Shown in pieces: positions 1 to 64,000 of a stretch of 64,000 bases of DNA (position 1 is its first letter; the number at the start of each line of letters is the position of its first letter). Source of the DNA: Lachnospiraceae bacterium. Lineage in GTDB: Bacteria; Bacillota; Clostridia; Lachnospirales; Lachnospiraceae. A program made the position numbers and the translations under genes. The stretch is from NCBI GenBank assembly GCA_910575155.1, contig CAJTDX010000001.1, positions 124,001-188,000 on the forward strand. Reading direction: 5' to 3'. The notes under the pieces are model-generated. The model was given only the letters and a program-made list of their open reading frames with translations. It was not told where the DNA came from and searched no databases.

Positions 1-77
1 TCCGCTAAGGCAACGTTAAACTGTGAAATCCCCATAGCAGCTACCAGCAATACCGCAATCAGCTTCTTTGATCTCAT
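1..77 (-). CDS. Secreted protein, N-terminal fragment (signal peptide only)
   Basis: Only the first 25 codons are inside the window; the gene runs off the left edge. The start ATG at 77 is preceded by a good ribosome binding site (AAAGGAG). The peptide begins MRSKKLIAVLLVAAMG and continues to an ALA motif: a short basic N-region, a hydrophobic core and an A-x-A-like cleavage site, so this is a Sec signal peptide. Nothing of the mature protein is visible, so its function cannot be named. Confidence 0.6.
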   Translation of the reverse strand, partial: MRSKKLIAVLLVAAMGISQFNVALA

Positions 78-181
78 AAACAGGGGCTCCTTTCTGAATC
101 TGTTTTATTCACAAGTGATTATAACATCATATTACCCGGATAGCAACCAGTGAACATTTGAATTTTTGTGGAATTTTAAAG

Positions 182-210
182 ACAAGCCCCCATATTTTAT
201 GGGGGCTTGT
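182..210 (-). terminator. Rho-independent terminator of hpf
   Basis: A perfect 10-bp inverted repeat (ACAAGCCCCC / GGGGGCTTGT) with a 9-nt loop begins 2 nt past the hpf stop codon and is followed on the minus strand by a T-rich stretch (CTTTAAAATT). Confidence 0.85.
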
Positions 211-212
211 CC

Positions 213-740
213 TCAGAATTCCGGTTCAATCAGACCGTATGTACTTCCTTTTCTCTTATAAACAACATTCACCTGCTCTGTCTCTGCATTTTGGAACACA
301 AAAAAATTATGACCCAACAGCTCCATCTGCACACAGGCGTCCTCCGGATACATCGGCTTCATGCCGAAGCGCTTGGTACGTATGATCTTAACGTCTTCAT
401 CGTCTTCCACTTCTTTATCAATATATTCCTTCTGGAAATTAGGCGCTGACTGCTTCTGATCCACAATTTTGTTCTTATATTTCTTCAACTGCCGTTCAAT
501 GACTTCTTCCACCAGATCTATAGAAACATACATATCATTGCTAACCTGCTCTGAACGGATAATGTTACCTTTTACCGGAATGGTAACTTCAATCTTCTGG
601 CGTTCCTTTTCTACGCTCAAGGTTACGAGAATGTCAGTATCCGGAGTAAAATATCTCTCTAATTTAGATAATTTATCCTCAACTGCCTGTTTTAAGCCTG
701 CGGTCACTTCAATATTTTTTCCACTGATTGTAATCTGCAT
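213..740 (-). CDS. hpf: Ribosome hibernation promoting factor, long form
   Basis: A 175-residue cytoplasmic protein that dimerises 70S ribosomes into inactive 100S particles in stationary phase or stress. The N-terminal ~95 residues are the S30AE/YfiA-like domain (starts MQITISGKNIEVT, with KLERYF). A charged linker (KEVEDDEDVKIIRTKRF) leads to the C-terminal dimerisation domain with the family signature GHNFFVFQNAETEQVNVVYK. The length matches the long HPF of Firmicutes. A TTG nine bases upstream is in frame, but the AAGGGGG ribosome binding site is best spaced for the ATG at 740. Single-gene unit with its own promoter and terminator. Confidence 0.95.
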   Translation of the reverse strand: MQITISGKNIEVTAGLKQAVEDKLSKLERYFTPDTDILVTLSVEKERQKIEVTIPVKGNIIRSEQVSNDMYVSIDLVEEVIERQLKKYKNKIVDQKQSAPNFQKEYIDKEVEDDEDVKIIRTKRFGMKPMYPEDACVQMELLGHNFFVFQNAETEQVNVVYKRKGSTYGLIEPEF

Positions 741-781
741 GGTGTCCAACCCCCTTGATGTTTATTTTTCTGAATATAGGT

Positions 782-810
782 ATTATAGCATACTTGTCTT
801 TTCAATACAA
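782..810 (-). promoter_or_regulatory. Sigma-A-type promoter for hpf
   Basis: On the minus strand TTGTAT (805-810) and TATAAT (782-787) are separated by 17 nt. A TG one base before the -10 makes it an extended -10 element. It lies about 40 nt upstream of the hpf start. Confidence 0.65.
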
Positions 811-831
811 TAAATCTCTGCGGAAATTTTC

Positions 832-860
832 TTGACATTTCAAGGGCCTGGTAATAGTAT
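832..860 (+). promoter_or_regulatory. Sigma-A-type promoter for the SDR gene
   Basis: TTGACA (832-837) and TAGTAT (855-860) with a 17-nt spacer, 26 nt upstream of the SDR start codon. The ribosome binding site AAAGGAG follows at 871-877. Confidence 0.65.
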
Positions 861-886
861 ATCCTCAACGAAAGGAGTACCTGTCT

Positions 887-1621
887 ATGAAACAAGAAAT
901 TGCCTTTATTACCGGCGCTTCCCGCGGAATCGGACGCGCCATTGCCACAGCATTCGCCGGAGCGGGATTTGCTCTCGCCATCAATTGCCAAAATTCTTCC
1001 CAGGCACTGGAACAGCTTGCGGCAGATCTTACGAAAACATACCATGTACCCTGCATTACCCTCGTGGGTGACATTGGAAGAGAAAATTTCGTGAAAAATG
1101 CCTTCTATATTATAGAGGAAAAGCTGGGACCTGTCTCTGTCCTAATCAACAATGCCGGCATCTCACAGATCGGCCTGCTCACAGATCTGAGCCTGGAAGA
1201 CTGGAACCGCGTCATTCAGACGAATCTGACCTCTGTGTTCTGCTGCTGTAAATATGCCGTTCCCTCTATGGTGCGCAGACAAGCCGGCAAAATCTTAAAT
1301 ATTTCTTCTGTCTGGGGCAGCGTCGGCGCTTCCTGTGAAGTGGCATATTCGGCGTCAAAAGGCGGCGTCAACGCATTCACCCGCGCTCTGGCAAAAGAAC
1401 TGGCGCCCAGCAATATCTCTGTAAACGCCATTGCCTGCGGCGTCATTGATACGCAGATGAATCAGTGCTTTTCCCGGGAAGAACAGACAAGTCTTGCCCA
1501 GGAAATTCCGGCGGGGCGTTTCGGCGCTCCTGAAGAAGCGGCGGAACTTGCACTGTCTCTGGCGTCGGCGCCCTCCTATCTGACGGGACAAATTATCACG
1601 CTGGACGGAGGATGGCAATAA
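887..1621 (+). CDS. SDR-family NAD(P)-dependent oxidoreductase (FabG/YmfI-like)
   Basis: 244-residue classical short-chain dehydrogenase. The cofactor loop TGASRGIG is at residues 9-16, NNAG at 88-91, and the catalytic Ser141, Tyr154 and Lys158 (YSASK) are present; it ends with the family signature TLDGGW. Best overall resemblance is to 3-oxoacyl-ACP reductase FabG. It is not among fatty-acid synthesis genes, however, and solitary FabG-like genes in Firmicutes include YmfI, the EF-P 5-aminopentanone reductase. Either activity is possible, so the substrate is left open. Monocistronic, with its own promoter. Confidence 0.85.
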   Translation: MKQEIAFITGASRGIGRAIATAFAGAGFALAINCQNSSQALEQLAADLTKTYHVPCITLVGDIGRENFVKNAFYIIEEKLGPVSVLINNAGISQIGLLTDLSLEDWNRVIQTNLTSVFCCCKYAVPSMVRRQAGKILNISSVWGSVGASCEVAYSASKGGVNAFTRALAKELAPSNISVNAIACGVIDTQMNQCFSREEQTSLAQEIPAGRFGAPEEAAELALSLASAPSYLTGQIITLDGGWQ

Positions 1622-1733
1622 ATACGCATTTGTGAATTGTATATGAGTTTTGCATATTTCCATTATTTTCCACTTATTTTTTCGTAAAATATTGGTAGTA
1701 CATTTGTCTTATTTTACTGCAGAGGAATATTTT

Positions 1734-2093
1734 ATGAAATTTACAACCAGACTGGAAAATCTTTTGGAAGAACGGAATCTTACCCAAAAATTCTTATCTA
1801 CAGAACTGAATATTGCTCCCTCCACATTAAATGGATATTTGCGCCAAAACCGGGAACCGGATTTTGATACTTTAATTAATCTGGCTAATTTTTTCGGTGT
1901 GTCCATAGATTATCTGCTTGGCATCACCAATATCCGGAATCCTTATATTCTTAACGGCTGTTATGATGATAACGAAGAGGATCTGCTGGAAACTTACCGC
2001 GCTCTGGGTCCGCTGGAACAGGACTATTTACTGAAACAGGCGCATATTTACTGCCAGCATGATTTGGATGTTACTCCGCCAAAGAAGAAATAA
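1734..2093 (+). CDS. XRE-family helix-turn-helix regulator, first of a tandem pair
   Basis: 119-residue putative DNA-binding protein. Residues 1-65 form an HTH_3/Cro-CI domain: TQKFLSTELNIAPSTLNGYL is the helix-turn-helix, followed by REPDFDTLINLANFFGVSIDYLLG. The C-terminal ~45 residues (DLLETYRALGPLEQDYLLKQ) resemble a short helical oligomerisation tail. The ATG at 1734 was chosen over an upstream in-frame start because GAGGAATA sits just ahead of it and homology to the next gene begins there. Paralogous to the gene at 2205. No linked toxin, phage or transporter gene suggests a target. Confidence 0.85.
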   Translation: MKFTTRLENLLEERNLTQKFLSTELNIAPSTLNGYLRQNREPDFDTLINLANFFGVSIDYLLGITNIRNPYILNGCYDDNEEDLLETYRALGPLEQDYLLKQAHIYCQHDLDVTPPKKK

Positions 2094-2100
2094 TGTATTC

Positions 2101-2133
2101 AATACGCATAGCCGCATCCTCGCTATGCGTATT
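2101..2133 (+). terminator. Terminator between the two XRE genes
   Basis: A perfect 12-bp stem (AATACGCATAGC / GCTATGCGTATT) with a 9-nt loop, followed by TTCATTT. It lies 8 nt after the first regulator's stop codon and separates transcription of the two paralogues. Confidence 0.75.
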
Positions 2134-2204
2134 TTCATTTATGTGCGGGTATACTTCTATTAGAATAAATATAATTTAATTTTATTTTAATGGGAGGTAG
2201 CTTC

Positions 2205-2555
2205 ATGGATTTCCATGTCCGTCTTGAAAATCTTGTCGAAGAAAAGAATGTTACGCAAAAGCAGCTGTCTATGGAACTGCACATTGCATCTACCACATTA
2301 AGCGGATATATAAACAATCACAGAGAACCGGATTTCAGCACCCTGATTCGTATGGCGCATTATTTTGACGTATCTACGGATTATCTTCTGGGTCTTAGTG
2401 ATGAGAAGAAACCCGTACCCTCCTCTTTAAATTCTTCTGAAGGCGCGCTGATTCATATCTACCGCTCGCTGGTTCCGGAACGTCAGGATCTACTCATGGA
2501 ACAGGCAAAATTCTATCAGTGGCTGACTTCTAAAAATCCAACGGACGGCAAATAG
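2205..2555 (+). CDS. XRE-family helix-turn-helix regulator, second of a tandem pair
   Basis: 116-residue protein colinear with the preceding gene: both begin with an F-x-RLENL-x-EE-N-TQK pattern and share REPDF-TLI and DYLLG, so this is a tandem duplication. The start at 2205 follows GGGAGG at 2192-2197. The C-terminal tail (LIHIYRSLVPERQDLLMEQ) matches the paralogue's tail in pattern but not in identity, so the effector-sensing part may have diverged. Target unknown. Confidence 0.85.
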   Translation: MDFHVRLENLVEEKNVTQKQLSMELHIASTTLSGYINNHREPDFSTLIRMAHYFDVSTDYLLGLSDEKKPVPSSLNSSEGALIHIYRSLVPERQDLLMEQAKFYQWLTSKNPTDGK

Positions 2556-2603
2556 AATACGAAATGGGACTATCAGACAATCCCCTTTCGTATTCTATTT
2601 GCC
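2547..2603. terminator. Bidirectional terminator between converging XRE and greA genes
   Basis: A long inverted repeat with outer arms GGCAAATAGAATACGAAA and TTTCGTATTCTATTTGCC and an inner GGGA/TCCC. It overlaps the last codons of the XRE gene and ends 11 nt before the greA stop. It has no long T tract, so termination strength is uncertain. Confidence 0.55.
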
Positions 2604-2614
2604 AATATGCCGCG

Positions 2615-3118
2615 CTAAAAACCCCGAATCGCATCATTTTCATCTTCAGACGTGTTTTCAATTTTCTTTATTACAATATAATAACTGTACGAGTCATTGA
2701 CCTTAATCTGAACCCGTTCCCCTGCCCTGCGTCCCAGAATGGCTTTTCCGATTGGCGATTCTGTGCTGATGAGATTTTTCATGGAATTTCCCCGGATCGA
2801 AGTTACAAGACGAAACACCTGCTCCTCCTCGTCCTCCTCAAAATATACCGTAACTGTATTGTTAATTCCCACTTCATCCTCTTTGGAAACGTCTGAGACA
2901 ATTTCTGCTGTTTTGAGCATACGTTCCAGATAACGGATCCTGCTTTCATTCTTATTTTTATCTTTTTTCGCTGCATGATATTCAAAATTCTCGCTTAAAT
3001 CTCCATGCGCTCTGGCTTCTTTCACCGCTTCAATCGCTTCCCTGCGAACCACAAGCTTACGATATTCAATCTCTTCTTCGATCTTTTTCACATCACTTTT
3101 CGTCAATCGTTCTCTCAT
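2615..3118 (-). CDS. greA: Transcription elongation factor GreA
   Basis: 167-residue factor that enters the secondary channel of RNA polymerase and stimulates cleavage of backtracked RNA. The N-terminal coiled coil (residues ~1-80) carries the family pattern AHGDLSENFEYHAAK, including the acidic D and E residues at the tip. The C-terminal FKBP-like domain contains ISTESPIGKAILGRRAGE. It is slightly longer than the usual ~158 residues because of an acidic insertion (FEEDEEEQV) and tail. Monocistronic, convergent with the XRE gene. Confidence 0.93.
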   Translation of the reverse strand: MRERLTKSDVKKIEEEIEYRKLVVRREAIEAVKEARAHGDLSENFEYHAAKKDKNKNESRIRYLERMLKTAEIVSDVSKEDEVGINNTVTVYFEEDEEEQVFRLVTSIRGNSMKNLISTESPIGKAILGRRAGERVQIKVNDSYSYYIVIKKIENTSEDENDAIRGF

Positions 3119-3334
3119 TTTCTTTACCTTCCTTAATTAATAGTCTCTCCGGGCAGCAAAAGCCCTTCCAGATCCCTTCTATATATGTCTGTTTTGTAAA
3201 TATAAAGAAAAACTTAAGAAATCTTTAGATTTTTGTCTATGATTTATTAAGTTTTTCGTTCTATACTGCTAGCTGTAGTGATAAACATTCTTATTTCGTT
3301 TACATTAACAGAACTTATAGAAAGGAATGCCGAC

Positions 3335-5995
3335 ATGAAATCCATTTTATCTTACAAAAGCACACCATGCAACTCTCAAAAAAATATCGCTGTATGGATG
3401 TATCCTGCCGCGCTGCTGCTCCTGATCCTTGCCTGCGTCTGCCCCGTGCTGTCCCAAAACGCTCTGTTCGGTTCTGAAGGAGACTGGTTCAGTCAGCACG
3501 TTGCGATTGCAGAACAATACCGCACTGCTTTTTATGAAACCGGAAAAATTCTTCCTGACTGGCTTCCCTTAGGGGGCGGCTGCAACAGCTACGATTTCTC
3601 CTATTATGGATTTCTGCGACCGGACGTACTGCTTTCTTTTTTACTGCCAAACGTGCCTATGACATATATAATTTCCGGCTATGCCGTTTTCGGCCTTGCC
3701 GCGGGAACCCTGCTCTGCTACTTTTGGCTGAAACGTCATGTGCAGTTTTCCTTCTTTGCTTTTGTGGGCGCCATACTTTATGCGTGCGCCGCTTGTTTTT
3801 ACCACACGCATCATCAGATTATGTTTGTAAACTATATGCCCTTTCTCATCCTTGCACTGTGGGGAACCGAAACGCTGATTCAGAAGGGACGTTTCGCACT
3901 GCTGGTTCTTTCCCTGCTTATGGTATGCCTACACAGCTACTACTTTGCCCCTGCCGTTCTTGTGGTGTGCCTGGTATATTTCCTGTACTGTCTGGCAAAA
4001 GAACAGAATCTGCACGGTTTTGGCGGCTGGTTTAAAAAAGCAGATTTCCGGCGCTGGTTTCCGGTAACATGCAAATTTGCCGCTTCTATAATATTGGCAA
4101 TTGGCATGGCGGCAATCCTTCTCATCCCCACCGGGCTGGATTTGCTCTCTACCTCCAAAGACGCCGGAACGCCCGCGTCTTTATCCGACATTTTTTCTGT
4201 GAACCTGAATTTAAACAGTCTGCTGTACCATCCCTATGGCTGCGGGCTGACTGTCCTCTGCCTGTATACGCTGTTATTGAGCATCCGGCGAACACGCACG
4301 CGCTTGCTGAGCGTCTTTCTTCTGCTGTGTCTGACCGTGAATACCTGCGCTTACCTGCTCAGCGGCCTGCTCTACGTTCGTTATAAAGTATTAATTCCGC
4401 TGGTTCCGCTGCTGCTTATGCTGTGTGCCGCAACTTTGGAAGCGCTGTTTACCGGCAGGGAACGGCACAGCCTGATTCTGGGACTGCTGTGCCTGACTCC
4501 CGCCATATTTTCAAAATATTCTCTAGGAATCCTTGCAGACAGTTTATGGCTCCTGTTTTCTTTTTCCCTGATCCATTTTGGAAAACGCCGCGCTCTGCAC
4601 AGATACTGCAGTTCTCTTTCACGGTCCGGGACTGCCGCCTCACGCAGAATACTTCCACTGTTTTTAATCCTGTGCGCGCCCTCCCTTTGTATTTCTGACG
4701 GCTTACGCCAGCATGAAGATTATGTCTATGCCTTAGATAAACGCCAGTTATCGGTTTACCGGGAAGACGTTCCTGTACTGGACGCCATAAATACCGATCC
4801 GAACTACCGCTTTGAATGTCTTTCTGAACCGTTTGTCAATGTAAATACGCAGCCCCTGCCAAAATTAGGGCGCACCTCTATGTATTCCTCAGTAACAGAC
4901 AAACATTATGCCGATTTTTATTACAATACCATGAGAAACCCCATCCGCATCCGCAACCGGGTGGCTCTGATGACGGATGCCAATCCTTTTTTTTCCTACC
5001 TCATGGGAATCCGTTATATACAGACAAACCGCGAACTTCTGCCGCTGGGCTACTCGCCCATTAAAGCAGCGGACTCCAATATTCTGGCTGAAAATCCAAA
5101 CGTGCTCCCTATTGCATACACCAGCAATTCTTTTATGACAGAGAACGAATTTCAAAAACTGGATTTCCCGTATACTCTGGAAGCGCTTACAAAGTACACC
5201 ATCATACCGGAAGAAGAAACAAACAGGGTTCTGTCTGTGACAAAAAATGCTTTTATGAAGTCCTCTCAAATACATGAACTTTCTCCAGAGGAACTTCATC
5301 TGACAGATCTTTCCCGCAACAGACGCTCTTCACAGGCAGAAACAGAGCTGACGCTTCCCCTTCCATCTGATTTGAAAAGCCGGCTGCTGATTATCACTGC
5401 AGAAGTTGCTTCCTCCGGAAACGAAGTAGTCGTAGACATTAACCAGATACGAAATAAACGTTCCGGCAGCGATGCGCCTTACCCCAATCATAATGACACT
5501 TTTACCTGGATTATCTCCTCCAATAATGTCATTCAAAATCTCAGCATCCGCATGTCTGCGGGAGATTATACACTCTCTCGATGGAAGGTATGGAGCATGG
5601 ATACACATACCTGGGGAAACAATACTATAAGGCCATTACAGAATCAGGAAATGAACCCGGTTTCCTCTGAAAAACAACCCGGCGCTTACGGAACTACGCT
5701 GTTAAACGCTACGGCAGCTCTGGATCAGCCAGGATATTTTACCACCAGTCTGCCCTGCCGCAAAGGTTACAAGGCATATGTAAACGGCAAAGAAACAGCT
5801 ATTTCCAGGGTGAATCAGACATTCATCGGTATTCCACTGGAATCCGGAACCTGCCAGATCACTCTTGTCTACTGCCCTCCGGGTAAAATAATTTCCTGCT
5901 GGATCAGTCTGCTGTCCCTGTTACTATTTATCGGCTGGGAACTTTCTTTCAGATGCAAACATTCGGCAAGACACGCTCATCCTCTGCGTGTCTGA
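3335..5995 (+). CDS. YfhO-family polytopic membrane protein (putative GT-C-type glycosyltransferase)
   Basis: 886 residues. A transmembrane segment lies near residues 20-40, a periplasm-facing loop follows (GDWFSQHVAIAEQYR), then roughly ten more hydrophobic helices to ~residue 430. A large extracytoplasmic region (~440-850) follows, and a last helix near the C-terminus is followed by a basic tail. This layout, with the early acidic loop, fits the YfhO family (PF09586), whose members are GT-C-like and are implicated in glycosylating cell-surface polymers such as lipoteichoic acid. The start at 3335 follows AGAAAGGA; an in-frame start at 3278 lacks a site. Substrate unknown. Confidence 0.8.
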   Translation: MKSILSYKSTPCNSQKNIAVWMYPAALLLLILACVCPVLSQNALFGSEGDWFSQHVAIAEQYRTAFYETGKILPDWLPLGGGCNSYDFSYYGFLRPDVLLSFLLPNVPMTYIISGYAVFGLAAGTLLCYFWLKRHVQFSFFAFVGAILYACAACFYHTHHQIMFVNYMPFLILALWGTETLIQKGRFALLVLSLLMVCLHSYYFAPAVLVVCLVYFLYCLAKEQNLHGFGGWFKKADFRRWFPVTCKFAASIILAIGMAAILLIPTGLDLLSTSKDAGTPASLSDIFSVNLNLNSLLYHPYGCGLTVLCLYTLLLSIRRTRTRLLSVFLLLCLTVNTCAYLLSGLLYVRYKVLIPLVPLLLMLCAATLEALFTGRERHSLILGLLCLTPAIFSKYSLGILADSLWLLFSFSLIHFGKRRALHRYCSSLSRSGTAASRRILPLFLILCAPSLCISDGLRQHEDYVYALDKRQLSVYREDVPVLDAINTDPNYRFECLSEPFVNVNTQPLPKLGRTSMYSSVTDKHYADFYYNTMRNPIRIRNRVALMTDANPFFSYLMGIRYIQTNRELLPLGYSPIKAADSNILAENPNVLPIAYTSNSFMTENEFQKLDFPYTLEALTKYTIIPEEETNRVLSVTKNAFMKSSQIHELSPEELHLTDLSRNRRSSQAETELTLPLPSDLKSRLLIITAEVASSGNEVVVDINQIRNKRSGSDAPYPNHNDTFTWIISSNNVIQNLSIRMSAGDYTLSRWKVWSMDTHTWGNNTIRPLQNQEMNPVSSEKQPGAYGTTLLNATAALDQPGYFTTSLPCRKGYKAYVNGKETAISRVNQTFIGIPLESGTCQITLVYCPPGKIISCWISLLSLLLFIGWELSFRCKHSARHAHPLRV

Positions 5996-5999
5996 CCGA
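5962..5999. terminator. Possible terminator at the end of the YfhO gene
   Basis: An 8-bp perfect stem (AGACACGC / GCGTGTCT) extended by outer pairs (TTCGG / CCGAA) overlaps the YfhO stop codon in the gap before the converging chemoreceptor gene. There is no clear T tract on either strand, so this is tentative. Confidence 0.35.
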
Positions 6000-6021
6000 A
6001 ATAAACATTCTGGCGCCGCAT

Positions 6022-7752
6022 TTATAATTGAAAGAATTTCATTTCCTCGTCGATCTGGTCTGATAATCTCTTGAGATTGTTTGCCGCCTCCAGCAGCATA
6101 CTGGTGGTTGCCCCTAACTCTTCCATGGAAGCTGTAGTCTCCTGCGCTGAGGCTGCATTTTCCTGGGAAAGCGCAGAAAGATTTTCAATTACATCCACCA
6201 CTGTCTTACGGGAATCATCACAGACTCTTGTACGTTCTTCAATCATGCCTGTATCCTCCCTGGAACTGTTGATTCCATGCTCCACTTCTGCAAAATGCTT
6301 CTGAGTGGCCTCAAGCTTCTCGCGCTGCTCTGAAATTATCGTCTCTACCTCCTGCATAACCTTTACGGTCATGTCTGATTCCGTAAGCAGTGCTGCGATA
6401 ACATCTGTAATGATCTGCGCAGACTGGCTGGATTCGTCGGCAAGCTTCTGAATTTCCGAGGCGACCACCGCAAATCCTTTTCCAAATTCTCCCGCCTTTG
6501 CCGCCTCAATACTGGCATTTAATGATAAGAGGGAGGTCTGGTCTGCAATGGTGGAAATAATTTCCACCGCCTCCTGAATCTTCTGTGCAGATTCATTGGT
6601 GGCATAAACCTGCGCTCCAATCTTTTGGATTGCCTGATTCGTCCTGTCTGTAGATTCCGCAAGATGCTGCATAATTTCTGCCGACGTATCTCCGGCCTGT
6701 TTCATGGTAATGGAAGTCGTATTCAGCTTCTCCACGCCTCCTGCAATATGTTCAATCATAGATCCCATATCCATAATCTGTCCGGAAGCATGTTCAATCT
6801 CCTCTGCCTGAGTGGAAGCGCCCTCTGAAATCTCTCCCACGGCTCTGCCAATCTCTCCTGCGTTGGTATTTACCCGCTCCGCCATTTCATCCAGCAAATG
6901 TCCTGATTCCATAAGCTCGCCGGATGACTTCTGAATATTGCAGAGAATGTCTGACAGTTCCGTCACCAGGTAGTCAAGCGCTCTGGCGCTCTTGCCGAGC
7001 TCATCCTGCCTCTTCTTCAATTGCGGATTAATTGTGATATGGAGATTTCCGGCGGCAAGTTCTTCAATTACGTTCTCTTCCATTTGAATTGCTTTGCCAA
7101 TTCTCCTTGCAAACCAGATTACAACCACGGTACCCAAAGCAATAATAACCAGACTCATGATCACAACCTTTGAAATTCCACTGTAAATATACTGGCGGAT
7201 GCCGCTGCTCGGCTCGCCCGCAAATATCATTCCTACAATGGTTCCGTCTGCATTTTTCATGGGCGCATAATAACAGAAATAATCCTGTCCGCTTAACTGA
7301 AGATCCATGTCTGTAAAACTCTGCCCCTTCTCTAAAACCATTGATTTCACATGGTCTGCCGCCTGGGTCCCCACTATATGCTCGCCCGTATTCTGGTCTT
7401 TGAGCGTCGTTACTCTGCGCACATCACCGTAGAACAGGGTAATATCAATTTGAGACTGCTCTGAAAAAGTCTCAAAGTAAGACAGTTTTTCTAAAATATT
7501 CTCTTCTCCCTTATAAAGCGTTTCCCCTTCCAGATAAAAATCTCCCTCGTCCAATGCGTTTAAAGCCTGCATGACTCCGTCTACTGTGTCTGCCAGGCGT
7601 TTAAGCGCCTCGTCTTCCATTCCCAGTCTTATAATTCTCGCCGAGTACACCGTACCCACGATTACTAGCGTCAGCAGTGGAATCAGGGTAATTGCCAGAA
7701 TTTTATTCATAATATTGAACCTGACCCTGGTGGCTCCATTCTTTTTTTCCAT
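6022..7752 (-). CDS. Methyl-accepting chemotaxis protein with a single Cache-type sensor
   Basis: 576-residue chemoreceptor. TM1 is at ~14-36, an extracellular sensor at ~37-190 carries a PDC/Cache-like motif ([20 protein letters not shown]), TM2 is at ~195-215 and a HAMP domain follows (~215-270). A long coiled-coil signalling domain has the conserved hairpin tip [20 protein letters not shown] followed by [14 protein letters not shown]. It should cluster at the cell pole and control CheA. Ligand unknown. It fits with the flagellin and FliD genes at 44-46.6 kb as evidence of motility. No CheW-binding pentapeptide tail is seen. Confidence 0.93.
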
Positions 7753-7875
7753 AACCTCTTTCCCTCCTTCTTCTTCTGTTCCAACGGTTCCTGTTTCCTA
7801 TATTAAAATTATACCAAAAATTTAACAACTGCACCATGATAAAATACATTTTATACAAAACAAATCATTTCATGA

Positions 7876-8487
7876 TCAAATTGCTTCAATCCATTTCCGA
7901 AGCTCCAGCATCTTGCTGTCAATTTGCTGGATGGCATTGGCATACTCCTTAAGCTCCCTTCCAATATTTTTTGCCTCGCAGTTTTCTTTTTTATATTGAA
8001 GCTGATAATCAAGCCCTGCCCAGTAATCCATGGCTGCCGTCCGCAGCTGAACTTCCATTTTAATCCAATATACTTCTGCCTGAAAGGAAATGGGCACCAA
8101 AAATATCAGATGAAGGCTGCGGTATCCGCTCTTCTTTGGCTTCTTAATATAGTCTTTTTTCTTTAAGAGCCTCATATCCTTCTGGGCACAGAGCATTTCT
8201 GCAATCTGATAAAGATCGTCTGTATAAGTACACACTGCGCGGATTCCCACCATATCATTGATATGCTCCCTGACAGCCTGAGGATTTTCCGGAAGCTCCT
8301 TGCGTTTCAGCTTTGCCGCAATACTGTCATAAGATTTGATACGGCTGGACATGCTGTGGATTACTTTCCTTCCAAAACGCATTCCAAGTTCTGCATTGAT
8401 GATTTGCAGCTTTGCTTTCATCAGACTGATCCCGCACTCACACTTGACAATAAATTCCTCCTGCTGCAAATATTCCCTTAAATCCAT
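7876..8487 (-). CDS. Small alarmone synthetase (RelQ/SAS1-type, RelA/SpoT synthetase domain)
   Basis: 203-residue stand-alone (p)ppGpp synthetase. Visible motifs: RIKSYDSIAAKLKRK (ATP/GTP region), DMVGIRAVCTYTDDLYQIAE (RelA_SpoT signature), KPKKSGYRSLHLIF (substrate loop) and EVQLRTAAMDYWAGLDYQL. No HD hydrolase, TGS or ACT domain is present, so it can only make alarmone. The ATG at 8487 follows AAGGAGGAAAGA; 18 codons of upstream open frame have no such site. The upstream region carries a dispersed repeat (8611-8704). Probably a single-gene unit. Confidence 0.9.
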   Translation of the reverse strand: MDLREYLQQEEFIVKCECGISLMKAKLQIINAELGMRFGRKVIHSMSSRIKSYDSIAAKLKRKELPENPQAVREHINDMVGIRAVCTYTDDLYQIAEMLCAQKDMRLLKKKDYIKKPKKSGYRSLHLIFLVPISFQAEVYWIKMEVQLRTAAMDYWAGLDYQLQYKKENCEAKNIGRELKEYANAIQQIDSKMLELRKWIEAI

Positions 8488-8582
8488 TCTTTCCTCCTTA
8501 TTTGAAATAGTTTTAAACGAAACACGGACGGATTTCCTCATTTTTTATGAGCGCGTTGATGTCTTTGCTGATAAGAGAACAA

Positions 8583-8605
8583 AGAATCCTGCTCTGCAGG
8601 ATTCT
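8583..8605. repeat. Perfect 10-bp inverted repeat upstream of the alarmone synthetase gene
   Basis: AGAATCCTGC (8583-8592) and GCAGGATTCT (8596-8605) flank a 3-nt loop, immediately beside the dispersed repeat. It can form a stable hairpin on either strand, but no T tract follows. Confidence 0.6.
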
Positions 8606-8610
8606 CCGCC

Positions 8611-8704
8611 TGCGGCGGGTCGCTTTAGCGGCATATTTCTTTTCCGCCGCAGTGCGATCATTATTTTTTATTTTATAGGGAATCCGAAGGAATTTCCTAT
8701 AAAA
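8611..8704 (-). repeat. Dispersed intergenic repeat, copy A (full)
   Basis: About 94 bp nearly identical to 61007-61096 and sharing a 43-bp core with 24217-24259. It contains two internal palindromes: a GC-rich one (GCGGCGG ... CCGCCGC enclosing CGCTTTAGCG) and an AT-rich one (TATAGG ... CCTATA enclosing AATCCGAAGGAATT). It lies just past the terminator of the minus-strand gene at 8767 and before the promoter region of the alarmone synthetase. Strand is assigned by the flanking genes, since all three copies have the same orientation relative to transcription. Confidence 0.85.
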
Positions 8705-8706
8705 CA

Positions 8707-8759
8707 AGAAACAGCCCGGTATCTTCCCATTATGGAAAAAGATGCCGGACTGTGTTTCT
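8707..8759 (-). terminator. Terminator of the galM-nth-DUF1015 operon
   Basis: A long imperfect hairpin (AGAAACA / TGTTTCT outer arms, CCGG and ATCTT inner arms) starts just past the DUF1015 stop codon. The minus-strand tail is TTGTTTTAT. The dispersed repeat begins immediately after. Confidence 0.75.
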
Positions 8760-8766
8760 CGCAGGC

Positions 8767-10005
8767 TTATTCTAAGGCGTGTATAAAGATTCCACTTCTT
8801 AACTTGGGTTCAAACCAGGTAGATTTGGGCGGCATCAGCAAATCTGCGTCCGCCACTGCAAACAGCTCCTGAATGGAAGTGGGATACATGGCAAAGGCTG
8901 CTGCACAGTCGTTCTGGCAGCGCCGTTCCAACTCCTCTGTACCCCGGATTCCACCCACAAAGTCAATCCTTACGTCTGTCTTTGGGTCTGTGATTCCCAA
9001 AACAGGAGCTAAAAGCTTTTTCTGCAGCAAAGACACATCAAGGCCTTCCACCGGGTCGTCGGAACAATCCTCCGGCCGGATACTGCATCTGTACCAGTTT
9101 CCTGCCAGATACATGGAAAATTCCCCTTTCTTTCCAGGTTTGATGTGCTCTCCTTTTAATAACTCCACTTGAAAAATTTCTGATACTTTATCTAAAAACT
9201 CAGTCTCAGACAGTCCATTCAGATCCCTGATCACACGATTGTAATCCATAATCATAAGCTGTTCATCCGGAAACAGCACAGAAAGGAAGTAGTTATATTC
9301 TTCTTCTCCGGTATAATCCGGATTCGCCATTCTGCGCATCTGTCCCACCCTCACTGCCGACGCCGCGCGATGATGTCCGTCCGCAATATATATTTCGCTG
9401 ATAGAGGCAAATGCCGCCTCAACAGTTTCTACTTGCGCCGGGTCAGAAACCACCCATACTCTGTGGCGGATTCCATCCTCTGACACAAAATCATATAACG
9501 ATTCTTTCTTTTTTACCATATTTACCACATCATTAATTGTCGGATTTGAACGATATGCCAGAAAAATCGGTCCTGTCTGGGCGTTGCAGGCGTTCACATG
9601 ATTAATACGGTCCTGTTCTTTTTCCGCCCTGGTATTCTCATGCTTTTTAATCACGCCCTGCTCATAATCATCAATGGATGCGCAGGCCGCAAGCCCGGTC
9701 TGAATCCTTCCATTCATGGTAAGTTCATATATATAATAACAATCCTGTTCCTCTTTCACAAAAGAACCGTCTTCTACCATTCCCCATAACGTATCATGCG
9801 CCTTTTGATATACTTGCGGGGCATAAGTGTCCACTTCATCCCCCAACTGCGTCTCTGCCCGGTCGATTTTTAAAAAGCTTTCAGGATTTTTTTCAACTTC
9901 TTTTTTCGCCTCGCTGCGGTTATATACGTCATAGGGAAGCGCCGCAATATGATCTGCTTTCTCCCTGCTGGGCCTGATTGCAGAAAAAGGTCTTATTCTT
10001 GCCAT
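8767..10005 (-). CDS. DUF1015 family protein
   Basis: 412 residues, matching the DUF1015 (PF06245) family by its start (RIRPFSAIRP, ALPYDVYN) and a central IYIADGHHRAASA motif. The DGHHR signature resembles the ParB/sulfiredoxin-type nucleotide pocket, and distant archaeal ParB-like proteins are ADP-dependent serine kinases; a kinase role here is only a possibility. Soluble, no signal peptide. Starts 19 nt after nth, so it is the last gene of a galM-nth-DUF1015 operon, which gives no pathway hint. Confidence 0.8.
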   Translation of the reverse strand: MARIRPFSAIRPSREKADHIAALPYDVYNRSEAKKEVEKNPESFLKIDRAETQLGDEVDTYAPQVYQKAHDTLWGMVEDGSFVKEEQDCYYIYELTMNGRIQTGLAACASIDDYEQGVIKKHENTRAEKEQDRINHVNACNAQTGPIFLAYRSNPTINDVVNMVKKKESLYDFVSEDGIRHRVWVVSDPAQVETVEAAFASISEIYIADGHHRAASAVRVGQMRRMANPDYTGEEEYNYFLSVLFPDEQLMIMDYNRVIRDLNGLSETEFLDKVSEIFQVELLKGEHIKPGKKGEFSMYLAGNWYRCSIRPEDCSDDPVEGLDVSLLQKKLLAPVLGITDPKTDVRIDFVGGIRGTEELERRCQNDCAAAFAMYPTSIQELFAVADADLLMPPKSTWFEPKLRSGIFIHALE

Positions 10006-10024
10006 ATTTCTTTCCTCTTGTCTT

Positions 10025-10669
10025 TCAATTATTTTCTAAGCCGTTACGGGCGCATAGTTCCCGGATACAACATCTTTCGCAATGCGGGCTGGTTCTTGCG
10101 GTACAGATCTCTCTGCCGTGATACACCAGACGATGGCAGAAATCGCTGCCTTCCTCCGGCGGAATCAGCTTCCACAATGCCATTTCCACTTTCCTGGGAT
10201 CCTTGATACGATCCACAAGTCCCATACGGTTCACCAGGCGGATACAATGGGTATCTGTGACAATTGCCGGCTTATGAAACACGTCGCCCATAATCAGATT
10301 TGCGCTTTTCCTGCCAACTCCCGGCAGTTCCAGCAATGCGTCAAAATCTTCAGGCACCATGCCGTCATATTTCTCATGCAGCAGCTTCATGCACGCGCTG
10401 ATATCCCGCGCCTTGCTCCTGCCAAGCCCGCAGGGCCTTACAATTTTCTCAATCTCTTCCACAGGAGCCTCTGCAAGCGATTTCACATCCGGATATTTTT
10501 CATAGAGTCCTTCCACCACCACATTGACCCTGGCATCGGTACACTGGGCAGCCAGACGCACGCTCACCAAAAGTTTCCATGCCTGATTGTAATCCAAAGT
10601 GCATCCTGCCTCCGGGTATTCCATCTTCAATCTTTGAATGATCTCTAACGCCAGTTCTTCTTTGGTCAT
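10025..10669 (-). CDS. nth: Endonuclease III (DNA glycosylase/AP lyase)
   Basis: 214-residue base-excision repair enzyme removing oxidised pyrimidines. It has the helix-hairpin-helix LPGVGRKSAN with the catalytic Lys, followed by the catalytic Asp in VTDTHCIRL. The C-terminal iron-sulfur loop has four cysteines (CTARTSPHCERCCIRELC); the first gap is seven residues rather than the six of E. coli and B. subtilis enzymes, and a fifth cysteine adjoins the third. Start supported by the downstream spacing from galM (20 nt) and MTKEELALEIIQ. Confidence 0.95.
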   Translation of the reverse strand: MTKEELALEIIQRLKMEYPEAGCTLDYNQAWKLLVSVRLAAQCTDARVNVVVEGLYEKYPDVKSLAEAPVEEIEKIVRPCGLGRSKARDISACMKLLHEKYDGMVPEDFDALLELPGVGRKSANLIMGDVFHKPAIVTDTHCIRLVNRMGLVDRIKDPRKVEMALWKLIPPEEGSDFCHRLVYHGREICTARTSPHCERCCIRELCARNGLENN

Positions 10670-10689
10670 TTATGATTTCCTTTCTGCTG

Positions 10690-11733
10690 TTATTTTACAT
10701 AAAAACGATAAATCGTTCTGGTAGTAAAAATCTCGCCTGCCTTCACAAGAGGAGAGGGAACATGTTCCTGATTCACAGCATTGGGATAGAACTGAGACTC
10801 CAGGCAAAAGCCGCAGCGGTCGCTGTATGCTTTGCCGTCTTTTCCAATCTGATCGCCAATATAGTTTCCCGCATAAAGCTGTACGCCGCAGCAGTCTGTG
10901 GACGCTTCCATGGCAATTCCTGTCTCCTCACAGTATGCGTTTGCCATAACTTTCATCTCTCCCGCCTTATCGCTGAGCACATAGTTATGGTCATAACCTT
11001 TGGTAAACTTCAATTGCTCAAAATCTGCTTCTATATCCTGTCCGATAGGTTTCATGGCGCGAAAATCCATAGGAGTCCCTTCTACCGGCGCAATCTCCCC
11101 TGTGGGAATAGATCCGGAATCGCGAACCGGATGATAAGCGTCTGCCAGAATCTGCAGCCTGTGATTCATAGCCGAGCCGCTGTCATGGCCTCCGAGATTA
11201 AAATAGGAGTGATTGGTAAAATTCATGACTGTCGTCTTGTCCGCCTCTCCCCGGTAACTGATTTCCACTGCGTCTTCATCTGTAAGGGTATATGTAACCT
11301 CCACGTTCAGATTCCCGGGAAATCCCTGTTCTTCCTCGGTACTCAAATGATAAAAAGTGATGCTGCTGCCGGTATGCTCTTTTACCTCCCAGACAACACT
11401 GTTAAAACCGTTGGGGCCGCTGTGAAGGCTGTTTTCATTTTCATTTGCCGGAATCTTGCACAGTCTGCCGTCAATCATCATCTGCGCCTTCTCAATCCGG
11501 TTGCCGTTTCTGCCTATGGTAGCGCCGAAATAGCAGGTGTGGCTGTCGTATTCTTCTGCGCTGTCATACCCTAATACCACGTCGCGCACAACGCCGTTCT
11601 TATCGGGAATCAGCACAGATACCAGCGTTGCGCCATGATCTGAGACCTTGATCACAGTATGTTTTTTATTTTCCAATACATATAAAGATGCTTTTTCCCC
11701 ACGTTTATTTATCCCAAATGCTGATGTTTGCAT
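10690..11733 (-). CDS. galM: Aldose 1-epimerase (galactose mutarotase)
   Basis: 347-residue cytoplasmic enzyme interconverting alpha and beta anomers of galactose/glucose at the entry of the Leloir pathway. Family motifs: GRNGNRI, SLHSGPNGFN (with a conserved His), NFTNHSYFNLGGH (catalytic His) and a C-terminal FCLESQFYPNAVN containing the catalytic Glu. Preceded by AAGGAGG. First gene of a three-gene unit with nth and DUF1015; no galK/galT nearby. Confidence 0.93.
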   Translation of the reverse strand: MQTSAFGINKRGEKASLYVLENKKHTVIKVSDHGATLVSVLIPDKNGVVRDVVLGYDSAEEYDSHTCYFGATIGRNGNRIEKAQMMIDGRLCKIPANENENSLHSGPNGFNSVVWEVKEHTGSSITFYHLSTEEEQGFPGNLNVEVTYTLTDEDAVEISYRGEADKTTVMNFTNHSYFNLGGHDSGSAMNHRLQILADAYHPVRDSGSIPTGEIAPVEGTPMDFRAMKPIGQDIEADFEQLKFTKGYDHNYVLSDKAGEMKVMANAYCEETGIAMEASTDCCGVQLYAGNYIGDQIGKDGKAYSDRCGFCLESQFYPNAVNQEHVPSPLVKAGEIFTTRTIYRFYVK

Positions 11734-11807
11734 TGTTGACCTCCTTCATAACTGTATTCATAAATATTTTCATTTGTTTTACTTCAGGCAAGCAAACGCT
11801 TACTTAT

Positions 11808-12626
11808 CTATTCTCCTATCAGTTTATCTGATTTCAAAATATGGTTTGACAGCCAGCCAAAGAGAAATTCCATCAGCTCCTCCAGATATTCCTGTTGATG
11901 ATCGTCCACCTGCTCCAAATCTATTTCTTCCAGCTTGGACACAAATGCCTGGTGTGCGATCCTCTGTGCATGAAGTCCCGGATAATGTATATTTTCCATA
12001 TACTTTTCCTCATCCTGGAAATGCTCCTTGGTATAATCGGTAAGTTCATTTAAGATCGCGACAATCTCGTCATACTTGTCGTGCAGAAGCTCTTCTTTTA
12101 CCAGTTCATTTGCTCTTCCTATAATTTCAAACAACGTCTTATGTTCCCCGTCAATCAGCGGAATCCCCGTCATATACTGTTCGCTGAATGCGCAGGGATT
12201 TACCCGTTCTCTCCATTTTTCCACAGGAGGCATTTTCCCGATCATAATATCGCTGCTCAAAATATGATGATACAGCCATCGGGTCAGATACCGCATCAAT
12301 TCATCCAACGTCTCCTGCTGCCCCTTTATTTCATCCATATTGGAAAAATCCAGACTGTTAATCTTCTCCCGAAATGAGAGGTGCTGCTTTTTCTGAAGTT
12401 CCAGTTCCGGATCATTAAGCGCCGCCATATGGGCTTCTTCACTGGCAAAGTGAACATCCGCATACTCTTTTAACTGCTCTAAAATCTGATGAACCTGATA
12501 ATATTTATCATCAAGAGCCTCATTATGCAGCAAATCCAGCGTATCATTGATTAATCCAAATAGTTTCTCATGCTGCTCATCAATTTCCCGGATGCCTGTA
12601 AGGCAGTCCTCTGTAAACTGATACAT
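11808..12626 (-). CDS. Tandem-domain bacteriohemerythrin
   Basis: 272 residues made of two hemerythrin-like four-helix bundles (~1-130 and ~140-272), each with the di-iron ligand pattern: domain 1 DEQHEKLF, HFASEEAHM and WLYHHILSSD; domain 2 DGEHKTLF, HFQDEEKYM and WLSNHILKSD. These domains bind O2 reversibly at a non-haem di-iron site; in motile anaerobes they serve in oxygen sensing or scavenging. Single bundles (~135 aa) are usual, so this is an internal duplication. No signalling output domain is attached, so storage or scavenging is more likely than sensing. Confidence 0.9.
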   Translation of the reverse strand: MYQFTEDCLTGIREIDEQHEKLFGLINDTLDLLHNEALDDKYYQVHQILEQLKEYADVHFASEEAHMAALNDPELELQKKQHLSFREKINSLDFSNMDEIKGQQETLDELMRYLTRWLYHHILSSDIMIGKMPPVEKWRERVNPCAFSEQYMTGIPLIDGEHKTLFEIIGRANELVKEELLHDKYDEIVAILNELTDYTKEHFQDEEKYMENIHYPGLHAQRIAHQAFVSKLEEIDLEQVDDHQQEYLEELMEFLFGWLSNHILKSDKLIGE

Positions 12627-12767
12627 ACCTTTTCCTCCTCTTCTTTGTCAGGTTATACATTGATTTTAAAATAATTCCTGAACAAAAGCAAGCCAGGAGC
12701 GGATATTCGTAATATCTTTTGCCAAAGCTTTTGTCATACGCCATGCGCTGCAAATATTTCCTCCAAA

Positions 12768-12819
12768 TGTTAACCATTTTATTTTTATAGTTGACATTTG
12801 TTGGAATCCTATTTATAAT
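12768..12819 (+). promoter_or_regulatory. bioY promoter with an overlapping BirA-type operator
   Basis: TGTTAAC (12768-12774) and GTTGACA (12790-12796) form an inverted repeat with one mismatch and a 15-nt spacer, the arrangement typical of Firmicutes BirA (biotin repressor) sites. The right arm is also the -35 hexamer TTGACA (12791-12796). A 17-nt spacer leads to a perfect -10 TATAAT (12814-12819). Biotin-loaded BirA bound here would block RNA polymerase directly. Confidence 0.8.
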
Positions 12820-12865
12820 ACAAATATATTTTTTATACGAAAGTAAAAGAAAGGAACATGAATGT

Positions 12866-13444
12866 ATGACATCAAACAGCGTTACCCCTCCAACTTCTGA
12901 AAAACAGAAATTTTCTGTACGCCAGCTTGCCGTAATCGGCGTTATGACAGCCGTTACCTGTATCCTGGCGCCTTTTTCCATCCCAATCGGCCCCGTGCCG
13001 GTCTCATTGACGAATCTTGCCATTTATTTTTCCCTGTATGTTCTTGGCATGAAAAAAGGAACTATTTCTTATCTGGTATATCTTCTCATTGGATTTATTG
13101 GGGTTCCGGTGTTTTCCGGCTTCACCAGCGGACCGGAAAAACTTCTGGGACCCACAGGAGGTTATCTGATTGGGTTTATTCCCATGGCTGTGCTGGCGGG
13201 CATTCTTATTGATAAGTTCAGCAATAACTGGATTATTGCTTTTCTGGGCATGGCCGCCGGCACGATTATATGTTACGGCTTTGGTACGGCATGGCTTGCG
13301 TATCAGGCGCATTTAGACTGGAAAGCCGCGTTATTCGCAGGTGTGATCCCCTTTATTCCAGGGGACGTCATCAAGATTGCGCTTGCCGCCGCGGCAGGGC
13401 CGGTAATTCGCAGACAGTTAATACGTGCCGGACTGTTTTTCTGA
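12866..13444 (+). CDS. bioY: Biotin transporter substrate-binding subunit BioY
   Basis: 192-residue S-component of an ECF transporter that captures biotin in the membrane. After a short cytoplasmic N-terminus it has about six transmembrane helices. Family motifs are IPIGPVPVSLTNLAI, LLIGFIGVPVFSGF, GPTGGYLIGF and FIPGDVIKIALAA. The ATG at 12866 follows AAAGGAA; longer upstream frames overlap the promoter. No ECF ATPase genes are adjacent, so it probably shares a housekeeping energising module. Regulated by biotin through the operator at 12768-12796. Confidence 0.93.
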   Translation: MTSNSVTPPTSEKQKFSVRQLAVIGVMTAVTCILAPFSIPIGPVPVSLTNLAIYFSLYVLGMKKGTISYLVYLLIGFIGVPVFSGFTSGPEKLLGPTGGYLIGFIPMAVLAGILIDKFSNNWIIAFLGMAAGTIICYGFGTAWLAYQAHLDWKAALFAGVIPFIPGDVIKIALAAAAGPVIRRQLIRAGLFF

Positions 13445-13495
13445 ATCTCCATACCTTTATTCTGGTATTACTCTAAATAAACTCAAACCTGCAGT

Positions 13496-13535
13496 AAGGG
13501 CTGTGACATGAAGCAATTAAAATGTCACAGCCCTT
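13496..13535. terminator. Bidirectional terminator between bioY and the restriction-modification genes
   Basis: A perfect 14-bp stem (AAGGGCTGTGACAT / ATGTCACAGCCCTT) with a 12-nt loop lies between the converging bioY and specificity-subunit genes. It has only short T runs on either side. Confidence 0.6.
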
Positions 13536-13575
13536 CTCCGATTATAAAAAACGCACATTCAGCTTACCTGCCTTG

Positions 13576-15024
13576 TCATTTTGCATAAATAACCTCTTCA
13601 TCCATTATTTTTAAAGCCTGCTCTTCCAATTGATAGGCCTGATATCGTTTTCTGTTGGCCTGCAATGCTAAATCATTGATTTCACTTTGCATCTCTTTCG
13701 ATTTTAAAACAGGAATCTCAACGGAAGCCAGACTTTTATCATCAATCATATCTACAACCGAACCATATGTCTGTCTGCACACAAGGGTTCTTCCGTAATC
13801 ACTGTTTAAATAAATATATATGTATCCTGCAATTGCGTCGGATGAGGGAATTAACTTAAGCACATTTTGACTGACGGCATATCCATCCCAGTGTTTTGGA
13901 ACAAGCGCGGCAGTTCCTATGGTTCCGCGGTCTGTAACTAAAATGGTATTTTCAAGAACTTTCAGCTCCTTTTCATAGCGTGCTTTATGTATCGGTTTTG
14001 ATAAAAACTTATCCGTCTGAGGAATGAGCCGGGTAATTTCTTTGCCGCCTATAAACGGATAACCATATTTTTCCTGCACATAGGTACGCTTGAAAACACC
14101 TGCTAAAATTATATTTTTACTTATTCTGGGATCGCTCATTGTCGTAATTTCCGCAGCATATTTTTTCATATGAGCAACAATCGCATCAACAACCGGCATA
14201 TGATAAGATGCATCGACACGACCTCTCAGTTTGCTTAACTTCACATTAAATGTATTCACCGGACTTTCTGTTTCCATTTCAAGCTCATGTATGTCCGGCA
14301 ATTTTAATTCATCCCTCAGCAGTCTCTCTGCCTTATCGATCAATTCATTCGATTGATCTCTCAGATCATATGAGTGAACGATCAGATCATGAATTTTCTT
14401 TTTAAGCTGCAGGGGCGCATTGGGGATCGGCACTTCTGCCAAATGCTGCGGTTCAATATGAGTGATAACTGCGCCGTAACGATTTGCCAGCAATATTTTA
14501 TTTCCTATTTTACTTTTCAGATAAGTATATATGTATCCCTGATCCATTGTGTCTTTACAGTCTATCCGAAGTAAATCATGACTGAATACCTTATGCTCTA
14601 ATGTCTTAGAAACATAAGTTACTTTACCAATCGTTCCAGAACAAGTCATTAAAACCTGTCCCTTTTTTACCCGCAGCCCCTCTATGTCTGTGTCCGTCAA
14701 ATGAGACAGATACCCGTCGGGATCCGGCTTTACATCTTCGATGGAAGATGGCTGAAAAATAGGGATATCCGATTTTTCCACCCATATACGCTTAAAACGG
14801 GCGCATGTATAGGAGGTAGTCAAACCATCTTCGCCGCCAATCTTTGTAAGAGGATATTTGCTTGATTTTATTAGCTGCAGGGCTTGTTTCGCTTCTATAT
14901 CATATACGCTTGCCTCCAGCCGTTTTCCGTGTGAAAAAATATCCGAAAGCGATACAGAACACCATTTTAATGAAACGCCTTTGCCATGTTCCGCTTTTGC
15001 AAAAGTTTGGTCCTGATCTACCAT
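13576..15024 (-). CDS. Restriction-modification specificity subunit (HsdS-like, two target recognition domains)
   Basis: 482 residues with two repeated halves, each a target-recognition domain followed by a helical spacer. The repeat is visible as VLMTCSGTIGKVTYV near the middle of half 1 and ILVTDRGTIGTAALV in half 2. Each half is followed by an exposed pattern (YIYTYLKSKIGN / YIYIYLNSDYGR) and a coiled coil. This is the type I HsdS layout, recognising a bipartite DNA target and guiding the methylase. Start at 15024 has CAGGAGGGA upstream and overlaps the methylase stop by 7 nt, indicating translational coupling. Confidence 0.85.
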   Translation of the reverse strand: MVDQDQTFAKAEHGKGVSLKWCSVSLSDIFSHGKRLEASVYDIEAKQALQLIKSSKYPLTKIGGEDGLTTSYTCARFKRIWVEKSDIPIFQPSSIEDVKPDPDGYLSHLTDTDIEGLRVKKGQVLMTCSGTIGKVTYVSKTLEHKVFSHDLLRIDCKDTMDQGYIYTYLKSKIGNKILLANRYGAVITHIEPQHLAEVPIPNAPLQLKKKIHDLIVHSYDLRDQSNELIDKAERLLRDELKLPDIHELEMETESPVNTFNVKLSKLRGRVDASYHMPVVDAIVAHMKKYAAEITTMSDPRISKNIILAGVFKRTYVQEKYGYPFIGGKEITRLIPQTDKFLSKPIHKARYEKELKVLENTILVTDRGTIGTAALVPKHWDGYAVSQNVLKLIPSSDAIAGYIYIYLNSDYGRTLVCRQTYGSVVDMIDDKSLASVEIPVLKSKEMQSEINDLALQANRKRYQAYQLEEQALKIMDEEVIYAK

Positions 15025-17039
15025 GCGATTCCCTCCTGCCGCTTCCATTCCGCAAAAATTACAGGGACATCCGGAGTTTGATCATCTTCCGCTTTTTTCT
15101 TTCGTTCATGAGAAATAATGTTATCAGGCTCTCCTGTTTCCCTCTGATCCGATATCTGTTCTGTATCCGGAATCAAAATTTCATTCCCTTCTTTGTCGCG
15201 TCTGAATATTGGATTTCCCCGTTTATCATGGCCAATTTTCTCCACCATTGCCATAAAAATATTATAATCCGACATTTTTCCGCTCTTTTCCTCCATATCT
15301 TTTTGTTCCTGGGTCTTCTTTTGCAGAACTAACACGGACGTCTGCGTACCGTTGCGCGGCTGAAATGTATCTGCATGTAAATCTATACTTGCCACAATAC
15401 GGTGATTCTGAATCAGCCATTCACGAATATATCCCAATCCTGGTGAGCCAAGAATAGAATCTGGTAAAACAATACCCATTCTGCCGCCCGGTACAAGCAA
15501 TTGGGTACAGCGCTCTATGAATAAAATCTCCGGAGGAACAGACGACTGCAGCTTCTGCGTTTTGATCCATGTCCCTGATTTCCTGTCGTTGAACCAAATA
15601 TGCGCCAGTTCATATTGTTCCAGTACGTTTTTATCTTTAATGGGAATTTTACTGCCAAACGGAGGATTTGTGACAATTACATGAAAATGCCCGATCGTAT
15701 TGTGATTTCGCAATTCCATCTTATTAATTCCCAGAGCTTCTGCAAGTTTCGTTCGAAATTCATCATTCCATTCATGGGGCGGAAGCAAAGAATTTGTCTG
15801 CAAAATATTGCCGCTGCCATCATTGTTCATCACCATATTCATTTTCGTAGCTTTTACAAGATCCGGATTAATATCAAATCCAAAATAATTCGAGGCGGCC
15901 ATTTCAGAAATTTTATCCTGAAAAACGCGTAATGTATCGCTATCCCAATCCTCTTTCTTTATGCCAATTGCATCCGCATAATCTTTTTCAAGCTGTAAAA
16001 TTACATGCGTCATGGCAGTGACCAGAAAACCTCCAGTCCCGCAGGAACTGTCCAATACTTTTTCGTCAATCGCCGGATTAATCATTTCCACAACCATCTT
16101 CATGACGTTTCGCGGTGTAAAAAACTCTCCTCTGTCGCCGCGGAGATTTGCACCCACAATTTCTTCATATGCTTTTCCTTTTATATCAACATTGGTGTTC
16201 AGCAGGCTGTATTTTTGTATCTCGCTTACTATATAGGCAAGACTGCGTGGTGAAAGCTTAATTTCATCATATGCATCAAAAATTTTTCCATATTTCTTCT
16301 TGACTCTCTCAAAAATTTTAACAATACGTTTATATACCGTCAATTGTCCATCGGGATTAGAACGTTCTTCAGAAGTAGTGTAAAATTCCAGTGGGACAGG
16401 TATATTGCGTTCATCCTCAATCTTACAGAAGATTACTTTTAACAATTCAAAAAAAGCCGGCTGCTTTTGCAATCCATCATTAATGTGGATATGATTATGA
16501 CATGTTTTAAATACAAATAACAGATTATCAGCATAAGCATTTTTTAACGATGTTCTTTGGGGTCGATTAATGTGATCCAGATTGCCGTCCGCTGATGGAA
16601 TATCATTATAATCCATGAAAGCAATATTTCCCTGAGCATTTATGTATTTACGGAATACTTCTTTTTGTTTTCCATTCGTCCACATTCCCCATTCACAATT
16701 AGGGCAGGCAGACATATATGATTTTAACTGCTCTACGCCCTCTTTCATATTGCGGGCGTCAATCGTTTCTTTTTTGCATTCGATAATGAGTTTTATATGT
16801 TCCTGCACCTGATTTATGCAGTTTTTATCAAAAATAACAAGATCTGCGCGAGGCTTTTTGGAGCCAATCTGCAAAACATACTCAACTGAAATCTGCCCCG
16901 GCGCATACTTATGTTCATTGATCAGACGTTTTTCAATCGTCTGCCTTACATATTCCTCCGGTGTATCATTACGGAACTTGCCATCTATATAATCACATAT
17001 TTTCCCTTCTGGAATTACAATTACTTTTGTTTCATTCAT
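15018..17039 (-). CDS. Fused restriction endonuclease-adenine methyltransferase subunit
   Basis: 673 residues. The N-terminal ~150 residues look like the HsdR N-terminal nuclease domain with a PD-(D/E)xK core: Asp66 (RADLVIFD) and Glu87-x-Lys89 (IIECKKE). This is followed by a helical linker and an HsdM-type gamma N6-adenine methyltransferase domain: motif I from Asp330 (DSSCGTGGF), catalytic NPPF at 458-461, and GEFFTPRNVM before motif I. With the separate two-domain S subunit this is the plan of type IIB enzymes such as BcgI (RM subunit plus S subunit). No HsdR translocase gene adjoins. Start 17039 follows AAAGGAGAGG. Confidence 0.85.
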   Translation of the reverse strand: MNETKVIVIPEGKICDYIDGKFRNDTPEEYVRQTIEKRLINEHKYAPGQISVEYVLQIGSKKPRADLVIFDKNCINQVQEHIKLIIECKKETIDARNMKEGVEQLKSYMSACPNCEWGMWTNGKQKEVFRKYINAQGNIAFMDYNDIPSADGNLDHINRPQRTSLKNAYADNLLFVFKTCHNHIHINDGLQKQPAFFELLKVIFCKIEDERNIPVPLEFYTTSEERSNPDGQLTVYKRIVKIFERVKKKYGKIFDAYDEIKLSPRSLAYIVSEIQKYSLLNTNVDIKGKAYEEIVGANLRGDRGEFFTPRNVMKMVVEMINPAIDEKVLDSSCGTGGFLVTAMTHVILQLEKDYADAIGIKKEDWDSDTLRVFQDKISEMAASNYFGFDINPDLVKATKMNMVMNNDGSGNILQTNSLLPPHEWNDEFRTKLAEALGINKMELRNHNTIGHFHVIVTNPPFGSKIPIKDKNVLEQYELAHIWFNDRKSGTWIKTQKLQSSVPPEILFIERCTQLLVPGGRMGIVLPDSILGSPGLGYIREWLIQNHRIVASIDLHADTFQPRNGTQTSVLVLQKKTQEQKDMEEKSGKMSDYNIFMAMVEKIGHDKRGNPIFRRDKEGNEILIPDTEQISDQRETGEPDNIISHERKKKAEDDQTPDVPVIFAEWKRQEGIAW

Positions 17040-17180
17040 TATGGCCTCTCCTTTCATCCTGATCCTTCCCGGATTAACTGCCAACTCTATTAATAACGCT
17101 CTCATTATAGCACAAACGTTCTGATATCTCAATGTATATGGCATGATTTTCTTTCATCAATAAAGAATGATTCCATCATA

Positions 17181-17225
17181 ATAAAAAGCTGCCGCACCCA
17201 TGATGTTCCATCACAGATGCGGCAG
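17181..17225 (-). terminator. Terminator of the M60/cohesin-like operon
   Basis: CTGCCGCA (17189-17196) pairs with TGCGGCAG (17218-17225), with an inner TGATG/CATCA stem. On the minus strand it is followed by CTTTTTATTA. It lies 12 nt past the stop codon of the gene at 17238. Confidence 0.8.
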
Positions 17226-17237
17226 ACTCTTTTTGTT

Positions 17238-18605
17238 TTATTTTGCTTTCACTTTTACTGCGGAGCTGTAATTACCGCTCAGGCTCTTGCCTTTCTTTGG
17301 CTTCTCAAATGCGCATACTTTATAGTACCATACTTTGGAACCCTTGGGCATACTCTCTGTAAATGTAAGGCCAGAAGCCTTGTTAATGGTTTTTACCAGT
17401 TTATATTTACCGGATTTTGTCTTACTTCTGTATACCTTATATCCGGCTGCCCTGGATACCTTTTTCCATTTGAGGCTGACTGAAGCGCTGCTGCGGGAAA
17501 CTTTCAGTTTCGGCGCCTTTGTCTTGGCTGACTCCGTTTTGCTGAAACTTCCTGTAACTGTATTTCCGGATTTGCTGATATACGCCTTCACCTTATAATA
17601 ATAGGTCTTTCCGGAAGGATGTTTTAAGGTGCAGGAAGTAGTTCCTCCCTTTTTAATATCTTTTACAAGTTTATACGTTCCATTTTTCTTAGCGCTGCGG
17701 TAAATCTGATAACCGCTGGCCTTGCTGACCTCCCGCCAGGTAAGCGTAACCTTTGAGGAATTTTTATACTCTGGTGAGAACGCTTTTACCTGATTGGGAC
17801 CTACGGTAATGTTTACCACTGGACTGTAGTCTCCGTAGGTGATACTGCCGTCCGCGTCTTTCTTAAATGCACGAAGCTTGAAAGAATGATCTGTAGCATA
17901 AGCATAATTCTTAGCGAGTGAAGTTGCTGACGCAGACAGCGTCGTCACACGCGTATTCTTTCCGCTTTTCACCTCATAGAGCACATAGCCGTCGGCTCCT
18001 TCAACCTTATTCCAGGAAAATGACACAGACCTGGAACCATTTTTTACAGAAGCTTTTAACAGGGGAACTTTTCCAAAAGCCGCTCCGCTTGTTTCGATCA
18101 GAACAGGTTTGGAATTACCCAGAGTTTCCGTCATGGCAGAAACCCCGTTGGCGTCCATATATTTTACCACAGGACTTTCATTGTTATCCAGTTCTCCCAA
18201 AGTTTCCACTTTAATTTTATACTTCTGGCTGGTGGGGCGCACCGACAGAGTTCCAATCTTTGCAGATTCGCTGCCGCCAAAGATACTTTTGTCTTTCTGA
18301 CCGGATAAAATCAAATCCACCACATAGGTTCCTTTTTCCCCTGGCATGATAACAGCGTCTTTAATCTCACTCTTAACTGCGCTGTCAAATTTGAAAACCG
18401 GAGCATTCATTGTTCCGCTGTTCACGGAAACACGAAGCTGCATCCGCAGAGATGTAATCACTCCTGATTTGCCCGCTGGTATATCTACAGAAACAGTAAC
18501 ATCTTTATCTTTAACTGTAAGATTATTTTCTGCCGCATCTGCTGTCAGCGGAACGATCGTGAAAAGGAAAAATGACACCATTATTATTTTTAACCATTTT
18601 TTCAT
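17238..18605 (-). CDS. Secreted protein with cohesin-like N-terminal domain and three FN3-like repeats
   Basis: 455 residues. The signal peptide is residues 1-~25 (MKKWLKIIMVSFFLF..., cleavage near ADAA). Residues ~28-165 form a beta-rich domain (DVTVSVDIPAGKSGVITSL ... IGTLSVRP) with the look of a cohesin/X-type fold. Three fibronectin-III-like repeats follow, ~185-275, ~280-370 and ~372-455; the last two are closely similar (ASGYQIYRSAKKNGTYKLVK versus AAGYKVYRSKTKSGKYKLVK). No LPXTG or SLH anchor. It starts 20 nt after a dockerin-containing peptidase gene, so a cohesin-dockerin partnership is plausible; the cohesin call is inference. Confidence 0.65.
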   Translation of the reverse strand: MKKWLKIIMVSFFLFTIVPLTADAAENNLTVKDKDVTVSVDIPAGKSGVITSLRMQLRVSVNSGTMNAPVFKFDSAVKSEIKDAVIMPGEKGTYVVDLILSGQKDKSIFGGSESAKIGTLSVRPTSQKYKIKVETLGELDNNESPVVKYMDANGVSAMTETLGNSKPVLIETSGAAFGKVPLLKASVKNGSRSVSFSWNKVEGADGYVLYEVKSGKNTRVTTLSASATSLAKNYAYATDHSFKLRAFKKDADGSITYGDYSPVVNITVGPNQVKAFSPEYKNSSKVTLTWREVSKASGYQIYRSAKKNGTYKLVKDIKKGGTTSCTLKHPSGKTYYYKVKAYISKSGNTVTGSFSKTESAKTKAPKLKVSRSSASVSLKWKKVSRAAGYKVYRSKTKSGKYKLVKTINKASGLTFTESMPKGSKVWYYKVCAFEKPKKGKSLSGNYSSAVKVKAK

Positions 18606-18625
18606 TTTAGCCTCTCCTTGTACCA

Positions 18626-21600
18626 TCAATTATTTTTGCTGCCTTTGACTGTAATGGAAGGAAGGGTATCCGGAACAGTGATAATCTGGGTATCACTGAC
18701 GATTCGTTCTCCTTCAAGTGTCTTGGCGTCGTCCACGCGGTATAATTCACCGCGAACCTTCATGCCTTTTAAGGAAGCTTCATCCCACTGTCCGGGTTCT
18801 ACATAGTATACCCATGTTCCCTCTGTGGTTTCGCCTTCATTTCCTTTCTCAGGCAATTCTGCGAAAATCACCTGTCCAGCCTCGACATTTCCGTCTTTTG
18901 CTCCTATTACATTTCCTTCTGTATCATAGAGCATAACCACGTTATAAGCCCAGTTTCCGCGATAAGTTCCGGTAAAGATCAGTGAACCTTTCTTAATAAC
19001 ATCTTCCGGATTGTCTCCGTACTGGTAATCTTCTGATAAAACGCCGACTGCCTTCTCTCCGCCTGTCGTTTCCATAAATTCCAGATTATCTCCGGAAGGT
19101 CCGCAGAAGTCAATTTCTTTGATTACGATATCACCGGCCTGGGAAATTGTAAGCCTTACATATCTGGCATCATAGGTTCCAATAAAGTTCTCGCGCGCGT
19201 CCTCTTTTACAGAGTCAAACCAGAGCGTCTGCACTTCTTCCCCTGTTCCTGCCAGACTTGCGTCATCTGTTTTCACTTTTGTCCATACTTCGCCGTCTGT
19301 ACTGATTTCAACGGTCACTTTTTCCAGAGCGCTTCCCTGGTATTTCAGGGAGGTTATCTGCTGCGCTTTATGCATATCCACTGTAATTACCGCTGTTCCG
19401 CTGCTGGTTCCGGTATAAGTGCCAGCCTCGGCAATGCTGTTATCCAGCACGCGGTCAATGCTGTGTTCTTTCTTTGCGGCAACATTGCCTGTTGAATCAA
19501 AGCCGCTGTCCGGATCGTCTTCTGTGCTCTCAATCTCTTTGTCGTCCTGAGAAACCATATCAGTTTCAACGGTCCATTCTGTTTTGTCCAGTTCGCCGTC
19601 TGTCTGAATCTTAATAGATCCTGCCTGCGCCGCACTGGAATAGTTCATATACTGGTCTACTGCACGCACCTCATATTCCATTACTCTGTTATTGACAGTG
19701 GAAACCGTGTCTGTATAAACAGTAGACTCTGCCGTATCAATCGGCACAAAACCAACCACCTGTGTCTCCTTCTGGCCATTGGACGTCATGCTGCGGCTGA
19801 TTTCATAGCCCAGAATCAGTTCTTTCTTCTCAGTGGTACTGATCTTCAGCTCTACCTGATTGGATTTAGCAGAAACAGACGCAGTCACTGTATTTTTACC
19901 TTTTACGCTGTTTTCCTCTGTCTCCGGATGATCCATACGGTAATCACGCGCTTCATTATTGATATAGTAAATTGCTTTTGTTTCCGGCGTTCCATACTTA
20001 TCGGCGTATGCAATGGTTTCCTCATCCGGAATCATCCCCCACCGCTCAAAGAATGGAAGAATATTCTTATTCGCTGCCGCACATGCCAGACGCATCAGAT
20101 TCTGGTCTGTACCTCCGTTCAGAGTTAAGCCTTCCTGAGGCGCTTTTCCAGGATTTCTGGAATAAGTATCAACTCTTGCAAAGAAGAGATTATTAAACTG
20201 GTCTTCATAGTTGTCATAAATGTGCTGGTCATTCTTATTATTGTCAAAGAAAAGATGAAGCTGCCAGTACAATGCAAGCTGTGTAAATACATTAGAGGCA
20301 CGCCCTACAGATCCGGAAGTCACCTTTTTATATACATTTTCCTGGGTAAAACGTCTCGTGCCCGTCAGAAGCTGCGCAAAGTAATTATTTGTAACTTCTG
20401 CAACCGCATATGTTCCCTGGTTAATATCATGACCGATTTCATGGCCGATTCCCCAGCCAAAGCCGGACATATCATTGGGTGCGCTTACCACGGTAGTGGA
20501 ACCCCACTCAATTCCCACATGGTTGCCGGACGCATACATAAATGCTCCTGCAAACATTCTCATGTAACGAATATTCAAATGCTGTGACGGCCATGCATTA
20601 TTTCCTCTTTCTGTTCCTGCATCGTCGCTCAGTCCTTTATGCTGATAAAACAGCGTCATGGCCTGTTCCATAGCTTTCAGTGCATTGTCAAGTTTTGTTG
20701 TCTTGTCTTCTGCGTTTTTGATACCTGCCCATACCTGTGTAGCCGGTACAGAATGCATCATTTCCCGCATCATGATATCTGTCGTATTAAGAATACAATT
20801 GGTCTGGTCATACGCATAATCAACATTGGTTTTACCTGTATGCTGTTTCTCATGCTCTTCTTCCAGATGCTTCACATATTCCTCAAGCTCTGTCACATAT
20901 TCCCGAATTGCCGCTGTCCGTTCTTCTCCGGTCTTTCCATAGACGCTGAGAACCGGAATATCGCTGCCTCCATTGATACGTACCGCATATTTATCATTGG
21001 CGTTGTTTCCGGTATAGCTGACATATACCTGTCCTCCGCGCTCTACCGTACCGGTACTTATCGTTGGAACTGTAACTTCATTTCGGCCGACTTTCAGATT
21101 CTGGCCTTTGAAAAAGCCTCCGGCTTCTGAATGGTTCTGTGTAAATACAATCTGCAGATTTGCCGCTTCTCCCCACTTCTTGGTATTATGACCTACATAA
21201 ACCAGAAGCTTTTCGCCGGCGCGCGCTGATTTGCCAACCGGCTGCCAGGAGTTTAAGCCGCCAAATCCGAGATGTTTATCTTTCTGCGCTGTAATCTGAT
21301 TTTCCACCTCATATGCCGGATCCAGATTCGCAGTCAGAATATCTCTGGCATTCTTAATCTCTAACGCAAGTTCTTCATGGAGTATATGTTTCTCTCCGCT
21401 TACGGTATCTACCATATTCAAACGGTTCTCCAGTTCATCCAATGTCGCGGCTGTCACATCCGCTCTTAAAGTGATATGCATCTCATCTGTGTACAATGCC
21501 ATGATATCGTCTTCCAGTGAATCATACTCATGGAAACGAATTTCACCTACCATCATGTTGATTCTCTGATATCCTGTTCCAAAGGACAAATGAATCTTGT

Positions 21601-24040
21601 TTGCAGTAATCGCGCTGTTCAGTTTTACAATATAATACGGATTGTCATATTCATCTGTTCTGGCAACCAGGCTTGCAGCCACATTTTTCTCCGTATTGGG
21701 ATCCTCTGTGGTCCAGTAACCTACTCTTACCTGGCTCATTGCCGCCTGCTGGTTCGCTGCTGCATAAGTAATATAACTGATCTGATAATCCTGATCCAGC
21801 GTGATCGTCATTCCTCTGTCGTTTGCAGGATATACCACGCCGTCATCCCAGTCTTCTTTGGTCCAGTAGGAAGCATAATCATCATCTACCAGTCCCCAGG
21901 CAGTTTTACCTTCTGTATCCAAAACGCTGTTTTCCATATGCGCTCCGCCATGTCCGCCGTAAACTGCCGCTGTAACGTGGCTGGTCTTCTTTCCTGTTCC
22001 GTTGGAAGTATTAATCAGTTTATACTCAGGAAGCTTTGGCGCAACACCTTTGGCTGCCGCCGCATGATGCAGGGAAGCCGGTCCCCAGCCAAGGTCATTC
22101 CATCCTTTGACATACACTTCATACTCAGCGCCTGCCTCCAGAGACATAATCACATATTTGTTCTCTGTGAGCATTCCGGTGCCCTGCGGCGTCTCTTTAA
22201 AGCCTTCCACAACCGGACGGAACGCTGTATCAGCTTCTCCTGACTTCTTATAATATACCATGTATCCGTTCGAATCTTCCATATCCTTCCAGGAAACGGT
22301 AATGGAACAATAACCGCCTTTCGCGCTTACATTATCCGGCGCTGCCGGCAGACTCTGCGCTTTCACTGTTGCTATTTTTTCCTCCGACCAGGGGCTGTTC
22401 CAGCCGCCGTTCACGGAACGCACTTTAATCGTATATTTGCCATTATAAACTAAATTTTTATCTAAAATAGCTGTAATAATATGTTCTGCATTTGACACAC
22501 GCACGATCTGCGTCTCGTCTGTTCCTCCTTTTACCGGACCGGATACAGAGACTTCATACCCTGTTACATTCTTCTGAGGGGTCCAGGAAGCGGTAATCAT
22601 TTTATCTCCCGGAATCAAATCTTTGATCGACGGGATATCAAGCTGTGGCGGCGGAACCCTGTCTTCCATATTATTGACAAATTCCACTTTGGCAATATTT
22701 ACCAGAGGCTCCGTCTTCTTCGTTCCGGTAATGCGAATCAAAACGCGCTTCACAGCAATCTGTGTTCCAAAATCAAGCACCATGGATCCGTCTGATTCGG
22801 TCTGCACGGACGCGGCCGTTGCTCTTGCCATCCGCAGACTTGCTGTGGAAGCCTGGCTTTCTGCTGCCAGCGGGACAGACATTGTCTGCTCCTGTCCATT
22901 TTCGTCCACATAGACAACAGACACTTCTCCATCCGTAATAGCGCTGGGAACTGCTTCTCCCGGCTCTGCCTCTGCCGGAGCGCAGATCGTCATTCCCTGC
23001 ATCTGAGCAGGCTCCTCTTTGTCTCCTGCCAATGTATAATCAAGCGCCACCGGATTATCTGCTGAAATTGCTTTTTCAGAATCTGCCGGAACCAATCCAA
23101 GGCTTCCCGTATGGTTTAAAAATCCTTCCATCCCCACCGCCGTGGTGCCCTCTGTTGTCTGAAGATCGGTAAATCTTATGATTTTCTGCCGCTCAACAGC
23201 CGATTCTTTTACCTGACCGTTCATACTCTGAACAACGCACTGCAAATCTGCAAGATCTGTCTTATTATCGCTGTTAACGTCGCATTCTGTCCCCTGCGGA
23301 TTATTTCGAACCGCCTTAAGCACAGTCTGGACGTCTTCATTTGTGATCACTCCATCCTGGTTTACATCTCCCGGACGCAGCCATCCTCTTGCAGCCTTGC
23401 CTTCCATAGAAGTCTCCGCTGTACAAACTCTGATTTTCTTCTGATATCCTTCTTCCATTTCAACAGACTGGCTGTATGTTGCAAATTTCGCCGTCTGTAT
23501 CTGAACCATATAAGTTCCGGGATTGAGACTGAATCTTGCCGTCCTGGAATCTGCGTCGCTAAAATCCAGCTCCTGTGTCTGAGCTGCGCCTTCGGCGCCG
23601 CTGACCTTCACCTCTACCTTTCCCTGAACCGGAATTACTGCCGAGGTAACTTCTACCTCCAGAACACTTCGTTCTTCCGGCACATTAATGCCCTCAGACG
23701 CCTCTTTGCCATCTATGTTCTTCTGCGTCTGAACATCCTCTGTGCTCGGCAATGATTCCACTTCATCTGCATTTGCCTGAGGTTCTGTACCTTCTGTTTC
23801 ATCCTTAGGCCCTTGGTCCGCTGTTTTTTCTTCACTTTCCACATCGGGGGCTTCTTCTGAGAATCCCGGGACATCCGCAATGTCCGTATCTGCTCTGTTC
23901 ACATCTGACTTAACTTCGCTGTCTTCTTGGGAATAAACATTGTCTTCCTGCAAAGATCCTGCCTGCGCCAGTACAACATCACCGGCCCAGGCCTGCAAAA
24001 TCAGACTTGCAGTAAGCAGCACCGCCATCAATCGTTTCAT
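18626..24040 (-). CDS. Secreted M60-family metallopeptidase with dockerin, FN3 and F5/8-type C domains
   Basis: 1804 residues. Signal peptide 1-27, then an acidic low-complexity linker (~30-125), a beta-sandwich, and a dockerin at ~222-275 with two EF-hand-like loops (DVNQDGVITNED and DVNSDNKTDLAD). Two FN3 domains and an F5/8/CBM32-like domain (~700-840) follow, then the M60 region. Catalytic gluzincin motif: His1200-Glu1201 ... His1204 (GHEIGHDINQ), with a downstream ligand candidate Glu1215. The C-terminus has an FN3-like and a second F5/8-like domain. M60 enzymes cleave mucin-type O-glycoproteins. No sortase signal. Start 24040 follows AGAAAGGA. In an operon with the cohesin-like gene. 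Confidence 0.88.
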   Translation of the reverse strand: MKRLMAVLLTASLILQAWAGDVVLAQAGSLQEDNVYSQEDSEVKSDVNRADTDIADVPGFSEEAPDVESEEKTADQGPKDETEGTEPQANADEVESLPSTEDVQTQKNIDGKEASEGINVPEERSVLEVEVTSAVIPVQGKVEVKVSGAEGAAQTQELDFSDADSRTARFSLNPGTYMVQIQTAKFATYSQSVEMEEGYQKKIRVCTAETSMEGKAARGWLRPGDVNQDGVITNEDVQTVLKAVRNNPQGTECDVNSDNKTDLADLQCVVQSMNGQVKESAVERQKIIRFTDLQTTEGTTAVGMEGFLNHTGSLGLVPADSEKAISADNPVALDYTLAGDKEEPAQMQGMTICAPAEAEPGEAVPSAITDGEVSVVYVDENGQEQTMSVPLAAESQASTASLRMARATAASVQTESDGSMVLDFGTQIAVKRVLIRITGTKKTEPLVNIAKVEFVNNMEDRVPPPQLDIPSIKDLIPGDKMITASWTPQKNVTGYEVSVSGPVKGGTDETQIVRVSNAEHIITAILDKNLVYNGKYTIKVRSVNGGWNSPWSEEKIATVKAQSLPAAPDNVSAKGGYCSITVSWKDMEDSNGYMVYYKKSGEADTAFRPVVEGFKETPQGTGMLTENKYVIMSLEAGAEYEVYVKGWNDLGWGPASLHHAAAAKGVAPKLPEYKLINTSNGTGKKTSHVTAAVYGGHGGAHMENSVLDTEGKTAWGLVDDDYASYWTKEDWDDGVVYPANDRGMTITLDQDYQISYITYAAANQQAAMSQVRVGYWTTEDPNTEKNVAASLVARTDEYDNPYYIVKLNSAITANKIHLSFGTGYQRINMMVGEIRFHEYDSLEDDIMALYTDEMHITLRADVTAATLDELENRLNMVDTVSGEKHILHEELALEIKNARDILTANLDPAYEVENQITAQKDKHLGFGGLNSWQPVGKSARAGEKLLVYVGHNTKKWGEAANLQIVFTQNHSEAGGFFKGQNLKVGRNEVTVPTISTGTVERGGQVYVSYTGNNANDKYAVRINGGSDIPVLSVYGKTGEERTAAIREYVTELEEYVKHLEEEHEKQHTGKTNVDYAYDQTNCILNTTDIMMREMMHSVPATQVWAGIKNAEDKTTKLDNALKAMEQAMTLFYQHKGLSDDAGTERGNNAWPSQHLNIRYMRMFAGAFMYASGNHVGIEWGSTTVVSAPNDMSGFGWGIGHEIGHDINQGTYAVAEVTNNYFAQLLTGTRRFTQENVYKKVTSGSVGRASNVFTQLALYWQLHLFFDNNKNDQHIYDNYEDQFNNLFFARVDTYSRNPGKAPQEGLTLNGGTDQNLMRLACAAANKNILPFFERWGMIPDEETIAYADKYGTPETKAIYYINNEARDYRMDHPETEENSVKGKNTVTASVSAKSNQVELKISTTEKKELILGYEISRSMTSNGQKETQVVGFVPIDTAESTVYTDTVSTVNNRVMEYEVRAVDQYMNYSSAAQAGSIKIQTDGELDKTEWTVETDMVSQDDKEIESTEDDPDSGFDSTGNVAAKKEHSIDRVLDNSIAEAGTYTGTSSGTAVITVDMHKAQQITSLKYQGSALEKVTVEISTDGEVWTKVKTDDASLAGTGEEVQTLWFDSVKEDARENFIGTYDARYVRLTISQAGDIVIKEIDFCGPSGDNLEFMETTGGEKAVGVLSEDYQYGDNPEDVIKKGSLIFTGTYRGNWAYNVVMLYDTEGNVIGAKDGNVEAGQVIFAELPEKGNEGETTEGTWVYYVEPGQWDEASLKGMKVRGELYRVDDAKTLEGERIVSDTQIITVPDTLPSITVKGSKNN

Positions 24041-24216
24041 TTCGCTTTTTTCCTTTCTGATAAATTCCCATTTAATAAATGGGTATAACCTTACCATATC
24101 ATCATTTTCCAATTTTTGCAATATAAAACAGGCCCAAGTTTTTACAAATTTTTATAAGTTCAGACCTCACATATTATACAGGAATTTTCTGGAAATTTTA
24201 TCTTCTGTGCAATTGC

Positions 24217-24259
24217 GCATATTTCTTTTCCGCCGCAGTGCGATCATTATTTTTTATTT
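24217..24259 (-). repeat. Dispersed intergenic repeat, copy B (partial, 43 bp)
   Basis: Identical over 43 bp to the central part of copy A (GCATATTTCTTTTCCGCCGC, then AGTGCGATCATTATTTTTTA). The GC-rich left arm is absent. The right palindrome is replaced by an unrelated hairpin (TTACTGTGAAACAGTAA, 24258-24274) at the equivalent position. Confidence 0.85.
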
Positions 24260-24276
24260 ACTGTGAAACAGTAATA

Positions 24277-24321
24277 AAAACTGCTCTACCAAAATTTTTC
24301 AATCATTGATAGAGCAGTTTT
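24277..24321 (-). terminator. Terminator of gdhA
   Basis: AAAACTGCTCTA and TAGAGCAGTTTT form a perfect 12-bp stem. The minus-strand tail is TTTTTATTA. It lies about 55 nt past the gdhA stop codon. Confidence 0.85.
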
Positions 24322-24376
24322 CCAGTATGCATTCTGTTTATCTCTGCTTATTCGCCTTTATGCAGTTATAAATATT

Positions 24377-25714
<1,338 letters not shown>

Positions 25715-25839
25715 TCATTCTCCTTTACAATCACATCTATCGTTATCACCATATATTTTAATATTTTTTTTATTCATTTGCAACAACTTTCTTTCATTAC
25801 TTTAATGTTTTATTATAGCAGAGTATTGAAATATCTGTA

Positions 25840-25867
25840 TTGACAGTCAGACAAACCTCATTATAAA
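25840..25867 (+). promoter_or_regulatory. Promoter of thiT with a short leader
   Basis: TTGACA (25840-25845), a 16-nt spacer and TATAAA (25862-25867), followed by the RBS TTGGAGG and the ATG at 25897. The transcript leader would be only about 25 nt, leaving no room for a TPP riboswitch downstream of this promoter. Confidence 0.6.
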
Positions 25868-25896
25868 ATAGAAAAAAACTTTTTTGGAGGATATAT

Positions 25897-26580
25897 ATGA
25901 ATCACTTTTTTGCTTCTCCCACCAATGAATGGAATGATCATGCCATGCGGCTTACTCCCGCGGGCTTACTGACCGTTGCCGCCGTAATCGCACTGTTGGT
26001 AATTATTGCGCTGCTGAGGCGTTACCGTCAGTCACAGTCCAAAAAACTGACAACCAGACAGCTTGTATTTTCTTCCGCCGCCATGGCGCTTGCCATGGTC
26101 GCTTCCATGATAAAATTGTTTGAACTGCCTATGGGCGGCTCTGTGACCTTACTGAGTATGCTGTTTATTGTGCTGATCGGCTACTGGTTTGGTCCCTGTG
26201 CCGGACTTATGACAGCCACCGCTTATGGCCTGCTGCAGTTTGTACTGGAACCCGTCTTCTATACGGTTCCCCAGATGCTCACAGATTATCCCCTTGCCTT
26301 TGGCGCCCTGGGCTTGTCCGGTTTCTTCCGCAAACAAAAACACGGCCTGATCAAAGGCTATGCGGCGGGAGTTTTGGGACGCTGCTTTTTCTCTTTTTTA
26401 TCCGGCGTTATTTTCTTTGCTTCCTATGCGCCGGAAACGATGGCCGCGCCCATTTACTCTTTGCTTTACAACGGTTCTTATCTGGGAGCGGAAGCCGCCA
26501 TTACCCTGAGCCTTCTCGCCCTGCCTCCGGTTTCCAGAGCGCTGGCGCAGGTAAAACAGATGGCTCTGGAAGAATCATGA
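25897..26580 (+). CDS. thiT: ThiT-family energy-coupled thiamine transporter S-component
   Basis: 227 residues. The C-terminal ~180 match ThiT, the membrane thiamine-capture subunit of ECF transporters: MGGSVTLLSMLFIVLIGYW, TATAYGLLQFVLEP, LTDYPLAFGALGLSGFF, FFSFLSGVIFFASYAPE and YSLLYNGSYLGAEAAITL contain the family's ligand-site residues. An additional N-terminal transmembrane helix (~22-41) ending in RRYRQSQSKK is present beyond the usual six-helix core. Own promoter; no ECF ATPases nearby. Confidence 0.85.
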   Translation: MNHFFASPTNEWNDHAMRLTPAGLLTVAAVIALLVIIALLRRYRQSQSKKLTTRQLVFSSAAMALAMVASMIKLFELPMGGSVTLLSMLFIVLIGYWFGPCAGLMTATAYGLLQFVLEPVFYTVPQMLTDYPLAFGALGLSGFFRKQKHGLIKGYAAGVLGRCFFSFLSGVIFFASYAPETMAAPIYSLLYNGSYLGAEAAITLSLLALPPVSRALAQVKQMALEES

Positions 26581-26601
26581 TTCCCAGAGAGGAATGACGC
26601 T

Positions 26602-28620
26602 CTAAGGATACCATTTACATATTTTGCAGTATTCCGCTTCTGTCAGTCCATAGGCAGAAGCAATGCTTCGGTCCGCTTCATTATAATATTGCCGGCGGAT
26701 TTCTGAATTTGGGGCAGACAAGATTTTTTCTGCCAGAAAAATAATTTCCTGCTGCTCTGTACTGGAAACCACCGGAATCGGAAGCTGCTCTAAATAGCTG
26801 CGCAGCACTTTTACAGAACAGAATTTCCTGTCATACAGAAACTGAGCGGTACGGGAATTAAGTACTGCAAGAATATATTTCATATCCATGCCCGGAATAT
26901 GGGAAATGAGAATATTACAGCTATTTAAAGACAATCTCTGCCTGTCATCATATGCAAACACCAGGTTTTTGCATATAAAGCGGTAAAAAAGCTTTTCTTC
27001 TGCTCTGTAACAGCTCTCCGGCGCAGTCTGCTGAAAATACTGCGGTTCATAGCGCAGATACTGCCTGGCCTCACGGATCACATATTTTTCTATATCGCCG
27101 CCCTTTAGCACGATCTCATTTTCAGCAGTCTTTTGCTTCTGTATATATTTTTTATTATTTCCAGTTACAATTCCCATTGCAAAATCCGCCTGGCCTTTCA
27201 GAAACACCACTCTGGCCCGCTTTTCTATCTGATCTAAAATCTTGTATTCTTCATCCGGCATATGAAAATTGAAGCATTCCGCGTCCACAATGCGGCTGCC
27301 TGTTATCTCAAATTCCTGTTGCTCTTTGTAAATTTGCATCCCACAGGCGGTCAGCGGTCTGCCTGTTTTCTGCATTTTAAGAATAATGGCCGGACATTGC
27401 ACCTGATGAAACACATTTCCAATATAAGTGATACTTTGAATCTGTACCTGCTCTGCCAGAAGTTCACGAATCTGCCGATGTGATTTTACGTACAATACAG
27501 CCTCTGGCAGCACAAAGGCGATAATTCCTCCAGTTTTGATTCTCTGAAGAGATTGTTCCAGAAACAAATCATACGCTTCCCCGCTTTTTCCCGTAAAAAA
27601 GCGCTCTTTTAAAAATTGCTTCCGCACAAACTCCTGAGAACTGCCCCAGGGCGGATTTCCCAAAATCACATCATAATGTTCCTGGTCCCGCTCCATCAGA
27701 AAATCCCGAACCTGGATCCGCTCCCGAATCAGAGAAACCGGCGCTTCGGGACAGGCGATTGCAAGATTTATTCTGGCAATCTGCACCGCCAGAGGATCAA
27801 TATCCGTGCCATACAGCTCCTCCATATGCCATGTTCGGCTTAACTGCAGCAGAAAATTTCCGGTTCCGCAGCAGGGATCCAGAATTTTAAGCGGCTGCTT
27901 CCCCGTCAAATCTTCCTCTAAACACAGCCGTTTCAGCAGTTTTTGCACAATATGTGCGGGCGTATAATATGCCCCCGACGCTTTGCGCACTCCGAGATTT
28001 CGAAAAGACAGATAGAGCATCCCCAAAAGATCCTCTCCCTGTTTCAGACAATAATGAATTCCAGCAGAGAGAGCCTCCGTCTTCTGCCGTACCTCAGAAC
28101 CCCCGGGCGTCATATTTTCTCCCAACAGCTCCTCAATAAAGCCGTCGTATGGCTCCAGGTTTATCTCTCCCTGCTGATAATGACGCAAATAGTTATCGGT
28201 AAAATCATATTCTTTCCCTTCTCTCTGACAAAAAAGCTGCAACGCACACTCTCCAAGGATTTCCCGAAGCTGCAGTTCAGAGAGCGTCTGTTCTTTCAAT
28301 TTAACCGCCAAATCGCAAATCACAGAAATATTTTCTGACGAATGGGAAAGATAGCTGGCGTAAACGCCGCTGCCACTGATATATTTCTTATTTCTTCGAT
28401 TCTTTAAAACATTCGAATCCCCGTTTTTCAGTTCTGACAGAAACTTCCGTACATATTCTTTTGAAAAATACGGCTTCCCCTTCCACTCTCTGTCAGGCGC
28501 AAGTTTTCCCAGCCGCAGCCAGTTTCTGCCCGTGGCTTCCGACACCGACAAAATATGGCAAAATTCTTTTATAGAAATTATTTCTTCCTGGTTAATCTTT
28601 GAGCGTTCTTTTGGATCCAT
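26602..28620 (-). CDS. Solitary N6-adenine DNA methyltransferase with N-terminal HTH (Eco57I/TaqI type)
   Basis: 672 residues. The N-terminus has a MerR/excisionase-like HTH (~15-65: ISIKEFCHILSVSEATGRNW). After a helical region comes a gamma-class methyltransferase: GAYYTPAHIVQKLL, motif I ILDPCCGTGNFLLQL and the catalytic NPPW at 322-325. The C-terminal ~250 residues look like a TaqI-type target-recognition domain (IVTGNNKKYI, LNSRTAQFLYDRK, LEQLPIPVV). No nuclease motif was seen in it or its neighbours, so it is an orphan methylase, or a type IIG enzyme whose nuclease is unrecognised. AAGAAGG precedes the start. Confidence 0.8.
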   Translation of the reverse strand: MDPKERSKINQEEIISIKEFCHILSVSEATGRNWLRLGKLAPDREWKGKPYFSKEYVRKFLSELKNGDSNVLKNRRNKKYISGSGVYASYLSHSSENISVICDLAVKLKEQTLSELQLREILGECALQLFCQREGKEYDFTDNYLRHYQQGEINLEPYDGFIEELLGENMTPGGSEVRQKTEALSAGIHYCLKQGEDLLGMLYLSFRNLGVRKASGAYYTPAHIVQKLLKRLCLEEDLTGKQPLKILDPCCGTGNFLLQLSRTWHMEELYGTDIDPLAVQIARINLAIACPEAPVSLIRERIQVRDFLMERDQEHYDVILGNPPWGSSQEFVRKQFLKERFFTGKSGEAYDLFLEQSLQRIKTGGIIAFVLPEAVLYVKSHRQIRELLAEQVQIQSITYIGNVFHQVQCPAIILKMQKTGRPLTACGMQIYKEQQEFEITGSRIVDAECFNFHMPDEEYKILDQIEKRARVVFLKGQADFAMGIVTGNNKKYIQKQKTAENEIVLKGGDIEKYVIREARQYLRYEPQYFQQTAPESCYRAEEKLFYRFICKNLVFAYDDRQRLSLNSCNILISHIPGMDMKYILAVLNSRTAQFLYDRKFCSVKVLRSYLEQLPIPVVSSTEQQEIIFLAEKILSAPNSEIRRQYYNEADRSIASAYGLTEAEYCKICKWYP

Positions 28621-28846
28621 ACCATTTTGTACCTTCTTTAAAGATTTCAGATCATGTTTTGCGCTGTCAGCAACGCTGCCGTAAATTTTTCAGAGAGATT
28701 TTATCATATTTCCTGTGGTTTTACAAGTAATGTCAATTGGCATAACGTTAGAGAAAACGCGCAGACAGCCGCCCGCTCATATTTTTCTTTCCAGTGCATA
28801 TACTAAACAATATTTCATATACCTGACGCCCAAAACGGAGGAATCT

Positions 28847-29371
28847 ATGAGCAAAAAACTTTTACATTATATAATAGCCGGAATTGTATTTACGTCTGTA
28901 TCAGGAACATTCTCCCACTTTGTTTATCAATGGTCCGGCAGCCATTGGCTGGCAGGGCTGTTCACTCCCGTCAATGAATCTACCTGGGAACACATGAAAT
29001 TGTTATTTTTTCCCGCGCTTTTTTACAGCATCTTTATGCAGTATCGTCTGAAAGAAGATTATCCCCGGATTTCCTTTGCCTGTCCGTCCGGCATCCTTGC
29101 CGGAACTTTTGCCATCCCCGTTTTATTTTATACTTATTCCGGCATTCTGGGCGAAAATTATATTGCTCTGGATATTTCTATATTCTACCTCAGCGTAATT
29201 CTCGCTTTCACAGTAATGTATTTCCTGTGCCGCTCTGAAAAAACTGGAAACCCATTCGTACCAGCACTCCTTGTTCTGGCTCTTGCTCTGTGTTTTATAC
29301 TGTTTACCTTTCTTCCTCCGGATCTCGCTTTCTTTCTCCCGCCGATACCGGATTCTAAGACGCCGCAATAA
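28847..29371 (+). CDS. DUF6512-like small membrane protein
   Basis: 174 residues with about five hydrophobic helices. The conserved loop FTPVNESTWEHMKLLFFP after the first membrane segment is the hallmark of the family I know as DUF6512, widespread in Clostridia and of unknown function. The ATG at 28847 follows CGGAGG at 28836-28841; an in-frame start at 28715 lacks a site. Not obviously in an operon. Confidence 0.7.
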   Translation: MSKKLLHYIIAGIVFTSVSGTFSHFVYQWSGSHWLAGLFTPVNESTWEHMKLLFFPALFYSIFMQYRLKEDYPRISFACPSGILAGTFAIPVLFYTYSGILGENYIALDISIFYLSVILAFTVMYFLCRSEKTGNPFVPALLVLALALCFILFTFLPPDLAFFLPPIPDSKTPQ

Positions 29372-29493
29372 CGCAGGCCCAAAGGCGCCGCGTTCCCTGC
29401 CTGCAAACACAAATTTTATATCTTTGTGAAGAATACTGGCATTTTTCTGCTGTCAGCATATGCTAAAGAGAGAAACAAAAAAGGATTTTTTCT

Positions 29494-29979
29494 ATGAATT
29501 ACGAAACTCTTGTACCGGTAATCGGCATCATTCAAAATATCTCCCAATCCCCCAACAACTGCTGCAATCAAACGATTACGATAAATACTCCCAACGGCGT
29601 CAGCAACTTTATCCTCTCGCCGGAAACTGTCGTTATAGACAGCACGCAGCTTCGTTCTGGTATGCCTGTGGCTGCTTTTTATGATTCCAGTCTTCCTGTA
29701 CCTTTGATTTATCCCCCGCAGTACCAGGCACAACTTATTACCATTCTGCAGAATGATGAAACGGTAACGCTGGACTTTTTCCGCAGAAATCTGACTGCCA
29801 GTGATAATTCTCTTCGTCTGAATCTTTCACGCAGCACCCGGATTCTCACGCTGAACGGACAGCGGTATTCCTGCGCTCCCGGAGGAAACTTCCTGCTTGT
29901 ATATTATTCTGTTACAACCAGAAGTATTCCTCCTCAGACTACGCCCAGAAAAATAGTTGTTCTCTGCAGGGGACAATAA
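29494..29979 (+). CDS. Conserved protein of unknown function (beta-rich)
   Basis: 161 residues, no signal peptide or membrane helix. Predominantly alternating beta-strand patterns (GVSNFILSPETVVIDSTQLR, LIYPPQYQAQLITI, NLSRSTRILTLNGQRYS), ending YSVTTRSIPPQTTPRKIVVL. It resembles small Firmicutes proteins that I cannot assign to a named family. AAAGGA at 29481-29486 supports the start. Lies between a membrane protein gene and a flavin-binding protein gene on the same strand, but with gaps of over 80 nt. Confidence 0.6.
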   Translation: MNYETLVPVIGIIQNISQSPNNCCNQTITINTPNGVSNFILSPETVVIDSTQLRSGMPVAAFYDSSLPVPLIYPPQYQAQLITILQNDETVTLDFFRRNLTASDNSLRLNLSRSTRILTLNGQRYSCAPGGNFLLVYYSVTTRSIPPQTTPRKIVVLCRGQ

Positions 29980-30062
29980 AATGCGTTGCGCAATTTCCAC
30001 AGATAACGTATAATCATACTGAATTATGCTGAACTATATCTGCGAAAGGAATCAGGAATCTT

Positions 30063-30560
30063 ATGAGAAAACGAGAAAGAGAAATTACAGATCTGGAAGA
30101 AATACGCTCCATTTTGGATCAATGTAAAATACTGCATCTGGGATTGAGCGACGACGGACAGCCCTACGTGGTTCCGCTGAATTATGGTTATACTCTCGAA
30201 AACGGCGCGCTGACATTTTATGTTCATGGAGCTGTCGAGGGCTATAAATATGAAGTAATACAGAAAAATCCCCGGATTTCCTTTGCCATGGAGTGCGACG
30301 CCGTCCCCTTTGAGGGAAAAACCGCCTGCCAGTACGGTATGTCTTACCGCAGCCTTATGGGAAGAGGCAGGGCGGAACTTGTAACAGATCCCCAGGAAAA
30401 ACAGACAGGTTTATCTGTACTGATGAAAACCCAGTCCGGAAAAAATTTTACGTTCAACGATAAGCTTGTGTCTATCGTAAACGTACTCAAAATCAGCGTA
30501 GACAGCTATTCTGCCAAAAAAAGGCCTCTGCCGCAAAAATTGACAGAAGAAGGGGCTTAA
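30063..30560 (+). CDS. Pyridoxamine 5'-phosphate oxidase-like flavoprotein (NimA/5-nitroimidazole-reductase-type)
   Basis: 165-residue split-barrel protein. Motifs: a start like the NimA family (MRKREREITDLEEI), LHLGLSDDGQPYVVPLNYGY, LTFYVHGAVEGYKYEVIQKN (flavin-phosphate contact region), SFAMECD, and YRSLMGRGRAELV. Such proteins bind FMN or haem and act on small substrates; some reduce nitroimidazoles, but members of the wider family have varied roles and resistance should not be assumed. Stop codon lies within its terminator. Confidence 0.82.
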   Translation: MRKREREITDLEEIRSILDQCKILHLGLSDDGQPYVVPLNYGYTLENGALTFYVHGAVEGYKYEVIQKNPRISFAMECDAVPFEGKTACQYGMSYRSLMGRGRAELVTDPQEKQTGLSVLMKTQSGKNFTFNDKLVSIVNVLKISVDSYSAKKRPLPQKLTEEGA

Positions 30561-30587
30561 ACTTCCTCTTCTTCTGTCAATTTTATT
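30536..30587 (+). terminator. Terminator overlapping the end of the flavoprotein gene
   Basis: AAAATTGACAGAAGAAG pairs with CTTCTTCTGTCAATTTT (17 bp), followed by ATTT. The left arm encodes the last residues (KLTEEGA) before the stop codon. Confidence 0.85.
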
Positions 30588-30637
30588 TCGCGAAACTTCC
30601 GCTGCTTTTTATTTTTATAGTTTAAAAATACGATGTT

Positions 30638-31972
30638 CTATCCTTTAAAGAAATTGTCAATATTTTTCTTGATATCTTCTGGTTTAAGACTTTTAATCAG
30701 ATAACCTGCAGGTTTTAAAGATAATACTTTTTTTACACTCTCGCTGTCAGCTCTTCCGGTCAGAAAGATAACGGGAATATCTGCGAAATCATGCTCCGCC
30801 CGGATCATCTCCAATACCTGGCTGCCGTTGCAGACCGGCATTTCATAATCGAGCAAAACCAGATGCGGTCTGTCCAGTGTAATACATCTGATTGCAGCCA
30901 GTCCGGACTGCGCCACTGATATTTCATAATCAGTTCCCAGAAGATCTTTCATAGACTGCTGTACAACAAGAGAATCGTCTACTACAAGTATCTTCTTTTT
31001 CGTACTTTTTTCACTCTTCTTTACATATTTTTTTACTTCCTTCATGGCGTTATCTTCTTGAATCGCATTTCCTATTCCTTGATCCAGCAAATGCCGCGCC
31101 ATAACGCAGAACGCAAAATATCCGGCTCCTGTATCAAACAGCAGACTGGACTGCGGGTGTTCTCTGTCAAAAATTTTCTGCAGCTGTTCATAACTCAGCA
31201 GATTTTCTTCTTTCATTTCATACAAATCTGCCGATGAAAAATGCTTTCTGATACTCTCTACAAACTGACGCGCCGTATATCTCACAGCATTCATCAGCAT
31301 ATCGTCCATGGAATCAGACTTCGCCCCCAATATGCTTCCTACTGTGCTGACCAGCAGTTTCTTCTCAAAAGCCAGTACAATCTCCCAGTTTTCACCCTTT
31401 TGCGTCGCATAGACAAGACGGTAATAAATACCATCTCCAAATTTCTCCCCGCCGTAACTTCTGCTGATTACCTTTGAATTCAACTGAAACAAATCGTATA
31501 CAAGATTAACAATCACCTGACTCAAAGCTGACTGCTCATCCTCCGGCAAAAGATTTCTCCATTTACTGACTGATTTTCCTGTAATTGCATGGTCCTCAAT
31601 CAATGTATGACCAATCAGCCAGCCAGCACATACTCCCAGAAAATGACTGATCGCATCCTCAGAATATTCTTCCCGTTCCAGTTCTCTCTCCAAAGACGGA
31701 AGCGTTACTTTCCGGAAATTATCATGAAGCCTTCTGTGCGTTTCAAATCCGGAATAGTCGATCGAAGCCATATAGGCTTCTTCTTCTGTGAAATGTTTCA
31801 TTGCATGGTCTTTAAAATACTTAATTCCCTCCTGGCAAACCCATTGGCTTTTTCCTTCTTGCTTCTTATATGAAAAAAGTCTGTTCATTATACTAAAAAG
31901 CTTCTTATGCTCCTTATCAATAAAATCCACACCAATATTAAACCTGTCTTGCCAAACCAATTGATTTTTCAT
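30638..31972 (-). CDS. Hemerythrin-CheX-like-receiver fusion protein
   Basis: 444 residues with three parts. Residues ~1-135 are a bacteriohemerythrin with di-iron ligands (DKEHKKLFSIM, HFTEEEAYM, WLIGHTLIEDHAITG). A middle part (~150-310) resembles the CheC/CheX/FliY phosphatase fold (WEIVLAFEKKLLVSTVGSIL). A C-terminal receiver domain (~325-444) carries the acidic pair VVDDS, the phospho-acceptor in LVLLDYEMP, FLTGR and the conserved Lys in LIKSLKP. It could couple O2 or redox state to chemotactic or other phosphorelay output. Start 31972 follows AAGGAGG. Confidence 0.85.
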   Translation of the reverse strand: MKNQLVWQDRFNIGVDFIDKEHKKLFSIMNRLFSYKKQEGKSQWVCQEGIKYFKDHAMKHFTEEEAYMASIDYSGFETHRRLHDNFRKVTLPSLERELEREEYSEDAISHFLGVCAGWLIGHTLIEDHAITGKSVSKWRNLLPEDEQSALSQVIVNLVYDLFQLNSKVISRSYGGEKFGDGIYYRLVYATQKGENWEIVLAFEKKLLVSTVGSILGAKSDSMDDMLMNAVRYTARQFVESIRKHFSSADLYEMKEENLLSYEQLQKIFDREHPQSSLLFDTGAGYFAFCVMARHLLDQGIGNAIQEDNAMKEVKKYVKKSEKSTKKKILVVDDSLVVQQSMKDLLGTDYEISVAQSGLAAIRCITLDRPHLVLLDYEMPVCNGSQVLEMIRAEHDFADIPVIFLTGRADSESVKKVLSLKPAGYLIKSLKPEDIKKNIDNFFKG

Positions 31973-32200
31973 TTTTTCCTCCTTCATCTCAGTATTCTAA
32001 TTATATACCGTACATTATATTATATCATAGAGCGTAATAATTCGACATCCTGATTTGCAAAATATTATACTCTTTTTGATAATAAAAGGCTTCTCTATTA
32101 TAAGAAAATGGAAAAATCAACTGCTCCAAAAACGCTCATGCCTCCGTTATGATCTGCAGGCAGGCTTCCAGTCAGCGCATTGACAGTTTCTTCAAAGTAT

Positions 32201-32386
32201 TCATTTCTTTTTTTCTCTCTTTTCTCTATGCAGCTTAATGGTAATGCCTATGGATGACGTCAGCATTATAACAGCTCCGACAAGAGAAATCATTAGTCCC
32301 CAAAGTTCTCCCCTGAAATAACCGAACACATATCCGGATATATCAATGATAAAGCCAATGCAATCTAATATTAATAGTTTACGCAT
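32201..32386 (-). CDS. Small two-helix membrane protein of unknown function
   Basis: 61 residues: two hydrophobic helices (LLILDCIGFIIDISGYVFGY and GLMISLVGAVIMLTSSIGI) separated by a short loop (FRGELW), ending in a lysine/glutamate-rich tail (HREKREKKK). AGGAGG lies 12 nt upstream of the ATG. A longer frame to 32482 exists but runs through an inverted repeat. No homology recognised; modest confidence that it is expressed. Confidence 0.5.
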   Translation of the reverse strand: MRKLLILDCIGFIIDISGYVFGYFRGELWGLMISLVGAVIMLTSSIGITIKLHREKREKKK

Positions 32387-32439
32387 AATATTCTTAAGCC
32401 TCCTGAATATAAAATATTCATAACTTTTTACCTGCTTCT

Positions 32440-32474
32440 GGTGTGCTGGCCGTATTATATTCAGCCAGCACACC
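32440..32474. repeat. Perfect 11-bp inverted repeat upstream of the small membrane protein gene
   Basis: GGTGTGCTGGC (32440-32450) and GCCAGCACACC (32464-32474) with a 13-nt loop. It lies 54 nt before the ATG on the minus strand. No T tract follows, so it may be an operator or an RNA structure rather than a terminator. Confidence 0.55.
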
Positions 32475-32594
32475 AGGTTCACAGCATCACATCTTTTAAC
32501 ATACCGATCTTTTCTTATATTTCGGTAAAAATATCAATTCCCTCAACCTAAAGGCAAAAATTCGCAGTGTTTTCCGCTTATTTTTACAAAAATA

Positions 32595-32629
32595 CCCCTG
32601 GAAATGCTCTTTTTCATGCATTCCAGGGG
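32595..32629 (-). terminator. Terminator of the rpoB-rpoC operon
   Basis: CCCCTGGAAATGC / GCATTCCAGGGG stem starting 32 nt past the rpoC stop codon, with the minus-strand tail TATTTTTG. Confidence 0.85.
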
Positions 32630-32660
32630 CTCTCAAAACAGAAACTTTCTGTTCTCTTCT

Positions 32661-35600
32661 TTATTCTGCCGCCAATTCCTGTTCTATAAAAGGTTTCTCT
32701 ACTTCATGTTCAAAATCATCTCCGGCTTCCTCTTCTTCAGGCTTATAACTAAAATCCAGCATTTCTTCTTCAAAATAAATATCGTCCGTCTCATTCACAT
32801 CTGTAGAAAGCCTGATGCTGTTATAACGCTTCATTCCGGTTCCGGCCGGAATCAGTTTACCAATCAGCACATTTTCTTTCAGACCAATGAGCGGGTCAAC
32901 CTTGCCCTTAATTGCCGCCTCCGTAAGCACTTTGGTCGTTTCCTGGAAAGAAGCTGCCGACAGGAAAGAATTTGTTGCCAGTGAAGCTTTGGTAATACCC
33001 AGCATCACCTGTTTGCCCTCTGCAGGCTCCTGTCCTTCCTCTTCCAGTCTTTCATTTGTATCTTCATAGTCCAGAATATCTACCAGTGTTCCAGGCAGGA
33101 ACTCGGAATCTCCATTATTTTCAATGCGGATCTTTTTCAGCATCTGCCGTACAATCACTTCAATATGCTTATCGTTGATTTCCACACCCTGCAGACGGTA
33201 TACGCGCTGCACTTCCTGAATCATATAATCCTGTACCGCGCGGACACCCTTAATTTTCAAAATATCATGCGGATTCACACTTCCTTCTGTCAGCTCGTCG
33301 CCGGCCTCCAATACGGCGCCGTCCATAATCTTGATCCGGGAGCCATAAGGGATCAGATACGCCTTACTCTCTCCCGTCTCCTCGTTAGCGACGATAATCT
33401 CACGCTTCTTCTTGCTGTCCTTAATGGTCGCAACTCCCGCAAACTCCGTGATAATCGCAAGTCCCTTGGGCTTACGCGCCTCAAAAAGCTCCTCCACACG
33501 GGGAAGACCCTGTGTAATATCGTTACCTGCAACACCGCCCGTATGGAAGGTTCGCATGGTAAGCTGGGTACCCGGCTCACCGATGGACTGCGCTGCGATG
33601 ATACCCACAGACTCGCCTACCTGTACAGCCTGCCCGGTCGCCATATTAGCGCCGTAACATTTTGCGCAGATCCCATTGTGCGAACGGCAGGTCAGAACGG
33701 TACGAATCTTTACCCTGTTTAAGGGTTCGCCCTTGGAATTGACGCCTTTGCTCATAACAAGAGCCGCGCGCCTGGGCGTAATCATATGGTTTGCTTTTAC
33801 CAGAACATTTCCTTCTGCATCAGAGATCGTTTCACAGGAAAACCGTCCGGTAATTCGTTCTTCCAGACTCTCAATCTCTTCTTTTCCGTCCATAAATGCC
33901 TTTACATACATGCCAGGCGCCGGTTTTCCTTCGCAGCAGTCAATGTCGCGGATGATCAGCTCCTGGGACACATCTACCAGACGTCTGGTCAGATATCCTG
34001 AGTCTGCTGTACGAAGCGCTGTATCAGAAAGTCCCTTCCGCGCTCCATGCGCAGACATGAAATATTCCAGTACGTCCAGTCCTTCACGGAAATTTGACTT
34101 AATCGGCAGCTCAATGGTACGTCCTGTCGTATCCGCCATCAGACCGCGCATACCGGCAAGCTGTTTAATCTGTTTATCAGATCCACGGGCACCGGAATCC
34201 GCCATCATATAAATATTATTGTATTTATCCAGACCGCTGAGCAGCTCGTGCGTCAGAATGTCGTCCGTCTCTTTCCAGGTTTCAACGACTTCCTTGTATC
34301 TTTCTTCTTCTGTAATCAGACCGCGCTTATAGTTTCGTGTAATCTTATCCACGGTATCCTGCGCATGTTTGATCAGCTCCGGTTTCTTTGCCGGCACTGT
34401 CATATCGGAGATCGATACCGTCATCGCCGCGCGGGTAGAATATTTATAACCCATGGATTTAATATCGTCCAGCACCTCTGCTGTCTTTGTCGCTCCATGA
34501 ATATTAATGACTTTCTCCAAAATCTGCTTCAGACCCTTTTTACCGACATGGAAATCCACTTCCAGCTTCAGACGGTCCTCCGGATTGCTGCGGTCTACAA
34601 ATCCCAGATCCTGAGGCAGAATCTCGTTAAAGATAAAACGTCCCAGCGTAGATTCCACATTTCCGGTAACTACCTCTCCGTCCGGCATGGTGCGGCTCAT
34701 ACGCGCGGTAATTCTGGAATGCAGGGTCAACGCATCATTCTCATAAGCTAAGATGGCTTCGTTTACATTCTTAAAGAACTTGCCTTCTCCCAGAGCGCCT
34801 TCCCGCTCCTGCGTCAGATAATAAATACCCAGCACCATATCCTGAGAAGGAACTGCCACCGGACCGCCGTCCGAAGGCTTTAAGAGATTGTTGGGAGACA
34901 ACAGTAAAAATCTGCACTCTGACTGCGCTTCCACAGACAATGGCAGATGCACCGCCATCTGGTCGCCGTCAAAGTCTGCGTTAAACGCAGTACATACCAG
35001 AGGATGAAGCTTAATGGCCTTACCTTCTACGAGAATCGGCTCAAATGCCTGAATTCCAAGTCTGTGCAGAGTAGGCGCTCGGTTCAGCATAACCGGATGT
35101 TCTTTGATTACTTCCTCTAATACATCCCAAACCTCTGACTGGAGGCGTTCTACCATCTTCTTGGCGCTCTTAATATTATGCGCCGTCCCATTGCATACCA
35201 GTTCCTTCATAACAAAAGGCTTAAACAGCTCAATTGCCATCTCTTTGGGCAGACCGCACTGGTAAATTTTCAGTTCCGGTCCCACCACGATAACGGAACG
35301 CCCGGAATAATCCACACGTTTACCCAGCAGATTCTGACGGAAACGTCCGGACTTACCTTTCAGCATGTCAGACAGCGATTTCAGCGCACGGTTTCCAGGC
35401 CCGGTCACCGGACGCCCTCTTCTTCCATTATCTATTAAAGCGTCCACGGCTTCCTGCAGCATTCTTTTTTCATTTCTGACAATAATATCCGGCGCGCCTA
35501 ACTCCAGAAGACGGCGCAGACGGTTATTTCTATTGATAATCCGGCGGTAGAGGTCGTTTAAGTCAGAAGTGGCAAAACGTCCGCCGTCCAACTGAACCAT

Positions 35601-36344
35601 CGGACGCAGATCCGGCGGAATGACCGGGATCACGTCCATAATCATCCATTCCGGCTTATTTCCGGAGCCGCGAAACGCCTCCACTACTTCCAGCCGTTTG
35701 ATAATACGGGCGCGTTTCTGCCCGGTAGCATCCCGCAGCGCCGTCTTTAACTCAACCGCATCTTTTTCCAGATCAATGGCCTCTAACAATTCCTTGATGG
35801 ATTCTGCGCCCATTCCTACCCGGAAATCATTGCCGAATTTCTCTCTCGCTTCCTGATACTCTGTTTCTGATAATACCTGTTTGTACTGCAGGTCGCTTCC
35901 TCCCTTATCCAATACAATATAAGAGGCGAAATACAGCACTTTTTCCAGCGTTCTCGGAGACAAATCCAGAATCAGTCCCATACGGCTTGGTATTCCTTTA
36001 AAATACCAGATATGGGACACCGGAGCCGCAAGCTCAATATGGCCCATACGCTCCCGGCGCACGCTTGCCTTGGTAATTTCCACGCCGCAGCGGTCGCAGA
36101 CAACGCCTTTATAGCGGATTTTTTTATATTTTCCGCAATGGCACTCCCAGTCTTTGCTGGGTCCGAAAATTTTCTCACAAAATAAGCCGTCTTTTTCCGG
36201 TTTCAGGGTTCTGTAATTGATGGTCTCCGGCTTTTTTACCTCGCCTCTGGACCATTCACGAATCTTCTCTGGCGACGCAAGGCCAATCTTGATCGCATCA
36301 AATGTAATTGGCTGGTACTTCTCTTTATTCATTGCTTCTGGCAT
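32661..36344 (-). CDS. rpoC: DNA-directed RNA polymerase subunit beta'
   Basis: 1227 residues; the beta' clamp and active-site subunit. Zinc-binding cysteines near the N-terminus ([20 protein letters not shown]), the catalytic [12 protein letters not shown] with three Mg2+-binding aspartates, the second zinc site ([13 protein letters not shown]) and the trigger-loop region [19 protein letters not shown] are all visible. AGAAGGGAG precedes the ATG. 42 nt after rpoB, same operon. Confidence 0.98.
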
Positions 36345-36386
36345 TGTGATTCTCCCTTCTTCTATTCTCTCTTTGCGGAGCGTTCC

Positions 36387-39300
36387 CTATTGGAGAACAT
36401 CATCAAAGTCGGCGAAATCGTCCTCAAGTTCTAATGCTTCTTCCTCGTCCTCTTCTTCTATATCCACCAGTTCTTCGCTTTCTTCACTAAATTCCTGTTT
36501 GCTAAAGCCCATCGCTCCAAAGGACTCCTCCTCTTCAAAAGCAAAGTTCCGGTCTCCGGCAATGATCGCGTTCAAATCTGTATTGCCATACTCGCTGGTT
36601 TCCATAAGCTCTATCTCTTCTCTGTTCTCATCCAGAACCTTCACATCCAGACCCAATGACTGAAGCTCCTTTAACAGCACCTTAAAGGATTCCGGAATAC
36701 CCGGTTTGGGAATATTATCACCCTTGATAATGGCTTCGTAGGTCTTCACACGTCCAATCACATCGTCAGACTTTACAGTCAGAATTTCCTGCAGGGTATA
36801 AGACGCGCCGTACGCCTCCAGCGCCCAAACCTCCATCTCTCCAAAACGCTGTCCTCCGAACTGCGCTTTACCGCCCAGAGGCTGCTGTGTTACCAGAGAG
36901 TACGGACCTGTGGAACGGGCATGAATCTTATCGTCTACCAGATGGTGCAGTTTCAGGTAATGCATGTGGCCGATGGTGACCGGACTGTCAAAATACTCTC
37001 CGGTTCTTCCGTCGCGCAGCCTTACTTTACCGTCTCTTGATAAGGGCACGCCCTTCCATACTTCCCGGTGTTCCCGGTTCTCGGACAGGTATTCCATAAC
37101 TTCCGGCAGTAAATCCTGCTTATATTTCGCTTCAAACTCTTCCCAGGAAAGGTTCACATAATCATTCGCCAGATCCAGGGTATCCATAATATCATTCTCG
37201 TTGGCTCCGTCAAATACCGGAGTCGCAATATTAAATCCCAGCGCCTTTGCCGCCAGGCTTAAATGAATTTCCAGCACCTGCCCGATATTCATACGGGACG
37301 GCACGCCCAGCGGGTTCAATACGATATCCAGCGGGCGTCCGTTCGGCAGAAACGGCATATCCTCCACGGGCAGCACTCTGGAAACCACACCTTTGTTACC
37401 ATGACGTCCGGCCATCTTATCACCCACGGAAATTTTACGCTTCTGGGCAATATAAATGCGGACCGCCTGATTAACGCCCGGAGACAGCTCATCTCCGTTA
37501 TCTCTGGTAAATACCTTGGCGTCTACCACAATACCGTACTCGCCATGCGGCACCTTCAAAGAGGTATCTCTTACCTCTCTCGCCTTCTCGCCGAAAATAG
37601 CGCGGAGCAAACGTTCTTCTGCTGTAAGCTCCGTCTCTCCCTTGGGCGTTACTTTTCCTACCAGAATATCTCCGGCGCGCACTTCCGCACCGATACGGAT
37701 AATGCCTCTCTCATCGAGATCTTTTAACGCATCATCACCGACGCCGGGAACATCTCTGGTAATTTCCTCCGGTCCCAGCTTGGTATCGCGCGCCTCCGCC
37801 TCATATTCTTCAATATGGACGGAAGTATAGACATCCTCCTGCACCAGTCTCTCGCTTAAGAGAACCGCATCCTCATAGTTATAGCCTTCCCAGGTCATAA
37901 ATCCAATCAGCGGATTTTTTCCAAGCGCAAGCTCTCCGTTGGAAGTCGAGGGACCGTCTGCTATTACCTGTCCTTTTTGTACCCTGTCTCCCTTAAATAC
38001 GATTGGTCTTTGATTATAACAGTTGGACTGGTTGCTTCGTGAAAATTTCGTTAATTTATAAACATCGCGTTTTCCGTCTTCGGTTTTCACAGTAATCTCG
38101 TTGGAAACCGCCCGTTCCACCACGCCTGCATTTCTGGCAAGTACGCACACGCCGGAATCCACTGCCGCCTTTGTCTCCATACCTGTGCCCACTGCCGGAG
38201 GCTCGGTGGTAAGAAGAGGCACTGCCTGACGCTGCATGTTTGATCCCATCAATGCGCGGTTGGCGTCGTCATTTTCCAAGAACGGAATCAGAGCCGTAGC
38301 CACGGAGAATACCATTTTCGGAGAGACATCCATGTAGTCAAACATAACTTTCTCATACTCCTGCGTCTCCTCACGGTAACGGCCGGATACTGAATTTCTC
38401 ACGAAATGGCCTTCCGCGTCCAAAGCCTCATTCGCCTGCGCCACATGGTAATTATCCTCTTCGTCAGCGGTCATATAAACTACCTCGTCCGTTACCCGCG
38501 GATTCTTAGGATCTGATTTATCTATTTTACGGTAAGGAGCTTCCACAAAACCATATTCATTAATTCTTGCATACGTAGCAAGGGAATTAATCAATCCAAT
38601 GTTCGGGCCTTCAGGCGTCTCGATCGGGCACATTCTTCCGTAATGGGAATAATGCACGTCACGCACCTCAAATCCGGCGCGGTCCCTGGACAAACCTCCG
38701 GGACCCAGAGCTGACAGACGTCTCTTATGCGTCAGCTCGCCCAGCGGATTATTCTGGTCCATAAACTGAGACAACTGGGAAGAACCAAAAAATTCCTTCA
38801 CCGCTGCCGTCACCGGCTTGATATTGATCAGACTCTGCGGGGAGATTCCCTGCAGGTCCTGAGTCGTCATTCGCTCACGAACCACGCGCTCCATCCTGGA
38901 AAGTCCGATTCTGTACTGGTTCTGCAATAACTCGCCCACCGCGCGAATACGGCGGTTGCCCAGATGGTCAATATCGTCGCTGTTTCCAAGACCGTATTCC
39001 AAATGCATATTATAGTTAATGGAAGCTATGATATCTTCCCTGGTGATATGCTTCGGAATCAAATCTGCAGCATTTCTGTGCAGCGCTTCCTTCATATCTT
39101 CCAGACTGTCGTTTTCTTCTAATATTTTTTCTAAAACAGGGTAATATACTAATTCTGTAATACCTAATTTTCTGGCTTCTTCCCTGTCAATCTCTACATA
39201 ATTGGTAACATCCACCATCCGGTTGGATAATACCTTGATATTGCGCTCTTCGCCCTGAATCCAGACAAAGGGAACCGCCGCATTCTGAATGGCGTCCGCA

Positions 39301-40256
39301 AGATCACGGTCTACCAAAGCACCCTGCCCGGCAATAATTTCACCGGTCGAGGCGTCCACAACCTCCTCCGCCAGAACCTGTCCGCTAATACGGTTCTTAA
39401 GCGCAAGCTTTTTATTAAATTTATATCTTCCCACCTTTGCCAGATCGTAACGTCTGGGATCAAAAAACATGGCGTTGATCAGACTCTCCGCGCTCTCCAC
39501 AGTAAGCGGCTCTCCCGGACGTATCTTCTTATACAGCTCCAGCAGACCTTCATGGTAGTTGGTGGCGACATCCTTGCCGAAACTGGCAATAATTTTCGGT
39601 TCCTCGCCAAACAGGTCGACAATTTCCTGATTTGTGCCAATGCCAAGCGCACGAATCAAAACTGTGACTGGAACCTTTCTGGTTCTGTCCACACGTACAT
39701 AAAATACATCGTTGGAATCTGTTTCATATTCCAGCCATGCGCCTCGATTGGGAATAACTGTGCAGGAATACAGGGTTTTACCCACTTTATCATGTGCAAT
39801 GCCATAGTAAATGCCGGGGGAACGTACCAACTGACTGACAATTACGCGCTCTGCACCGTTGATTACGAAGGTTCCTGTCTCTGTCATAAGTGGTAAATCG
39901 CCCATGAAGATTTCATAATCCTTGACTTCTTCAACCGCTTCTTTGTTGTAAAATCTGACTTTTACTTTTAAAGGAGCCGCATAAGTGGCATCCCGCTCTT
40001 TACATTCTGCAATTGAATATTTTACATCACTCTCACACAGCGTAAACCCAACGAATTCCAGACTTAACTGCCCGCTGTAATCTGCGATGGGGGAAATATC
40101 AGCAAATACCTCTTTCAACCCTTCGTTGATAAACCAGTTGTAGGAATTCTTCTGAACCTCAATCAGGTTCGGCATTTCTAATACTTCCTTTTGTCGCGAG
40201 TAACTCATACGAACGCTTTTTCCTGCTTTAATCGGACGTATTCTGTTTTTCTCCAT
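36387..40256 (-). CDS. rpoB: DNA-directed RNA polymerase subunit beta
   Basis: 1289 residues. The rifampicin-pocket region reads [20 protein letters not shown] then [20 protein letters not shown], the wild-type-like pattern. [14 protein letters not shown] and [21 protein letters not shown] are the C-terminal signatures. The C-terminal tail is unusually acidic ([20 protein letters not shown]). Start 40256 chosen for the GAGAGGTG site and the conserved start; upstream in-frame codons lie in the leader. Has its own promoter and a leader hairpin, separate from rplJL. Confidence 0.98.
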
Positions 40257-40311
40257 TGACGTTTCACCTCTCGTTTTTATATTTTCAAGAATCCTTCTAT
40301 AACCTGCCAAA

Positions 40312-40347
40312 AGCTATATCAGAAACTATGTTCCCTCTGATATAGCT
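40312..40347 (-). terminator. Terminator-like hairpin (possible attenuator) in the rpoB leader
   Basis: AGCTATATCAGA and TCTGATATAGCT form a 12-bp stem with a 12-nt loop. On the minus strand it is followed by TTTTGG. It lies between the rpoB promoter and start codon, about 56 nt before the ATG. Confidence 0.55.
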
Positions 40348-40388
40348 GCCCGGCGATAAGTACACGTCACCATAATAGTGCATCCTAT

Positions 40389-40418
40389 ATGATAGCATAA
40401 CGAATAAATGCATGTCAA
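40389..40418 (-). promoter_or_regulatory. Internal promoter for rpoB-rpoC
   Basis: On the minus strand TTGACA (40413-40418), an 18-nt spacer ending in an extended-10 TGC, and TATCAT (40389-40394). It lies downstream of the rplL terminator. Confidence 0.7.
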
Positions 40419-40496
40419 GAAAAATTTTTATCAGACACGCTGCTTTCTTCTGAATAACGGCGATGCTGTCCTCTTGCGTACTGCGCCTTCAAACAG

Positions 40497-40547
40497 AAAA
40501 ACAGGACGGCAGTTTTTTATGCAAACATAAAACTGCCGTCCTGTTTT
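40497..40547 (-). terminator. Terminator between rplL and rpoB
   Basis: A 19-bp near-perfect stem (AAAACAGGACGGCAGTTTT / AAAACTGCCGTCCTGTTTT) with the minus-strand tail TTTTTCTG, 28 nt past rplL. Confidence 0.85.
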
Positions 40548-40574
40548 CCAGATTCTCAATCCGCCGGACCGGGA

Positions 40575-40952
40575 TTATTTTAAAGTTACTTTTGCGCCTT
40601 CTGCTTCTAACTTAGCTTTGATATCTTCTGCCTCTGCCTTCTCAGCGCCTTCTTTTACGATCTTAGGAGCTCCGTCAACTACTTCCTTAGCTTCCTTCAA
40701 TCCTAAACCGGTTACTTCACGAACAACCTTAATAACCTTAACCTTGTTTGGTCCAACTTCTGTCAATTCTACATTGAAGTCAGTCTTTTCATCTGCTGCG
40801 CCTGCTCCGTCTCCGCCTGCTGCTGCAACTACAACGCCTGCTGCTGCAGATACGCCAAACTCTTCTTCACAAGCTTTTACCAATTCATTTAACTCTAATA
40901 CGCTTAACTCTTTAATAGCTTCAATAAATTCTGCGGTTGTTAACTTTGCCAT
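40575..40952 (-). CDS. rplL: Ribosomal protein bL12 (L7/L12)
   Basis: 125-residue stalk protein that recruits translational GTPases. N-terminal dimerisation domain ([20 protein letters not shown]), an alanine/glycine-rich hinge (~37-53) and the C-terminal factor-binding domain (VEKTDF-like start, [38 protein letters not shown]). GGAGG upstream. 59 nt after rplJ in the same transcript. Confidence 0.98.
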
Positions 40953-41011
40953 TATAATATACCTCCATTTGACTTTATAATTGTGTTTACAAATAATACT
41001 TCATGTTCAGA

Positions 41012-41563
41012 TTAGGCCTCTGCAGGAGCTTCCTCTGCGGGAGCCTCTGATGCTGATGCCGCTTCTGCCGCTGCAGCTCCGCCGCCCTGCTCTGCAATCT
41101 GATTAAGAACACGAGCCAGGTTGGTGATGGGTGACTGAATGCTTCCAAGGAATTTGGACAGCAGTTCGTCTCTGGACGGAACGGAAGCAATTACCTTAAT
41201 TCCGTCTGCATCATAAAAAGTTCCTTCCACAACGCCCGCCTTCAACTCTAATGCCGGGGCAGCCTTTGCAAACTTTGCAAGGATTCTTGCCGGCGCCGTT
41301 GCATCTTCTTTGGAAATTGCGATAGCATTGGGGCCTTCCAGTAAGGAAGACATGCTCTCAAAATCAGTTCCCTTAAATGCAAAATTCATCAGTGTATTTT
41401 TATACACTTTATAGGTAACACCAGCTTCTCTTAACTGCTTACGCAGCTGTGTATCTTCGTCTACAGTCAATCCACGGTAATCCACTAACACAACAGACTG
41501 CGCATCCTGGATCTGCTCGGCGATTTCCTGTACAATAGGCTGCTTTAATTCTACTTTTGCCAC
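41012..41563 (-). CDS. rplJ: Ribosomal protein uL10
   Basis: 183 residues forming the stalk base. Motifs: VVLVDYRGLTVDEDTQLRKQ, GVTYKVYKNTLMNFA and LEGPNAIAISKEDATAPARI. The alanine/glutamate-rich C-terminal extension (GGAAAAEAASASEAPAEEAP) is longer than in B. subtilis and replaces ordinary L12-binding spacer sequence. Preceded by an L10 leader RNA with which the L10-L12 complex is expected to regulate the transcript. Confidence 0.97.
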   Translation of the reverse strand: MAKVELKQPIVQEIAEQIQDAQSVVLVDYRGLTVDEDTQLRKQLREAGVTYKVYKNTLMNFAFKGTDFESMSSLLEGPNAIAISKEDATAPARILAKFAKAAPALELKAGVVEGTFYDADGIKVIASVPSRDELLSKFLGSIQSPITNLARVLNQIAEQGGGAAAAEAASASEAPAEEAPAEA

Positions 41564-41689
41564 GAATCGTGTACCTCCTTATTTTATTTGAGTACAGTCC
41601 CTTACGCATTCGCTCGGGGCCGTCTGATCTGAGCTTTTAAATTGCACGTACGGAAATATCCGTTTCAGCCAAACTGTCTTTTCAGAATA

Positions 41690-41835
41690 GCTGTATTCAA
41701 TTTAAAAGCCCCTTCGTCCGAGACAAAGAGGCTTGAAATTATCTTTCATTACTTATCAGACAGTAATGTCTGGTAAATTTCCTCGGCAGGCCAACGGTTA
41801 CGCCTCTCGGCACCTGCTGTCTTCGGTCATATGCG
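41690..41835 (-). ncRNA. Ribosomal protein L10 leader (autoregulatory element)
   Basis: The 314-nt gap between rplA and rplJ contains, on the minus strand, AGACAGCAGGTGCCGAGAGG then the paired CCTGCCGAGG, the conserved core of the L10 leader (RF00557 type). Downstream is a hairpin AAGCCTCTT / AAGGGGCTT at ~41705-41733 followed by TTAAATT, which can act as an attenuator. The rest of the gap (41564-41690) is AT-rich spacer up to the rplJ RBS. Confidence 0.8.
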
Positions 41836-41877
41836 TGTCTAGCATATCATTTTCTATTTCAGATGTCAACATTAAAT

Positions 41878-42570
41878 TTAAACAAGCTTTGCCGTATTGA
41901 TCTTAACGCCGGGTCCCATAGTGGGAGCTAACGTAACGCTTCTCAAATACTGTCCTTTTAATGCGGATGGTTTCGCTTTAATGATGGCATCCATAAGGGT
42001 CTGGAAGTTGTCCGCTAACTGTTCTTCTGTAAAAGATGCTTTTCCAATTGGCACATGGATAATATTTGTCTTGTCTAATCTGTACTCAATCTTACCAGCC
42101 TTAATGTCATTGATCGCTTTGGTAACATCCATGGTTACGGTTCCCGCTTTGGGGTTCGGCATTAAACCTTTCGGTCCAAGTACACGGCCCAGACGTCCAA
42201 CAACGCCCATCATGTCAGGAGTGGCAACTACAACGTCAAAATCCAGCCAGCCGTCGTTCTGGATCTTCGGAATCAGTTCCTCGCCGCCTACATGGTCAGC
42301 TCCTGCCGCCAGCGCCTCGTCTACCTTTTCACCCTTTGCAAAAACCAGAACTTTGACTGTTTTACCTGTTCCGTGAGGCAGTACCACGGCGCCGCGGATC
42401 TGCTGTTCTGCATGACGTCCGTCACAGCCGGTTCTGATGTGAGCTTCGATTGTTTCATCAAATTTGGCAACCGCCGCCTTTTTGGCAAGACTGATTGCTT
42501 CTGCTGTATCATACTGCACTGCTCTGTCGATAGCTTTTGCAGCTTCTGTATATTTCTTTCCTCGTTTCAT
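41878..42570 (-). CDS. rplA: Ribosomal protein uL1
   Basis: 230 residues. Motifs: [39 protein letters not shown] (family signature region), [18 protein letters not shown] and [20 protein letters not shown]. Start at 42570 because GGAGG is optimally spaced (8 nt); the ATG two codons earlier sits only 2 nt from it. 80 nt after rplK; the gap contains a GGGAGGGAATGCTCCC hairpin that could be an L1 autoregulatory site. Confidence 0.97.
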
Positions 42571-42650
42571 TCTCATAACCTCCTAGTGGTAATATCGGGA
42601 GCATTCCCTCCCACGTTTCGCCAAACGGCACGGGCCGCCAGGCACTCAGC

Positions 42651-43076
42651 CTATTCTTCGACGGTAACACCCATGCTTCTTGCTGTTCCTGCGATCATGC
42701 TCATAGCCGCTTCCAGTGAAGCCGCATTCAAATCCGGCATTTTCAGCTCTGCGATTTCCTGTACCTTTGCTTTGGAAATAGTTGCTACTTTGGTTTTGTT
42801 CGGTACTGCGGAACCGGACTTAATGTTACATGCTTTCTTAATCAGTACAGGAGCGGGCGGTGTCTTTGTCACGAAGCTGAAGCTTCTGTCTGAATATACG
42901 GTAATTACTACCGGAATAATTAAATCTCCCTGGTCAGCCGTTCTTGCGTTGAACTGCTTTGTAAATTCAACGATGTTTACGCCGTGCTGTCCAAGTGCAG
43001 GTCCAACTGGTGGAGCAGGTGTAGCCTTTCCAGCAGGGATCTGTAATTTGATATATCCTTCTACTTTCTTTGCCAT
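42651..43076 (-). CDS. rplK: Ribosomal protein uL11
   Basis: 141 residues. Begins [20 protein letters not shown], with [20 protein letters not shown] (GTPase-associated centre contact) and the C-terminal rRNA-binding part with [12 protein letters not shown]. Binds the thiostrepton-loop region of 23S rRNA. A start 3 codons upstream abuts the AAAGGAGG site, so 43076 is preferred. Confidence 0.97.
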
Positions 43077-43140
43077 TTGGAACATCCTCCTTTAATACTT
43101 GTACAGTTTCTCTGTAAAAAATACTGTAACCATATGCATC

Positions 43141-43656
43141 TTATAACTTTCTGATATCTGTGAAACTTATTTCAACCGGCGTTTCACGGCCGAACAGGTC
43201 AACATTGATCGTCACCATCTGTTTACTGTGATTCATAGCCTGGATCATACCGACCGTATCTTTCCAGACGCCGCCGACTACCCGGATGGAATCACCTTCC
43301 TCAAACTCTGCAACCACATTGTCAACCTGAATACCCAATGGTCTCATTTCAGCTTCAGTGAGTGGTACGGGCTTGGAACCCGGACCTACAAACCCGGTAA
43401 CACCTCTGGTATTTCTAACCACATACCATATGTCATCATTCATAACCATGTTAATAAGAACATAACCTGGAAACATTTTCTTCTCAACGGTTTTTTTCAC
43501 ACCGTTTTTCATTTCCACGACACTCTGCATAGGAACCCGCACCTCTAAAATCTGATCTTCAAGATGACGGTTCTTGATTGTCTTGTCAATGTTCTCCTTG
43601 ACCTTATTTTCATAACCGGAATAGGTATGAACTACATACCAGTTTGCCTCTGCCAT
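43141..43656 (-). CDS. nusG: Transcription termination/antitermination factor NusG
   Basis: 171 residues. NGN domain (ANWYVVHTYSGYENKVKENI, FPGYVLINMVMNDDIWYVVR, VTGFVGPGSKPVPLTE) and the C-terminal KOW domain (EEGDSIRVVGGVWKDTVGMI). Couples RNA polymerase to ribosomes or Rho. 16 nt after secE. Confidence 0.97.
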   Translation of the reverse strand: MAEANWYVVHTYSGYENKVKENIDKTIKNRHLEDQILEVRVPMQSVVEMKNGVKKTVEKKMFPGYVLINMVMNDDIWYVVRNTRGVTGFVGPGSKPVPLTEAEMRPLGIQVDNVVAEFEEGDSIRVVGGVWKDTVGMIQAMNHSKQMVTINVDLFGRETPVEISFTDIRKL

Positions 43657-43672
43657 AAATCACCTGCGCCTC

Positions 43673-43879
43673 CTATAAATTTACCAGGGTATCTACGCCA
43701 TACTTAATAAATACGTCTAATACGGCAATGATAAGACCCAAGACAATAGAAACAGCTACAACTGCCGCTGTCTGTCTGCTAAGTGATTTCTTGTCCGGCC
43801 AAATGATTTTGTCAAATTCAGCCTTAAGACCGGTGAACCAGCTCGTCTTTGGAGCTTTTTCTGTTTTACTTTCTCCCAT
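43673..43879 (-). CDS. secE: Preprotein translocase subunit SecE
   Basis: 68 residues with a single C-terminal transmembrane helix (AAVVAVSIVLGLIIAVLDVF) preceded by the conserved amphipathic segment (FDKIIWPDKKSLSRQT). Stabilises SecY. AGGAGG upstream of the ATG. Confidence 0.95.
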   Translation of the reverse strand: MGESKTEKAPKTSWFTGLKAEFDKIIWPDKKSLSRQTAAVVAVSIVLGLIIAVLDVFIKYGVDTLVNL

Positions 43880-43968
43880 TTTTACCTCCTATGGCGCACC
43901 CTTGCGCCTGCATTCCAGGGATGGGTGAACTTTTTGTCCAACCTTTCACTTCCTTTAATACTGTTCTG

Positions 43969-44118
43969 TTACTTGGTTTCTTTGTGTAATGTGTGTGTCC
44001 GGCAGAACCGACAATATTTCTTTGTCTCCATTCTGTCCGGATGGGCTTTCTTATCTTTGGTCATGTTGTAGTTACGTCGTTTACATTCCGTACATGCCAG
44101 TGTAATTCTAGTGCGCAC
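43969..44118 (-). CDS. rpmG: Ribosomal protein bL33
   Basis: 49 residues, starting at GTG with GGAGGTGG upstream: [18 protein letters not shown], then [17 protein letters not shown]. Both zinc-binding CxxC pairs are present, so this is the zinc-replete C+ form. First gene of rpmG-secE-nusG-rplK-rplA. No tRNA-Trp gene separates it from secE, as happens in some related genomes. Confidence 0.95.
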
Positions 44119-44184
44119 AACTTCCACCTCCACTTAATTTCTAATTTTAGGCATAAAAAAAAGACCTACTTCCATCGCTAGTCT

Positions 44185-44213
44185 ACTATAGCACAATATC
44201 TGAGTGCCGTCAA
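44185..44213 (-). promoter_or_regulatory. Promoter of the rpmG-secE-nusG-rplKA operon
   Basis: On the minus strand TTGACG (44208-44213), a 17-nt spacer ending in an extended-10 TGC, and TATAGT (44185-44190), 67 nt upstream of the rpmG start. Confidence 0.75.
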
Positions 44214-44357
44214 TATTTTTTCACAGCAGAAATTTTATAAAATTATAAGAAGACGGTTAAGAAAATGCAGAAAACGTCCGATATACATGTCAAATACATG
44301 GAGTGTTTATACCCCCGTGCATCTGCACGATTTCACGGACGAAAGGAGGGGATTTTC

Positions 44358-45656
44358 ATGCCGACGATTGACACTGCTTATCACTATTATTTAAGCACCT
44401 ATGCCAAGCAGTCGACTTCCCGTTATGATTCGCATAAAAAAAGTGAACTGCGAACAATCTATAATAATATTGTAAAAATTAATAAAGATTCCCCTTTGTA
44501 TAAGATAAAGCGTTCAGAGGATGTCCAGAAATTTGCGATCGACATCAAAGAAAGCACGCGCATTATCAAAAATGTAGTTGCCTCTCTCTCTGACGCAGAG
44601 GAAGGAATCGGAAATGCTTTTCAGAAAAAGCTTGCTTTTTCATCTCAGGACGATGTCGTTTCCGCCAATTATTTGGGCGGCAGTCATTATTCTGAAGATT
44701 CGGATAACTTTACCATTGAGGTTCAGGGTCTGGCAACTCCCCAGATTAACCAGGGGGCTTATTTAGATAAGAACCGTTTAAATCTTAAGCCCGGCACCTA
44801 TTCTTTTGATTTGGAAAATAATACATCGGCTTACGAATTCCAATTTACAATCAATCCTGATGATACGAATTTTTCCACCCAGAATAAGCTTGCGAACCTG
44901 ATCACCAATGCAGATATCGGTCTGAAAGCCTCTGTTGTGGAAAATGCAGACGGTTTAAGTTCTCTGCAGATTGAATCCCTGGCAACCGGTATTAGCCCTG
45001 ATGATGTATTCCTGTTTTCCATATCGCCTCAGGGCAGCCACGATTCCATGGCTGCAATTGACGCTTTGGGCATCGATCATGTGTCGCAGGAAGCGCACAA
45101 TGCCGTTTTTCTCCTTAACGGCACAGAGCAGATGGCGTATGAGAATACGTTTCTGCTGGACAACAATTTTGAGTTAACACTTCATGGCACCAGTCCTGTA
45201 GGACAGCCCGCAGTTATTGGTTTTAAGACCAATGCAGACGCTATGGCGGAAAATATCCAGACATTGGTGGATTCCTATAATTCCGTTTTACACACGGCTA
45301 ATAAGTATTCCGGTTCGCAGCCTCAGAGCGTCCAGCTCTACCGCGATATGAGCGGCACTGCTTTTGCTTACCAGAAAAGTCTGGAAAATATCGGGCTTAT
45401 CGTAGCAGACAACGGTGAGATTTCCATAGATAAAGATGCGCTGACAGAAACGGTTTCCAGCGAAGATTACGAGGATAAACTTTCCGTACTCAATGATTTT
45501 AAGAATCTGCTGAACATGAAAGCGAACAATGCCTCACTGGATCCCATGCGTTATGTGGATAAGATTCTTGTAACCTATAAGAATCCCGGAAAAACGTTTG
45601 TAACCCCTTACATTACCTCCATTTACTCAGGTATGATGATGGATGAATATTGTTAA
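44358..45656 (+). CDS. FliD-like flagellar filament cap/hook-associated protein
   Basis: 432 residues. The C-terminal part has FliD_C features (ADAMAENIQTLVDSYNSVLH, KSLENIGLIVADNGEISIDK, DALTE). The centre contains a domain typical of FliD/hook-associated proteins (GLATPQINQGAYL, YEFQFTINPDDTN). The N-terminus (~1-100) is Ser/Lys-rich and does not show the usual FliD D0 start, and the protein is shorter than typical clostridial FliD (~500). It may be a divergent cap or a related filament protein. RBS GAAAGGAGG. Diverges from rpmG. Confidence 0.7.
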   Translation: MPTIDTAYHYYLSTYAKQSTSRYDSHKKSELRTIYNNIVKINKDSPLYKIKRSEDVQKFAIDIKESTRIIKNVVASLSDAEEGIGNAFQKKLAFSSQDDVVSANYLGGSHYSEDSDNFTIEVQGLATPQINQGAYLDKNRLNLKPGTYSFDLENNTSAYEFQFTINPDDTNFSTQNKLANLITNADIGLKASVVENADGLSSLQIESLATGISPDDVFLFSISPQGSHDSMAAIDALGIDHVSQEAHNAVFLLNGTEQMAYENTFLLDNNFELTLHGTSPVGQPAVIGFKTNADAMAENIQTLVDSYNSVLHTANKYSGSQPQSVQLYRDMSGTAFAYQKSLENIGLIVADNGEISIDKDALTETVSSEDYEDKLSVLNDFKNLLNMKANNASLDPMRYVDKILVTYKNPGKTFVTPYITSIYSGMMMDEYC

Positions 45657-45682
45657 TTTCATATATTTTCAAACACGCTCTA

Positions 45683-45735
45683 AAAAACCGCCTCCATTCT
45701 TTTCCAGATCAAAAGAATGAAGGCAGTTTTAAATT
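45683..45735 (+). terminator. Terminator of the FliD-like gene
   Basis: AAAACCGCCTCCATTCTTTT pairs imperfectly with AAAAGAATGAAGGCAGTTTT (7-nt loop), followed by AAATTTT. It begins 27 nt past the stop codon. Confidence 0.75.
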
Positions 45736-45855
45736 TTCGCTGTATTTTGCGATTTCCTGATCCCTGTGTTCTGTTCCATATCACAATGATTCTATAGAAC
45801 AGAACGCAATCATGATTCTGCAATAAAGTTTTCTGTCATTGCAGCGCCCCAAAAC

Positions 45856-46638
45856 TTAAGAATTAAACTGTAAAAGCTGTACAACTCTTCCATTCTCTTC
45901 TTCCTGTTTCTTCTGCATCATGATCTTGTATTCCTCCAGCAGGCTGTTCTTCTTCATATCAGAAACCGCCTTGCCGATATCGAGATCTTCAATACGGCTG
46001 CGCGACGCCGTTGTATTGAGCGATGCATAGGAATTGAAATTCATGGTATGATCCAGACGGTTATAGGCGGCGCCCATATCTCCTCTTGCTGACGATACCT
46101 GATCCAACGCCTTGTCAATCACAGAGAGATCAAAATCGCCCGTCACATCAAAGTCAGCAATCCCCAACGCCTCAAGAGTGGCATTCGGCATATTGATATC
46201 CATTCCGCCGCCGTCCGGTGAAGAAGCCACATGTGAACTTCCCATACTTCCATCCAGCAGGTTCATTGTATTAAACCGGGTATTCTTTCCCGCATCAGAG
46301 ATCGCCCCTTTCAGCTGGTCAATCTCCTGCTGCATCATCTTGCGCTCAGAATCACCATAAATGGCTGTGTTAGACGCCTGTACGCCCAGTTCACGGATAC
46401 GCTGCAGGGAATCTGCAATTGTAGAAAGTCCGCCGTCCGCTACATTTACCATATCCTGGGACGTCGCTGCATTTCTCCTTCCTACGTCATATCCATTGCT
46501 TTGTGACTTAAGTTTCTCCGCAATTGCCAGACCTGCGGCGTCGTCCGCCGCTGAATTAATCTTCTTCCCACTGGAAATCTGGCGGTAATTTTGATATAAA
46601 TTCCTGCTGCTGGCATTGCTGATACTGGAAATACTCAT
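45856..46638 (-). CDS. Flagellin (short form)
   Basis: 260-residue filament subunit. The D0/D1 N-terminal helices are complete (YQNYRQISSGKKINSAADDA, AGLAIAEKLKSQ, LSTIADSLQRIRELGVQASN). The C-terminal D1/D0 segment is present (GDMGAAYNRLDHTMNF, ending VVQLLQFNS). The central variable region is reduced to a few tens of residues around SSHVASSPDGGGMD, so surface-exposed D2/D3 domains are essentially absent. Lies 59 nt after the glycosyltransferase gene at 46698 and is the last of a co-oriented series of glycan genes. RBS AAAGGGGG. Confidence 0.93.
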   Translation of the reverse strand: MSISSISNASSRNLYQNYRQISSGKKINSAADDAAGLAIAEKLKSQSNGYDVGRRNAATSQDMVNVADGGLSTIADSLQRIRELGVQASNTAIYGDSERKMMQQEIDQLKGAISDAGKNTRFNTMNLLDGSMGSSHVASSPDGGGMDINMPNATLEALGIADFDVTGDFDLSVIDKALDQVSSARGDMGAAYNRLDHTMNFNSYASLNTTASRSRIEDLDIGKAVSDMKKNSLLEEYKIMMQKKQEEENGRVVQLLQFNS

Positions 46639-46672
46639 AGGTGTTCCCCCTTTCTAAGGTTCTTTTTCCTTC

Positions 46673-46701
46673 ATTATAACAAGCGGCATAAGATAATTCA
46701 A
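46673..46701 (-). promoter_or_regulatory. Sigma-A-type promoter for flagellin
   Basis: On the minus strand TTGAAT (46696-46701), a 17-nt spacer and TATAAT (46673-46678). It overlaps the last codons of the preceding glycosyltransferase. No TAAA/GCCGATAA-like sigma-28 element was seen. Confidence 0.6.
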
Positions 46702-47825
46702 GAAAATTTTTCCTGTTCCAGCCGTTTCCTTGCCGGGGCATAATCCTCGCACTTTCTATAATATGCCCTTGCCTGCTCTGTATTTCCAAGGCATTCTAAG
46801 ATTACGCCGATATTATAGTTTGCGGCGTAAGAATTTACTCCCGCACTTCTGCAGTCCCTGTGCCGCTGCGCCCGTTCAAACTCCGCAACCGCCTCGTCAA
46901 AGCGGGCGTTTTTCATATAAATCAATCCCATAAGGAACTGAAAATCTGCGCTTGTGCCAAACTCTTCATAAATGTTTTCAAAAAAAAGCGCTTCCTGCTC
47001 CTGCCCGCTGTTCAGCAGCGCATAGCCGTATGTCTCCACCATGTCGATTACATACTCCAATTTGGGGTTCAAATCAAAAGAAAGTCCCTGGGCAAAATAC
47101 TCGCAGGACCGCCGATACTCTCCCGCCATATAGTAACTTTTGCCGAGCTGGTACAGCAGATATGGAATCTTTCCTTCCAGTTCAGCCGCCCCTGTAACGT
47201 CACCGTTGTTCCTGCGCATCTCCTCTGCCACAGCCTGTACCTGGGCAAGCTCTCTGTCCAGAAGTAAAATATTTCGCTGCGTTTTCTGCTTCTTTTCTTC
47301 CGGCGTTAAATCGTAACCGGTATGTAAAAAGACCAGCGGCGAGAGCCAGGTCTGGTAATCTTCTCCTTCCTCAATCCCCACAATCTGCTCATGAATCCTG
47401 CCCTCATAATGGAACCTCCTGCGGTCAAAAATCCGGTTCACCCATTCCCGGTTCTCCTGCCGCACACCGTCTCTCATAAATACGTTCCGTCTGCGGATAC
47501 GTCCCACTGCATGAGGATTCCGGCCCGCCTGGTTTTCCAGTTCCTTCCATCCGCTCTCCGGCAGAGGATCTAAAAACTCATCGCTGTCCACCACTAAAAC
47601 CAGATCGTTCGCCGCCTTTGACACCGCATAATTTTTGGCCGCTGAAAAATCGTCGCACCAGGCAAAATCATAAACGCTGCCAGTATACTTTTCTGCGATC
47701 CCGCGGGTTCTGTCAGAGGATCCCGTATCTACCACCACCAGTTCCGCCCCGCTGCCCGTTAAGGATTCCAGACAGCGCGCCATATTTTTTTCTTCATTTT
47801 TGGCAATTATACATACCGATATCAT
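46698..47825 (-). CDS. Family 2 glycosyltransferase with C-terminal TPR region
   Basis: 375 residues. The N-terminal GT-A domain (~1-200) begins ISVCIIAKNEEKNMARCLES and has VVDTGSSDRTRGIAEKY and the metal-binding DxD in LVVDSDEFLDP. The C-terminal half is helical, with TPR-like repeats (LGKSYYMAGEYRRSCEYFAQ, ARAYYRKCEDYAPARKRLEQ). Such GT2-TPR proteins often modify glycoproteins or surface polymers in Firmicutes. Start 47825 lies 1 nt after the upstream gene's stop and 59 nt before flagellin, suggesting flagellin as acceptor (inference). Confidence 0.85.
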   Translation of the reverse strand: MISVCIIAKNEEKNMARCLESLTGSGAELVVVDTGSSDRTRGIAEKYTGSVYDFAWCDDFSAAKNYAVSKAANDLVLVVDSDEFLDPLPESGWKELENQAGRNPHAVGRIRRRNVFMRDGVRQENREWVNRIFDRRRFHYEGRIHEQIVGIEEGEDYQTWLSPLVFLHTGYDLTPEEKKQKTQRNILLLDRELAQVQAVAEEMRRNNGDVTGAAELEGKIPYLLYQLGKSYYMAGEYRRSCEYFAQGLSFDLNPKLEYVIDMVETYGYALLNSGQEQEALFFENIYEEFGTSADFQFLMGLIYMKNARFDEAVAEFERAQRHRDCRSAGVNSYAANYNIGVILECLGNTEQARAYYRKCEDYAPARKRLEQEKFS

Positions 47826-47826
47826 T

Positions 47827-48996
47827 TTATTCCTTTCCCGCAAGCTCAAACATCTGCTTTACCCGATTTTCATAAGAAAATAATTTCTGTACCTTTAAAA
47901 ATCCCTGATATGCAATTTCCTGACGTTCTCGTTCATGAGATAAATAGTACTGCACCTTTGCCAGCAGCTCTTCTTTACTTGCATAAAGCGCCAGCTCTTT
48001 GCCATCCTCAAACTGCTCCGCAAGCTCCGTCTGGTAATTCGACAGAAGAAATCCTCCCGCTCCCATAATATCCAGCGCCCGCAGAGGGACGCCGCTTTGA
48101 ATAGACCTGAGCGTGATATTCAGGTTGATTTTAGAATGCCTGAACACCCGGGGCATTTCCTGATTATACTCCACCGTTCCGCCTGCTTCTGCCCCCGGCG
48201 TCAGATGCATATCGGATGCGGTGTACAGGGTAAGGCGGAAATTTTCAGAGAGACTGTTAAGAACAGAAATCCGTTCTGCTGAAGTAATTTTTTCATTGAG
48301 CATTGCGGCGTACAATTCACTCTGTGAAACGGCATAAACATCCGGCATACTCATGCCGACACAGGAAGCCAGCTTCTCAACCACGTCTCGCGTCAAAAGC
48401 TCCTCCACAAAATTATACCCATACACAAGCTGCTGGGTCTGCATGACGCCTTGCAGATACCCCTTTAAGTAATCCGGCAGATAATAAATCTGGTCATAAC
48501 GGTTATTCTCATAGAGGCTTCCCACAAAACTGACGTCCGCCTGCTCCTGCCCGTTCTCTTCGTATTCGGGCTGCGGCTTTCCCAGAAGCTCACAGAACTT
48601 TCTGGTATTGACTGCCAGAGGAAAATGGTACAAATGCGGGATGCCAAGGGACTGAAGCTTCAAATACTGAACCCTGTCAAAGACAAAGATGCGGTTACAT
48701 TCACTTTTGGCCGCTGGAGAGTACAGCGTCCAATGCGGGCAATCATAGGTCCAGGAAATATACGTTATCCCAAACTGTTCCGCAGCTTTTGCAATCAGCG
48801 GAAAAAAATTAAATGAAAAAATCCCGTCGCAGGCGTATTTTTTCACCACCGCGGAAAGCTGCTGCGCAAATGCTTCGTCTGTTTCATAGTCCTGAAAGGG
48901 AATATTGCATTTGATCAGCTCATACCCAAGACCAGTCAGCGCCTGCGCCATATCTTCAGTCGAATTTTCAAACCATGTATAATATAAAATTCTCAT
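47827..48996 (-). CDS. CgeB-family glycosyltransferase
   Basis: 389 residues, GT-B-like. N-terminal DUF3880-like half (MRILYYTWFENSTEDMAQAL, GIFSFNFFPLIAKAA, YDCPHWTLY) and C-terminal Glyco_trans_1_2 half (RHSKINLNITLRSIQSGVPL, RALDIMGAGGFLLSNYQTEL). This is the CgeB/spore-maturation-protein architecture, found in protein and surface glycosylation loci. Paralogous to the genes at 49031 and 51300. Weak RBS (GAGAAT) just upstream. Confidence 0.85.
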   Translation of the reverse strand: MRILYYTWFENSTEDMAQALTGLGYELIKCNIPFQDYETDEAFAQQLSAVVKKYACDGIFSFNFFPLIAKAAEQFGITYISWTYDCPHWTLYSPAAKSECNRIFVFDRVQYLKLQSLGIPHLYHFPLAVNTRKFCELLGKPQPEYEENGQEQADVSFVGSLYENNRYDQIYYLPDYLKGYLQGVMQTQQLVYGYNFVEELLTRDVVEKLASCVGMSMPDVYAVSQSELYAAMLNEKITSAERISVLNSLSENFRLTLYTASDMHLTPGAEAGGTVEYNQEMPRVFRHSKINLNITLRSIQSGVPLRALDIMGAGGFLLSNYQTELAEQFEDGKELALYASKEELLAKVQYYLSHERERQEIAYQGFLKVQKLFSYENRVKQMFELAGKE

Positions 48997-49030
48997 ATCT
49001 TTATTCTCACTTATCTAGTTCCGCTTACGT

Positions 49031-50671
49031 TCACGTCCTGTGTTCTTCGTTTATTTTCAAAAACTGTTCCGCCCTGTCCGCCCACAAATGCCCGCTTCCC
49101 GCCTTTTTAAAACCATTGGCCGCAATCTGCTGCAAACGCTGCGGATTTGCAAGAAGTTCCTGCACCCTGCCCGGAAGCCGGTCAATCTCTTCCAGATGAA
49201 ACAATACAAGATCCTGCCCGTCTATAAATTCTTCCTTCAGCCTTCTGCTGCTGTCGGAAAGGGCCGCAGACTGACAGAGCATACTGTTCAGGAGGCGTTC
49301 CGTAAGACCGTCTTTATGCCACGACATAATGTTGAGGGAAATTTTGGACTGCTGCATAATCTGCAGACTTTCGCTGAGATTCACCTGCGGATGGCGTTTC
49401 AGACATGGATGCTGTGCAAAAGGCGCGTAATTCCAGGTATCTCCATATACGTGCAGCTCTATTCCGGCGTCCAGAAGTACACGTATAATCTTCTCCCGGT
49501 AGTAACTCATAATACATACAAACGTATACCGCATTTGAAAAAACAATTGAAAAAACTCATCTTCTCCCAGCTTCAGCCCGCGTTCTTTTAGTATCTGCGA
49601 CAGAGATTCTTCGGCTGTTTCATCCGGACAACGCCGCATCCTTCTCATAGCATGAGCAGCCAAAAAGCGAAACGAGGGCGCATATGCGTACAGTTCTGGA
49701 AGCAGGCCCCGGTAATTAATATAAGATCCCACAAAACTGACGTCATACGGCCTGTTTGCCAGCCAGGGAGAAGAAACCGTTTCCTCCGGCAGCATACCCG
49801 CAGGCGGAAAATATATGCAGTCTTTTATGTTCCTGTAAGATCTTCTGGCAAAATTAAGGTAATTTCTGTCATGCGTCAAAAGATAATAATGCTCCGGTCC
49901 ATGCTCCATGTGCTTTTTCATCATTACAGGATGATCGAAGATCACATTATATTTGGGACCAATGATTAAATCATGCAGGTTTGTCTTTCCATCCTCCATC
50001 ATAATTGAAAACACGTACGTCTGCATACCAATAATTGCCTTAAAACGACGGCCAATATATCTGCCCAGCGCCTGATGCCCCTCCTTTTGGGCGTCAAATA
50101 CCTCTACCGCCTGTCTGCAGTTTCGCAAAGCCTTCACCAGTTCGTCCGCAAATTGATTCAGGGTATTATAACAGACATCTGATTGGCGGTAAACCAAAAT
50201 GGGAGCGGTATCATCCTCTATCGCATAGTATTCGTCTCCATGGGAAATCATTTGTTCCAGCCATGCCAGAGCTTCTTTCGGGTCCGGCAATTGCGAAGCC
50301 TGCTGCAAAAGAGCCTCCATGACGGAATCAAAATACCCGGCAGAAAGAAGCTCTTTTTGATACTTTGCCGCAACAAAGGTATCGGTACGATAATTCTCCC
50401 AGTCTGAAGCCTGCAATAGACGATCCTCTTCGGTCTGAGCAGATGAAATCCCCACTGCCCGCAAAGGATAGTTCTGCACTGCGCGCAGCAAAAATTCATA
50501 AGTTTGTTTGGCGGCGAGCTTATGATTGAACTCCCCGGTCTTACCATAGCACGCCTGCGGGCATTCTATTGTGCCATCCGCCCAGCGTTCATCCAGCAGA
50601 AGCTCCATAAAGGTTACATTTTGCTCTTCTCCCTCAGGAAGACGCGCCGTATAGCAGATTATCTCTTCCAT
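49031..50671 (-). CDS. CgeB-family glycosyltransferase with N-terminal extension
   Basis: 546 residues. The C-terminal ~340 residues are CgeB-like: MMEDGKTNLHDLI then YNVIFDHPVMMKKHMEHGPE, RPYDVSFVGSYINYRG, LHVYGDTWNYAPF, SKISLNIMSWHKDGLTERLL. The N-terminal ~200 residues (MEEIICYTARLPEGEEQNVT) are a helical domain without recognised homology. Start 50671 follows AAAGGAGG; an upstream frame to 50812 lacks one. Its fold and motifs match the front half of the 784-residue protein at 51300. Confidence 0.85.
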   Translation of the reverse strand: MEEIICYTARLPEGEEQNVTFMELLLDERWADGTIECPQACYGKTGEFNHKLAAKQTYEFLLRAVQNYPLRAVGISSAQTEEDRLLQASDWENYRTDTFVAAKYQKELLSAGYFDSVMEALLQQASQLPDPKEALAWLEQMISHGDEYYAIEDDTAPILVYRQSDVCYNTLNQFADELVKALRNCRQAVEVFDAQKEGHQALGRYIGRRFKAIIGMQTYVFSIMMEDGKTNLHDLIIGPKYNVIFDHPVMMKKHMEHGPEHYYLLTHDRNYLNFARRSYRNIKDCIYFPPAGMLPEETVSSPWLANRPYDVSFVGSYINYRGLLPELYAYAPSFRFLAAHAMRRMRRCPDETAEESLSQILKERGLKLGEDEFFQLFFQMRYTFVCIMSYYREKIIRVLLDAGIELHVYGDTWNYAPFAQHPCLKRHPQVNLSESLQIMQQSKISLNIMSWHKDGLTERLLNSMLCQSAALSDSSRRLKEEFIDGQDLVLFHLEEIDRLPGRVQELLANPQRLQQIAANGFKKAGSGHLWADRAEQFLKINEEHRT

Positions 50672-50832
50672 GAAAAGTTCCTCCTTTGGAAATACTGTAA
50701 CAGAAGCCGCAAATCTTCTTGAAAAAAATGTTCCAGAACTGCTTCCACCTGTTATGGAATACAATCCTGAAACATATCGTCTGATTTTCAAATATGATTC
50801 CTTCTGAAACAAAATGCTCCTGTAAGATCCCG

Positions 50833-51198
50833 CTATGCCAGCGCTTTCTCGATATAACCTTCCAGTTTCTCTGCAAAAGGAAGAAGCTCCTCCTCAATTA
50901 CCCCGGCAAGTTTCTCATCCAGCTTAGACACATAAGCGTCGTTGATATGAGAAATCATCTCGTTCAAAGCATCCTTGGAAACCTGTTCTTCCTTCTCATT
51001 CAGCAATGTCAGGGTTCCGTTGATTACCTGAAGCTCCCAGTTTATGCCGCGGAAAATATGATCTACATATTCCTGCGTATCTTCCTTCTTTTCTCCCTTT
51101 AATTCCGGTACAATCTCCGCTAACGCCTTACAAATCTTTGGATTATAGTCCTTTAATGCCTCCAAAGCCTCTACCTGCTCCTTACGATTATCTTCCAT
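50833..51198 (-). CDS. Small all-helical protein of unknown function
   Basis: 121 residues, strongly acidic and alpha-helical throughout, with no signal peptide or cysteine-rich motif. It begins MEDNRKEQVEALEALKDYNP and ends EKLEGYIEKALA. Size and helical character recall a cytoplasmic chaperone or adaptor (for example FliS-like flagellar chaperones), but no signature of such a family is present. It lies between two CgeB-type genes in the flagellin-proximal glycan cluster, so a role in presenting substrate is possible. Start supported by AAGGACGA upstream. Confidence 0.7.
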   Translation of the reverse strand: MEDNRKEQVEALEALKDYNPKICKALAEIVPELKGEKKEDTQEYVDHIFRGINWELQVINGTLTLLNEKEEQVSKDALNEMISHINDAYVSKLDEKLAGVIEEELLPFAEKLEGYIEKALA

Positions 51199-51299
51199 GA
51201 TATTTTCGTCCTTTCTTATTAAAATACTCTGATATATATATCGTAAGAAAAGCTGTTTTACCTTAGCTTGTTTTACACTTTTATTAACGGCCTTATCGT

Positions 51300-53654
51300 C
51301 TATCCCTGTTCTAACCCTTCGCAGTCACTGGTTCTTTCCGCCTTCTTATATATTTCATAAACCGCCTGAAGCGCCAGCGAAGGATCGGCAATCACTTCCG
51401 GATCTGCATTCATCAGCATTACTTTAATCATCACCCAGGACACCTGCCGCTGCAAAATATAATCAATATCTTCCTGTTTTTCTTCCCCCCGGGCAAAACG
51501 GCCCAGGCATTCCATCACGTTCCGGAAATGGCTGATCCATTCCGTTAAATCCCATGAATTATGGGACAGACCGGAAATATTACGCTGTTCTTCTTCCTGA
51601 GCGATATATAAAAGCAGCTCGATAATCGGAACTTCCCCTCTGATATCAGACAATTCCAGCCGCACATCGGGGCGCACCTTCAAATATTCATAAAACATCT
51701 CTCTGGCCTGGGTAATCTGTTTCAATTTCACAAGCTGGGTCATGGCAAGCTTTAATTCCATGGTTTCCGCTTTCTCCGAAGTGAGTCCCACATTTCCCTC
51801 ATAGACTTTCAGACCATTCTTCTCCACCCAGATTTTTACCATCTGCTCAGACAGAAAACCAAATACCCGCTGATTATACAGGTCATAGGACTCGACATTG
51901 ATCCGTTTTTCCACCTCAAAAAGAATATCAAACAGCCAGGCTGCGTATTCCTGAAACAACTTGCGCGGAGCCACCATCAGATTTCCATAATAATACGTAT
52001 TTCCTTCCATGGCGTTCTTAAAATACGGTTCGTATTCCGGGTACTTTTCTTTGATTACTTCCCCTACCGCCAGCAAATCACGGGCATTATGCGCCTCTGC
52101 AAAATAATCCAGATAGCTGGCGTCCGCCTGGATGTTATCCGACACAATGATATCATAATCCTTTAAAATCTCTTCGTATTCCTGTCTGCTCAGAAGCTGC
52201 CGCTGCTCATTGAGGAAAAAACGGCGGTAATGGCAGATTCCAACCACGTCTGCATCGTGCTCATTTTTCCATACCCAGTAGACTCCCGTAAGTTCCCCAT
52301 AGTAATGATTCCAGCGGGAAATCGAATCCCCCGTATCGTCTCCCAGATAGCCCAGATCTTTCGCGCCCGCCCTTCCCACATGGAGCGGAATGTAGATACT
52401 GTCCTGCGGCTCGCTGAACTTTCTATGGGTCATCGTAAATATTTTTATCTTCATAGGTTCCTCCGTTTTTACCATGTCTGCTCTGTCTGTTTGCAGAGAA
52501 CCGTGCTCTATGAGATCTGCAAGCTGATACGCCCTGTGTTTCCAGGTCTGAGCGTCCCTGGCGTACTCATAGCCCCTTCCGGCAATCTCTTTTAATTCCT
52601 GCGGCTTTTGCAGATACTTCTTTATCTTTCCCGGAAGATCCTGCAAATACTCTAAGGAATACAAAAGGACCTCTCTGCCGTCCGTGAGGGTGCGGTCTGT
52701 ATACTCGCTGCCGTCTGTCAGACTGACGCTCCCATTGAGCATTGCAGAATATATCCGGTCATGTACCCCGGACTTAAACCAGGGCATGACATTCAGCACG
52801 ATCCTGGCGTCCGCCATAAGAGGTATGGTTTCATCAAAGGGAATCCTGTCATGAATAATCAGATTCTCCTGTTTACAGTCCAGATATTGCCAGCCCTCTC
52901 CATAAATATGAATTTTCACATCCTGATCTGCAAGCGTCCGGACTACTTCGGCGCGGGCGCGGCTTCTTAACATCCCGTCCATATCCTGAAACAAACGGAT
53001 CGTATCGCGCAGGTCTTCTTCCGGCAGAACAATACCTTTTTTCTTCAGGCAAAACTCCATTCCCTGTTCCAGCGTCAGAGACGTTTGCCTGCACAATAGC
53101 TGATAGCAGTCCAGCCAGACCTGGCGCAGCCCCTCTCCCAGTCCCCGGATATGATATTCTACATTATTATCAACCAGATAGGCTCCGGTAAACAAAAGAT
53201 CCATGGAGCGTTCTTCAAACGGTATCTGCGGCCCCTGGCTGCGGATTCCCGCAAGCGGCAGAAAAAAGCTGCGCACCTTTCCAGAATAAAAACGCTGAAT
53301 GAATTTCTGATGATACTCGTCCACACACAGAAACGCCAGACGCCGGATGGGAAAAATAATCGCCGCATGGTAATATACCGGATGGTCTACAATAAAATCA
53401 TAACAATCCACATCCAGTTCGTTCCAGATACTCGCCCTGTCTTTTGTGAGAAGGTTTAAGCCTGCATGATTAAAAAACAGCGCCGCTGTCCTGCCCTGTT
53501 CCGTAAATTTATAGATATCTTCTCTTGCCTGGGATTCTTTCACCATATCCGCTCTCAGAACCTGCCATCCCAGCTCCTTAAATCCCTCAGCCATCAAATT
53601 TGCAAATGTCCTTAAGGAATCCGTATCTGATTCAAAAATTATAATTTTTTCCAT
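51300..53654 (-). CDS. Two-domain glycosyltransferase: CgeB-like fused to DUF4422
   Basis: 784 residues. Residues 1-~380 are CgeB-like (IWNELDVDCYDFIVDHPVYY, VKIHIYGEGWQYLDC, ARIVLNVMPWFKSGVHDRIY). Residues 401-~640 are a DUF4422 glycosyltransferase (KIKIFTMTHRK, YIPLHVGRAGAKDLGYLGDD, ELTGVYWVWKNEHDADVVGI, CHYRRFFLN). A helical C-terminal part (~650-784) is unassigned. At the domain junction the sequence GGAGGAACCT precedes an in-frame ATG (52454, Met401), a well-placed ribosome binding site inside the gene. The fusion may therefore also yield the DUF4422 part alone. Confidence 0.85.
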   Translation of the reverse strand: MEKIIIFESDTDSLRTFANLMAEGFKELGWQVLRADMVKESQAREDIYKFTEQGRTAALFFNHAGLNLLTKDRASIWNELDVDCYDFIVDHPVYYHAAIIFPIRRLAFLCVDEYHQKFIQRFYSGKVRSFFLPLAGIRSQGPQIPFEERSMDLLFTGAYLVDNNVEYHIRGLGEGLRQVWLDCYQLLCRQTSLTLEQGMEFCLKKKGIVLPEEDLRDTIRLFQDMDGMLRSRARAEVVRTLADQDVKIHIYGEGWQYLDCKQENLIIHDRIPFDETIPLMADARIVLNVMPWFKSGVHDRIYSAMLNGSVSLTDGSEYTDRTLTDGREVLLYSLEYLQDLPGKIKKYLQKPQELKEIAGRGYEYARDAQTWKHRAYQLADLIEHGSLQTDRADMVKTEEPMKIKIFTMTHRKFSEPQDSIYIPLHVGRAGAKDLGYLGDDTGDSISRWNHYYGELTGVYWVWKNEHDADVVGICHYRRFFLNEQRQLLSRQEYEEILKDYDIIVSDNIQADASYLDYFAEAHNARDLLAVGEVIKEKYPEYEPYFKNAMEGNTYYYGNLMVAPRKLFQEYAAWLFDILFEVEKRINVESYDLYNQRVFGFLSEQMVKIWVEKNGLKVYEGNVGLTSEKAETMELKLAMTQLVKLKQITQAREMFYEYLKVRPDVRLELSDIRGEVPIIELLLYIAQEEEQRNISGLSHNSWDLTEWISHFRNVMECLGRFARGEEKQEDIDYILQRQVSWVMIKVMLMNADPEVIADPSLALQAVYEIYKKAERTSDCEGLEQG
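52452..52470 (-). promoter_or_regulatory. Internal ribosome binding site at the CgeB/DUF4422 junction
   Basis: On the minus strand ACGGAGGAACCT is followed directly by the ATG of Met401, in the main reading frame. Spacing is about 5 nt. It coincides exactly with the start of the DUF4422 domain. Confidence 0.5.
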
Positions 53655-53672
53655 AAAAACCTCATATGTTTT

Positions 53673-54332
53673 CTACTTTCCGACTCCGTTAAAATCATTT
53701 TTCACCCATGCCAACGCCCGTTCATAGTCATTCACCGTATCAATTTCACGGGTACGAAGCTCTAAAAACGGCACCGGAAGGTACGGCTCAATCAATTGAA
53801 ACACATGACCCGTTCCATTTTGCATTTTACGGCTTTTCATCTGTGTAATCCCGTTCCACTCATACGTGCCCATTGTTCTGGAAAAAGAACTCACAAATTC
53901 TGTTCCCTCTTCCTGATAAGTCTGAAGCAGCCAGGGATCGTCTGTCACAGGCTCTCCCCCGCTTACAAATTCATGGTCGCAGGCGAGCACCTGTTCCAGA
54001 TCCTCTGGATGCACCAGCAAATCCCCATCCAGAGATAAAATAAATTCCCCGGCATACTTTGCCGCCAGGGCGACGCTGGCTCCCGTTCCTGTCTCCCTGT
54101 ACTGATGATTAAACACAAATAAAATATCATCCCTGTATTTACGCGCCGTCTCAATCACGGCCTCTGCCTGATAGCCTACCACAACCCGAATATCGCGCTC
54201 ATGTTCCAGCATCTCCAGATGTCTTATAATCAAAGGCTTCCCATCAATCTCCAGCAATGCCTTAGTGGTTCCAAGACCCAGTCTGTTTCCCATGCCGGCG
54301 CAGCTTATAATTACCGTTCTCGAAACTGCCAT
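53673..54332 (-). CDS. Sugar-nucleotidyltransferase-like (NTP_transferase) protein
   Basis: 219 residues. Nucleotide-binding start VIISCAGMGNRLGLGTTKAL (the usual GxGxR-type loop with the Lys of TKALLEIDGKP), RVVVGYQAEAVIE, and the metal-binding aspartates in ILSLDGDLLVHPED. Expected to activate a phosphorylated small molecule as a nucleotide diphosphate. Homologous proteins occur in flagellin modification clusters next to HAD, methyltransferase and glycerophosphotransferase-like genes, as here. ATG 54332 follows AGGAGG; a GTG 3 codons earlier overlaps that site. Confidence 0.85.
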   Translation of the reverse strand: MAVSRTVIISCAGMGNRLGLGTTKALLEIDGKPLIIRHLEMLEHERDIRVVVGYQAEAVIETARKYRDDILFVFNHQYRETGTGASVALAAKYAGEFILSLDGDLLVHPEDLEQVLACDHEFVSGGEPVTDDPWLLQTYQEEGTEFVSSFSRTMGTYEWNGITQMKSRKMQNGTGHVFQLIEPYLPVPFLELRTREIDTVNDYERALAWVKNDFNGVGK

Positions 54333-54344
54333 CTGTTCCACCTC

Positions 54345-54947
54345 CTACAAAAGCCTTTCCAGAAATTCCACCAGCTTTTCTTCCTGATAAACCGCATGGC
54401 TGGCAGAAGCCAGAACTGCCGGAGAAATGCTGCGTACGCCGCCATATCCGATGCCGATCTCTGCCGCCTGGATGATCTGTGCGTCATAATTGCCGGCGCC
54501 CACAGCCACGCATGGCAGATTCATCTGCTTCATGACCGTATTCTGATCCAGAATACTTACTATATTCTGAATATAATCATGCTCTGCAGACGCTCTGGAG
54601 CAAAAGATACGGTCTTCCATTCCTGTTTTTTCTATCAGTTCTCTGATCCAGACGTCAGGAAGAACCGTCACAATATGGCATCTGTGCCGATGGATTCTGA
54701 TAAACTCCGCCAGCTTTTCGTTGAGCGGCAGCCCGCCCGACAGCCTGCGCAACAGGCTTAGCGGAACTTTTTTCAGCAGCTCTGCTTTCTGCAAAAAACT
54801 CTGCTTGTATGGCAGCTCCCCTTGTACGGTGCGTTCTGTCAAAGAACACATCTGCTCATATATTCCCAGCTTCCTGGAAATGGCAGGTAACATTTCCTGT
54901 CTGGTTATTACGGCGTCCAGCTCAAACAAAAACACATATCCGCTCAT
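54345..54947 (-). CDS. HAD-superfamily protein with degenerate catalytic motifs
   Basis: 200 residues, HAD-IB (SerB-like) fold. Motif I reads LFELDAVIT: the normal nucleophile Asp is Glu9 while the second Asp (Asp11) is kept. Motif II is HIVTVLP (Thr94). Motif IV reads VGAGNYD, with Ala151 in place of the first Mg2+-binding Asp and Asp155 kept. Two key acidic positions are therefore altered and normal phosphatase chemistry is unlikely. The equivalent gene in the C. difficile flagellin module is annotated phosphoserine-phosphatase-like. 12 nt upstream of the nucleotidyltransferase gene start. Confidence 0.75.
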   Translation of the reverse strand: MSGYVFLFELDAVITRQEMLPAISRKLGIYEQMCSLTERTVQGELPYKQSFLQKAELLKKVPLSLLRRLSGGLPLNEKLAEFIRIHRHRCHIVTVLPDVWIRELIEKTGMEDRIFCSRASAEHDYIQNIVSILDQNTVMKQMNLPCVAVGAGNYDAQIIQAAEIGIGYGGVRSISPAVLASASHAVYQEEKLVEFLERLL

Positions 54948-55005
54948 TTTTCCTCCCTGTTCTTACAGCCTCTGCAAAGAAGTTCCTGTTCTCTGCATCC
55001 TGACT

Positions 55006-55755
55006 TTACCGTTCCAGTATATAAAAGTACTGCGCTGTTTCCTTACGGTTATTTAAAGCCTCCTCCTCAAACAGGAATCCTTCCCGGCGCACCGTAAACC
55101 CTTTTCTTATAAGAGCCTCTTCCAGAAACTCCGCAAATTCCTGACGCGTCCTGTAGATTGCGTTATATTGATCGTCCAGCTCTTCGGAAAAGAAATCTTT
55201 TAACGTAAGCCTTTTCTTAATCCCAATTGGTTCCCGGATACAGATTAGAGAATGCGGCTCGCTGCTCCTCTCAACCTGCTCCAGAACGCTTTTTACTTCT
55301 CTGTCATTCAGGTATAACAGTATTCCCACCAGCAATACCCTGTTAAACTTTCCCAGTCCATGTTTCTCTAATGTTACTTCCAGCTCCTCTGCCGCTCCCT
55401 CCAAAAAGGAAAAATGCGCTCTGGTATTTCTCTGTTTTGCAATTTCAATCAGCTCCCTGCTGAAATCCAGTCCGCAATACGCGCTGATCTCTTCTGGCAG
55501 GGCGTCCGCCCATCTTCCAATACCGCAGGCCACGTCCAGTACTTTTGCGTGTGCATCTAATGTTAATAAAGGACAGAGCTTCTCTGTTTCTTTTTGATTT
55601 CTCTGCTGTACCAGCTCTTTATTATGATCCTGGTACATTGTCACCGCATACGGATTTTCGCCTGAAAATTTTTCCGACCGGTTTTTAAAAAAACGTTTCG
55701 TCTCTTTATAATCAATATCTGTTTTTTTCTCCGCTATTCGCATAGTGTCCGCCAA
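55006..55755 (-). CDS. Class I SAM-dependent methyltransferase
   Basis: 249 residues. Motif I VLDVACGIGRWADAL, acidic motif II YCGLDFSRELIEIAK, and FNRVLLVGILLYLNDREV (post-motif). In the type-A-like flagellin modification locus of C. difficile a methyltransferase is thought to methylate the linking amino acid; the same role is proposed here by context. The TTG start at 55755 is favoured because GGAAGG, overlapping the preceding gene's end, is 8 nt away; the first ATG is 12 nt further on. 3 nt after the upstream gene. Confidence 0.88.
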   Translation of the reverse strand: MADTMRIAEKKTDIDYKETKRFFKNRSEKFSGENPYAVTMYQDHNKELVQQRNQKETEKLCPLLTLDAHAKVLDVACGIGRWADALPEEISAYCGLDFSRELIEIAKQRNTRAHFSFLEGAAEELEVTLEKHGLGKFNRVLLVGILLYLNDREVKSVLEQVERSSEPHSLICIREPIGIKKRLTLKDFFSEELDDQYNAIYRTRQEFAEFLEEALIRKGFTVRREGFLFEEEALNNRKETAQYFYILER

Positions 55756-55758
55756 ATG

Positions 55759-57207
55759 TTATCCTTCCATCAGTTTTAATAGATCTCTCACAATGAAGTC
55801 AACGGCAGGACAGCCGTTTTTCCCTTTATAATCCAGGGTATCGCCAAAAGCTCTGCGCCGCTCTTTCGCCATGCTGTCCTGCCCTTTCAGAATCACATGT
55901 TCCACAAACTGTTCAATCCTCATATAATCTTCCCCTTTTACCTGGTGATAACCCAAAATCAGCCGCTCTCCCAGGCTGTTAAACGCCTGTTCTTCTCTGG
56001 TAAGAAACAGCAGCGGTTTATCTACATACATGTATTCCCCCAAAAAAGAAGCAGAGTCCATAATCATGCCGTCGGACGTCGCAAAAATATCCAGATAGCT
56101 TCCCTCCTCCACTACTTTGGCATTGGGCAGGGCGTTCCACATATCCAGATAAGCGTCATATTCCTCAGAAGACTGAAACAAATGAGATTGTGCCGCTTTC
56201 CAGCGCAGATTCGGATGCGGTTTAAAAATAAAGGAAATCTGATCCTGATATTTCTGTGCCAGATACAGCCAGAACCAGGCGTTTTTCTCAAAAGTAGCAT
56301 ATTTTACGACAGCCGTCTCCTCCAGAGAATGATGAGGCGCAATAATCAGACGCTTAGGATTATGATCCCAGGCCGCCTGCGGAAATTTCCAGATCTTTTG
56401 CAATTCCTCTGTCGTGTAGTCCCTTTTCTTCTGGAAGAAATCCATCTTAACATATCCGGAATAACTGATATTTTTGCCATGCAGCAATTCATATTTCTTA
56501 TAACCTGCTAAATTCAGCTCGGAATCTGCATATATTTTCCACTGCAGATTTACAAATTCCTTATTGTAAACAAATTTGGGGGCATAACTTCTGTCCTGGT
56601 TATCCGCCACATAAAGCCCGTATGGTATATAACAGTTTAATATGTGAAGCGGAAAATTTTCAATCTGGAAAGGCTCCGGCAGAGAATGATACCAGGGCGT
56701 AGAATGCATGACGATATCCGGCAGCCCGCCGACGGCTTCCCATCCCTGGCAAATATCTTCTTCTGCATCGTATATGCGCCTCACATCATAATGGTTCTGT
56801 TCAAAAAAGCTGCGCGTCTCCGCCTCTGTTTTCCGCCTGCTTGCTCTCTCCCTGTCCATCAGAGGACAGACCACAACATAACATTCCAGCCGTTCATCCT
56901 TTGCAAGCCTGCGGTAAAGATCTTCCGACGCCCATTCTGCTGCCGAAATTGAGAGGAAGGCGATCTTTACCTTCTGTCTTTGCTCCGTCTTCCTTTTGAT
57001 ATGATATGTTCCAAATGAAATAATCCGCTCATATAGCTGCTCATACAATTTTTCTCCATGCTCCAGCGACCGGGCAAAATAGAACAATGCCGCCAGATGT
57101 CCATAGCGATAAGCTTCCGGCGGGGCAGAGGGTTCTGCAAACGCTCCTTTGTCTATTCCATCCATAAGCTCTTCCACACGTTTTACATATAAATCTTGTG
57201 CATTCAT
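55759..57207 (-). CDS. CDP-glycerol glycerophosphotransferase-like protein
   Basis: 482 residues. The C-terminal ~280 residues have the TagB/TagF family layout: LIIAPHHSLEETAVVKY, FIFKPHPNLRWKA (HxxPH-type and PHP motifs) and the signature ATSDGMIMDSASFLGEYMY with YVDKPLLFL. An N-terminal ~200-residue Rossmann-like region precedes it. The family transfers glycerol-phosphate or related phosphosugars from CDP donors. Together with the upstream cytidylyltransferase fusion this suggests a CDP-linked donor. Short 88-nt gap to the GT-D gene. Confidence 0.85.
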   Translation of the reverse strand: MNAQDLYVKRVEELMDGIDKGAFAEPSAPPEAYRYGHLAALFYFARSLEHGEKLYEQLYERIISFGTYHIKRKTEQRQKVKIAFLSISAAEWASEDLYRRLAKDERLECYVVVCPLMDRERASRRKTEAETRSFFEQNHYDVRRIYDAEEDICQGWEAVGGLPDIVMHSTPWYHSLPEPFQIENFPLHILNCYIPYGLYVADNQDRSYAPKFVYNKEFVNLQWKIYADSELNLAGYKKYELLHGKNISYSGYVKMDFFQKKRDYTTEELQKIWKFPQAAWDHNPKRLIIAPHHSLEETAVVKYATFEKNAWFWLYLAQKYQDQISFIFKPHPNLRWKAAQSHLFQSSEEYDAYLDMWNALPNAKVVEEGSYLDIFATSDGMIMDSASFLGEYMYVDKPLLFLTREEQAFNSLGERLILGYHQVKGEDYMRIEQFVEHVILKGQDSMAKERRRAFGDTLDYKGKNGCPAVDFIVRDLLKLMEG

Positions 57208-57295
57208 CTCTTAAATCTCCCTGTAAGTTACTGAGAAAGCCTCCCGCTTTCTCAGAATAAATGGTCTTGCAGACCGCCTGACGGCAGAATGAAAA

Positions 57296-58414
57296 TTACT
57301 GCAGATCCGCAATAATCTGCCCTTCATACAGCGGATCGTGCAGTTCTTCCGCTGCGTCGTCCCCCTCGACTTCATTATTATATTTATACCGTACAGGGAG
57401 CCTTTTTCCTTCTCCTGCAAGAAACCACTCGTATTCCAGGTCGAGATGCCCGATGTCCAGCGCCTGGTACCCTTCCGCTGTCAGGTCATAGGCGAGCACC
57501 CCTGCCGCCGGACCCATGGCGATCAGAAACAGCGTATTCTCTCTGGCATGTTCCAGCGCAGATTTTAAGATATCGTCATAACGGTCAAAAGAGCTGGTTG
57601 CCGGAGCCAGGATGCGTTTTATAGTCCCCGCCCCGTCCAGTAAATCATTGCCGGTCCCCATCCTGGTCTGCGCTCCTTCCACAATGATTACACTGCGGTC
57701 TTTCCAGATATCTTTGATACGTTCAAATCTTTTTTTCGGCGCGTCTGTCATCCAATCCTTATACATGACATAAGGACGGGATACGTAGGCGTCATAATAT
57801 ACCCTGTCATGTTCCAGCAATTCCATATGCTGTTTTCTGGTTCCTCCATTGGTCATATAGATCCGTATCGCATTCGCGGACGATTCTGTAAAATCCTGGA
57901 GGGAACCATAATTATTGGCAATTGCAATCAGCATCCTGGGATGACGGCTGTAGAGCACCTCTTTTAACCTGCTTCCCAGCCGTTCATCCAGCCTTTGAAA
58001 TTTATGACGTTCTAATTTTATGATCTGTGAAAATTCCCCGTCTCCAAAGCGGGCCATTGACTTTCCGCTGCCGATAATTTCTTCAATCGTTTCCTTTGCG
58101 CTTCTGATTACCGGAAAATAATAGTTTTCTCTCTTTAACAGCGGATCTAACAGCTCATATGGCATATTTTCACTATTGCCCCGCACCACGCCGAGATTAA
58201 TATCTATGGTAGTCTGATCTTCTACTACTTTTGAGAGCTGGAGCATCATCTGCCTGTTAATCTCATATAATTCCCGTATTGCCGAAAGCAGCGCGGCGTT
58301 ATCTTTTTTAGCCGACTGATTTTCTTCCTGCAATTTCAAAATCTGTCCCTCCAGACAGGAGATCTGTTCCTGAAACTCTTTCATCCGTTCTTCCATAATA
58401 TCATCCCTCATCAT
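57296..58414 (-). CDS. GT-D-type glycosyltransferase with N-terminal coiled coil
   Basis: 372 residues. Residues ~10-65 are a coiled coil (heptads in EFQEQISCLEGQILKLQEEN). From ~110 the GT-D/DUF1792 domain is visible: KSMARFGDGEFSQI (the conserved sugar-nucleotide motif), RHPRMLIAIANNYGSL, DRSVIIVEGAQTRMGTGNDL and FLIAMGPAAGVLAYDL. This fold extends O-glycans on serine-rich adhesins in streptococci, and its presence here supports protein glycosylation. The TAATG stop/start overlap with the Gfo/Idh gene implies coupling. Confidence 0.85.
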   Translation of the reverse strand: MMRDDIMEERMKEFQEQISCLEGQILKLQEENQSAKKDNAALLSAIRELYEINRQMMLQLSKVVEDQTTIDINLGVVRGNSENMPYELLDPLLKRENYYFPVIRSAKETIEEIIGSGKSMARFGDGEFSQIIKLERHKFQRLDERLGSRLKEVLYSRHPRMLIAIANNYGSLQDFTESSANAIRIYMTNGGTRKQHMELLEHDRVYYDAYVSRPYVMYKDWMTDAPKKRFERIKDIWKDRSVIIVEGAQTRMGTGNDLLDGAGTIKRILAPATSSFDRYDDILKSALEHARENTLFLIAMGPAAGVLAYDLTAEGYQALDIGHLDLEYEWFLAGEGKRLPVRYKYNNEVEGDDAAEELHDPLYEGQIIADLQ

Positions 58415-59379
58415 TAAACACGTTCTGTTCCTTTGGAAACCTTAACCTCGAAAAACTTCTCCATCACGCCCGCGATGGCAATACTCATATGTTCTTTTGC
58501 TTCGTATTCTTTCTTATGCGCCTGAATTTCCTTTACAAATGCCTGCAGCTCGTACTGCAGTCCGCTTCTCTCATATTCATAAGTATGTATTTCTTTTTTG
58601 CCGGGATCTTCAAAGCGCACCTCAAACTCTTTCGTCATCCACCAGGGCGCTTTGACATAAATATATCCTTTGGTACCGGAAATAATCAGCTCGCCTTCCG
58701 ATTTGACGCCGACCCCTGTTTTACCCAGACCAAATCCCTGTTCATAAAACAGATTAATTTTAGTAAATAAATCTACGCCTTTCTCATCTTTGATAGACTG
58801 GAATTGTACGTCTTTGGGGTTCCCGCCAAAAATCTTCACCATCGGAAGCAATACATAAGTCCCATACTCTATCACGCTTCCTCCATATACAGGATCTGTC
58901 CGTTCTCTTCCCGCCGGATCGGTCAGCCGGGTAAAACAGGCCTCCACGTCTCTTACAGTTCCAATGACCCCGCTGCCGGCCGTCTCAAGCAAACCATTAA
59001 ATCCCGGACAATAGGCAGTTTTGATTGCCTCCATCAAAACCAGCCGCTTTTCCTTTGCAATGGCAAATAAATCCTCCGCTTCTGTTCTGGAAAATGCCAT
59101 AGGTTTTTCACAAAGTACGTGTTTCTGTTTCTGCAGCGCTTTTTGGGCATACGACACATGCGTCTCATGAGGGGAAGCGATATAAACGGCGTCCACCTCT
59201 GACAAAAACTGCTCCCAATCATCCGAGGCCAGGCCAACCTGATATGTCCCGGCAAATCTTTTTGCGCTGCCGATATGAGGATTATAAATACATACCGCCT
59301 GTATTTCAGGTACCAGCTCTATATCCTGCATAAATCTTGCTGCAATCCGTCCCGTCCCTATCACACCTAATCGAATCAT
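58414..59379 (-). CDS. Gfo/Idh/MocA-family oxidoreductase (complete catalytic motif)
   Basis: 321 residues. Nucleotide-binding LGVIGTGRIAARFM, the signature CEKPMAFS with the catalytic Lys intact, and KTAYCPGFNGLLE. Members oxidise or reduce sugars or polyols linked to NAD(P). It is a close paralogue of the second half of the neighbouring fusion protein (shared VDAVYIASP, IKTAYCPGF, DVEACFTRL, GVGVKSEG), so a tandem duplication. Overlaps the fusion's stop by 4 nt (ATGA). Confidence 0.88.
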   Translation of the reverse strand: MIRLGVIGTGRIAARFMQDIELVPEIQAVCIYNPHIGSAKRFAGTYQVGLASDDWEQFLSEVDAVYIASPHETHVSYAQKALQKQKHVLCEKPMAFSRTEAEDLFAIAKEKRLVLMEAIKTAYCPGFNGLLETAGSGVIGTVRDVEACFTRLTDPAGRERTDPVYGGSVIEYGTYVLLPMVKIFGGNPKDVQFQSIKDEKGVDLFTKINLFYEQGFGLGKTGVGVKSEGELIISGTKGYIYVKAPWWMTKEFEVRFEDPGKKEIHTYEYERSGLQYELQAFVKEIQAHKKEYEAKEHMSIAIAGVMEKFFEVKVSKGTERV

Positions 59380-60716
59380 TTTTTCTTCCTTTTCTCCATA
59401 AATATTTCTGTAATTTCCGACATTGCCACAATTTCTTCTTTTGTGAGTTTATATGTATTTCTCTCCAAACCATTAATCTTAGAGGCAAATTCACTGATCT
59501 CATAGCGCAGTCCGTCCCCCTGGAATTTCGGCTCAAAGACATCGATCACGTTCGGATTTTCATAGCGTACCATATATTTTCTCGTCAGCCACCAGGGCGA
59601 TTCCGCCAGCACATAGCCGTTCGTGCCTGCAATAACCAGCTGTCCCTCTGATTTAACGCCGACTCCGCACTTTGCGGTTGCCATGCCCTGTTCGTAAATC
59701 AACTGAATCTTGGTGTACAAATCCATACCTTTTTCATCGAGAATACTGTATATCTCCACTTTTTTATATTGCGTGCCCAATAATTTAAAAATTGGAAGCA
59801 GGGTATACGCCGCATATTCCAGAAAGGCTCCGCCAAACTCCGCGTCCGTGCGCTCCCTGGATTCAACATCCGCAAGCCTGGTAAAACAGGCCTCCACATC
59901 TTTAATCTCTCCGATTTTACCGCTTTGGGCCGTGTTCAGAAGCTGTTGGAAACCAGGACAGTAGGCTGTCTTAATCCCCTCCAGCAATACCAGATTTTTT
60001 TCCTCCGCCAAGTCGTATAATTCTTCCACGTCACATTTTGACATTGCAACCGGATTCTCGCTCAGCACATGTTTGCCTGCCTGCAGAGCCTGTTTTGCAT
60101 ATCCGTAATGCGTTTCATTGGGCGAGGCAATATAAACGGCGTCAACGTGATCTAAAAACTGCTGATATTCTTCATGGTATACTGGAATTTCATATTTTTC
60201 GCGGAACAGATCTCCGCTTTCTCTTTCCGGGTTATAGGCGCAGACGATATGGATCCCCGACACATATTTGTCCTCCTCCAGAAAACGCGGCGCCATGCGT
60301 CCGGTTCCTACAATCCCTACATTTATAATCTGAAATCTGCTCTTGCGCAGCATGGTGGAAGAAATGTCCGGGGTGCGTTCCAGATAGATTACCTGGCAGA
60401 AATTATTCAGATAGTCGAAGGTTCCCATCCAGTCTGAGCCAACGGTAAAGATATCAATATTATATTTCTGTATATCTTCAATCTTCTGTCCCTCATGGTC
60501 TTCAATAATAATCTCATCCGCCAGCCCTGTTTTCCTGACATTTTCAATGCGCTCTAAAGTAGAATCGATCACATTGACTTTGCCCCGCATTTCATCAAAA
60601 TGCTCCGTGGTTACACCGACAATTAAATAATCTCCCAGTTTCCTGGCTCTGGACAATATATTTAAATGACCCTGATGAAACAAATCAAACGTTCCATAAG
60701 TTATTACTTTTTTCAT
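59376..60716 (-). CDS. Cytidylyltransferase-Gfo/Idh fusion protein
   Basis: 446 residues. Residues 1-~130 are a glycerol-3-phosphate cytidylyltransferase (TagD)-like domain: GTFDLFHQGHLNIL with HxGH, DYLIVGVTTEHFDE, TVGSDWMGTFDYL and the RTPDISSTML C-terminal motif. From ~137 a Gfo/Idh domain follows (VGIVGTGRMAPRFL). There the usual EKP is ENP (HVLSENPVAM; codon AAT), so the catalytic Lys is lost. It has the most upstream start codon of the co-oriented array. Start 60716 follows AGGAGC. Activation of a polyol phosphate by CTP coupled to an oxidoreductase step is the simplest reading. Confidence 0.85.
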   Translation of the reverse strand: MKKVITYGTFDLFHQGHLNILSRARKLGDYLIVGVTTEHFDEMRGKVNVIDSTLERIENVRKTGLADEIIIEDHEGQKIEDIQKYNIDIFTVGSDWMGTFDYLNNFCQVIYLERTPDISSTMLRKSRFQIINVGIVGTGRMAPRFLEEDKYVSGIHIVCAYNPERESGDLFREKYEIPVYHEEYQQFLDHVDAVYIASPNETHYGYAKQALQAGKHVLSENPVAMSKCDVEELYDLAEEKNLVLLEGIKTAYCPGFQQLLNTAQSGKIGEIKDVEACFTRLADVESRERTDAEFGGAFLEYAAYTLLPIFKLLGTQYKKVEIYSILDEKGMDLYTKIQLIYEQGMATAKCGVGVKSEGQLVIAGTNGYVLAESPWWLTRKYMVRYENPNVIDVFEPKFQGDGLRYEISEFASKINGLERNTYKLTKEEIVAMSEITEIFMEKRKKK

Positions 60717-61006
60717 GCGTATGCTCCTAACATTTTTCGGTTTTCTATTTTGGCAAACTTCACCATACAGCCTTTTTGCAGAAACAAAATCCATACTTAT
60801 AGATTTTACTTTGATTATAATCAGAATCAGTATAACACAGATTCAATTGATGGAAAATAAGAATTTTATAAAATCAGGATTTTAATGTTGTAAAAGACAT
60901 TCACGGATTCTTGTAAAAATGTGTATATTCTCTTTCTGGTACAAAGCGGACAAGCCCACTTCAACTTCATGAATCCCTCAGTCATAAGGGACATGGCCAT
61001 GCCGCG

Positions 61007-61096
61007 TGCGGCGGGTCGCTTTAGCGGCATATTTCTTTTCCGCCGCAGTGCGATCATTGTTTTTTTATAGGGAATCCGAAGAAATTTCCTATAAAA
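61007..61096 (-). repeat. Dispersed intergenic repeat, copy C (full)
   Basis: Matches copy A from TGCGGCGGGTCGCTTTAGCG through CCGCCGCAGTGCGATCATT to TATAGGGAATCCGAAG and CCTATAAAA, with single-base changes and a 3-4 nt deletion in the T-rich spacer. Same orientation relative to flanking minus-strand genes, again adjoining a terminator. Confidence 0.85.
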
Positions 61097-61123
61097 AAAT
61101 CGGCGGCCGTAATGGCCTCCGAT
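61092..61123 (-). terminator. Terminator of the acetyltransferase gene and its upstream operon
   Basis: ATCGG-C-GGCC and GGCC-T-CCGAT stem with the minus-strand tail TTTTTTTATAGG, 25 nt past the stop codon of the gene at 61148. Confidence 0.8.
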
Positions 61124-61147
61124 AAAAATGTTACAAATAATTATTTT

Positions 61148-62080
61148 CTATACATCAAATATTTTACAAAACAGTTCCGGCTGATAAAATAATTCAATAT
61201 TTTCTTCAATTTTATTGATATCCCATTCCCACCATTTAATCCGCATAAACGCTTCAATCTGCATTTTAGGGAAACGATACTTTATTATTTTTGCGGGTAT
61301 GCCGCCAACAATGGCGTAAGGTTCTACTTCCTTCGTTACTACCGCCCCTGCTGCAACCACCGCTCCATCCCCAATTTTTACCCCTGGAAGAAGAATGGCG
61401 TTCGCTCCAATCCATACGTCATTTCCAATCTCAACAGGACGGTTATCTCTTAATTCACTGTTTTCATATGGTGCATTGTGATGATGTTTTCCATATTTTT
61501 TTATAAAGGTCTGCCGCAGATCCTTTTCTTCTCTCGAGTAGAATAACCTATGGTCTAAAATTGGATGCGTAGTTACAGCGTCAAGGGAATGGTTATTCCA
61601 GATGCGTGCTGTGCTGTTAATGGAGCAGAAGCGGCCGATTTTACTTGCCATTGGATAATCTGACAGTAATTCCTCATAACCGTAAGTATATCTTCCTATC
61701 AGGCATCCTTTATAGAAAACATCTTCTTTGAGATATCTTTCGTTATCACAAAGGTACAGGTAATCCTTATCTTTAAAACCTTTGTTTTCCAGCAATTCTT
61801 CTATCTCTTCATGCAAAGCTATCGTTGCCACTAACACAAAATGGAATGCAGCATCCAATTCGTCAATTCCTTTGACCTGGCAGCTGCAATATTGTTTTAT
61901 TTCCGCTGATTTTTTATCAACAAAAAATGCGGGGGGATGTCCCTGTTCGCATAATAATTCTTTTACGATACGTCCACTGTCTGATGCTCCCCAGATTATA
62001 ATCTGACGGTTCTGAGCATTTTTGATTGCAATTGGAAGTTTTTTCTCACAAATAATTTTAAATTTTTCTAATTTGTTCAT
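61148..62080 (-). CDS. Left-handed beta-helix acetyltransferase with N-terminal Rossmann-like domain
   Basis: 310 residues. Residues ~22-115 form a nucleotide-binding-like domain ([30 protein letters not shown]). Residues ~120-290 are a CatB/Vat-type hexapeptide transferase: [26 protein letters not shown] with a catalytic-type His, [40 protein letters not shown] and [11 protein letters not shown]. Expected to O- or N-acetylate a sugar. Part of an AT-rich surface-glycan segment with the WbsX-like gene 16 nt upstream. Confidence 0.85.
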
Positions 62081-62096
62081 AAGCAGCCTCTAATCA

Positions 62097-63617
62097 CTAT
62101 ATTTCATTTCTTATATTTTTAATCAGAGTTTCCAGTGATATCATGGTTAGGTTCTCATGGTTTAATTCATCATAAATTTCATTGTAAATATGAACATTTG
62201 TTATAATCAATAAATCCAGTCGGGGAATTTCATCTGGTAAAAATACAGGTACATCCAGATTCAGGCTTCTGGCATCCCGGTCTATACAACATAAATATTC
62301 CATTTTCTGCATAAGCTGCGCCAGAAGATGCTTGCCAAGTACTCCAAGACCATAGATTCCCACTCTTTTGTAACTATTCTGTAACAGCCATTGAGCAGTT
62401 TCAAGTTGATGTTCCAGTGTAAAAAGCCAATCGCTAAGTACCGCAACTTCCTGTTTATATCTTGAAATCTGCTGTTCTTTTACATCAATTTCATTTGTTC
62501 TTTCCGTCTGAGTATATTTATAGACCTCTTTTAAATAGTGATCTTCTGCATATCTGATTGCCTCCAGGAATCCATAACCATATTCTTCGTCCGGCTCCAG
62601 GTGCATGCCTTCTCCCCATTCATTCCAGGCATTGATAAACACAAATTCGTTGCCGTTGGCTTTATTTTTTGCATATAAATCCGTGAGATAAATTTTAAAT
62701 TTTTCCGGTGTGTCATTATATATTATAGTTCCGGCATTTCCTCGCCTGGGAGTATCATCGTAATTGACAAATCCTCCATAGTATGTTTTTGTATCCGAAG
62801 AAACCTGCCAACCCAAAGATTCCTTCCATACCTCTTCGTAGGATAAATATCTTGCCACTTCCATCCTGCTTTTGTTGGCAAATCTTGCCGGAAAGGCCCG
62901 TCCTATTGTTTTGCCTGGTTCCATAACCAGCATGGCGTCGGCACATGTATTTTCTACACCATCGTAAAAGTTTCCAATCACATATATTCCGCTAAACCCG
63001 TTCCGCACTGCAAGCTCGTCCCACACCTTACGCATCTCTTTCAGACAATGCATGTCTTCCTGTCTGTGAATGATAATCAGAGGTTTATTTTCTTTTTTTA
63101 TGTATCTACCATCTTTGAAAAAGGGCAGCAAATAATTAAAATGCTCTGTCCAGTCTTCTTCATTCCCATACCCCTGTTCTAAAAGGATTCCATTTCCCGT
63201 ATGCGGCTCATCTGTTTCAAAACTGCTTGCCCAGACTGTTTGATCACCCAAATTACTCCATGATCTTACCCATGATACATTTGCCCATGAAAAACAGAAA
63301 CGAATATTTATATCCTTCCATTGAAGAAGATTTTCGGCAGGTTTTTCAAGAATTTTCCTTCCATTTTTAAACCAGTAATGGTAGAAACAGAAACCATGAA
63401 TATGATATTCTTTCATTAATTTTTCCTGCCACAAAAACGTTTTTTTATCTAAAAGATCATATTGATAATGGTTAAGCGGCTCTTTGGGCTGGTCATGTCC
63501 TTGAAATAAAGGTTTTGCCAATTTCATTGCTTTCCAGTCAGTAAAATCCTTACCCCACCATTTATCATTTTCAGGTATATGATGAAATTGTGGTAAGTAC
63601 ATTGCAATTGCCTTCAT
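62097..63617 (-). CDS. WbsX-like (GH99-type) glycan protein with C-terminal Rossmann-like domain
   Basis: 506 residues. Residues 1-~360 match the WbsX/GH99-like family of polysaccharide loci: MKAIAMYLPQFHHIPENDKW, GFCFYHYWFKNGRKILEKP, FCFSWANVSW, NKPLIIIHRQED and FVFINAWNEWGEGMHLEPD. A linker coiled coil precedes a C-terminal Rossmann-like domain (~400-506: VGIYGLGVLGKHLLAQLMQK, VHIYNEIYDEL). RBS AGGAGG. Enzymatic role in the family is unsettled (endo-mannosidase fold or glycosyltransferase). Confidence 0.8.
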   Translation of the reverse strand: MKAIAMYLPQFHHIPENDKWWGKDFTDWKAMKLAKPLFQGHDQPKEPLNHYQYDLLDKKTFLWQEKLMKEYHIHGFCFYHYWFKNGRKILEKPAENLLQWKDINIRFCFSWANVSWVRSWSNLGDQTVWASSFETDEPHTGNGILLEQGYGNEEDWTEHFNYLLPFFKDGRYIKKENKPLIIIHRQEDMHCLKEMRKVWDELAVRNGFSGIYVIGNFYDGVENTCADAMLVMEPGKTIGRAFPARFANKSRMEVARYLSYEEVWKESLGWQVSSDTKTYYGGFVNYDDTPRRGNAGTIIYNDTPEKFKIYLTDLYAKNKANGNEFVFINAWNEWGEGMHLEPDEEYGYGFLEAIRYAEDHYLKEVYKYTQTERTNEIDVKEQQISRYKQEVAVLSDWLFTLEHQLETAQWLLQNSYKRVGIYGLGVLGKHLLAQLMQKMEYLCCIDRDARSLNLDVPVFLPDEIPRLDLLIITNVHIYNEIYDELNHENLTMISLETLIKNIRNEI

Positions 63618-63704
63618 TTATTTCATTCCTCCTGTAATTCTGTTATGTATGCAGCAACTTTCCAGTATAGAAAAGAGGTGTAATGATTGGTTTATCTGTG
63701 ATCT

Positions 63705-64000
63705 TTACAACCATGTATTCCACAATTCTCTCATTTCATCCGGTAACTTTTCAAAGGTTAAATTTTCTTTTTCAATACACAATAGTTTGCCCTCATCTAC
63801 CCCTTTATCTTTTAAGCGTTTAATAGCAGAATCAACAATTACAGAATTGAAAATTGCAACTACGATATAATCAATATTATCAAAATCTTTTATATTTATG
63901 CTGTTCATATCCGACTTATCAATATTCCCCGTAATCGTACAATATTGCAATTCCTCTATGCGCTGTATAAGACGATTGGCAAACACGCCCTTACCATAAA
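63705..64000 (-). CDS. C-terminal fragment of a protein ending in a Rossmann-like domain (truncated by window edge)
   Basis: The open frame continues past the right edge (upstream codons give YGKG before VFANRLIQRIEE), so the start lies outside the window. The visible ~98 residues form a glycine-motif Rossmann start, YIVVAIFNSVIVDSAIKRLK and a C-terminal stop. The pattern is the same as the appended domains of the two neighbouring genes, so this is probably another surface-glycan enzyme. Confidence 0.6.
   Translation of the reverse strand, partial: YGKGVFANRLIQRIEELQYCTITGNIDKSDMNSINIKDFDNIDYIVVAIFNSVIVDSAIKRLKDKGVDEGKLLCIEKENLTFEKLPDEMRELWNTWL

Follow-up and report, generated by a model that had tools for sequence, protein, structure and literature searches.

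Two adjacent genes in the 64,000-nucleotide stretch of Lachnospiraceae DNA that we analysed (the window) probably constitute a surface display module that pairs one enzyme with one cohesin. In the mechanism that we propose, the first gene would supply a secreted M60 metallopeptidase that bears domains of the glycan-binding type and, towards its N-terminal end, an X module with a dockerin shaped like those of type II (cell attachment). The second gene would supply a secreted protein whose single cohesin-fold domain receives the X-dockerin in a calcium-dependent manner. The rest of this partner would fix the enzyme at the envelope, in many relatives through an anchor of the membrane, sortase, S-layer or wall-binding kind, and in the window's own clade probably through strongly basic FN3 repeats; without a multivalent scaffoldin, one enzyme would be displayed per cohesin. 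Domains, predicted folds, adjacency, co-occurrence and the anchor types of relatives are the direct observations behind this proposal. A broader reading, for which we see the balance as even, is that the partner domains represent a separate cohesin class, hitherto unrecognised and missed by Pfam, whose evolution has been coupled one-to-one to the X-dockerin of a single enzyme family. Such pairs would form a scaffoldin-free minimal display system, distributed among the Lachnospiraceae of the gut and families close to them, that retains the cohesin head and exchanges the anchor (membrane, sortase, S-layer, CWB2, choline-binding or basic FN3).

The gene pair and its predicted domains

Both open reading frames are on the window's minus strand, and by reading their likelier starts are ATG 24040 and ATG 18605. 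The M60 (enhancin/O-glycopeptidase-like) metallopeptidase gene (18626..24040, minus strand; start and ribosome-binding site assigned by reading) encodes 1804 amino acids with an N-terminal signal peptide. The partner gene, second of the pair (17238..18605, minus strand), encodes 455 amino acids comprising a signal peptide, the cohesin-fold domain and then FN3-type repeats. The 20 bp separating the M60 stop from the partner start (18606..18625, minus strand) hold AAGGAGAGG, a good ribosome-binding site upstream of ATG 18605. Located 3′ of the partner gene, an intrinsic terminator-like hairpin of 17 pairs with a T run (17189..17225, minus strand) is the strongest of nine terminator-like sites in the window, where 6.6 are expected; a promoter search for the pair gave weak matches only. 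We read the layout as a putative two-gene operon in which the partner gene is probably co-transcribed with the M60 gene. NCBIfam offered no name for either protein at E 0.01.

Pfam identifies Peptidase_M60, Dockerin_1, FN3 and F5/8 type C domains in the first protein. Its catalytic domain (20036..20722, minus strand; PF13402, 42.2 bits against a cut-off of 25.8) carries the HEXXHX(8,28)E motif as HEIGH at residues 1200-1204 (20443-20429) followed by the invariant E1215, and a C-terminal F5/8 type C (CBM32-like) domain lies at 19139..19411 (minus strand; PF00754, 31.9 bits, cut-off 28.2). The M60 protein was found as a single copy in the genome. Because members of the M60 family elsewhere are described in the available extracts as mucin O-glycopeptidases, a mucin-type glycoprotein is the likely substrate, by analogy, of the window enzyme as well. 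The HEXXH motif is intact in 99 of 100 M60 relatives. The exception (L039; contig 35 of genome G308, M60 at 4446-9794) has a broken zinc motif, HVIGH, and still has its dockerin and partner, possibly as a non-catalytic binding form; the same genome holds a second, intact pair (L164).

The dockerin (23225..23371, minus strand; residues 224-272) scores 26.2 bits with PF00404 (cut-off 22.9) and has two calcium loops, DVNQDGVITNED from residue 225 (D225-D236) and DVNSDNKTDLAD from residue 254 (D254-D265), in agreement with the double-loop dockerin near the N-terminus of an M60 enzyme that a sequence-only reading of this DNA had described. Its calcium-position residues are unchanged across 16 relatives with identity as low as 25%, and D225, D236, D254 and D265 are retained in 92-96 of 96 dockerins. 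Directly before it, at about residues 125-218 (23387..23668, minus strand), AlphaFold2 (AF2) and VIA place an Ig-like, seven-strand X module. The AF2 model of the X-dockerin, built from a 96-sequence alignment, has a pLDDT of 94 and a pTM of 0.87. The top eight rows of its VIA comparison are all type II X-dockerins, with Z of 10.2-11.3 over 133-139 residues spanning both modules, and Foldseek concurs (5k39_B, E 3.8e-7). The X module is thus predicted to pack on the dockerin as in CipA, and the assembly sits at residues 125-272 of an 1804-aa enzyme rather than at the C-terminus of a scaffoldin.

For the partner, Pfam reports FN3 and GH85_C and no cohesin. An AF2 model of its N-terminal domain (18093..18536, minus strand), based on an alignment of nine genus relatives, has a pLDDT of 83 and a pTM of 0.80. 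Foldseek returned a single match at E <= 0.001, the cohesin-like module 2jh2_C of Clostridium perfringens (E 3.6e-4). By VIA the best match is 4uyp_C (Z 10.5, rmsd 2.8, 126 aligned), rows 1-31 are all cohesins (Z 10.5 to 8.1) and the first non-cohesin is a pilin at Z 8.1, so that cohesins lead common beta sandwiches by about 2.4 Z units at the top. Type I cohesin folds resemble the domain more (Z up to 10.5) than do those of type II, which reach no more than Z 8.4. On these models the partner N-terminal domain is predicted to be a cohesin jelly roll. The structure prediction against cohesins that the sequence-only reading had proposed thus yielded a cohesin fold and not another one, and its description of the next gene as encoding a secreted protein with a cohesin-like first domain followed by FN3 repeats holds at the level of the predicted fold, with FN3-like repeats after it.

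The likeness is one of fold. None of the 100 members of the partner-domain family matches the PF00963 profile, hhalign against 22 PF00963 cohesins from the same bacterial family gave probabilities of 1.4% and 1.1%, and no cohesin appeared among the matches of partner-domain profiles to solved structures. With no PF00963 match in 100 and hhalign at about 1%, we rejected membership of PF00963 and file the domain as a cohesin-fold domain only. A survey in Ruminococcus likewise describes cohesins that were missed by HMMs and found by structure prediction only, according to the part of that report available (PMC11557425).

Anchoring of the partner

Simple scans detected a C-terminal transmembrane segment in 44 of 100 non-identical partners, nine of these 44 with a sortase-like TG motif. 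Of the same 100 proteins, up to 8 carry choline-binding repeats, 23 carry FN3 and 14 carry FIVAR; single relatives carry SLH (L220), CWB2 (L229) or LPXTG (L233) by Pfam, and about half of the 100 have no recognised anchor. Since the pair recurs across many gut bacteria and the partner is often fixed to the surface, the arrangement is probably a simple way to hold one enzyme on the cell.

In the window pair itself, Pfam and scans found no LPXTG, SLH, choline-binding, CWB2 or transmembrane segment, in line with the earlier observation that neither protein has a cell-wall anchor. The partner tail from residue 181 (17241..18068, minus strand) consists of FN3/GH85_C-like repeats with a pI of 10.2 (57 K/R against 13 D/E in 275 aa), and the M60 enzyme is acidic (pI 4.6). 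As basic FN3 repeats are all that this partner offers, we regard the tail as a candidate wall-retention region and infer that the protein may be held on the wall through it.

The sequence-only reading had instead suggested a small secreted complex for mucin attack, built by cohesin-dockerin pairing. Its pairing part is borne out by the predicted fold and by the near-perfect co-occurrence and adjacency described below; that the two proteins pair and are then released together as a small free complex is an unlikely outcome, though the best placed of the alternatives. It draws on the lack of all the listed anchors in the window pair, and FN3 repeats do occur in free secreted enzymes. Weighing against release are the 44 of 100 partners with a C-terminal transmembrane segment and others with wall-binding modules, the resemblance of the X-dockerin to cell-attachment dockerins and the pI of 10.2 of the window's own FN3 tail, and display at the cell surface remains our preferred reading.

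Linkage of the partner domain to the X-dockerin

Within the genus, the partner domain is present in 9 of 29 genomes and the M60 gene is its immediate neighbour in all nine, while the remaining flanking genes vary among many of them. A profile of these nine sequences matched 10 of 397 genomes of the family, and among the eight of these from other genera the partner lies directly downstream of M60 in seven and is fused to it in one (L041). On the M60 side there were 557 relatives in named genomes; we took the 80 best, without regard to the partner, and iterated the partner profile on those loci with position information left unused. The iterated profile found the partner directly downstream of M60 in 75 of the 80 loci: all 75 matches among 2584 ORFs sit in that position, and 0 of the 2509 other ORFs match. 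Four of the five misses have <=309 bp of contig left, and in the fifth (L150) the profile missed an adjoining secreted protein with LPQTG that scores over the cut-off of TIGR01167. A dockerin is present in 91 of 97 M60 proteins examined, the other six all being cut at the N-terminus by contig ends.

In the reciprocal test, we ran a 100-sequence partner profile against the 397 family genomes. It detected the partner domain in 35 of them; the X-dockerin is present in 37, which include all 35, and the two extras (G187 and G368) have dockerin-like stretches on proteins without M60. The Fisher test for this co-occurrence gives 3.6e-48, a value made optimistic by the relatedness of the genomes. The 36 partner matches comprise 32 immediately downstream of M60, two fused (G247 and G126) and two on other contigs (G070 and G186), where the M60 contig ends. 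One of the 32 (L162) had been missed by the first profile, was read by eye and was then found by the wider profile.

Adjacency of M60 and partner, among differing flanking genes, is also seen in further families of the class and in records under the titles Eggerthella and Erysipelotrichaceae. M60 and cohesin are fused in three proteins (L041, L160 and L231), which could self-assemble. In one of them, L041, the fused cohesin is followed at the C-terminus by another dockerin-like stretch, different from the internal dockerin, a hint that the protein joins a larger assembly.

M60 proteins without a dockerin served as controls. The partner accompanies none of four in the family sample (L153-L156) and none of 15 in the class sample (L216-L218, L232, L234, two in L235, L236-L241 and two in L242). 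As a separate observation, L154 has two long adjoining ORFs (1650-14371) with similar C-terminal transmembrane tails, the second being the M60 without dockerin, which appears to carry its own anchor.

The other 14 M60 proteins of the class sample have a dockerin. Of these, L231 is a fusion, another is truncated by its contig, and for 12 the next gene encodes a secreted protein. The sequence profile joins only four of these 12, plus fused L231, to the partner family. Profile-profile comparison joins the SLH-bearing class partners, at 72% for L220, L222 and L223 alone, and mixed-group comparison with the cohesin family gives 96.7% for all 12 and 93% for the eight of L219-L224, L226 and L227. The group L219, L224, L226 and L227 alone, compared with the window's cohesin family, scored 0.1% by hhalign; the kinship of these four with the partner family is suggested by position, secretion and the mixed-group comparison.

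The pairing of X-dockerin and partner domain is therefore strongly supported by genomics, and from it we infer the binding itself. A quite improbable alternative is that the genes cooperate without mutual cohesin-dockerin binding, the partner serving as chaperone, inhibitor or substrate-binding co-factor and the dockerin meeting another cohesin. The partner sequence is indeed unlike known cohesins, and a GH2-type protein of the genome has another cohesin that passes the Pfam cut-off; this alternative leaves aside that the partner domain tracks the dockerin-bearing M60 exactly (35 of 35 genomes), that it is absent beside dockerin-less M60 proteins and that its predicted fold is that of a cohesin. 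That the X-dockerin is a mere structural domain and the adjacency a conserved operon without contact is very improbable: the dockerin does not sit at a protein end, and in a distance-correlation test of covariation it did not stand out (partial correlation 0.19, with X at 0.295 and two unrelated M60 regions at 0.29), but the adjacency persists from one genus to other families among different flanking genes and three fusions exist.

Relation to known cohesin-dockerin systems

Surface display through a cohesin and a dockerin has precedents. In the material available from PMC5141474, the X-dockerins of Clostridium thermocellum attach to cell-surface cohesins, and direct binding of enzymes by single surface cohesins is already known: in ScaD and ScaG, with a single type I cohesin, one surface cohesin likewise holds one dockerin enzyme. 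ScaD and ScaG differ in being part of a full cellulosome, in binding many enzymes and in having recognised cohesins, whereas here the cohesin is encoded beside one peptidase gene and is unrecognised by Pfam, and the dockerin comes with an X module. The type II X-dockerin/cohesin pair of CipA/ScaA has the shape predicted for our X-dockerin (Z 10.2-11.3, 133-139 residues), and in many relatives of the window partner the cohesin side is surface-anchored; here the X-dockerin is internal, near the N-terminus of an enzyme and not at a scaffoldin end, and the cohesin-fold domain of the partner comes nearer to type I.

In a mucin setting, the dockerin glycosidases and single cohesins (X82) of Clostridium perfringens are likewise non-cellulosomal, and 2jh2 is the top Foldseek match of our partner domain. 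There, as outlined in PMC12997984, both halves are on glycosidases, whereas here the cohesin is on a non-catalytic partner beside a peptidase gene. The same source, in the parts available, describes the mucin-degrading cohesin-dockerin complexes of Limousia (2026). This mucinolysome likewise relies on cohesin-dockerin pairing to act on mucin and includes peptidases with dockerins and a cohesin protein anchored by sortase, but it uses multi-cohesin scaffoldins and many enzymes and was found with Pfam models (PMC12997984). A search of that kind, as described, would miss the unrecognised single cohesin here. For M60-like/PF13402 peptidases, which share the family and the HEXXH...E motif, the accessible part of a 2012 study tabulates a dockerin on two M60-like proteins; its main text does not contain the word cohesin and describes no partner (PMC3267712). 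Open-licence literature on M60 with dockerin or cohesin, on Lachnospiraceae cohesins and on surface display held no description of this pair; within that literature, the dedicated M60 pair and the Pfam-invisible cohesin appear to be new.

Searches for cohesin-dockerin complexes generally rely on the number of Pfam cohesins in multivalent scaffoldins. In a common gut lineage this plug and socket probably serves a single peptidase, through a socket that such searches miss. If so, surface-held mucin-type peptidases in Lachnospiraceae could be predicted from their sequences, and tests of gut mucus attack and protein engineering would both gain a new orthogonal cohesin-dockerin pair.

The remark of the sequence-only reading that there is no other cellulosome gene here holds for the window but not for the genome, where one more dockerin and one PF00963 cohesin score over cut-off on other contigs, in or next to GH2 beta-galactosidase-type proteins. 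With this single PF00963 match genome-wide, which counts Pfam-visible cohesins only, and one cohesin per partner, we found no multi-cohesin scaffoldin of the cellulosome or mucinolysome kind. On contig 9 (L005, 5150-12807) a GH2 beta-galactosidase ORF is followed, with a 4 bp overlap, by an ORF with NPCBM, dockerin and FIVAR domains and, by eye, a cohesin-like stretch too; these may be one frameshifted gene or two genes. On contig 4 (L006, 4983-12089), a GH2 protein of 2368 aa combines a cohesin scoring above its Pfam cut-off with FIVAR and Flg_new repeats and by its domains may represent a second, C. perfringens-like cohesin/dockerin set of this genome.

Among the neighbouring genes of the window, 13576-17144 hold a Type I-like restriction pair, in which HSDR_N is joined to an N6 methylase in one protein and a specificity subunit follows; the pair is conserved beside the partner gene in L016 and absent there in L017. 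The gene at 26602-28620, for a DNA methylase of the Eco57I/TaqI type that includes a specificity domain, may be a second restriction-modification gene.

Follow-up and report, generated by a model that had tools for sequence, protein, structure and literature searches.

A 47-kb gene array ending in a short flagellin paralogue in a Lachnospiraceae bacterium contains homologues of the Clostridioides difficile type A flagellin modification set

In the genome of a Lachnospiraceae bacterium, 39 genes on the minus strand form an array (47.1 kb, 94% coding) that places genes homologous to the C. difficile type A flagellin modification set beside a short flagellin paralogue, expanded by extra glycosyltransferases and cytidylyltransferases; this expansion, proposed in a first-pass annotation of the same DNA, proved real. 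Our preferred reading, to which we assign a probability of roughly 0.6, is that of a flagellin O-glycosylation island, in which a glycan would be built in the cytoplasm on the short flagellin before export. The module is homologous to type A but, judged by its sequence, departs from it in the HAD, and it is not classed here as a functional type A system. Modules of the type A-like kind are already known; the expanded island with its variants appears to be the new part, judging from the open-licence papers searched.

The window (the whole stretch of 64,000 nucleotides that was analysed, G000:C1:124001-188000 of a 4.19 Mb genome) covers the flagellin end of the array. Every gene named in the first-pass annotation, including three CgeB-type proteins, a GT-D, a GT2-TPR, a cytidylyltransferase and two Gfo/Idh domains (Pfam), was present as an intact frame on the minus strand. 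The genes of the proposed locus (45856-60716) therefore stand, but 60716 is not the end of the array, which continues past the window to approximately C1:216949. Flagellin is, by position, the last gene of this long co-oriented array as claimed, though a promoter-like sequence of its own precedes it. The features are as follows, in window numbering (CDPT, CDP-linked phosphotransferase; NTP, nucleotidyltransferase; MT, SAM methyltransferase; HAD, HAD-like protein):

44265..45656, plus strand: FliD-like protein, partial match to PF07195 (FliD_C), convergent with the short flagellin
45856..46638, minus strand: short flagellin paralogue, presumed acceptor (Pfam Flagellin_N/C)
46673..46701, minus strand: candidate sigma-70-like promoter of flagellin, TTGAAT-17-TATAAT, site kept in relatives
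46698..47849, minus strand: GT2-TPR glycosyltransferase, CD0240-like (Pfam GT2 and TPR)
47827..48996, minus strand: CgeB-type glycosyltransferase 1 (DUF3880; Pfam Glyco_trans_1_2)
49031..50812, minus strand: CgeB-type glycosyltransferase 2 (Pfam Glyco_trans_1_2)
50833..51198, minus strand: conserved 121-aa helical protein, between CgeB 2 and 3
51300..53654, minus strand: CgeB-type glycosyltransferase 3 fused to DUF4422 (Pfam Glyco_trans_1_2)
53673..54341, minus strand: NTP, CD0242-like (Pfam MobA-like NTP transferase; homology to Clostridioides-like NTP)
54345..54947, minus strand: HAD, CD0241-like, catalytic residues lost (homology; NCBIfam and PDB matches)
55006..55755, minus strand: MT, CD0243-like (homology to Clostridioides-like MT)
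55759..57207, minus strand: CDPT, distant CD0244 homologue (hhalign; weak Pfam Glyphos_transf match)
57296..58414, minus strand: GT-D glycosyltransferase (PF08759, E 6e-79)
58414..59379, minus strand: Gfo/Idh oxidoreductase (Pfam)
59376..60794, minus strand: TagD-like cytidylyltransferase fused to Gfo/Idh (Pfam CTP_transf_like), likely internal start near 60716
61148..62080, minus strand: hexapeptide acyltransferase (Pfam)
62097..63617, minus strand: WbsX-type glycosyltransferase (PF14307, E 4e-110); the array goes on beyond the window

The fusion of DUF4422 to the third CgeB protein was absent from the first-pass annotation; in one relative (G316) it is split into two genes. The TagD-Gfo protein matched TIGR01518 with an E value of 2e-29, under that model's cut-off. 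The upstream part of the array encodes heptose-type GmhA, HddA and HddC-GmhB-like proteins (all under NCBIfam cut-offs), RfbF and RfbH (both over NCBIfam cut-offs), a ThDP enzyme, a TviB-like dehydrogenase, a nucleotidyltransferase-aminotransferase fusion and LicD.

In a hydropathy scan of the 39-gene array, every protein had at most one membrane segment (a control permease had six), and flippases, polymerases, ABC exporters and other multi-pass proteins are hence absent. An array of this composition agrees better with flagellin being modified in the cytoplasm than with a wall polymer. It could be argued that this is a cell-wall or capsule polymer locus with flagellin as an incidental neighbour, as its sugar-nucleotide genes resemble those of O-antigen loci, and LicD, TagD and TagF-like proteins also serve in wall polymers. 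However, given the lack of export genes we rate this as very improbable, and it is further opposed by the retention of flagellin at the array end in relatives and by the enrichment of flagellin among genomes with CDPT, both described below.

Homology of the four-gene set was assessed against a fliC locus (order fliC, GT2-TPR, HAD, NTP, MT, CDPT) of genome G908, one of the Peptostreptococcaceae-like genomes reached via NTP homology. This genome is 4.3 Mb in size, its type A-like locus has a GC content of 26%, and its FliC (290 residues) is matched by four C. difficile 630 FliC peptides (PMC10714395) at 9/10, 9/11, 10/11 and 20/22 positions, from which we infer that it is a Clostridioides or very near one. 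Window proteins matched their Clostridioides-like counterparts at 45% for NTP (E 1.8e-67, with NTP sequence motifs intact in the window protein), 39% for HAD (E 1.9e-48), 36% for MT (E 6.8e-46) and, for the GT2-TPR encoded after fliC, 31% across the GT2 domain (E 5e-22). For CDPT, blastp gave an E value of 0.048 and profile comparison (hhalign) gave 97.4% with an E value of 1.3e-11. The claim that the adjacent CDPT, MT, HAD and NTP genes form a CD0241-CD0244-type set was borne out by these comparisons.

As in C. difficile 630 (CD0240-CD0244; PMC4441256, PMC10714395), homologues of all five proteins are encoded beside a flagellin gene. Gene order differs, however, being CDPT-MT-HAD-NTP in the window and HAD-NTP-MT-CDPT in C. 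difficile. Further differences are the lost catalytic residues of the window HAD, the distant CDPT, the short flagellin paralogue, and the size of the array (47 kb) with its many more glycosyltransferase and sugar-nucleotide genes. MT, HAD, NTP and phosphotransferase homologues of the C. difficile set have also been reported for the b-type glycan of P. aeruginosa PAO1 (PA1088-PA1091; PMC11833859), where the phosphotransferase is fused to a glycosyltransferase, unlike that of the window; this likeness is drawn from the published description. Flagellin glycosylation islands of Geobacillus (13.4-30.4 kb, 11-23 proteins; PMC5109656) resemble the array in combining sugar-nucleotide and glycosyltransferase genes beside flagellin, but are exceeded by it in extent (47 kb, 39 genes).

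CDPT scored 21.3 bits against Pfam Glyphos_transf (PF04464), where the cut-off is 22.1, and its AlphaFold model (pLDDT 86.9) has a predicted GT-B fold. The model was matched equally by TagF (3l7k, Z 20.9, 346 residues, rmsd 6.0) and UDP-GlcNAc 2-epimerase (4zht, Z 20.9, 333 residues, rmsd 4.0), the same two resemblances as reported for CD0244 (PMC10714395). No significant match was returned by a PDB sequence search with CDPT, whether as a single sequence or as a profile. The modelled GT-B fold resembles that of the TagF/TarL wall teichoic acid polymerases; CDPT differs from these in its ~10% identity, the tie with the epimerases, the sub-cut-off Pfam score and the lack of wall-polymer genes nearby.

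The flagellin of the array is not the main FliC: the window gene encodes a short divergent paralogue of 260 aa, whose N-terminal helix is shortened and whose C-terminus is altered, and the main FliC is found at C1:260518, with neighbouring DUF3880, LicD and PseB/PseC genes of its own. Altogether, the genome has six Flagellin_N matches including the window flagellin, one of the six being FlgL. In five relatives, too, the array ends with the short flagellin. The run from GT-D to flagellin was common to the window and the relatives X68 and G316; the relatives G970 and G971 had GT2-TPR, CgeB 1, the 121-aa protein and flagellin in common with the window, and G969 had CgeB 1, the 121-aa protein and flagellin together with the FliD-like gene in convergent orientation. 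A FliD-like gene was also located near the short flagellin in G316. As upstream genes differ between relatives, the array combines a constant flagellin-proximal part with a variable periphery, in the manner of serotype loci. The recurrent cassette consists of the short flagellin with CgeB, GT2-TPR, the 121-aa helical protein and the FliD-like protein. The promoter-like TTGAAT-17-TATAAT lay at an equal distance upstream of flagellin in both the window and X68, and G316 has the site with TAAAAT; since such sites were not above chance over the region, only its conservation argues for a candidate promoter.

The 121-aa protein was 77-86% identical in five relatives and is predicted by a structure model to form a four-helix bundle; a fold search returned helical bundles only (best E 0.083). 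It was detected in 34/348 family genomes, and flagellin was present in 16/16 of the 121-aa-protein genomes matched among those listed (Fisher p 1.6e-5, an upper estimate of the association). Its adjacency to FliD-like genes in 7/18 loci, the other, longer flagellins in the genome and the little variable domain of the short flagellin are all consistent with modification of the main FliC, the FliD-like protein or the 121-aa protein, instead of or besides the short flagellin. Another acceptor nevertheless seems to us rather unlikely, as the array consistently ends in the short flagellin and the main FliC has its own glycan genes nearby.

HAD had no Pfam match, and was matched to phosphoserine phosphatases in NCBIfam and PDB (e.g. 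1f5s/1j97). Four catalytic positions of the window protein were changed (D9E, T13V, K135Q and D151A), its motifs reading FELDAV, DQNTV and GAGNYD vs FDLDxT, xK and GDG, with the other nine of ten aligned rows unchanged at each position. X68 and G316, the closest relatives, had an intact HAD, as did five Peptostreptococcaceae-like genomes. Loss of HAD in both lineages, considered when X68 (locus L057) seemingly had none, was dropped after tblastn found an intact X68 HAD (12234-12836). The first Asp is the nucleophile in established HAD chemistry, and since it is replaced here, the window HAD should not transfer phosphate. No second HAD copy was found in the strain's own genome at an E value of 1e-3 with the intact G316 HAD as query, and a HAD search of viral contigs yielded no relative. 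Judging from its residues, the HAD step (CD0241 equivalent) is probably dead in the window strain. With these residues lost and no second copy, it is doubtful that the type A pathway modelled for C. difficile operates here: of the type A-like pathway suggested at first pass, the homology of the gene set holds, while the phosphodiester-linked N-methyl amino acid has become uncertain.

In the C. difficile model, HAD makes phosphothreonine, and a cd0241 mutant is without the cap, only the core sugar being left (PMC10714395). By the same token, the phospho-amino-acid branch could be non-functional in the window strain, the dead HAD leaving no donor, NTP, MT and CDPT being relics, and flagellin keeping the remaining glycan. 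The four altered positions, the lack of a further HAD copy and the mutant phenotype all favour this. However, the frames of NTP, MT and CDPT were intact, as were the NTP motifs, and dN on the window branch was low for all three (CDPT 0.064, MT 0.066 and NTP 0.018, the lowest of eleven genes), compared to 0.115 for HAD, the highest. MT, NTP and CDPT are under purifying selection (low dN/dS). Furthermore, one relative (G969) retains CDPT, MT and NTP though no HAD was found in its genome. A relic branch is therefore a doubtful explanation in our view, if one with substance. HAD itself may retain some role, as its frame is still open and dN was below dS in every pair. Another module (L061) has a HAD with Asn at the nucleophile position and Asn in motif IV.

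Returning to the glycosylation island, GT2-TPR would put the first sugar on Ser/Thr of flagellin, and the CgeB, DUF4422 and GT-D transferases would lengthen the glycan with sugars from products of the upstream genes; substrates, linkages and step order are all put forward here from sequence. Following the C. difficile type A model, NTP would generate a CDP-activated phospho-amino acid, MT would N-methylate it, and CDPT would pass the N-methylated residue to the glycan as a phosphodiester. Without a working HAD, NTP may take a phospho-compound from ordinary metabolism, phosphoserine being the simplest guess. Alternatively, the phospho-amino-acid branch may be in the process of being lost, with the TagD-Gfo branch supplying some other CDP-linked group. 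TagD-Gfo may also give rise to a second CDP-linked group, such as the CDP-derived polyol phosphate proposed at first pass, a possibility suggested by one TagD-like domain.

Among 146 genomes first sampled from the order, CDPT was seen only in the strain's own genome; a family-level search then found more, and the genome scan for the module yielded 75 loci. CDPT, MT, HAD and NTP occurred together in six (L057, L059, L060, L061, L063 and L080), joined by an Asp/Glu-type racemase (PF01177) in L061 and L063. Racemases were also encoded near related CDPTs in L066, L072, L087 and L095; in L066, TagD accompanies MT and the racemase, and both HAD and NTP are missing. A bare CDPT-HAD-NTP triad was present in L107, L111 and L112. 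The L061 module lies within a flagellar operon, after fliD and fliS and before fliC, and flagellin or FliD was found within the fetched flank of 12 loci (L064-L068, L071, L078, L079, L082, L083, L098 and L109). Flagellin_N was detected in 30/30 clostridial CDPT genomes checked (L057-L083, L085, L092 and L099), compared to 100/200 in a family sample (Fisher p 8e-9, genomes being counted as independent despite their relatedness). Outside Clostridia, no flagellin was found in the CDPT genomes L105, L107, L111 and L120; as the flagellin-less L107 and L111 carry CDPT-HAD-NTP triads, the module is not confined to a flagellar setting. Overall, this neighbourhood and co-occurrence survey did not find the module mainly in non-motile genomes or beside teichoic-acid genes, the patterns named at first pass as speaking against a flagellin modification locus.

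Open-licence papers searched contained no report of type A-like modules in Lachnospiraceae, nor of the racemase and HAD-free variants, the expanded island or the short-flagellin neighbour. A bolder proposal, which we regard as a long shot, is that Lachnospiraceae have a conserved minor flagellar system, made up of the short flagellin, its FliD-like partner and the 121-aa protein, which bears a very large phosphorylated glycan with a cap from a CDP-amino acid made without the HAD step; in racemase-bearing relatives, the amino acid may be a different or a D-configured one.

In the literature cited, the proposed CDP-threonine pathway is described for C. difficile and P. aeruginosa only (PMC10714395, PMC11833859). 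Many Lachnospiraceae of gut and rumen, and members of other phyla, carry the module reported here in natural variants with HAD intact, damaged or absent, with or without a racemase, or with TagD replacing NTP, which make the role assumed for each enzyme, HAD above all, directly testable. Lachnospiraceae flagellins are important gut antigens, and for this reason the surface chemistry of flagellin matters.

The short flagellin that ends the window's array is convergent with a gene for a FliD-like protein, and a small helical protein is encoded further along:

window 44265-45656, FliD-like protein, convergent with the short flagellin
window 45856-46638, short flagellin, N-terminal helix shortened
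window 50833-51198, 121-aa protein, predicted four-helix

Several Lachnospiraceae keep the flagellin and FliD-like pair, separate from the main fliC/fliD, and the two proteins may belong to a flagellar system of their own, either minor or specialised. Flagellins of this short type also occur at a distance from glycan genes, in G972, G973, G976 and G997. A family search placed the 121-aa protein in 34 of 348 genomes, with a FliD-like gene adjoining it in 7 of the 18 loci read. Pfam gave no match and a PDB fold search no clear one; the protein could serve as a chaperone or modification adaptor.

Two further genes were located upstream, both within the window's own array (read as locus L008):

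L008:5401-7389 (G000:C1:188901-190889), nucleotidyltransferase fused to a HisC/CobD-like aminotransferase
L008:10166-11008, LicD protein

It is possible that their products contribute a further phospho-linked substituent.

The CDP-amino-acid module of three relatives has a racemase inside it, and a second HAD belongs to the module in L061:

L061:13210-13932, Asp/Glu-type racemase (PF01177)
L063:12289-13014, Asp/Glu-type racemase (PF01177)
L066:3601-4326, Asp/Glu-type racemase (PF01177)
L061:13946-14557, second HAD of the module, adjoining fliC

The embedded racemase points to D-amino acids in these relatives, or else to an amino acid that is not L-threonine; it is absent from the modules of the window and of its near relative X68. 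Judging by its residues (nucleophile and motif IV Asp both replaced by Asn), the L061 HAD has apparently lost activity independently.

Elsewhere, a single array (L179/L180, G970:C1:253457-276612) holds two type A-like gene sets, one ordered CDP-linked phosphotransferase (CDPT), methyltransferase (MT), HAD and nucleotidyltransferase (NTP), the other a divergent CDPT-HAD-MT. In other phyla, CDPT-HAD-NTP triads occur without a methyltransferase (L107, L111, L112). Since flagellin is absent from two of these three genomes, the transfer of CDP-amino acids to glycans may extend beyond flagella.
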